This document shows, piece after piece, positions 1 through 21,045 of a DNA stretch of 21,045 bases (positions are counted from its first letter, which is position 1; each line of letters starts with the position of its first letter). Below the pieces are notes generated by a model. That model worked only from the letters and a program-made list of their open reading frames with translations, ran no database searches and was not told the DNA's origin. A program made the translations under genes and the position numbers. This DNA is from a virus: positions 1 through 21,045 of IMG/VR virus record IMGVR_UViG_3300034082_001961, one strand, 5' to 3'.

Positions 1-677
1 GCTTCTGCTTTCATTGCCGCACCGTTTAGACTGCTTCCGCCCTGTGGGCCAGCAATTTGAGCAAACTTTTCACGGGCTTGACCTAGCATCATTTTACAGT
101 TGGCTAAACTATAGTCTTTAATCCACTGCCCTGCATAGGTATCGTCAATAATAGCAAAATCTGGCTTGGTATTATAGACCCATAACATTACTTCTTCGTC
201 ACCACGAGGGCGTTGCTGAATCATAATCTTGCGACTTTGTGGTTGCCAGATAAAGTTAATAAATGATCCAAACATCTTTCCTACTAATTCTTGATAACCG
301 CTGAATAATTCATAGGTTAATAGTCCACCCATATTTGTCGAACTTAACAAATAGGTATTAGTATAGGCTAGATTGAACGGTTCAAATACTGTACCGCCCG
401 TACCGTTGCCTGTGCGAGATCCTATACTGCGTCTAAAAATTTGTCGTACTTGTTGTATTTCTTTAGGCAAAATATATTCTTGCTGATCTTGTCTTAGTGT
501 TAAAAACGCATAACTTTCCTCAACAGCGTTATCTGAACGCTGTCGAAACACTGCTAATGCTCTATTAAGTGCAGTTTCGTAGTGTATAGGATCTAGTTCT
601 ACATCAATCATGCCGTCGCCTAGCATGGCTTTGCAATAACTAAAAACTTCTTGCTTTGATTGGTCTATTTGGCTCAT
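1..677 (-). CDS. 13: T4 gp13-like neck (head completion) protein, 3' end outside window
   Basis: Reading leftwards from the ATG at 677 gives 225 residues without a stop before the window edge; T4 gp13 has about 309, so the C-terminus is missing. The N-terminal stretch with GDGMIDVELDP and the following helix (ALNRALAVF) matches the T4 gp13 pattern of a short helix, an I-x-V-E-L-x-P motif and then a helix ending in a similar xRALxxF. The later part (WIKDYSLANCKMMLGQAREK, then a GPQGGSSLNG loop) matches the gp13 C-terminal half, where a W-x-x-x-Y/F helix precedes a G-G-x-x-x-N-G loop. In T4, gp13 and gp14 form the neck that closes the filled head and accepts the tail. Here the gene is divergent from the gp14-like gene, with 27 bp between the start codons; in T4 both genes point the same way. 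No Shine-Dalgarno is obvious. The family call is fairly secure, but by eye only. Confidence 0.78.
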   Translation of the reverse strand, partial: MSQIDQSKQEVFSYCKAMLGDGMIDVELDPIHYETALNRALAVFRQRSDNAVEESYAFLTLRQDQQEYILPKEIQQVRQIFRRSIGSRTGNGTGGTVFEPFNLAYTNTYLLSSTNMGGLLTYELFSGYQELVGKMFGSFINFIWQPQSRKIMIQQRPRGDEEVMLWVYNTKPDFAIIDDTYAGQWIKDYSLANCKMMLGQAREKFAQIAGPQGGSSLNGAAMKAE

Positions 678-682
678 ACTGT

Positions 683-690
683 TATTTATT
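683..690 (-). promoter_or_regulatory. AATAAATA late-promoter-like element before gp13
   Basis: The minus strand reads GAATAAATAACAG here, five bases before the gp13-like ATG. AATAAATA resembles the T4 late promoter core TATAAATA. The same 13-mer occurs in the tandem elements upstream of the glycine-rich gene that starts at 14409. If it is a promoter, transcription would begin at or next to the start codon, giving an almost leaderless mRNA. An 8-bp AT-rich match can arise by chance. Confidence 0.35.
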
Positions 691-704
691 CTTGCGGTAA
701 ATAT

Positions 705-2102
705 ATGACTATGCCAAGACTAAGTCTTTATCGTCCTGAAAAGGGCAATGATTATAAATTTATAGATAAAAATATCTGGGAAATGTTCCAGGTTGGTGGT
801 ACTGATGTGTTTATACATCGATACCTAGGACCCGGTGCTACAGGTAATGCAGCTACGCCTACTCAGCCTGTGTATTCTACAGATGATCCTACACAAATTC
901 AAGATTTGTTATTTTTAGAAAATAGAGATCGAAAATACGATCCCGATGTCTATGTAATGAGAGGCGTATACAGCCTTCAAGATTTAGATTTTAATCTAAG
1001 TCAATTTGGATTATTCTTACAAAATGATACTGTTTTTATCACGTTTCATATTAATGATACTATAGAAAAATTAGGTCGTAAGTTGATCAGCGGTGATGTT
1101 ATAGAGCTTCCGCATTTGAAAGATGATCATGCTCTTAATGATTTTCAGTTTGCTCTAAGAAGATTCTATGTTATCGAAGAAGTCAATCGAGCAGCTGAAG
1201 GATTTTCTGTAACTTGGTATCCACACTTATATCGTGCTAAATGTAAACCACTAGTCGACAGTCAAGAATTTAAAGAAATACTAGATCAAGTTGCCAATAG
1301 AGATGCAATGGTTGGTACTTATAGTTCTAGTGTAACCTATTATCCAGGCGATGTTGTTACAGGTCTAGACGGAAAAAATTATACAGTTATACAAGAAGTT
1401 ACTGGAGTTGCACCTCCTAATGCTACCTATTACGAACTTGCTGACAGCCTGCGTAATATTATGAGTACCTACGAAAAAGAAATGCAGATTACACAGGCAG
1501 TTCTTGATCAGGCTGAAGCAGACGCCCCTAGAAGTGGCTCAGATACCACACAATTTTATACTTTAACTGTAGACGAAAATAAACTTCCTGTACTGGTAAC
1601 ATCTGACACAAATCAATTAGATGCTAGTATAGAAACACAAGCCACAGACGAAGCTGGTAATCCGTTGTTTGACACTGACGGTAATCCAATATATGTAGGA
1701 GTCACCGCCGCCACTGCCTTGTTGTCTTCGGAAAAATCTGCCTACGACGGATATCTAGTAGGGGACGGTGTTCCACCAAACGGTGCTCCGTTCACAGCTG
1801 GTATAGCATTTCCTCTAGCTCCTGCGGATGGTCAATTCTGTCTACGTAAAGATTATTTCCCATATAGGTTGTTTAGATACAACGGATCAAGATGGGTCAA
1901 AGTTGAAGATAAGGTTAGAATGACCATGAGCAATCTCGGTGACAGTGATGTTGGAGTTGGTGATCAGTTTGAAGGCAAAGATGTTCGTAAGACACAAAAA
2001 GCTGGATTCATTAATAATACAAATACTAGTACAATAAACGGTCATACTGTTAAAGAACGACAAAGCCTTAGTAAGGCTCTTAGACCAGAGGCAGACGAAT
2101 AA
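705..2102 (+). CDS. 14: T4 gp14-like neck protein with long C-terminal extension
   Basis: 465 residues from the ATG at 705; an in-frame TTG at 660 would add 15 residues but overlaps the start of the divergent gp13 gene, so it was not chosen. The N-terminal 195 residues resemble T4 gp14: a YVMRGVYSLQDLD segment (about 83-95), a FGLFLQNDTVFITFHIND strand pair (101-118), a GDVIELPHL motif (130-138) and FYVIEEVNRAAEGFS (154-168). T4 gp14 has 256 residues. The extra part begins around residue 208 with YYPGDVVTGLDGKNYTVIQE and a following TGVAPPN, a pattern seen in CBM5/12-like carbohydrate-binding or phage accessory domains. It ends with a YNGSRWVK segment typical of phage surface modules. With gp13 it would form the neck joining head and tail. 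It runs directly into the gp15-like gene (stop TAA at 2100-2102, next ATG at 2102), so the two are translationally coupled. Confidence 0.82.
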   Translation: MTMPRLSLYRPEKGNDYKFIDKNIWEMFQVGGTDVFIHRYLGPGATGNAATPTQPVYSTDDPTQIQDLLFLENRDRKYDPDVYVMRGVYSLQDLDFNLSQFGLFLQNDTVFITFHINDTIEKLGRKLISGDVIELPHLKDDHALNDFQFALRRFYVIEEVNRAAEGFSVTWYPHLYRAKCKPLVDSQEFKEILDQVANRDAMVGTYSSSVTYYPGDVVTGLDGKNYTVIQEVTGVAPPNATYYELADSLRNIMSTYEKEMQITQAVLDQAEADAPRSGSDTTQFYTLTVDENKLPVLVTSDTNQLDASIETQATDEAGNPLFDTDGNPIYVGVTAATALLSSEKSAYDGYLVGDGVPPNGAPFTAGIAFPLAPADGQFCLRKDYFPYRLFRYNGSRWVKVEDKVRMTMSNLGDSDVGVGDQFEGKDVRKTQKAGFINNTNTSTINGHTVKERQSLSKALRPEADE

Positions 2103-3580
2103 TGGATTATTTTTACGATGGCCAAGTAAGACGATATGTTACACAGTTTATGAGAATCTTCATAGGATTCAAATATAAAACTGGAGGTGATGTTCCCGAA
2201 GAAAGGCACGTTCCTGTTATGTATGGAGACTTGACTAGACAAGTTGCTGGTATTATTAAAGACAATAGTGAAAATAAACTTTCAACTGTGCCTAGAATTG
2301 CCTGCTATATCAGTGGACTAGAATTAGACACTTCTAGACTCAGTGACTACAGTTTTGTCAGTAAGTTATCGGTAAGAGAAAGAGAATACACAGTTAATAA
2401 TCTAGGAGAAAGAGAGTACGGTGGCGCACAAGGCGGTGGGTACACAGTAGAAAGACTAATGCCGACTCCGTTTAAGTTAACCTTGAAGGCAGAAATTTGG
2501 ACTTCAAACACTGATCAGAAGCTACAGTTGCTTGAGCAGATTTTAGTACTGTTTAATCCCAGTCTTGAAATTCAAACTACAGACAACTACGTTGACTGGA
2601 CCAGCATTAGTGTAGTGGATCTCAACAGTGTTAATTTTAGTTCTAGAACAATTCCGCAAGGCACTGAAAGTGAAATTGACATTTGTACTTTAGAATTTCA
2701 AACACCTATTTGGATTAGCCCGCCTGCAAAAGTTAAAAAATTAGGCATCATTAAAAATATCATAATGAATGTATTTGGAGAATCTGGTCAGTTGTTAGGA
2801 CTAGAAGATCTAATATTCAACGGTGATAATCCAACATCACAGGTAAGAAATACTGTAGACAGATTTGGAGTGTTGTTGATCTTAAACAAAGCCACTGGAT
2901 TCTACGACCTAACTGTATTGGATGTTTACGAAGCGGTATTAGGGCTAGGATTAGATGCGTCTCTTTATAAGGGTAATCAACTTCGATTAGACTGGTATAA
3001 GGTATTAGAGATTCATGGCGGCTATACTGGTACAAGTAGAATACACTTTACACAGCCAAGCGGCTATGAAGTAACTGGAACATTTACAATCAACGAAGTT
3101 GATCCTACGTATCTAGTTATAGATCTAGACATGGATACTATTCCCACAAATACAATGTCAGCAGTAACCGCTATAGTTGATCCTTATAAGTTTAGTCCTA
3201 TTGAAAAATTTGGAAGTATTGCTGCAATTCCAGTGGGCACTAGGTATCTAATGTTAGATGATGTTAACAATAGTGCTAATGTTGGACAACACGTAGAAAA
3301 TGGCGGATGGAATTATGGAGATAGCGGCTCAACTGCCTACGATGGTCCAGATGCTTGGAAAGATTTAATCAGCGACGATACTGTGATCAAAGCTAATTCT
3401 ATAATAGAATGGACTGGCACTACCTGGATAGAAACATTTGACCCTAGCACAGTTACAGCTATTCAATATTTTACTAATTTGACCACGGGCGTACAGTATA
3501 AATGGGATGGCACACAATGGTTACGTTCGTTTGAAGGCGAATACGCTGCCGGATATTGGAGATTTGATCTAGATGCTTGA
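2102..3580 (+). CDS. 15: T4 gp15-like tail completion/sheath stabiliser protein, extended
   Basis: 492 residues; T4 gp15 has 272. The N-terminus (YFYDGQVRRYVTQFMRIF) matches the T4 gp15 start pattern Y-F-Y-x4-R-R-Y-x3-M-x3-F closely. Conserved middle features are also present: PRIACYISGLELD (about 64-76), a PTPFKLTLKAEIWTS segment with the TPF/P-x-K-x-x-x-x-L strand (about 122-136), LEQILVLFNPSLEIQ (about 144-158) and a final IWISPPAKVK. In T4 the protein forms a hexameric ring that caps the tail tube and sheath and docks onto the neck. Residues after about 230 have no counterpart in T4 and end with a YKWDGTQWL motif, similar to the C-terminal YNGSRWVK of the gp14-like neighbour, so both neck genes seem to have gained surface-type modules. 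The TAATG junction with the gp14-like gene indicates co-translation. Confidence 0.83.
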   Translation: MDYFYDGQVRRYVTQFMRIFIGFKYKTGGDVPEERHVPVMYGDLTRQVAGIIKDNSENKLSTVPRIACYISGLELDTSRLSDYSFVSKLSVREREYTVNNLGEREYGGAQGGGYTVERLMPTPFKLTLKAEIWTSNTDQKLQLLEQILVLFNPSLEIQTTDNYVDWTSISVVDLNSVNFSSRTIPQGTESEIDICTLEFQTPIWISPPAKVKKLGIIKNIIMNVFGESGQLLGLEDLIFNGDNPTSQVRNTVDRFGVLLILNKATGFYDLTVLDVYEAVLGLGLDASLYKGNQLRLDWYKVLEIHGGYTGTSRIHFTQPSGYEVTGTFTINEVDPTYLVIDLDMDTIPTNTMSAVTAIVDPYKFSPIEKFGSIAAIPVGTRYLMLDDVNNSANVGQHVENGGWNYGDSGSTAYDGPDAWKDLISDDTVIKANSIIEWTGTTWIETFDPSTVTAIQYFTNLTTGVQYKWDGTQWLRSFEGEYAAGYWRFDLDA

Positions 3581-3591
3581 TAAGTATCTAG

Positions 3592-3975
3592 ATGCAACAG
3601 CGTGCCGGTTTACTATTTTTATCTAAAAATACCAAAAGAATACTTCTTATTTTAGAAGATTCTAAGTGGACTGTGCCTACTTTTCCTCGAAGCAATTCTC
3701 TATTAGAAGATGTTGATCCTCTAATGAAAGATTTTTCAACTGGAAAGATTTTACCAATCGAATTATATCTCAGCGAAGATAGAGGATTTGAATACGGCAC
3801 TTATGTGTGCCTAGTTGATCAAGAATTTTTAACCACTAAGGCAGCATCGATTGCTTGGTGTGGATTAGAAGATCTTCCAAAAAATCTACACAATGGGCTA
3901 AAGGCCACATTAAATAATTCTATTATACAATCTAAAATATCAACAATTCTGGAATTATCAAATTCGTTAAACTAA
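3592..3975 (+). CDS. Degenerate Nudix-like small protein
   Basis: 127 residues beginning 11 bases after the gp15-like stop, with no clear Shine-Dalgarno. The opening strand AGLLFLSKNTKRILLILED followed by SKWTVPTFP has the shape of the first beta-strands of phage Nudix hydrolases (A-G-x-x-F-x-x-x-T-x-R-x-L-L-x-L then W-x-x-P-x-G). The end, AWCGLEDLPKNLHNGLK, resembles the W-x-x-x-x-x-L-P helix that closes such domains. The Nudix box itself (G-x5-E-x7-R-E-x2-E-E) is absent: where it should lie the protein has SNSLLEDVDPLMKDFSTGK. If it is a Nudix fold, it should lack pyrophosphohydrolase activity and may be structural or regulatory. The fold call rests on pattern shape alone. T4 has the terminase genes 16 and 17 at this position; they are not seen in this window. 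Confidence 0.4.
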   Translation: MQQRAGLLFLSKNTKRILLILEDSKWTVPTFPRSNSLLEDVDPLMKDFSTGKILPIELYLSEDRGFEYGTYVCLVDQEFLTTKAASIAWCGLEDLPKNLHNGLKATLNNSIIQSKISTILELSNSLN

Positions 3976-4000
3976 CAAACAATTGGAGTTTAAAGCAACA

Positions 4001-4285
4001 ATGCAACAAATTAAAAAATCTAAAATATTTCAAACAGACCTAGCTCGATACAGTACCATTATCGAAAGCGTACCCGAAGGTCCATTGAAAACTGATCTTA
4101 ATAGATTACTAGGTTCGTTAATCACTGAGGTTCGAAAAATGGATGAGATGCACATCGAAATGATCTATACTAAACAATTACCATCAATGGGGCAAGAATT
4201 TCGAGAAAAAATTGGTGCTATTCGAAAACAACTAGATCAAAAAATTAAAGAGTTTTCGGGATCAGTTGTCTCAAAAAAATCATAA
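4001..4285 (+). CDS. Small helical protein of unknown function
   Basis: 94 residues from the ATG at 4001. A TTG at 3983 would add six residues, but the GGAG at 3985-3988 just after it looks like the ribosome binding site for 4001, although its spacing of about 12 bases is long. The protein is charged and appears almost wholly alpha-helical, with a heptad-like second half (around EFREKIGAIRKQLDQKIKEF), suggesting a coiled coil or small assembly factor. No cysteine, signal peptide or membrane segment is seen. It sits between the neck genes and the oxygenase run, and is probably transcribed with the gp14/gp15-like genes. I do not recognise the family. Confidence 0.6.
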   Translation: MQQIKKSKIFQTDLARYSTIIESVPEGPLKTDLNRLLGSLITEVRKMDEMHIEMIYTKQLPSMGQEFREKIGAIRKQLDQKIKEFSGSVVSKKS

Positions 4286-4293
4286 AATAAATA
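4286..4293 (+). promoter_or_regulatory. AATAAATA late-promoter-like element before the oxygenase run
   Basis: AATAAATA lies 23 bases before the start codon at 4317 and overlaps the end of the preceding small gene's 3' region. A good Shine-Dalgarno (TAGGAG, 4305-4310, six bases before the ATG) follows. The spacing fits a T4-type late promoter feeding the co-directional enzyme genes from 4317 to 11346. The assignment depends on similarity to TATAAATA and on position. Confidence 0.5.
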
Positions 4294-4316
4294 GTAGTCA
4301 CTTGTAGGAGTCCCTA

Positions 4317-5078
4317 ATGCAATTAAAATATTCATATTACTATTTTAAATCGGCAATTCCGCCGGAAACTTGTAAAAGAATCATAGACCTCGGCGTGTCT
4401 AAATTAGCCGCTGAAAAAGAAAAAGGTATAAATGTTGAAGCATATACCTTCGGAGATCGACAGAAGAGTGCTGTAGGCGACGGGGTTCCATCACAAGGAG
4501 AATTAAGCAGACAAGAACTCAAAAAGAAAGGCATAGAAAACGTATATGTTAGAGACAGCGAAGTTACATGGCTTAATGAAAAATGGTTATATGATTTAAT
4601 ACATCCGTTAGTTAAAGAAGCAAACGCTAGGGCCGGATGGAATTACGAATGGGACTATTCAGAACATTTTCAATTTACAGTTTATAACTCTCCAGGTGGT
4701 TTTTATGGATGGCACAAAGACGGGGACAGCGATCATCCCGGAGTTTATAAAAGATACATACATGGAGTTACTCCTGCTCCAATGAAAGCGGATGGTAAAT
4801 TACCTGACAAGTATACCACTGATCCTAATATGATTGGAAAGATTAGAAAGCTATCATTAACACTTAATTTAAATGCCCCAGGAGAATACGAAGGTGGTAA
4901 TTTAAAATTTGATTTTGGTCATCATTCAGATAGTGAGCAGTTTTTTGAGTGTGAAGAAATTCGACCCCAAGGATCTGTAATTGTATTTCCGTCATTTCTA
5001 GATCATTGCGTTACTCCTGTAACATCAGGTACTAGATACAGCCTAGTTCTTTGGAGTTTAGGCCCACCGTTCAAATAA
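4317..5078 (+). CDS. Prolyl-4-hydroxylase-like 2OG/Fe(II) dioxygenase
   Basis: 253 residues with a well-spaced TAGGAG ribosome site. The double-stranded beta-helix carries the complete facial triad: H133 and D135 in YGWHKDGDSDH, and H230 in FLDHCVTPVTSGTRYSL, with R240 placed to bind the 2-oxoglutarate C5 carboxylate. A GGNLKF strand (about 193-198) and GSVIVFPSF (219-227) are typical of the P4Hc family. Such enzymes couple 2-oxoglutarate decarboxylation to hydroxylation of prolyl or other residues or small molecules; the substrate cannot be read from sequence. An insert of about 35 residues between HxD and the LTLNLN strand (around 140-178) may form a substrate lid. No signal peptide is seen, so cytoplasmic. 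It is the first gene behind a likely late promoter and is followed after four bases by a second, shorter homologue with the same C-terminal W-x-x-GP ending. Confidence 0.88.
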   Translation: MQLKYSYYYFKSAIPPETCKRIIDLGVSKLAAEKEKGINVEAYTFGDRQKSAVGDGVPSQGELSRQELKKKGIENVYVRDSEVTWLNEKWLYDLIHPLVKEANARAGWNYEWDYSEHFQFTVYNSPGGFYGWHKDGDSDHPGVYKRYIHGVTPAPMKADGKLPDKYTTDPNMIGKIRKLSLTLNLNAPGEYEGGNLKFDFGHHSDSEQFFECEEIRPQGSVIVFPSFLDHCVTPVTSGTRYSLVLWSLGPPFK

Positions 5079-5082
5079 AAAT

Positions 5083-5625
5083 ATGTTTTTATACGACTGG
5101 TATACTCTCAAAGAATTGTATTCTAACGAAGAATGCAATGCCTTGCTTGAAATATCTCAAAATAATCAAAGCAATATACTTAAAGATCGTGGTGCAGAAG
5201 AAAAAAATGTAACTACAACTGTTGTAGAGATGCACTATTATGGTCAACTGTTAGATAAATTATTTGATATGGTTCATAGTGTTAATAGAAACTATTACGG
5301 ATTTGATCTATTCCCAGAAAGACCGCTGGGAATGAATGTCAATACCTATTCTGATTCCACTAATGAATATCCCTATCATCGAGATTGCAATAGTCCTGGT
5401 ACATCTTGTGATTCCAAACTCACTGCTATTATGAATATTTCTGACGAACCTTATGAAGGCGGTGATTTTTTTATGTTTTTTGGTCATGATATGCCTATTC
5501 CAGAATTACATCAACGAGGGTCTCTTTTAGTTTTCCCTAGTCAGATATATCATAAGGTAACTCCGGTAACATCAGGCAAAAGAATAACATTGTCAACTTG
5601 GTTACAAGGTCCAAATTTTGTATGA
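5083..5625 (+). CDS. Second prolyl-4-hydroxylase-like 2OG/Fe(II) dioxygenase
   Basis: 180 residues. The fold is shorter than in the upstream gene, but the active site is complete: H99 and D101 in YPYHRDCN, H157 in QIYHKVTPVTSGKRITLS, and R167 for 2-oxoglutarate. EGGDFFMFFG (125-134) corresponds to the EGGNLKF strand of the neighbour, and both proteins end in a W-x-x-GP-x-F motif, so the two are probably ancient paralogues with diverged N-terminal halves. The N-terminal part (LYSNEECNALLEIS) resembles the helix that opens many P4H-type enzymes. The start follows the upstream stop by four bases, and its stop overlaps the next start (ATGA at 5622-5625), so it belongs to the same polycistronic unit. 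The substrate is unknown. Confidence 0.86.
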   Translation: MFLYDWYTLKELYSNEECNALLEISQNNQSNILKDRGAEEKNVTTTVVEMHYYGQLLDKLFDMVHSVNRNYYGFDLFPERPLGMNVNTYSDSTNEYPYHRDCNSPGTSCDSKLTAIMNISDEPYEGGDFFMFFGHDMPIPELHQRGSLLVFPSQIYHKVTPVTSGKRITLSTWLQGPNFV

Positions 5626-6215
5626 GAATTGATAGTTTAATTATTGATAATTTTTTAGACGACCCTGATTACATAAGAAGTGTAGCATTGCAGTCTGAAT
5701 TTAATTTAACTGGGAGTTTTCCCGGACGACGGACGTACCAATGTGATACGTTATACAATAACGAAGTTAAAAATAAATTAGAAAAAATTTTAAATTTAAA
5801 AATAATTGATTGGAACAAACATTTTGACCAAACAGCCAACGAAGTTGTTGATCTTGATACAAGTTGTTTTCAATTATGTTTAGATAATGCAGAAACCTGG
5901 ATACACCCAGACCCTACTGAATTTACGGGAATATTATATCTAACTCCTGATGCTCCTGTAGATGCTGGCACTGGTATTTACAGGCATAAGCAAACAGGAA
6001 TTTATAAACACTCTAACGATTGTCAAGTCGATGATAAATTTATAGACAACTGGGAAATTATCACATTTTCTGGCAACGTTTATAATAGAATGTTTATTTT
6101 TAGGGGAGACCTATATCACAGAAGTGTGATGCCAGGATTTGGAGTCGATAAATATTCCGGCAGATTAACTCAAACATTCTTTTTTAATACAGAAGAATAT
6201 AAAAATAGGAAATAA
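5622..6215 (+). CDS. DUF6445-like protein, putative Fe(II) oxygenase fold
   Basis: 197 residues from the ATG at 5622, which overlaps the previous stop as ATGA; an in-frame TTG at 5598 would extend 24 bases back into that gene and has no ribosome site. The opening DSLIIDNFLDDPDYIRSVAL, the core WIHPDPTEFTGILYLTPDAP (93-112), GTGIYRHKQTG, and the end with LYHRSVM and GRLTQTFFF match my memory of the DUF6445 family, which occurs beside tryptophan halogenases and in marine phages. H95, D97, H166 and R181 are arranged like the HxD...H...R site of 2-oxoglutarate oxygenases, so an iron-dependent hydroxylase is plausible though not demonstrated for the family as far as I know. It is tightly coupled to its neighbours (the next ATG is one base after the stop). 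Confidence 0.78.
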   Translation: MRIDSLIIDNFLDDPDYIRSVALQSEFNLTGSFPGRRTYQCDTLYNNEVKNKLEKILNLKIIDWNKHFDQTANEVVDLDTSCFQLCLDNAETWIHPDPTEFTGILYLTPDAPVDAGTGIYRHKQTGIYKHSNDCQVDDKFIDNWEIITFSGNVYNRMFIFRGDLYHRSVMPGFGVDKYSGRLTQTFFFNTEEYKNRK

Positions 6216-6216
6216 A

Positions 6217-6930
6217 ATGGAAACCGTAGAAGCCACAATTAAAAACTCAGTTGACAACTCGCTTGATGAGTTGTATAAAAATACTTCCCAATATTTTAAA
6301 GATCACAAATATTTGGTTTTAAAAAGTTTCATTGATCCGAATATGGCTGGTCTGTTGTACCAATACTCATTGGTTAAAGTGCAACAAATAGATTTTAAAA
6401 GTATGTTTGACAAAGCTGCCTACAATGAAGGTTGGGATGGCAGATTTGGTGACGAGCAAGCTCCGATTAGTTATAATTGTTATGCTGATGCTATGATGGA
6501 AACAATTTTAGCGGCTAGTACAAAAACACTAAGCCAATATGTAGGTTTTGAATTAACTCCTAACTATAGTTATTGGCGATTGTATCAGCAAGGCGAAGTC
6601 TTGTTAAGACATCGAGATCGAGAAAGTTGCGAAGTTAGTGCAACAATGTGTTTGGGGTATAATGTTTCTAATTTAGATCAGGAAAAACATCCAGGATACA
6701 ACTGGCCAATGTTTGTAGAAACTGAAGATGCTCCAGACGGAGTACCTATCAACTTAGAACCCGGTGATATAATCATATATCGAGGTTGCGATGTTGAACA
6801 CTGGCGAGAGAAATTTCTTGGGTTAAATCACGCTCAGTTATTTTTACATTATAATGACCCAACAGGTCCGTTTGGAATTAGGTTAGACGGGAGACCTATT
6901 CTAGCAGTACCTAAACACTTTCAAAAATAA
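6217..6930 (+). CDS. Putative 2OG/Fe(II) oxygenase, HxD...H type
   Basis: 237 residues. The protein shows YSYWRLYQQGEVLLRHRDRE (117-136), where H132 and D134 could be two iron ligands, and EPGDIIIYRGCDVEHWREKF (181-200), where H195 could be the third. The EPGD turn before the distal histidine is characteristic of the double-stranded beta-helix. The position where other members have R or K for 2-oxoglutarate is uncertain (NHAQLFLHY, about 204-212), so the co-substrate is less clear than in the two P4H-like neighbours. The N-terminal 110 residues are largely helical. Similar proteins with the H-x-D-R-x-x-C-E-x-S pattern are familiar from marine phage genomes. It follows the DUF6445-like gene after one base and precedes a gene with its own strong ribosome site. 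Confidence 0.72.
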   Translation: METVEATIKNSVDNSLDELYKNTSQYFKDHKYLVLKSFIDPNMAGLLYQYSLVKVQQIDFKSMFDKAAYNEGWDGRFGDEQAPISYNCYADAMMETILAASTKTLSQYVGFELTPNYSYWRLYQQGEVLLRHRDRESCEVSATMCLGYNVSNLDQEKHPGYNWPMFVETEDAPDGVPINLEPGDIIIYRGCDVEHWREKFLGLNHAQLFLHYNDPTGPFGIRLDGRPILAVPKHFQK

Positions 6931-6948
6931 TTTAAAAGGAGAAAATAA

Positions 6949-7281
6949 ATGTCAAAAGAAATTGTACCAGTATTTGATTACGGTAGTATCAATGAAGTCC
7001 AACAGACTGTAGCAAAAGAAATTGCAGGTTGGCTTGATTCACGTGGCCTAACAGATGTCTCTAGAGATTTGTTGGTTCGATTTAAAATTGAAGAAAATAA
7101 AAAATACGATATTACACAGTCTAAATTTTATCAGGTATGTAAGGCAGCAGGAATTTATGTTGCCGGTCAAGGAATCCTAGTAGAAGGCGAAGGTGCTAAT
7201 GCCACAGAATATCCACTAGTAGCAATTAGTGGAGATATTCGAGAACTTGATAAATTTATTGATTTTGTAAAAAATAATTAA
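6949..7281 (+). CDS. Unknown 110-aa protein with strong ribosome site, coupled to a halogenase gene
   Basis: 110 residues with AAGGAG at 6936-6941, seven bases before the ATG; this is the best Shine-Dalgarno in the enzyme run. The N-terminal half is helical (EVQQTVAKEIAGWLDSRG); the C-terminal half contains a VAGQGILVEGEGANATEYPL segment and ends in a short helix. There are a single Trp (W28) and a single Cys, and no signal peptide or membrane segment. Its stop shares a base with the next start (TAATG), so it is translationally coupled to the halogenase-like gene. I do not recognise the family. The strong ribosome site suggests that more of it is made than of the flanking enzymes, as for a substrate, carrier or structural protein, but that is inference. 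Confidence 0.65.
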   Translation: MSKEIVPVFDYGSINEVQQTVAKEIAGWLDSRGLTDVSRDLLVRFKIEENKKYDITQSKFYQVCKAAGIYVAGQGILVEGEGANATEYPLVAISGDIRELDKFIDFVKNN

Positions 7282-8741
7282 TGATCAAGACTCCTAAATC
7301 TATTGCCATAGTCGGCGGTGGGACTGCCGGCTTTGTGTCTGCTCTTATACTAAAGAAAAAATTTCCATCGTTGAAAGTTTCTATTATTAGATCAACAAAA
7401 ATAGGAATAATAGGAGTTGGTGAAGGTTCTACAGAACACTGGAAGAACTTTTTAAATTTTCTTGAAATAGATCATAAAGAAGTTTTTAAAGAATGCGATG
7501 CCACTTTAAAATTTGGAATTATGTTCAAAGATTGGACTGATAAAGATTATCTACACAGCATACAAACTGAATACAATCAAAAATTTGGTCAGTATTCCTA
7601 TGTTTATGCAAATTTAATCGGTGAAGGAAATGATTCTCAATCGTTATCTTCAAGCATACCCTGGAAAGGTCAAGTTAGTCGATGGTTTATAGATAATCCA
7701 GACTATTCCCCCACTTCTCAGTTTCATTTTAATACCAACAAATTAAATGCTTGGCTGATTAAACTAGCTGCTAAATTTAATATCGATGTATTTGACGATG
7801 AAATCGTTGATGTTGAGATTAAAGAAGACGGTGATATTGGCGTGTTAACTGGAAATAAACAAAATTATAATTATGATTTTTATATAGACAGTACAGGATT
7901 TAAAAAATTATTAATTTCTAAATTAGGTGCTAAATGGCAAAGCTATTCAAAGTATCTCAAGATGAAATCTGCTATTGTTTTTCCTACAGGCGATGAAGAA
8001 AATTATAATACCTACACATTAGCTAAAGCAATGGACTATGGTTGGATGTTTAGAATTCCTACCTGGGGTAGATATGGCAATGGCTATATCTACGATAGCG
8101 ATTATATCGACGAACATCAAGCAAAATTAGAAGCAGAAAAATATCTAGGGTACGAAGTTAATATAGCAAAAAAAATAGATTTCGACCCAGGCGGATTAGA
8201 TCGAGTATGGATAAACAACTGTGTAGCCATTGGGCTTTCTGCTAGTTTTGTTGAACCGCTAGAAGCGTCTTCTATAGGAACGTCAATTCAACAATCATTT
8301 TTATTGATGTACAGTTTGATTAATTACGATCAGAAAGTTATCGATTCGTATAATAAAAGTTGTACTTCAATATTAGAAAATATTAGAGACTTTGTAGCAT
8401 TGCACTACTACACAAATAAAGACTCGTCTCAATTTTGGAAAGATATAAAAAATATACCAATTCCTGAAAAACTAAAAGAAAAATTGGAAATATGGAAACA
8501 TCGATTGCCAGTTTCAGAAGATTTTAATTCGGAGTCTAGATATATATTGTTTAGTGAAGATCATCACATTATGGTCTTGCACGGAATTGATCACTTTAAC
8601 AAAGATAGCATCAAGAAAGAATTCGAAATGCACGATATACAAGTAAAGATTGATTCTGATAACATTATTTCTCATAATAAATTACAGCAAGACACTGTAC
8701 CGAGAATAAGTCATAAAGAATTTGTAAAGTATTTTAGATAA
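7281..8741 (+). CDS. Flavin-dependent tryptophan-halogenase-like protein (variant WxWxIP motif)
   Basis: 486 residues, close to the usual 500-540. The N-terminal dinucleotide-binding motif is IVGGGTAGF (10-18). GVGEGSTEHW (45-54) is the second FAD-contact motif of tryptophan halogenases, and ECDATLKFGIMF (71-82) contains K77 at the position of the catalytic lysine (K79 in PrnA). FVEPLEASSIG (323-333) matches the EPLES motif that carries the catalytic glutamate, in the EPLE-x-x-SI form known from non-classical halogenases. The diagnostic WxWxIP motif is altered to WMFRIP (255-260): the second Trp is Phe. Known members use FADH2 from a separate reductase, O2 and chloride or bromide to halogenate indoles; no reductase is seen nearby. 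The gene is coupled at both ends by TAATG overlaps. Halogenase family membership is strong; activity and substrate are open. Confidence 0.85.
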   Translation: MIKTPKSIAIVGGGTAGFVSALILKKKFPSLKVSIIRSTKIGIIGVGEGSTEHWKNFLNFLEIDHKEVFKECDATLKFGIMFKDWTDKDYLHSIQTEYNQKFGQYSYVYANLIGEGNDSQSLSSSIPWKGQVSRWFIDNPDYSPTSQFHFNTNKLNAWLIKLAAKFNIDVFDDEIVDVEIKEDGDIGVLTGNKQNYNYDFYIDSTGFKKLLISKLGAKWQSYSKYLKMKSAIVFPTGDEENYNTYTLAKAMDYGWMFRIPTWGRYGNGYIYDSDYIDEHQAKLEAEKYLGYEVNIAKKIDFDPGGLDRVWINNCVAIGLSASFVEPLEASSIGTSIQQSFLLMYSLINYDQKVIDSYNKSCTSILENIRDFVALHYYTNKDSSQFWKDIKNIPIPEKLKEKLEIWKHRLPVSEDFNSESRYILFSEDHHIMVLHGIDHFNKDSIKKEFEMHDIQVKIDSDNIISHNKLQQDTVPRISHKEFVKYFR

Positions 8742-9460
8742 TGGCAAAAAAGAAAATTGTTTATTGGGCTCCTGTATTTTTTGATGATAAAAAAGATTGG
8801 AACATATTCTACTATGATTTAGAATCTTTATATGATAATCATAGACCTCAAATTGATAAAGGCTCCGAAACAAACAATTTTTTTTATTGTCCAGCATTTA
8901 AACATCTTGCTCGAAATACATTTTTAATTAAAAATCCAATTCATACACATTTTATATTTGAAGATGGTGTTGCAAAAGTAAAAAGCAAAAATCATGTTCT
9001 TATAGAAAAACAGCATCCGCCGTCTATAAAAAATAGTGAGTTAATTTGTTATGGAATGCAGTTTGTCTTTTTTAGTGAAGATGACATAATAGCCAAGTTA
9101 ACTTCTCCATTTTTTAATCAATCTCCTTATATGCAAAATTGTTCTCTAGTACCAGGACAGCTTAATATTAAAAAATGGTTTAGAAATTTAAATTTAGAAT
9201 TTAATTTATGGCCCAATAAAAACGAGATTGAATTTCAAAAAGACGAAGTAATAGCTTATGTAAATTTTGAGTGCGGAGACGAAGAAGTAGTTTTAAAAAG
9301 ATTTCAAATGAATCCTAAATTACATCAGCTTATGGGGGCTTGTGCTTCGGCAACTTCTTGGGAATCGTTTGTTCCTATTCAAGAAAGATATCAAAGATTT
9401 ATGAAAACTAGAACAAATTCATTAGTCTTAAACGAAATTAAAAACAATTTGGTAACTTAA
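8741..9460 (+). CDS. Unknown protein, first of a paralogous pair (DUF6065-like?)
   Basis: 239 residues, start overlapping the halogenase-like stop as TAATG. Landmarks are CPAFKHLARNTFLIKNP, FVFFSEDD, VPGQLNIKKWFRNLNLEFNL and an EFQKDEVIAYVNF strand near residue 170. The next gene has the same order of landmarks (CDGLLSLYSKGFHLKMWSDL, IPGCINFKNQ, LELIAGDPIVHIIP), so the two are distant paralogues. The layout (Cys-Pro near the start, a PG-x-(I/L)-N strand, a final acidic 'E-x-x-x-G-(D/E)-P-hydrophobic' turn) recalls DUF6065-type beta-sandwich proteins reported near oxygenases and halogenases; I could not verify this. No catalytic motif, signal peptide or membrane segment is evident. Its place right after the halogenase suggests a linked role. 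Confidence 0.7.
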   Translation: MAKKKIVYWAPVFFDDKKDWNIFYYDLESLYDNHRPQIDKGSETNNFFYCPAFKHLARNTFLIKNPIHTHFIFEDGVAKVKSKNHVLIEKQHPPSIKNSELICYGMQFVFFSEDDIIAKLTSPFFNQSPYMQNCSLVPGQLNIKKWFRNLNLEFNLWPNKNEIEFQKDEVIAYVNFECGDEEVVLKRFQMNPKLHQLMGACASATSWESFVPIQERYQRFMKTRTNSLVLNEIKNNLVT

Positions 9461-10177
9461 ATGTTTGATATTATTAACAAAAGAAAAAAAATAGTTGTAG
9501 ATTGTTTTACAAGTAATCCTGCAATACTTGAATATTTCCCTATAACTCATGCTGTTAAAAATTATCCCGATTGGTGGAAAAGGATGGAAGCATCCTTTCC
9601 GCACACTAGTACTAGTGGTATTGAACATCCTGCTCCTACTATAAAACGTTGTGACGGACTGCTTAGTCTTTATTCCAAAGGTTTTCATTTGAAAATGTGG
9701 AGTGATTTGATCTTAGAAACTAATGATCAAGGAGAATTTAGATATCAATATTCTTCTGACGAAAATCATCCTATTGTTAGTCACAGTAAAAGACAAATAG
9801 GGTCTGCTTTTGGAAACTATGCGCATCTTAAAATACTATCTCCCTGGATGATAGAAGAAAAAACCGGGGTTGATTTTTTATTTACAGGGTCTAGTTGGAA
9901 TTATCCAGACAAACTGTTTGATTGGAATATTATTCCAGGTTGCATTAATTTTAAAAATCAATCTAGTACACACATAAATCTTTTTATGCCTGCAAAACAA
10001 GCAAGATTAGAACTCATAGCTGGAGACCCCATAGTACATATAATTCCTGTATCTGAAAAAGATGTAGATTTAAGATGTCATGAATTAACTGACAAAGAGT
10101 ATAGAACTAAAATGTTAAAATATAGTTTTATGTCTAGTTTTATGGGCAGGTTTAAGAAAAATGCAAAACGCTCTTAA
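9461..10177 (+). CDS. Unknown protein, second of a paralogous pair (DUF6065-like?)
   Basis: 238 residues, beginning one base after the previous stop. The core CDGLLSLYSKGFHLKMWSDL (about 65-84) and the C-terminal IPGCINFKNQ and RLELIAGDPIVHIIPVSE (about 182-199) parallel the preceding protein and give the clearest match of the two to the DUF6065-like pattern. It is rich in Trp and Tyr (including PDWWKRM near residue 33), suggesting a ligand-binding beta-sandwich. It ends in a basic tail (GRFKKNAKRS) and overlaps the next gene by 17 bases. No catalytic residues can be named. Pairing with the upstream paralogue may mean a heteromer. Confidence 0.7.
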   Translation: MFDIINKRKKIVVDCFTSNPAILEYFPITHAVKNYPDWWKRMEASFPHTSTSGIEHPAPTIKRCDGLLSLYSKGFHLKMWSDLILETNDQGEFRYQYSSDENHPIVSHSKRQIGSAFGNYAHLKILSPWMIEEKTGVDFLFTGSSWNYPDKLFDWNIIPGCINFKNQSSTHINLFMPAKQARLELIAGDPIVHIIPVSEKDVDLRCHELTDKEYRTKMLKYSFMSSFMGRFKKNAKRS

Positions 10178-10811
10178 TTCTGGTTTTCATTTTTTTCCTA
10201 ATTACGGCTATCTTGTAGAAGATATTCCTCTTGATATATTTGCCGAAATAAGAAAAGAAGTTAGAAAAATTAAATCTGATATGGAAAATTTTCCGTCAGC
10301 TACTTCTTTACTTAGTGGTAATATTGAACAAGAGTTTACACTAACTGAATGCAATAACGTTCTCGAACCTTACGTTTTAAGGCTGGTTAAGTCATACGAT
10401 GATCACTTTAATTATATAAAAAGTATTAATTCGTTAGACACTGATCTTCCACTAGGGCTAACACAGCTATGGGTCAATTTTCAAAAGAAGCACGAATTTA
10501 ACCCTAATCATAATCATTCGGGCGTATTCAGTTTTGTAATATGGGTAAAACTTCCTTATGAATTAAAGGAAGAATTAGACGCTTCACCAGGAAAATATTC
10601 TAATGGGAATGTTGCTTCGGCTTTTCAGTTTACTTATAGCGATACTTTAGGTAATCTTAGAACACATTCTTTATTTTTAGATAAATCATCTGAAGGAAAG
10701 ATTTTATTATTTCCTAATAAAATGATACATTGTGTTTATCCATTCTATACAAGTGACGAGTATAGAATTTCAGTATCTGGTAATATTTCATTAAAGGTAA
10801 AAAATGACTAG
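10161..10811 (+). CDS. 2OG-FeII_Oxy_5-type (PF13759-like) oxygenase
   Basis: 216 residues. LTQLWVNFQKKHEFNPNHNH (100-119) followed by SGVFSFVIWVKLP is the hallmark of the 2OG-FeII_Oxy_5 group, which has a W-x-N strand, an (N/P)-x-H-x-H motif and then SG-x-x-(Y/F). Candidate iron ligands are H117 and/or H119 and the distal H190 in FPNKMIHCVYPF; R202 in YRISVSGN would hold 2-oxoglutarate. KILLFPN (180-186) is the usual strand before the distal His. Similar proteins are common in T4-like marine phages; their substrates are not established as far as I know. The gene overlaps the preceding one by 17 bases and the following one by 8, so translation is likely coupled across all three. Confidence 0.82.
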   Translation: MQNALNSGFHFFPNYGYLVEDIPLDIFAEIRKEVRKIKSDMENFPSATSLLSGNIEQEFTLTECNNVLEPYVLRLVKSYDDHFNYIKSINSLDTDLPLGLTQLWVNFQKKHEFNPNHNHSGVFSFVIWVKLPYELKEELDASPGKYSNGNVASAFQFTYSDTLGNLRTHSLFLDKSSEGKILLFPNKMIHCVYPFYTSDEYRISVSGNISLKVKND

Positions 10812-11346
10812 TTTTTATGAATTTGACAATAGCGAAGTAGGTAGTTTGGTATATTCTTTTAATCAATTAGGAGAAAATATAGTTGGTGCAGAAGTCGGTG
10901 CATTTAGAGCGCAGTGTAGCTGCTGTTTGTTGCAGAAATGCAACAACATTAAAAAAATATATTTAATAGATCCTTTTAAAGCGCATCTTGACAGTATACA
11001 AAATTTATTTTTTGATGAAAAAGAAATGGAGTTTGTTAGAACTACAGCACATCATCATATTAAATGGTCAGGACATCAAGACAAAGCAGAATTTTTAGAA
11101 TTTGAAGAAATTGAGGCCGCTGAAAAAATAGAAGACGAAAGTTTAGATTTTGTTTACTTCGACGCCTGGGTAGATATAGAAACTGTTGAAGAAAAAATAA
11201 TTCGATGGGAACGCAAGGTTAAGAAAGGTGGTATTGTTTCTGGACACGACTGGAAATATATCCCAATCCGAGAAAAACTACAGGCACATCGACAAGAAAA
11301 ACAGCTATTAAATGTCAATAATACCTGGATGTGGTATAAAGATTAA
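10804..11346 (+). CDS. Class I SAM-dependent methyltransferase
   Basis: 180 residues. VGAEVGAFRAQCS (about 27-39) is motif I of the Rossmann-like methyltransferase fold (acidic residue-x-G-x-x-x-G type), IYLIDPF (about 51-57) supplies the acidic end of strand 2, and LDFVYFDAW (about 114-122) with GGIVSGHDW (about 142-150) corresponds to strands 4 and 5 in Methyltransf_24-like small-molecule or sugar O-methyltransferases. The length is at the short end, with no extra substrate domain. The GHDW segment is common where a metal or acidic pair assists catalysis. It overlaps the upstream oxygenase gene by 8 bases and is the last gene of the forward run; its TAA overlaps the convergent cupin-like gene's stop within TTAA. 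The substrate is unknown; glycans or modified amino acids are candidates. Confidence 0.82.
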   Translation: MTSFYEFDNSEVGSLVYSFNQLGENIVGAEVGAFRAQCSCCLLQKCNNIKKIYLIDPFKAHLDSIQNLFFDEKEMEFVRTTAHHHIKWSGHQDKAEFLEFEEIEAAEKIEDESLDFVYFDAWVDIETVEEKIIRWERKVKKGGIVSGHDWKYIPIREKLQAHRQEKQLLNVNNTWMWYKD

Positions 11347-11939
11347 TTTAAATTAAATGTAATAGATAACTTAAAATCTTCAATTTCTTTCACACAATGC
11401 CACTTGGCTTTGTCGATAAAAAATACATTTTGATCTTCTAAGACATATTCATTGTCGTCAATTAGCCATTTTGATTTACCTGCTATATTTTTAATTATAA
11501 CAGAATAATCATGCTCATGGTACGGATAAGATATAATCTTTGAGCCTTTAGAAATATACATATTAGAATTTATTTCTATGCCAAATTCTTTATTCAATCT
11601 ATCAGTTATAGCTGCAATATCATTAAAAAGATACTGAACTCCTGAAATAACAAATGTGTGCCCTTGTTTGTATAAGTTTAAAAATTTATCGTACAATAAG
11701 CATTCATCGATAGGAGAGAAAAAATCCTGTTCTTTGTATCCGTCTTCTCTAGCTATTCTTTCTATAGTAGGGCACCCTGTGGGATAACTCTTAGGCCAAC
11801 GATACCTATCTCTAATCCTTTCTAAGACCATATCTTCGGATATTCTTAGAGGACTAGAGTATACCATATTCACAACTCTGTTTAATTTGGTATCGTCTAA
11901 CTCGAAATGTTTCATTCGAGCTTCGATAATTTCTTCCAT
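11343..11939 (-). CDS. Cupin/JmjC-like putative Fe(II) oxygenase
   Basis: 198 residues. The C-terminal third has the cupin/JmjC layout: SYPYHEHDYSVIIKNIAGKS (137-156), with H141, H143 and D144 as candidate metal ligands, then a Trp and an IDDNEYVLEDQNVFFID strand pair, and H181 in KWHCVKEIEDFKLSITF as the distal ligand. The V-x-x-x-x-G-K-x-K/W-x-(I/L) stretch recalls the strand after HxD in cupin_4 protein hydroxylases such as the ribosomal oxygenases; there the substrate is a protein side chain. The N-terminal 100 residues are helical and charged, without a recognised domain. It lies downstream of two small genes and the glycine-rich gene on the minus strand and converges with the methyltransferase gene. 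A weaker alternative is a non-enzymatic cupin. Confidence 0.62.
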   Translation of the reverse strand: MEEIIEARMKHFELDDTKLNRVVNMVYSSPLRISEDMVLERIRDRYRWPKSYPTGCPTIERIAREDGYKEQDFFSPIDECLLYDKFLNLYKQGHTFVISGVQYLFNDIAAITDRLNKEFGIEINSNMYISKGSKIISYPYHEHDYSVIIKNIAGKSKWLIDDNEYVLEDQNVFFIDKAKWHCVKEIEDFKLSITFNLN

Positions 11940-11943
11940 ATTA

Positions 11944-12162
11944 TTAGCTTTGTGATTCTACTAGATTTTTTAGGTATGCCGTTTCTTCCTCAGTAAGAGG
12001 AGGTTGAGAAGTTGCTAAAAAATGTAAATTAATATCATGCTCAAAATATTTTTTTGAACCTGCAAGGGTGGGAAATTTAGCATTGCATATATGATCGCCT
12101 GATTCGGTAGAAACTGCGATAGTTACTTCTCTGCCATCAAAATTATAATTAAAAGATCTCAT
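11944..12162 (-). CDS. Small protein, paralogue of its upstream neighbour
   Basis: 72 residues. The C-terminus LTEEETAYLKNL matches LTTEEKAFLQSM in the 71-aa protein encoded just upstream, and both begin with a polar beta-like half containing an R-x-(V/L)-(T/I)-x-x-(V/F) strand, so the two look like paralogues. The start is one base after the neighbour's stop, implying coupled translation. No signal peptide, membrane segment or metal motif is seen. Location directly 3' of a large adhesin-like gene suggests a fibre-assembly role, as with small tail-fibre chaperones in other T4-like phages, but there is no sequence match to T4 gp57A or gp38 that I can see. Confidence 0.6.
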   Translation of the reverse strand: MRSFNYNFDGREVTIAVSTESGDHICNAKFPTLAGSKKYFEHDINLHFLATSQPPLTEEETAYLKNLVESQS

Positions 12163-12163
12163 T

Positions 12164-12379
12164 TTATTCTGCGTCCATCATTGATTGTAAAAATGCTTTT
12201 TCCTCTGTGGTTAAAGCTGATTTATTTAACTGTGCTAGTGCTGTATCGAGATCAGTTATGGCATTGTTTTTAAATGCCCAAATAGAAGGAGTTGATGTTC
12301 TAGCTACTTCTACTCCATCTTCAAATATCATGATTAGCCTAGTATTACTATCAATTTCGGTTTTTTGTATTTCTCTCAT
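12164..12379 (-). CDS. Small protein immediately downstream of a glycine-rich gene
   Basis: 71 residues, starting 11 bases after the glycine-rich gene's stop with AGGAAA before the ATG. It contains RLIMIFEDGVEVARTSTPS, which looks like a beta-hairpin, followed by an amphipathic segment (AITDLDTALAQL) and the LTTEEKAFLQSM helix shared with the next gene. It is cytoplasmic by sequence. The pair is found once in this window although there are three glycine-rich genes, so if it is a chaperone pair it either serves one of them or all three. Function is unknown. Confidence 0.6.
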   Translation of the reverse strand: MREIQKTEIDSNTRLIMIFEDGVEVARTSTPSIWAFKNNAITDLDTALAQLNKSALTTEEKAFLQSMMDAE

Positions 12380-12390
12380 TTTTTTTCCTA

Positions 12391-14409
12391 TTAGTATCTA
12401 ATAATAACCACGCCAGGGCCGCCTCGGCCGCCTACTCCATATGGATTACTACTGTTGTGACCGGAAGCACCACCACCACCGCCAGTATTATCGGCTCCAG
12501 GACTAGCATAATCTCCTGCGGCCTGTTGATGGAATCCGTATGTTGATGCGTGAACCGGATTGTTATAACGGCCACCACCGCCACCACCGCCAGGTCCACC
12601 TGCGCCTCCTTGAGATTGTGGAGCGTGGCCACCACCGCCACCACCTCCACCTCGAGTTACTGATGTTCCAGTGATACTGTTAGCAACTCCAATACCTCCA
12701 GCACCTGCAGGATTGCCGCCGCCTGCTCCTCCTACTCCACCTGCTCCTCCTCCTCCGCCACAACCATGTGGAGGTGATCCTGGACTATCGCCTCCGGGAA
12801 ATCCTTGCCCAGGTATTCCTCGTCCAAACCCGCCTGGATGGGTGTAGGCTGCGCCGCCGCCGCTGCCACCTCTGCTTCCCGAGTCTCCACTGTTGCCCGG
12901 GTGTGTGTCAAACCCTGCTGTAGGGAATCCGGGATAATTATTTTGATTTCCTGGATGTACACCGCCAGATCCGCCACCGTAGGCTTCTAGTCCTCCAAAT
13001 CTTGAAGGTTGTCCTTTGTTTGAAACAAACTGAGGTGGAGATGATGTTTCAACTTGATTTCCGCCGCCTACTCCAACATATACAGGAACTACTCCATCTG
13101 GGCTGATTGGATGATTAGGAACATATAGATGTCCGCCAGCACCTCCTCCTCCTCCAAGAATTCCGCCAGCACCACCGCCAGCAACTACTAGTACATCGCA
13201 ATGCGTTACTCCCATAGGAACTTTAAAAAAGTGTGCGCCAGTTGTGTTAAATTCTACAACTGTTCTTCTTATTGGTTTCCAAATACTACCGTCATAGATT
13301 TCTGTTAGCCTGCTGTCTGTGTTGTATCTCATCATGCCTGTTTCTGGTGCGTCAGTGCTTGGAGTAAGATATCTTACAATAATTACGCCTGGGCCACCAC
13401 CACCGCCATTGGCATCATCACCAATACCGGTGTGCATACCACCACCACCACCACCACCGGTATTTCTGCGCCCCGGTTCGCCGAAGCCAAAAGGTTGCCA
13501 TCCAACTGGACCTGGAGTGGTAGCTGCTCGAGTATTGTACTCTGTAGGCTGGCCAGCAGTAGCTGGAAAATCATATCCTATTTGAGAATCGTAATGAAAG
13601 TCAAACGATGCTCCGCGTCCACCACCACCAAGTCCACCAGGTGCAGTATCAACTGGGCTTTGATAACCACTTACGTGACTGCCACCTCCACCTCCACCTG
13701 CATAGTATTGATTTATTCCAGTAATACTACTAATTAAACCATCCCCACCTTTTCTTCCAGCATTACCGTTTGATCTAGTGTCTCCAGGTCCAATGTTACT
13801 AGGATGTCCGCCTGCGGCACCTGCACCACCGCCACCACCTCCGGTGTGTGTTCCTACTCCAGTAGTTGCATTATTAATGGAACCGCCTAGATTGCCGCCA
13901 CCTGCTCCAGGAAAGCCATAATTAATACCACCGGGGTTTGGCTGACCTGGTTGTGTGGCAGCACCTCCTGCTCCACTGCTGGTTCCGCCACCACCACTTC
14001 CTCCAGCAAGACCTGTGCCGCCTGGGGCCCAACCTCCACCACCACCACCGCCTAGTGCTGTTAATGCTCCAAATGTAGTGGGATTTCCATTAGATCCGTT
14101 TCCACTACTATAACCACGAGCTTGACCGCCTGTTCCGATATTATAAGCCACTGTTCCGCCAGGTGTCACCGGCAATGCAGGACGATACACAGCACCACCG
14201 CCACCGCCACCGCCACCAATTCCACCGCCAGCACCGCCGCCACCAATAACTAATACGTCAACTGCGGTTATTCCCGAAGGAACTGTAAATGTACCGGGGC
14301 CAGTAGTAGTAAACATCTGGACAACGTATCCAGGTCGTTGTAATGTTGTTCCTGACGGAATTTCAAGGTGTCCAGTATCATTAACTGTTGTACTCTGTAA
14401 AGTTGCCAT
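12391..14409 (-). CDS. Two-module glycine-rich adhesin-like (tail fibre) protein
   Basis: 672 residues. There are two modules of about 300 residues. Each begins with a strand segment (TTGPGTFTVPSGITAVDVLV at about 35-54; TTGAHFFKVPMGVTHCDVLV at about 374-395), continues with long poly-Gly and GGxGG repeats interrupted by Pro, His, Asn and aromatic residues, and ends in GPGVIIVRY or GPGVVIIRY, the last at the very C-terminus. A linker with MMRYNTDSRLTEIYDGSIW, a motif common in phage fibres, joins them. The beta 'VPxGV' plus glycine-rich organisation fits the glycine-rich domain families of phage tail proteins. By analogy with the Gly-rich motifs of S16-type gp38 adhesins it could pack as polyglycine-II helices with variable loops at the tip. 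The start has AGAGAGAAA before it and late-promoter-like elements further upstream. Role in host binding is inferred. Confidence 0.8.
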   Translation of the reverse strand: MATLQSTTVNDTGHLEIPSGTTLQRPGYVVQMFTTTGPGTFTVPSGITAVDVLVIGGGGAGGGIGGGGGGGGAVYRPALPVTPGGTVAYNIGTGGQARGYSSGNGSNGNPTTFGALTALGGGGGGGWAPGGTGLAGGSGGGGTSSGAGGAATQPGQPNPGGINYGFPGAGGGNLGGSINNATTGVGTHTGGGGGGAGAAGGHPSNIGPGDTRSNGNAGRKGGDGLISSITGINQYYAGGGGGGSHVSGYQSPVDTAPGGLGGGGRGASFDFHYDSQIGYDFPATAGQPTEYNTRAATTPGPVGWQPFGFGEPGRRNTGGGGGGGMHTGIGDDANGGGGGPGVIIVRYLTPSTDAPETGMMRYNTDSRLTEIYDGSIWKPIRRTVVEFNTTGAHFFKVPMGVTHCDVLVVAGGGAGGILGGGGGAGGHLYVPNHPISPDGVVPVYVGVGGGNQVETSSPPQFVSNKGQPSRFGGLEAYGGGSGGVHPGNQNNYPGFPTAGFDTHPGNSGDSGSRGGSGGGAAYTHPGGFGRGIPGQGFPGGDSPGSPPHGCGGGGGAGGVGGAGGGNPAGAGGIGVANSITGTSVTRGGGGGGGGHAPQSQGGAGGPGGGGGGGRYNNPVHASTYGFHQQAAGDYASPGADNTGGGGGASGHNSSNPYGVGGRGGPGVVIIRY

Positions 14410-14419
14410 TAATTTCTCT

Positions 14420-14432
14420 CTAATATTAGTAT
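14420..14432. repeat. 13-bp direct repeat, left copy (CTAATATTAGTAT)
   Basis: The same 13 bases occur at 16738-16750 in the same orientation. This copy lies just upstream of a glycine-rich gene start; the other covers the stop codon of another glycine-rich gene. On the minus strand it reads ATACTAATATTAG, like the 3' end of a glycine-rich gene (AGA-TAC-TAA). The copies bracket the second halogenase/oxygenase block. Confidence 0.8.
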
Positions 14433-14436
14433 GATC

Positions 14437-14460
14437 ATAAATATCCTGAAAGATATTTAT
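14437..14460. promoter_or_regulatory. Inverted repeat with late-promoter-like cores on both strands
   Basis: A perfect 9-bp inverted repeat (ATAAATATC / GATATTTAT) with loop CTGAAA. On the plus strand it contains CATAAATA and on the minus strand AATAAATA, so it could serve as a two-way late promoter for the divergent glycine-rich gene (start 14409) and halogenase gene (start 14528). An AT-rich hairpin followed by TTTT could alternatively act as a weak terminator, but it lies upstream of both genes. Confidence 0.4.
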
Positions 14461-14490
14461 TTTTCTATGTATTTATTCCTGTTATTTATT
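14454..14490 (-). promoter_or_regulatory. Three tandem AATAAATA late-promoter-like elements
   Basis: On the minus strand AATAAATA occurs at 14461-14454, 14477-14470 and 14490-14483, spaced 13-16 bases apart, 45-80 bases upstream of the glycine-rich gene start at 14409. The outermost copy is embedded in GAATAAATAACAG, identical to the element before the gp13-like gene. They resemble the T4 late promoter core TATAAATA; three in a row argue against chance, although the region is AT-rich. Confidence 0.5.
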
Positions 14491-14527
14491 CCAATTTTCC
14501 TGTAATGGAAATACAAATTGAGCATAT

Positions 14528-16132
14528 ATGAAAATTATTAAAAATTTACAAAAAATTGTAATTGTAGGTGGCGGATCTGCTGGGTGGATGTCTGCAGCAA
14601 TTCTAATTAAATTCTTTCCAAAACACGATATTACGGTTATAGAAAGTCCAGATCATCCTATTATAGGTGTAGGAGAAAGCACATTATTAGGTATAAGAAA
14701 CTACTGTAATTATTTAGATCTTGATGAATCTGAATTCATGAAGCACACCGATGCAAGCTATAAAATGAGCATTAAATTTACAGATTTTTATGAAAAAGAC
14801 GGTGGTGCATTCCATTATCCGTTTGGCAAGGCAACGTGTTCACGAACTTCAATTAATTATTTCGAAGATTGGTTTATTAAAAAGGCATTATACCCCGATA
14901 CACCCGTTGAAGATTTCGCTCAATCGTATTATCCAAATGCCGCATTATATGAGCAAAATAAATTTACAGATAATAGACATAAAAAATTCGATGATTGGGA
15001 TCCAAAATATCATGTTGCCTATCATTTTGATGCTACAAAATTTGGAATATGGCTTAGAGAAAATTATTGCTTGCCTAGAGGTGTTAAAATTATTAGAACA
15101 TCTGTCGAAAGTGCAGAAGTAGACGACGATGGTATTAAACATCTTTTATTAAAAACTGGAGAAACCGTCTCTAGTGATTTATTTGTTGACTGTACTGGAT
15201 TTAAAAGTCTATTACTAGGTGACTATCTCAAAGAAGATTTTATCAGTTACTCTAATATGCTGCCTAATAACAGAGCTTGGGCAACTAGATTACAGTATAA
15301 AGATAAACAAAAAGAATTAGAACCATTTACTAATTCTACGGCTATAGGCAACGGATGGGTTTGGAATATTCCAAGTTGGGAAAGATTAGGCACCGGATAT
15401 GTCTACAGCGACAAGTTTATCAGCCCAGAAGATGCTAAAGAAGAATTTAAACAACATCTCATGAGTGATAAAATGATATGTCCTCGTAGCAGAGAAGAAG
15501 TTGATGCACTAGAGTTTAAAGATATTCAAATGCGTGTGGGCATACACAAAAGAACATTTGTAAAAAATGTTGTAGCAATTGGCCTAAGTGCAGGATTTAT
15601 AGAGCCATTAGAATCTAATGGACTGTTTAGTGTACACGAATTTCTATATAGATTAGTTAAAACTATAGCGCAAGGATCAATTAATCAATTTGATATAGAT
15701 GTTTACAATACTGCTACTCGACATATGTTTCAAAATTTTGCAGAATTCGTAGCTTTGCACTATGCTTTTAGTAAAAGAAACGATACAGAATATTGGAAAG
15801 CTAACAATGCCAGAATCTATGACAAGGATATGCCTGATCTTATTCCTTCTAGAAGTGTAGGCTTTGCTGATTATGCTGAAAGAAAAATGTTTCAAAATTT
15901 ATTTAAAGTAGATACTGGACTAGTTTGGATTGCAACAGGAATGAATCATTTTATTATCGATGAAATCACAGTAAAAGAACTGCAATGGAAACAGACACAA
16001 TCTTTAAAATCAATTTATGCACAGTCATTTACTGACATGGAACTAAACAAAGCTCGATGGTGGAAAGCTGCTGAGAATGAAATATCTTTATGTGATTGGT
16101 TAGAAAAGCATGTGCATAATCAGTCAACATAA
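14528..16132 (+). CDS. Flavin-dependent tryptophan halogenase, motifs intact
   Basis: 534 residues, the normal length for the family. IVGGGSAGW (12-20) binds the FAD dinucleotide; GVGESTLLGI (47-56) is the second flavin motif; TDASYKMSIKF (74-84) carries K79, the same number as the catalytic lysine of PrnA; GWVWNIPSW (276-284) has the complete WxWxIP signature; FIEPLESNG (357-365) holds the catalytic glutamate E362 and the chloride-site loop. Known relatives oxidise halide with FADH2 and O2 and transfer HOX through the lysine to tryptophan or other indoles or phenols. A partner flavin reductase is not seen here; a host one could serve. It is divergent from the glycine-rich gene and converges with the next oxygenase gene (13-base overlap). 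Tryptophan halogenase genes have been reported in some cyanophages. It is clearly different in sequence from the halogenase at 7281, so not a recent duplicate. Confidence 0.92.
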   Translation: MKIIKNLQKIVIVGGGSAGWMSAAILIKFFPKHDITVIESPDHPIIGVGESTLLGIRNYCNYLDLDESEFMKHTDASYKMSIKFTDFYEKDGGAFHYPFGKATCSRTSINYFEDWFIKKALYPDTPVEDFAQSYYPNAALYEQNKFTDNRHKKFDDWDPKYHVAYHFDATKFGIWLRENYCLPRGVKIIRTSVESAEVDDDGIKHLLLKTGETVSSDLFVDCTGFKSLLLGDYLKEDFISYSNMLPNNRAWATRLQYKDKQKELEPFTNSTAIGNGWVWNIPSWERLGTGYVYSDKFISPEDAKEEFKQHLMSDKMICPRSREEVDALEFKDIQMRVGIHKRTFVKNVVAIGLSAGFIEPLESNGLFSVHEFLYRLVKTIAQGSINQFDIDVYNTATRHMFQNFAEFVALHYAFSKRNDTEYWKANNARIYDKDMPDLIPSRSVGFADYAERKMFQNLFKVDTGLVWIATGMNHFIIDEITVKELQWKQTQSLKSIYAQSFTDMELNKARWWKAAENEISLCDWLEKHVHNQST

Positions 16133-16686
16133 TTATACCAACCGGTAACTATGTATTTTGTTTCTTGGGGTGCAGGAATACCCCGATGTGTATGTGTCCA
16201 GTCAGCAGGCCAGATTAATGTAAGTCCTTTTTCTGGTTTTACAAATAACTGTTGATGATAAAATTCTGTTTCTCCGCCAGTGTTGACAGTATTTAAATAG
16301 GTCATGAACACTAAATGCCTCGAAGATTGAAGGCCATTTCTTCCTATTCGTTCCGTGTGATAAGCATTAAACGATTCTCGAGGTTGATATTTTTGTATAT
16401 TAATTCCTTCACAGATTCTCCAAGGAGAATAGCTATTTGAAAAAGGATACTTAATTACATATTCTTCACAACAAACTTGTAAAGATTTAACGTACTTCCA
16501 ATATAATTGTTCATTATTATCAAGTACAACTTCACTGCAATTCTTTGTAGCATTGTCTAGCAATAGTGAGCCTTCTGAGCTACTGACCATTCCTGATGTT
16601 TTTTCTGGGTGAGATTCAAAAAAATCTATAATTTCATTGCATATAGAAAGATCTTGCAAGTAGAATTTCTCTACAAAATTTGTCAT
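16120..16686 (-). CDS. 2OG/Fe(II) oxygenase with HxE metal motif
   Basis: 188 residues. The core FNAYHTERIG (106-115) gives H110 and E112, an H-x-E in place of the usual H-x-D; MTYLNTVNTGGETEF (128-142) is the next strand pair; and GLTLIWPADWTHTHRGIP (154-171) provides the distal histidine (H165 or H167). KYIVTGWY near the C-terminus places K177 where an Arg normally binds 2-oxoglutarate. This combination (HxE, P-A-D-W-T-H-T-H-R-G, K-Y-I-x-T-G-W) is a recognisable subgroup found in phages and bacteria, so it is probably functional rather than decayed. It follows a Rho-independent terminator and has no clear Shine-Dalgarno. It overlaps the convergent halogenase gene by 13 bases. The two together form the block between the 13-bp repeats. 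Substrate unknown. Confidence 0.82.
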   Translation of the reverse strand: MTNFVEKFYLQDLSICNEIIDFFESHPEKTSGMVSSSEGSLLLDNATKNCSEVVLDNNEQLYWKYVKSLQVCCEEYVIKYPFSNSYSPWRICEGINIQKYQPRESFNAYHTERIGRNGLQSSRHLVFMTYLNTVNTGGETEFYHQQLFVKPEKGLTLIWPADWTHTHRGIPAPQETKYIVTGWYNYVD

Positions 16687-16703
16687 AGGAATTTTAAAGA
16701 TTA

Positions 16704-16732
16704 AAAAAGGGTGCAGTATTTACACCCTTTTT
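16704..16732 (-). terminator. Rho-independent terminator after a glycine-rich gene
   Basis: A 10-bp perfect stem (AAAAAGGGTG / CACCCTTTTT) with a 9-base loop and runs of A on one side and T on the other, so it could act in both directions. It sits 12 bases past the stop of the glycine-rich gene (16744) and 18 bases before the next gene's start (16686). It would stop transcripts of the right-hand fibre genes, leaving the oxygenase gene to a promoter or read-through. Confidence 0.85.
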
Positions 16733-16737
16733 ATTGA

Positions 16738-16750
16738 CTAATATTAGTAT
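16738..16750. repeat. 13-bp direct repeat, right copy (CTAATATTAGTAT)
   Basis: Exact copy of 14420-14432 in the same orientation, covering the last codons and stop of the glycine-rich gene on the minus strand (TAC-TAA then TATTAG). Part of it is therefore coding, and the similarity to the left copy could reflect a duplicated gene end. Confidence 0.8.
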
Positions 16751-18705
16751 CTGACAATGATAATGCCAGGTCCTCCGTCACCACCTTGAGCAGTTCCACC
16801 ACCTGTGTAATAACCGCCACCGCCACCGCCACCGGTGTTTGTAGTCCCGGGCTGTCCTCTACCGTTTGGTGCCCAACTAATATCAATAGATGCTGCGTTG
16901 CCACCACCACCTAGACCACCTCTAGCTGTAAATCCAGGATTGTTATATCCTGGAGAGTGGGCGGCACCGCCACCACCACCACCGTAATATCGCCAGGTTC
17001 CGCTTATGTCAAATGCTTTTCCGTCGCCACCTTGTCGGCCAGCATCAACCTGCGGAATAAAGTGTCTACCAATATTGTTAACGCTTTGGCTGTCAATGTT
17101 TACAATATAGGCATTGTCGCCGCCAGATCTGCCTGCACCGCCGCCACCACCGCCAGTATATTGGCCAGAACCTGTGGTCATACTATAATCACTGCCTTGT
17201 GGTCCGTTTGTACCACCTCTAACCCCAGGATTGCCATAATTACTGGCACCTATATTTCCGTTTGTGGCTCTTGGTTGGAAGGCAATACCTCCATCTACAC
17301 CAATACCTGGATGGCCCGGACCGCCTGCACCTGAGCCCACTGTACCGCCAGGAGGAGATGTTGCCCAGGCTCCAGAACCACCGCCACCGTAGGCTTCTAG
17401 TACACCAAATACAGAAGGTGTTCCGTTCGAAGCCGGTGGTCCAGAATATGCTGGTCCAGAAGATCCACCGCCACCTACTGAATAAGGAACAGAGCCTCCG
17501 GGACTAACAGGATATCTAGCATGGTGAACAACACCACCACCACCGCCACCGCCACCAATATTTCCGGCGCCACCACCACCTGCTACTACTAATACTTCTA
17601 TTTCAGAAACTCCGGTAGGAACTGTAAATGTTCCTGGTCCTGTAGCAGTAAATGATTGTACAGTTTTTGGTTGTAGAGGTTCCCATATTGTACCGTTAAA
17701 AACTTCAGTTCTATTTAAATTTGAGTTGTATCGTAGGGCACCTTCAAACGCTGTACTATCTGATGTTTGTAATGCATATCTAACAATGACTACTCCCGGA
17801 CCGCCACTGCCGGGAGCGTTGTTAAAATATCCGCCGCAGCCACCACCGCCACCTGTATTGTTAGTTCCTGGAAGTCCACCAGTACCCGCACCACCGCCTC
17901 GTCCGCCGCCGCCAGTTCCACCTAGTACTGGACCAAAAGTGCCTGGACTATGTGAACCACCACCTCCGCCACCTGCGTAGTAAAGTCTAGATCCAGTAAT
18001 GTCACTAGCACGGCCGGTGCCGCCTTTACCACCCGTAGTAGGATTGGCAGGACTACCTTCTTCTCCAGCGCCACCACCACCACCGCCTGCATGACCTACT
18101 GGGCCAGGGCCGTGTCCTGATCCGCCTGGAAATCCCCAACCTATGGCACCAGATGGCATTTCTAATCCAATGCCTTGTATACCTTCTCCCTTACCCGACC
18201 ATTGACTTTCTGTGCCTCCACCACCACCTCCACTGCCGCCACGAAATCCGTGATTAACATATGTAGAAACTTGAGGAGGAGTACCTGACCCTGCAGGACC
18301 GTTAGAATATCCTGCTCCAGCACCTCCGCCATAGGCAACGATAGTTCCAAAACTTGAATTTTGGCCGGGACTTCCTGGAATATATTGCGGATTATTTGGG
18401 GCCGCAGCACCGCCAGCTCCTACAACTACAGGAATACTAGAACCTGGTGTTACGGGTAAATTTCTACCTTCTACAAATCCTCCAGCGCCACCGCCACCTC
18501 CTAGAGAGTTAGCGCCACCGCCACCACCTCCAACAATCAGTACATCAACAGTTCTTACTCCGGTAGGAACTGTAAATGTTCCTGGTCCTGTAGCAGTAAA
18601 TGATTGTACTGTAGAAGTTACTGTCGTACGCTGTGCAGTAGTGCCGTTGGGTAGTCCAACAGCGCCAGTACCTTGTATTCTGGTTTGTGATAAAAAACTT
18701 GCCAT
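16744..18705 (-). CDS. Two-module glycine-rich adhesin-like (tail fibre) protein
   Basis: 653 residues, preceded by AAGGGAAT. Organisation is as in the other long glycine-rich protein: an N-terminal segment (about 1-30) that differs in detail, a first module opening with FTATGPGTFTVPTGVRTVDV, a linker near residues 311-345 with LRYNSNLNRTEVFNGTIW, and a second module opening with FTATGPGTFTVPTGVSEIEV and ending in GPGIIIVRY at the C-terminus. The two module openings share a 53-bp identical DNA sequence, so part of the gene arose by recent internal duplication or is kept uniform by gene conversion, while the downstream glycine-rich loops differ. Probable extracellular host-binding fibre tip or adhesin. 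No signal peptide is expected for a virion protein, and none is seen. Confidence 0.8.
   Translation of the reverse strand: MASFLSQTRIQGTGAVGLPNGTTAQRTTVTSTVQSFTATGPGTFTVPTGVRTVDVLIVGGGGGGANSLGGGGGAGGFVEGRNLPVTPGSSIPVVVGAGGAAAPNNPQYIPGSPGQNSSFGTIVAYGGGAGAGYSNGPAGSGTPPQVSTYVNHGFRGGSGGGGGGTESQWSGKGEGIQGIGLEMPSGAIGWGFPGGSGHGPGPVGHAGGGGGGAGEEGSPANPTTGGKGGTGRASDITGSRLYYAGGGGGGSHSPGTFGPVLGGTGGGGRGGGAGTGGLPGTNNTGGGGGCGGYFNNAPGSGGPGVVIVRYALQTSDSTAFEGALRYNSNLNRTEVFNGTIWEPLQPKTVQSFTATGPGTFTVPTGVSEIEVLVVAGGGGAGNIGGGGGGGGVVHHARYPVSPGGSVPYSVGGGGSSGPAYSGPPASNGTPSVFGVLEAYGGGGSGAWATSPPGGTVGSGAGGPGHPGIGVDGGIAFQPRATNGNIGASNYGNPGVRGGTNGPQGSDYSMTTGSGQYTGGGGGGAGRSGGDNAYIVNIDSQSVNNIGRHFIPQVDAGRQGGDGKAFDISGTWRYYGGGGGGAAHSPGYNNPGFTARGGLGGGGNAASIDISWAPNGRGQPGTTNTGGGGGGGYYTGGGTAQGGDGGPGIIIVRY
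17609..17661. repeat. 53-bp exact direct repeat, copy 1
   Basis: Encodes, on the minus strand, the opening of the second glycine-rich module of the 653-aa protein. It is identical to 18557-18609, which encodes the opening of the first module. The copies are 948 bp apart, in frame, so recombination between them would delete or duplicate exactly one module. Confidence 0.9.
18557..18609. repeat. 53-bp exact direct repeat, copy 2
   Basis: Partner of 17609-17661. It lies at the start of the first module of the same gene; identity ends abruptly at both sides, where the flanking codons differ. Confidence 0.9.
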
Positions 18706-18714
18706 TCTATTCCC

Positions 18715-19722
18715 TTAATATCTTACAATTACGATTCCTGGACCACCTTTACCACCGTTGCCGTATGGAAAACCTCCGTTATGGCCGCTACCGCCACCAC
18801 CACCACCAGTTCCTGGTTGACCATCACTGGAGTCACCAGTTGGAAGTTGACGGTGATAACCGTAGGGATTGGTATTATTTCTTGCGCCACCACCTCCACC
18901 CCCTGTTCCGCCACGACCGGCTCCACTTTGTGGGCCGTGGCTTCCGCCGCCACCACCGCCTGCGTACCAGGCTGGTTTTCCAGTAATTCCTATTTGTCTA
19001 CCTTGGCCGCCTTCACCAGCATGGCCACCTTGCCCAGTTCCTCCTGAACCACCTGCTCCGCCGCCGCCGCTACAGGCATGTGGAGGAGAGCCGCCAGTAG
19101 CGCCACCCCTAAATCCTTGACCAGCGGTTCCTGGATGCCAACCACTGGGACAAGTATAACTGGCACCACCGCCACTGCCAGCGGTATTGCCGGGAGCAGC
19201 CGGCGGTCCTAATGATGGTCCTTGCCCAATTGGTTGCCCTGGATGGCTAGATCCGCCACCTCCACCCCATGCTGTTAATGGGCCAAACGTAGAAGGTGCG
19301 CCTGCTCGGCCTGCAGGATCTCCTGGACCACCAGGTCCGCCTGCTCCTACTGTAATAGGCACAGTACCTCCGGGAGTTACGGGAAATTCTTGACGATGTA
19401 ATAATCCACCAGCTCCAGCTCCTCCACCTAAGGAACCACCTCCTCCACCACCTGCAACTACTAACACCTCAACTAACGAAACTCCGTTAGGTACATTAAA
19501 AGTATGAGCACCTACAGCAGTAAAATACTGTACCGTTGGCTCGCTTACTTTTTTCTCAGTAAAGTTATTCCAACTACTGCCGTTGTACTCTTCAACAAAT
19601 CCTGTATCTGTATTATACCTCATCATTCCAGCTGTTGCTGGACTTGGTCGATCTCCGCTGCCGCCTGATGGTATTTTAAGATACTGTGAGCCAGCAATGT
19701 TGGTATTTTTTAACGTTGCCAT
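18715..19722 (-). CDS. Single-module glycine-rich adhesin-like (tail fibre) protein
   Basis: 335 residues: one module instead of two. An N-terminal MATLKNTNIAGSQYLKIPSG segment parallels the start of the 672-aa protein (MATLQSTTVN...LEIPSG) and may be the attachment part. The MMRYNTDTGFVEEYNGSSW linker (about 34-52), internal in the longer proteins, here precedes the only module. The module opens with FTAVGAHTFNVPNGVSLVEV and ends in GPGIVIVRY. The Gly-rich core has frequent Pro, His and Ser, with several Cys. Its ATG follows directly on the stop of the S74-tailed fibre gene, and its own stop is followed within 10 bases by the next glycine-rich gene, so the three form one minus-strand unit. 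Function as host recognition or fibre tip is inferred. Confidence 0.8.
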   Translation of the reverse strand: MATLKNTNIAGSQYLKIPSGGSGDRPSPATAGMMRYNTDTGFVEEYNGSSWNNFTEKKVSEPTVQYFTAVGAHTFNVPNGVSLVEVLVVAGGGGGGSLGGGAGAGGLLHRQEFPVTPGGTVPITVGAGGPGGPGDPAGRAGAPSTFGPLTAWGGGGGSSHPGQPIGQGPSLGPPAAPGNTAGSGGGASYTCPSGWHPGTAGQGFRGGATGGSPPHACSGGGGAGGSGGTGQGGHAGEGGQGRQIGITGKPAWYAGGGGGGSHGPQSGAGRGGTGGGGGGARNNTNPYGYHRQLPTGDSSDGQPGTGGGGGGSGHNGGFPYGNGGKGGPGIVIVRY

Positions 19723-20703
19723 TTATTTTTTACCTTTTAAATCTTCGATTTCCTGTTTTAAAGACTTTATTGATTCAACCAAATAAGCACCAATTTTGGT
19801 ATACTTAATTCCGTAAGGTTTACCATATTTGTCTAAACTGACCAAATCAGGAGCGTGTTTATAAACTTCTTCAGCAATAAACCCTGCCTCGTGTTCGTTA
19901 TTGTCTTTACGATCATAGGTAACGCCAAACAATTTCATAACAGTTTCGAGAGCGTTTTCAATAGGTTGAACATTTTCTTTAAATGCAATACTGGAAGTTT
20001 CAACAAATGTTGTTGCAGTTAATTGTCCACTTATGCCTACTCCACCTGTAACTACTAGTGTTCCTGTACCTGTGGTACTTGATGCTACACCATCAGTCAT
20101 TAACACTGACGCAGTTGCTTTGGTAGCTGAAGTAGTACCTCTGATTGTAATAGTGCCGCTGTTTGAAGTACTGCCGTAGTGATTAGCAGCATTTAATGCC
20201 GTAGCTGTCAATTCGCCGGTACTTGGTACAAATGCTAGGTTGGCCCTATTGTTCATTCCAGTAACCTGCCCCGAAGTATATATTGCGCCAGCATTAGTTG
20301 CAAATATTGGATAGTGTACTGTTGCCGTTGATCCTGGATCTGTTACAGCTACACCAGCTGAGGATAAAGATATCCAGCTTAATGTTCCGTCAGTCTGTGT
20401 AGCCAATACATATCCGTTGGCTGCTGCTGTTGCCGCTGGCCAAGTCAGTGTATAGTTTGACGAAATTGTTCCGGCAGCTTTAAGAGCTATGTAGTTACTA
20501 CTGTCAGCGTCTGCTAGGCGCAGTTCTGACTGTGCATTAAGTTGGGCTGCGCCAACTATCTGTGTAATACCAGTTCCGTTAGGATCTATAATTAGATTCT
20601 GATTTGTAACTGCGGTTGTTAAAGTATTACCAGTCCCGCCGGCAACAATAGTACCAAGGCCTCCACCTGAACCGACAACACCAATACTTACTTTACGTCC
20701 CAT
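19723..20703 (-). CDS. Tail fibre protein with C-terminal peptidase S74-type chaperone domain
   Basis: 326 residues from the ATG at 20703, chosen because AAGGAA lies just before it; an upstream in-frame ATG at 20733 would overlap the previous gene. The N-terminal 230 residues are low-complexity Gly/Thr/Ser/Ala, including TGTGTLVVTGGVGISGQLTA (211-230), a repeat unit typical of trimeric phage fibre shafts. The C-terminal part (about 237-326), SSIAFKENVQPIENALETV then AGFIAEEVYKHAPDLV and a closing coiled coil (IKSLKQEIEDLK), is the intramolecular chaperone domain. In known members this domain trimerises the fibre and then cuts itself off through a Ser/Lys pair; S237 or S238 and K242 are the candidates here. 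If release happens, the mature fibre would end near residue 236. It is co-transcribed with the small structural gene upstream and the glycine-rich genes downstream. Confidence 0.88.
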   Translation of the reverse strand: MGRKVSIGVVGSGGGLGTIVAGGTGNTLTTAVTNQNLIIDPNGTGITQIVGAAQLNAQSELRLADADSSNYIALKAAGTISSNYTLTWPAATAAANGYVLATQTDGTLSWISLSSAGVAVTDPGSTATVHYPIFATNAGAIYTSGQVTGMNNRANLAFVPSTGELTATALNAANHYGSTSNSGTITIRGTTSATKATASVLMTDGVASSTTGTGTLVVTGGVGISGQLTATTFVETSSIAFKENVQPIENALETVMKLFGVTYDRKDNNEHEAGFIAEEVYKHAPDLVSLDKYGKPYGIKYTKIGAYLVESIKSLKQEIEDLKGKK

Positions 20704-20713
20704 TTTAATTTCC

Positions 20714-21043
20714 TTATGCTGTTGATGTTTCAATACCCATGGCTACTACACTGATTGTAGGACTAGCTGAGGATACTTGAACAACTAAAATTTTTCCAGC
20801 GTCCATTACTAGACCAGTTCTTTCAACTACACCGCTAGCTACCAATGAAGTATCGTATTCGATATATTCACCAGCTGCTGGTGTTGCTGAGCTGCATATT
20901 GCCACTCTAATGGTTGCTGCTGTGGTAGTGTTGCGATTACATATGCTCACTGATACCACTGAAAAAGTACTTGATGGTACTGTATATATTGTGGTATCTG
21001 CTGTACTTGTAATGTTAGCTATACCTAATCTTCCTGTTGCCAT
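20714..21043 (-). CDS. Small beta-rich virion-type protein
   Basis: 109 residues; the ATG is two bases inside the window edge, so an upstream extension cannot be excluded and its ribosome site is not visible. Features are ATGRLGIANITSTADTTIYT at the start, alternating hydrophobic/Thr/Ser strands throughout, and LVMDAGKILVVQVSSASPTI near the end. The composition and strand pattern match the jelly-roll-like small structural proteins seen next to fibre genes in marine T4-like phages. No catalytic motif is seen. Its stop lies 10 bases before the S74-tailed fibre start, whose Shine-Dalgarno overlaps the stop. It may be a fibre collar or head-decoration protein; the exact role is unknown. Confidence 0.65.
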   Translation of the reverse strand: MATGRLGIANITSTADTTIYTVPSSTFSVVSVSICNRNTTTAATIRVAICSSATPAAGEYIEYDTSLVASGVVERTGLVMDAGKILVVQVSSASPTISVVAMGIETSTA

Positions 21044-21045
21044 AT

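Follow-up and report, generated by a model that had tools for sequence, protein, structure and literature searches.

Marine T4-like phages often carry genes for tryptophan halogenases and for many 2OG oxygenases whose roles are unexplained; the literature has suggested protection against antibiotics, repair of DNA and signalling by 2OG. The stretch of viral DNA analyzed here (IMG/VR record IMGVR_UViG_3300034082_001961; 21,045 nucleotides, hereafter the window) carries a block of such genes (4317-16686) among structural genes, raising the question of what the encoded enzymes act on. The block comprises two Trp_halogenase-family flavoproteins (F, O), seven oxygenase-type Fe proteins, six of them 2OG-type and one a cupin (A, B, C, D, I, K, P), and one methyltransferase. 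An initial annotation had described this set and suggested that it modifies virion proteins; the genes it had proposed within the block are present, at about the positions it had assigned, with Pfam or PHROG support. The features of the window are the following:

3-677, minus strand: neck protein, gp13-like (head-tail adaptor Ad2), flank; phrog_211 2e-28
708-2102, plus: gp14-like virion structural protein, flank; phrog_11591 1e-86
2102-3580, plus: tail sheath stabilizer, gp15-like, flank; phrog_11196 1e-78, phrog_227 1e-24
4317-5078, plus: A, P4H-like 2OG-Fe(II) oxygenase; PF13640 3e-11
5083-5625, plus: B, P4H-like 2OG-Fe(II) oxygenase; PF13640 3e-10
5622-6215, plus: C, DUF6445 oxygenase-like protein; PF20043 1e-11, phrog_1644 8e-32
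6217-6930, plus: D, 2OG-like oxygenase; phrog_2954 3e-42, no Pfam match
6949-7281, plus: E, small protein directly 5′ of halogenase F; phrog_10937 3e-16
7281-8741, plus: F, predicted flavin-dependent halogenase 1; PF04820 2e-92
8741-9460, plus: G, predicted dUTPase-fold (beta-clip) protein, paralogue of H; phrog_17480 6e-27
9461-10177, plus: H, predicted dUTPase-fold (beta-clip) halogenase-linked protein; AF2 model
10161-10811, plus: I, PF13759 oxygenase-family protein (HxH...H); PF13759 3e-11
10804-11346, plus: J, SAM methyltransferase; Methyltransf_24 PF13578 5e-8
11343-11939, minus: K, cupin/JmjC-like protein; weak cupin match in Pfam, phrog_29157 9e-33
12391-14409, minus: N, two-domain poly-Gly fibre-tip protein (Gly_rich_2), proposed substrate; PF21722 3e-25
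14528-16132, plus: O, predicted flavin-dependent halogenase 2, VirX1-type; PF04820 1e-107
16120-16686, minus: P, P4H-like 2OG-Fe(II) oxygenase (HxE...H); PF13640 4e-10
16744-18705, minus: Q, two-domain poly-Gly fibre-tip protein, proposed substrate; PF21722 2e-38
18715-19722, minus: R, poly-Gly fibre-tip protein, proposed substrate; PF21722 1e-22
19723-20733, minus: S, fibre protein with S74 intramolecular chaperone; PF13884 3e-12

The flanks are structural, as the initial annotation had it, and the gp15-like gene has tblastn matches in PA5oct-type and other T4-like phages. The block does not lie strictly between neck and adhesin genes, because the poly-Gly adhesin N is inside it. G and H, which the annotation had missed, are recurrent parts of the block. 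The annotated genes of the window include none recognised as a flavin reductase. The late promoter TATAAATA occurs 0 times in the window against 3.2 expected by chance; in eight named phages it lies 5′ of 3/19 poly-Gly genes, 0/15 halogenases and 0/59 island 2OG genes, a placement before poly-Gly genes that is suggestive only.

Of the seven Fe(II) sites thought possible, all have ligands conserved within their family, and the HxD/E...H triad is found in A (H133xD135, H230, R240), B (H99xD101, H157, R167), C (H103xD105, H174, R189, numbered from the TTG start at 5598; reading from 5622 gives a protein 8 residues shorter), D (H132xD134 and H195, invariant in 34 sequences, with no 2OG-binding residue recognised) and P (H110xE112/H167, where position 112 is Glu in 25/34 sequences and Asp in 9/34). 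I (H117xH119/H190) and K (H141xH143/H181) instead read HxH...H, and their chemistry may differ from that of HxD/E...H enzymes. The iterated profile of C pulls in the 2OG superfamily, I belongs to a putative 2OG-oxygenase family (PF13759), and the K profile reaches Syn9 gp49 (4e-24), a member of JmjC_2 (PF08007), which is a family of ribosomal-protein hydroxylases. The PHROG of D, phrog_2954, carries the label ferrochelatase. The single SAM methyltransferase is borne out in J.

Both proposed flavin halogenases belong to PF04820. In O, the GxGxxG, PrnA-type Lys (K79), WxWxIP and EPLES motifs are invariant or nearly so in 13 relatives, predicting a flavin-dependent (Trp-type) halogenase; F, with relatives in 16 IMG/VR loci, has GxGxxG, the Lys and EPLE, but reads GWMFRIP in place of WxWxIP, its second Trp being replaced by Phe. 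Profile comparison links the halogenases weakly to LodB, GoxB and QhpG, enzymes that act on residues within proteins. The closest solved structure to O is VirX1 (PDB 6QGM, E 1e-98), an iodinase/brominase of cyanophage Syn10 that shares the catalytic motifs and is identical to Syn9 gp42 at 417/417 residues over the aligned part; the gp42 gene lies inside the Syn9 block, a neighbourhood of the same kind as that in the window. VirX1 forms a trimer, and its active site is large and open; it differs in having been described as a biocatalyst on small aromatics, with no natural pathway assigned (PMC8407142). No discussion of its gene's place in a fibre-tip cassette was found in the literature searched.

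The AF2 model of H (pLDDT 87.5; structure-prediction alignments comprised the window and IMG/VR rows only) aligns with dUTPase over 125 residues (VIA-align Z 10.7, rmsd 2.8), and G is assigned the same beta-clip fold by alignment to H. Both thus resemble the dUTPase/dCTP deaminase superfamily in fold (Z up to 10.7) but lack its catalytic motifs: the signature is not conserved across the G/H family, where only W38, C64 and the start Met are invariant, and a GxLDPxY-like motif 3 seen in some relatives is absent from the window copies. A PDB sequence search with the G/H profile gave no match. Members of the H family, among them Syn9 gp43, lie within two genes of a halogenase in 19/21 cases. Because tblastn in named phages gave no match for window H and one weak match for window R, marine homologues of H and R were used as queries there.

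The features of polyglycine-II fibre tips are found in N, Q and R; invariant columns of the tip alignment are mostly Gly, and N is a close relative of R, the one of the three that was modelled. The predicted fold of R, at a pLDDT of only 65.6, matches the cyanophage Pam3 fibre (Z 15.1) and the Bxb1 tail tip (Z 15.2). These, like the T2-type gp38 of S16 and PP01, share a Gly-rich core and variable loops with N, Q and R, and differ in that no modification enzymes are mentioned for them in the text searched of PMC12892980. Poly-Gly tips contain few Lys or Arg residues. Aromatic content of poly-Gly proteins relative to the genome (Trp slightly up, Tyr slightly down) is not informative; conserved candidate residues in Syn9 gp38 are Y149, F161, H179, H202 and W91.

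In maps of 50+ loci, a halogenase, a 2OG array and a poly-Gly gene recur jointly, and with curated families and a block repeated in dozens of contigs this is more than chance. Across ten phage genomes, 17/19 halogenases have a poly-Gly gene within 10 kb, where rotation predicts 3.1±2.1 (largest of 2000 rotations, 12), as do 68/144 2OG genes, where it predicts 23.2±7.9 (largest, 52); the poly-Gly threshold was fixed after the maps had been seen, and the genomes are relatives of one another. Of 50,697 phage records, 20 contain the Syn9 gp38-type adhesin, and every one of these (20/20) has an island halogenase within 5 kb. Two S-RIM44 isolates have flanks 95-98% identical and a swapped tip allele: one allele (isolate Np_42_0711) holds three Gly-rich tip genes (23-25% Gly), two halogenases, H and oxygenases, and the other (W2_10_0709) a 12%-Gly tip, one 2OG gene and no halogenase. 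The same module is present in an unrelated, podovirus-type backbone (L042), and probably in that of its kin L044-L053; the L042 backbone is related to Pelagibacter podovirus HTVC027P, which in the corresponding slot has neither poly-Gly tip nor halogenase. Among phage halogenases whose neighbourhood can be judged, 57/62 have a poly-Gly gene nearby, against 2/80 of the bacterial homologues, a contrast that is descriptive only because sampling and relatedness differ. The bacterial loci share PF04820 with the phage copies and differ in their neighbours, with TonB-dependent receptors alongside and 2OG genes in 9/80. Substrates of bacterial PF04820 halogenases are largely unknown.

The block is thus co-inherited and syntenic with poly-Gly (polyglycine-II-type) tip genes. 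In marine relatives the genes of the block form a compact, overlapping series 3′ of the tip genes, with which they are presumably co-expressed. The proposed virion-protein substrate is accordingly supported in part for adhesins, with the substrate itself read from linkage, and less well for neck proteins: in five of the ten genomes (Syn9, S-WAM1, P-TIM40, P-RSM6 and S-CREM1) neck genes lie 65-79 kb from the block, where poly-Gly genes adjoin it, so the block follows fibre tips rather than the neck, and a neck substrate is disfavoured. The initial annotation had also proposed a search for the same gene set beside Gly-rich fibres in other phages, and had held that enzymes lying away from fibres, with metabolite genes, would speak against it. 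The set does recur beside such fibres, in phages of two virion types, and the enzymes follow the tip genes, which makes adhesins a better-supported target than neck proteins or a free metabolite.

Not all halogenases fit this pattern, and a few have metabolic, replication or deoxysugar genes as neighbours: psbA, hli or talC (psbA/hli for S-MbCM6 and the third S-RIM44 copy), gp46/47 in S-B64 and L041, and RfbA/RfbB/DegT in L022/L023; S-SCSM2R has a halogenase some kilobases from glycosyltransferases. In the halogenase tree, the five copies that lie away from poly-Gly genes are not monophyletic, and those in metabolic contexts are separate, long-branched sequences.

Since the block travels with poly-Gly tips in many different phages, its enzymes most likely decorate those tips, and we consider it probable that they hydroxylate and halogenate them. 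The 2OG/Fe(II) oxygenases (P4H-like, DUF6445, JmjC-like, PF13759) would hydroxylate side chains during fibre assembly, and the two halogenases, using FADH2 and halide that we assume the host to supply, would act on aromatic or imidazole side chains in loops protruding from the poly-Gly core, with G and H, more speculatively, as partner or adaptor proteins. The outcome would be tips with changed receptor-binding chemistry, rigidity or stability. We give roughly even odds to the broader view that poly-Gly receptor-binding tips are delivered as exchangeable cassettes with their own halogenases and hydroxylases, the fibres being covalently halogenated and hydroxylated and the fibre tip being the natural substrate of VirX1. 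Mimivirus encodes collagen hydroxylation and glycosylation, and resembles this scheme in directing 2OG oxygenases to the virus's own repetitive, Gly-rich surface proteins; it differs in lacking halogenases, in involving no phage tail fibre and in protein fold. The RiPP enzyme SrpI is a flavin-dependent brominase whose substrates are ribosomal peptides, even structured ones (PMC10858898), but it requires a leader peptide and is part of a secondary-metabolite pathway; no gene for a precursor peptide is recognised here. The text searched of the S-CREM1 virion mass spectrometry study (PMC9964418) reports no modifications.

A fibre allele can also carry along linked genes whose products have nothing to do with the fibre, and T-even gp38 tips with poly-Gly cores are not known to need enzymes of this kind. 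The enzymes might instead target the host, either at its surface (receptor, lipopolysaccharide or another glycan) or in one of its proteins. This could, for example, prevent superinfection or the loss of progeny on debris, and the genes would accompany the tip because a tip has to suit its receptor. A tie to one tip allele would be expected of such functions too, and they would also suit the L022/L023 deoxysugar neighbours, the S-SCSM2R glycosyltransferases and the outer-membrane TonB receptors adjoining bacterial homologues. We regard this explanation as unlikely, given that the window block has no glycosylation genes, that it is poly-Gly tips in particular to which the genes are linked, in phages that differ in host and represent two virion types, and that flavin halogenases are cytoplasmic; F and O start directly at the FAD-binding motif, so that neither has space for a signal peptide.

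Somewhat less likely again is a role in producing or changing a small molecule, whether for protection against antibiotics, for signalling or for the metabolism of 2OG. Such roles have been proposed for PrnA and 2OG oxygenases in cyanophages (PMC2984593, PMC3037559, PMC9964418) and are in keeping with the halogenases found with psbA, hli or talC. Those metabolic-context copies branch apart, no NRPS, PKS or terpene scaffold genes are annotated in the islands examined, and neither the 20/20 co-occurrence with the gp38-type tip nor the S-RIM44 allele swap would be expected. That fibre neighbourhoods are mere insertion hotspots with unrelated cargo fits their hypervariability, the many 2OG genes scattered outside islands and the restriction of E (homologues in L010, L011, L012, L027 and L039) and J (L010 only) to few relatives, but is improbable when the same subfamilies (halogenase, H, D, K/JmjC, DUF6445, P4H) recur as a group, H (5/5) and D (8/8 in the ten genomes) are island-only in whole genomes, block genes overlap in operon-like fashion, and in the S-RIM44 swap both halogenases, H and most oxygenases are lost along with the poly-Gly tips.

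Modification of the poly-Gly tips therefore remains the preferred reading. The link to one kind of receptor-binding tip provides a concrete, testable substrate for VirX1, an enzyme that has been crystallised and has no known native role. If correct, it would constitute enzymatic halogenation of a virus structural protein, and it suggests that phage host recognition may hinge on tip chemistry that is invisible in sequence alone.

In the window, a genome fragment comprising its entire IMG/VR record (21,045 bases), gene calling and family scans bear out the enzymes listed in the initial annotation: F and O are Trp_halogenase-family flavoproteins, the five proteins A, B, C (DUF6445), D and P each carry an HxD/E...H site of 2OG type, the PF13759 protein I and the cupin/JmjC-like protein K have HxH...H sites, and J is the single SAM methyltransferase. 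The proposed location of this block between neck and adhesin genes holds for its flanks, with gp13, gp14 and gp15 to the left and, to the right, genes for poly-Gly (Gly_rich_2) proteins and for an S74 fibre protein, but one poly-Gly protein gene sits inside the block. The tail-sheath stabilizer most resembles its counterparts in PA5oct and other large members of the T4 superfamily. A small NUDIX-like gene (3592-3975) immediately follows gp15, the same order as in PA5oct-type Pseudomonas jumbo phages. Two neighbouring paralogous genes of 71-72 aa, L and M (11944-12379), adjoin adhesin N, have homologues in loci L011, L012 and L027, and perhaps encode small tail assembly factors. Halogenase F (7281-8741) carries GWMFRIP in place of the family WxWxIP motif, a change common to locus L041 (GWMFEIP) and not to L042 (GWMWRIP).

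Relatives of O (50-69% identity) occur in 28 IMG/VR loci and relatives of F in 16, and 66-67 named phage records contain a halogenase homologue. The same gene set, which the initial annotation suggested looking for beside Gly-rich fibres in other phages, recurs in most HMM-annotated locus maps. These share at least one halogenase, a 2OG-type array (two to eleven genes within 6 kb in most mapped loci) and a poly-Gly protein, and their block members often include D, H, K and DUF6445. The block begins directly after fibre and poly-Gly genes in Syn9, S-RIM44, S-WAM1, P-TIM40, P-RSM6, S-CREM1 and Sf-CH11, where its genes overlap or leave short gaps, in operon-like packing.

Ten sequences picked via a halogenase search and not via their fibres, eight from named phages and two long contigs from IMG/VR, were used to assess linkage by random rotation of the halogenase positions. 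Of 19 halogenase ORFs, 17 have a poly-Gly gene within 10 kb, versus 3.1 ± 2.1 on rotation (maximum 12, 2000 rotations); by the same measure, 68 of 144 2OG genes do, versus 23.2 ± 7.9 (largest 52). These figures are descriptive because the genomes are related and were mapped beforehand, and because the poly-Gly threshold (17% Gly and a run of five) was set after map inspection. Genome by genome the test is not significant (p about 0.08-0.24), its strength residing in the sum. The Syn9 gp38-type poly-Gly tip is present in 20 of 50,697 phage records, with an island halogenase within 5 kb in all 20. In Syn9, S-WAM1, P-TIM40, P-RSM6 and S-CREM1, the halogenases are 65-79 kb away from gp13 and gp15 but within a few kb of poly-Gly genes; the neck is near the block in S-RIM44, Sf-CH11, HTVC008M and the window solely because fibres adjoin the neck there. 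The block tracks the fibre tip rather than the neck.

Between the long fibre gene and gp13, S-RIM44 isolate Np_42_0711 carries three tip genes rich in glycine (23-25% Gly) along with two halogenase genes, H, DUF6445 and oxygenases. At the same site, isolate W2_10_0709 encodes a tip protein with 12% Gly, one small protein and a single oxygenase, of the PF13759 family, and 95-98% identity between the two resumes just before gp13. In S-RIM44 the enzymes change together with the tip, as a single allele. Four isolates possess both tip and island halogenase (one also present as a RefSeq copy); neither was matched in the hit lists for KX349292, KX349295, KX349297 and KU594607, among which KX349297 alone was inspected in detail.

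The block enzymes probably modify the fibre tips, a reading we hold with moderate confidence because it derives from linkage, because there are exceptions, and because modification of the receptor or of host surface glycans would likewise predict linkage to tip alleles; a host-surface target is unlikely. Poly-Gly protein R (model pLDDT 65.6 overall, higher in the core) is predicted to fold as a Gly-rich fibre tip resembling both the Bxb1 tail tip and the fibre of cyanophage Pam3 (Z about 15). T2-type gp38 binds its receptor through variable loops carried on a core of polyglycine-II type (PMC12892980). In the Syn9 gp38 family, conserved residues other than Gly include Y149, F161, H179, H202 and W91, which are candidate modification sites only.

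The paralogues G and H were missed by the initial annotation. The H model (pLDDT 87.5) shows a dUTPase-type fold (VIA Z 10.7, 125 residues, rmsd 2.8), although alignment of the family shows no preserved dUTPase catalytic signature, and G and H themselves lack it. Of 21 H-family members in the mapped loci, 19 have a halogenase no more than two genes away; in the named-phage collection, an O-type halogenase adjoins the Syn9 H homologue in 14 of 15 records, the remaining one being a weak match in S-RIM4. Given this adjacency, H is a dedicated companion of the halogenase; an adaptor role is speculation.

Several halogenases lie elsewhere. Those of S-B64 and L041 (L055:14989-16560 and L041:1389-2852) directly adjoin the recombination nuclease genes gp46/gp47 and are remote from fibres; the P-SSM2 halogenase adjoins genes annotated as tail-fibre assembly, with no poly-Gly gene. 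The S-MbCM6 halogenase and a third S-RIM44 copy have metabolic-gene neighbourhoods. In a T4-like contig (L023:5145-9918, and L022), a halogenase 54% identical to O sits between deoxysugar genes of RfbA/RfbB type and of DegT type, as read from sequence, so the same enzyme may serve another purpose there. A phage contig from human faeces (MT835646) encodes two halogenases with no nearby poly-Gly gene. Where they align (residues 4-420 of 6QGM), VirX1 shares all 417 residues with Syn9 gp42, which sits in the block; VirX1 is described as a homotrimer whose active site is large and accessible, with a preference of I > Br > Cl and no associated biosynthetic cluster (PMC8407142). That the block acts on a small molecule is less likely than a host-surface target. 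Earlier work on phage PrnA and 2OG enzymes proposes antibiotic protection, DNA repair or 2OG metabolism (PMC2984593, PMC3037559, PMC9964418, PMC9146016); a link to fibre tips was not found in the literature searched. That the enzymes are mere cargo is the least probable reading.

Of the 80 bacterial loci that carry a halogenase relative, 2 have poly-Gly genes and 9 have 2OG genes; an ORF about as large as a TonB receptor is present in 62, and all four tested are TonB receptors or contain a TonB plug domain. Fibre linkage is a phage feature. On a Deltaproteobacteria MAG contig (L157:8001-9440), a halogenase 54% identical to O has neighbours that look ordinary chromosomal, which suggests phage-bacterium transfer.

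Locus L042 combines a poly-Gly gene, a small protein, a 2OG gene, a halogenase and more 2OG genes, adjoining tail genes, and the L044-L053 group was assigned this arrangement by gene order. A NodU-type carbamoyltransferase (L042:7072-8445) lies amid the 2OG genes. The structural protein of L042 is nearest to those of phage 023Pt_psg01 and the Pelagibacter podoviruses HTVC027P and HTVC023P; inspection of the corresponding HTVC027P slot revealed three small reverse-strand genes, one annotated as a 2OG oxygenase, and neither a poly-Gly tip nor a halogenase. Given the podovirus-type context of L042, the module is therefore not tied to the T4 backbone.
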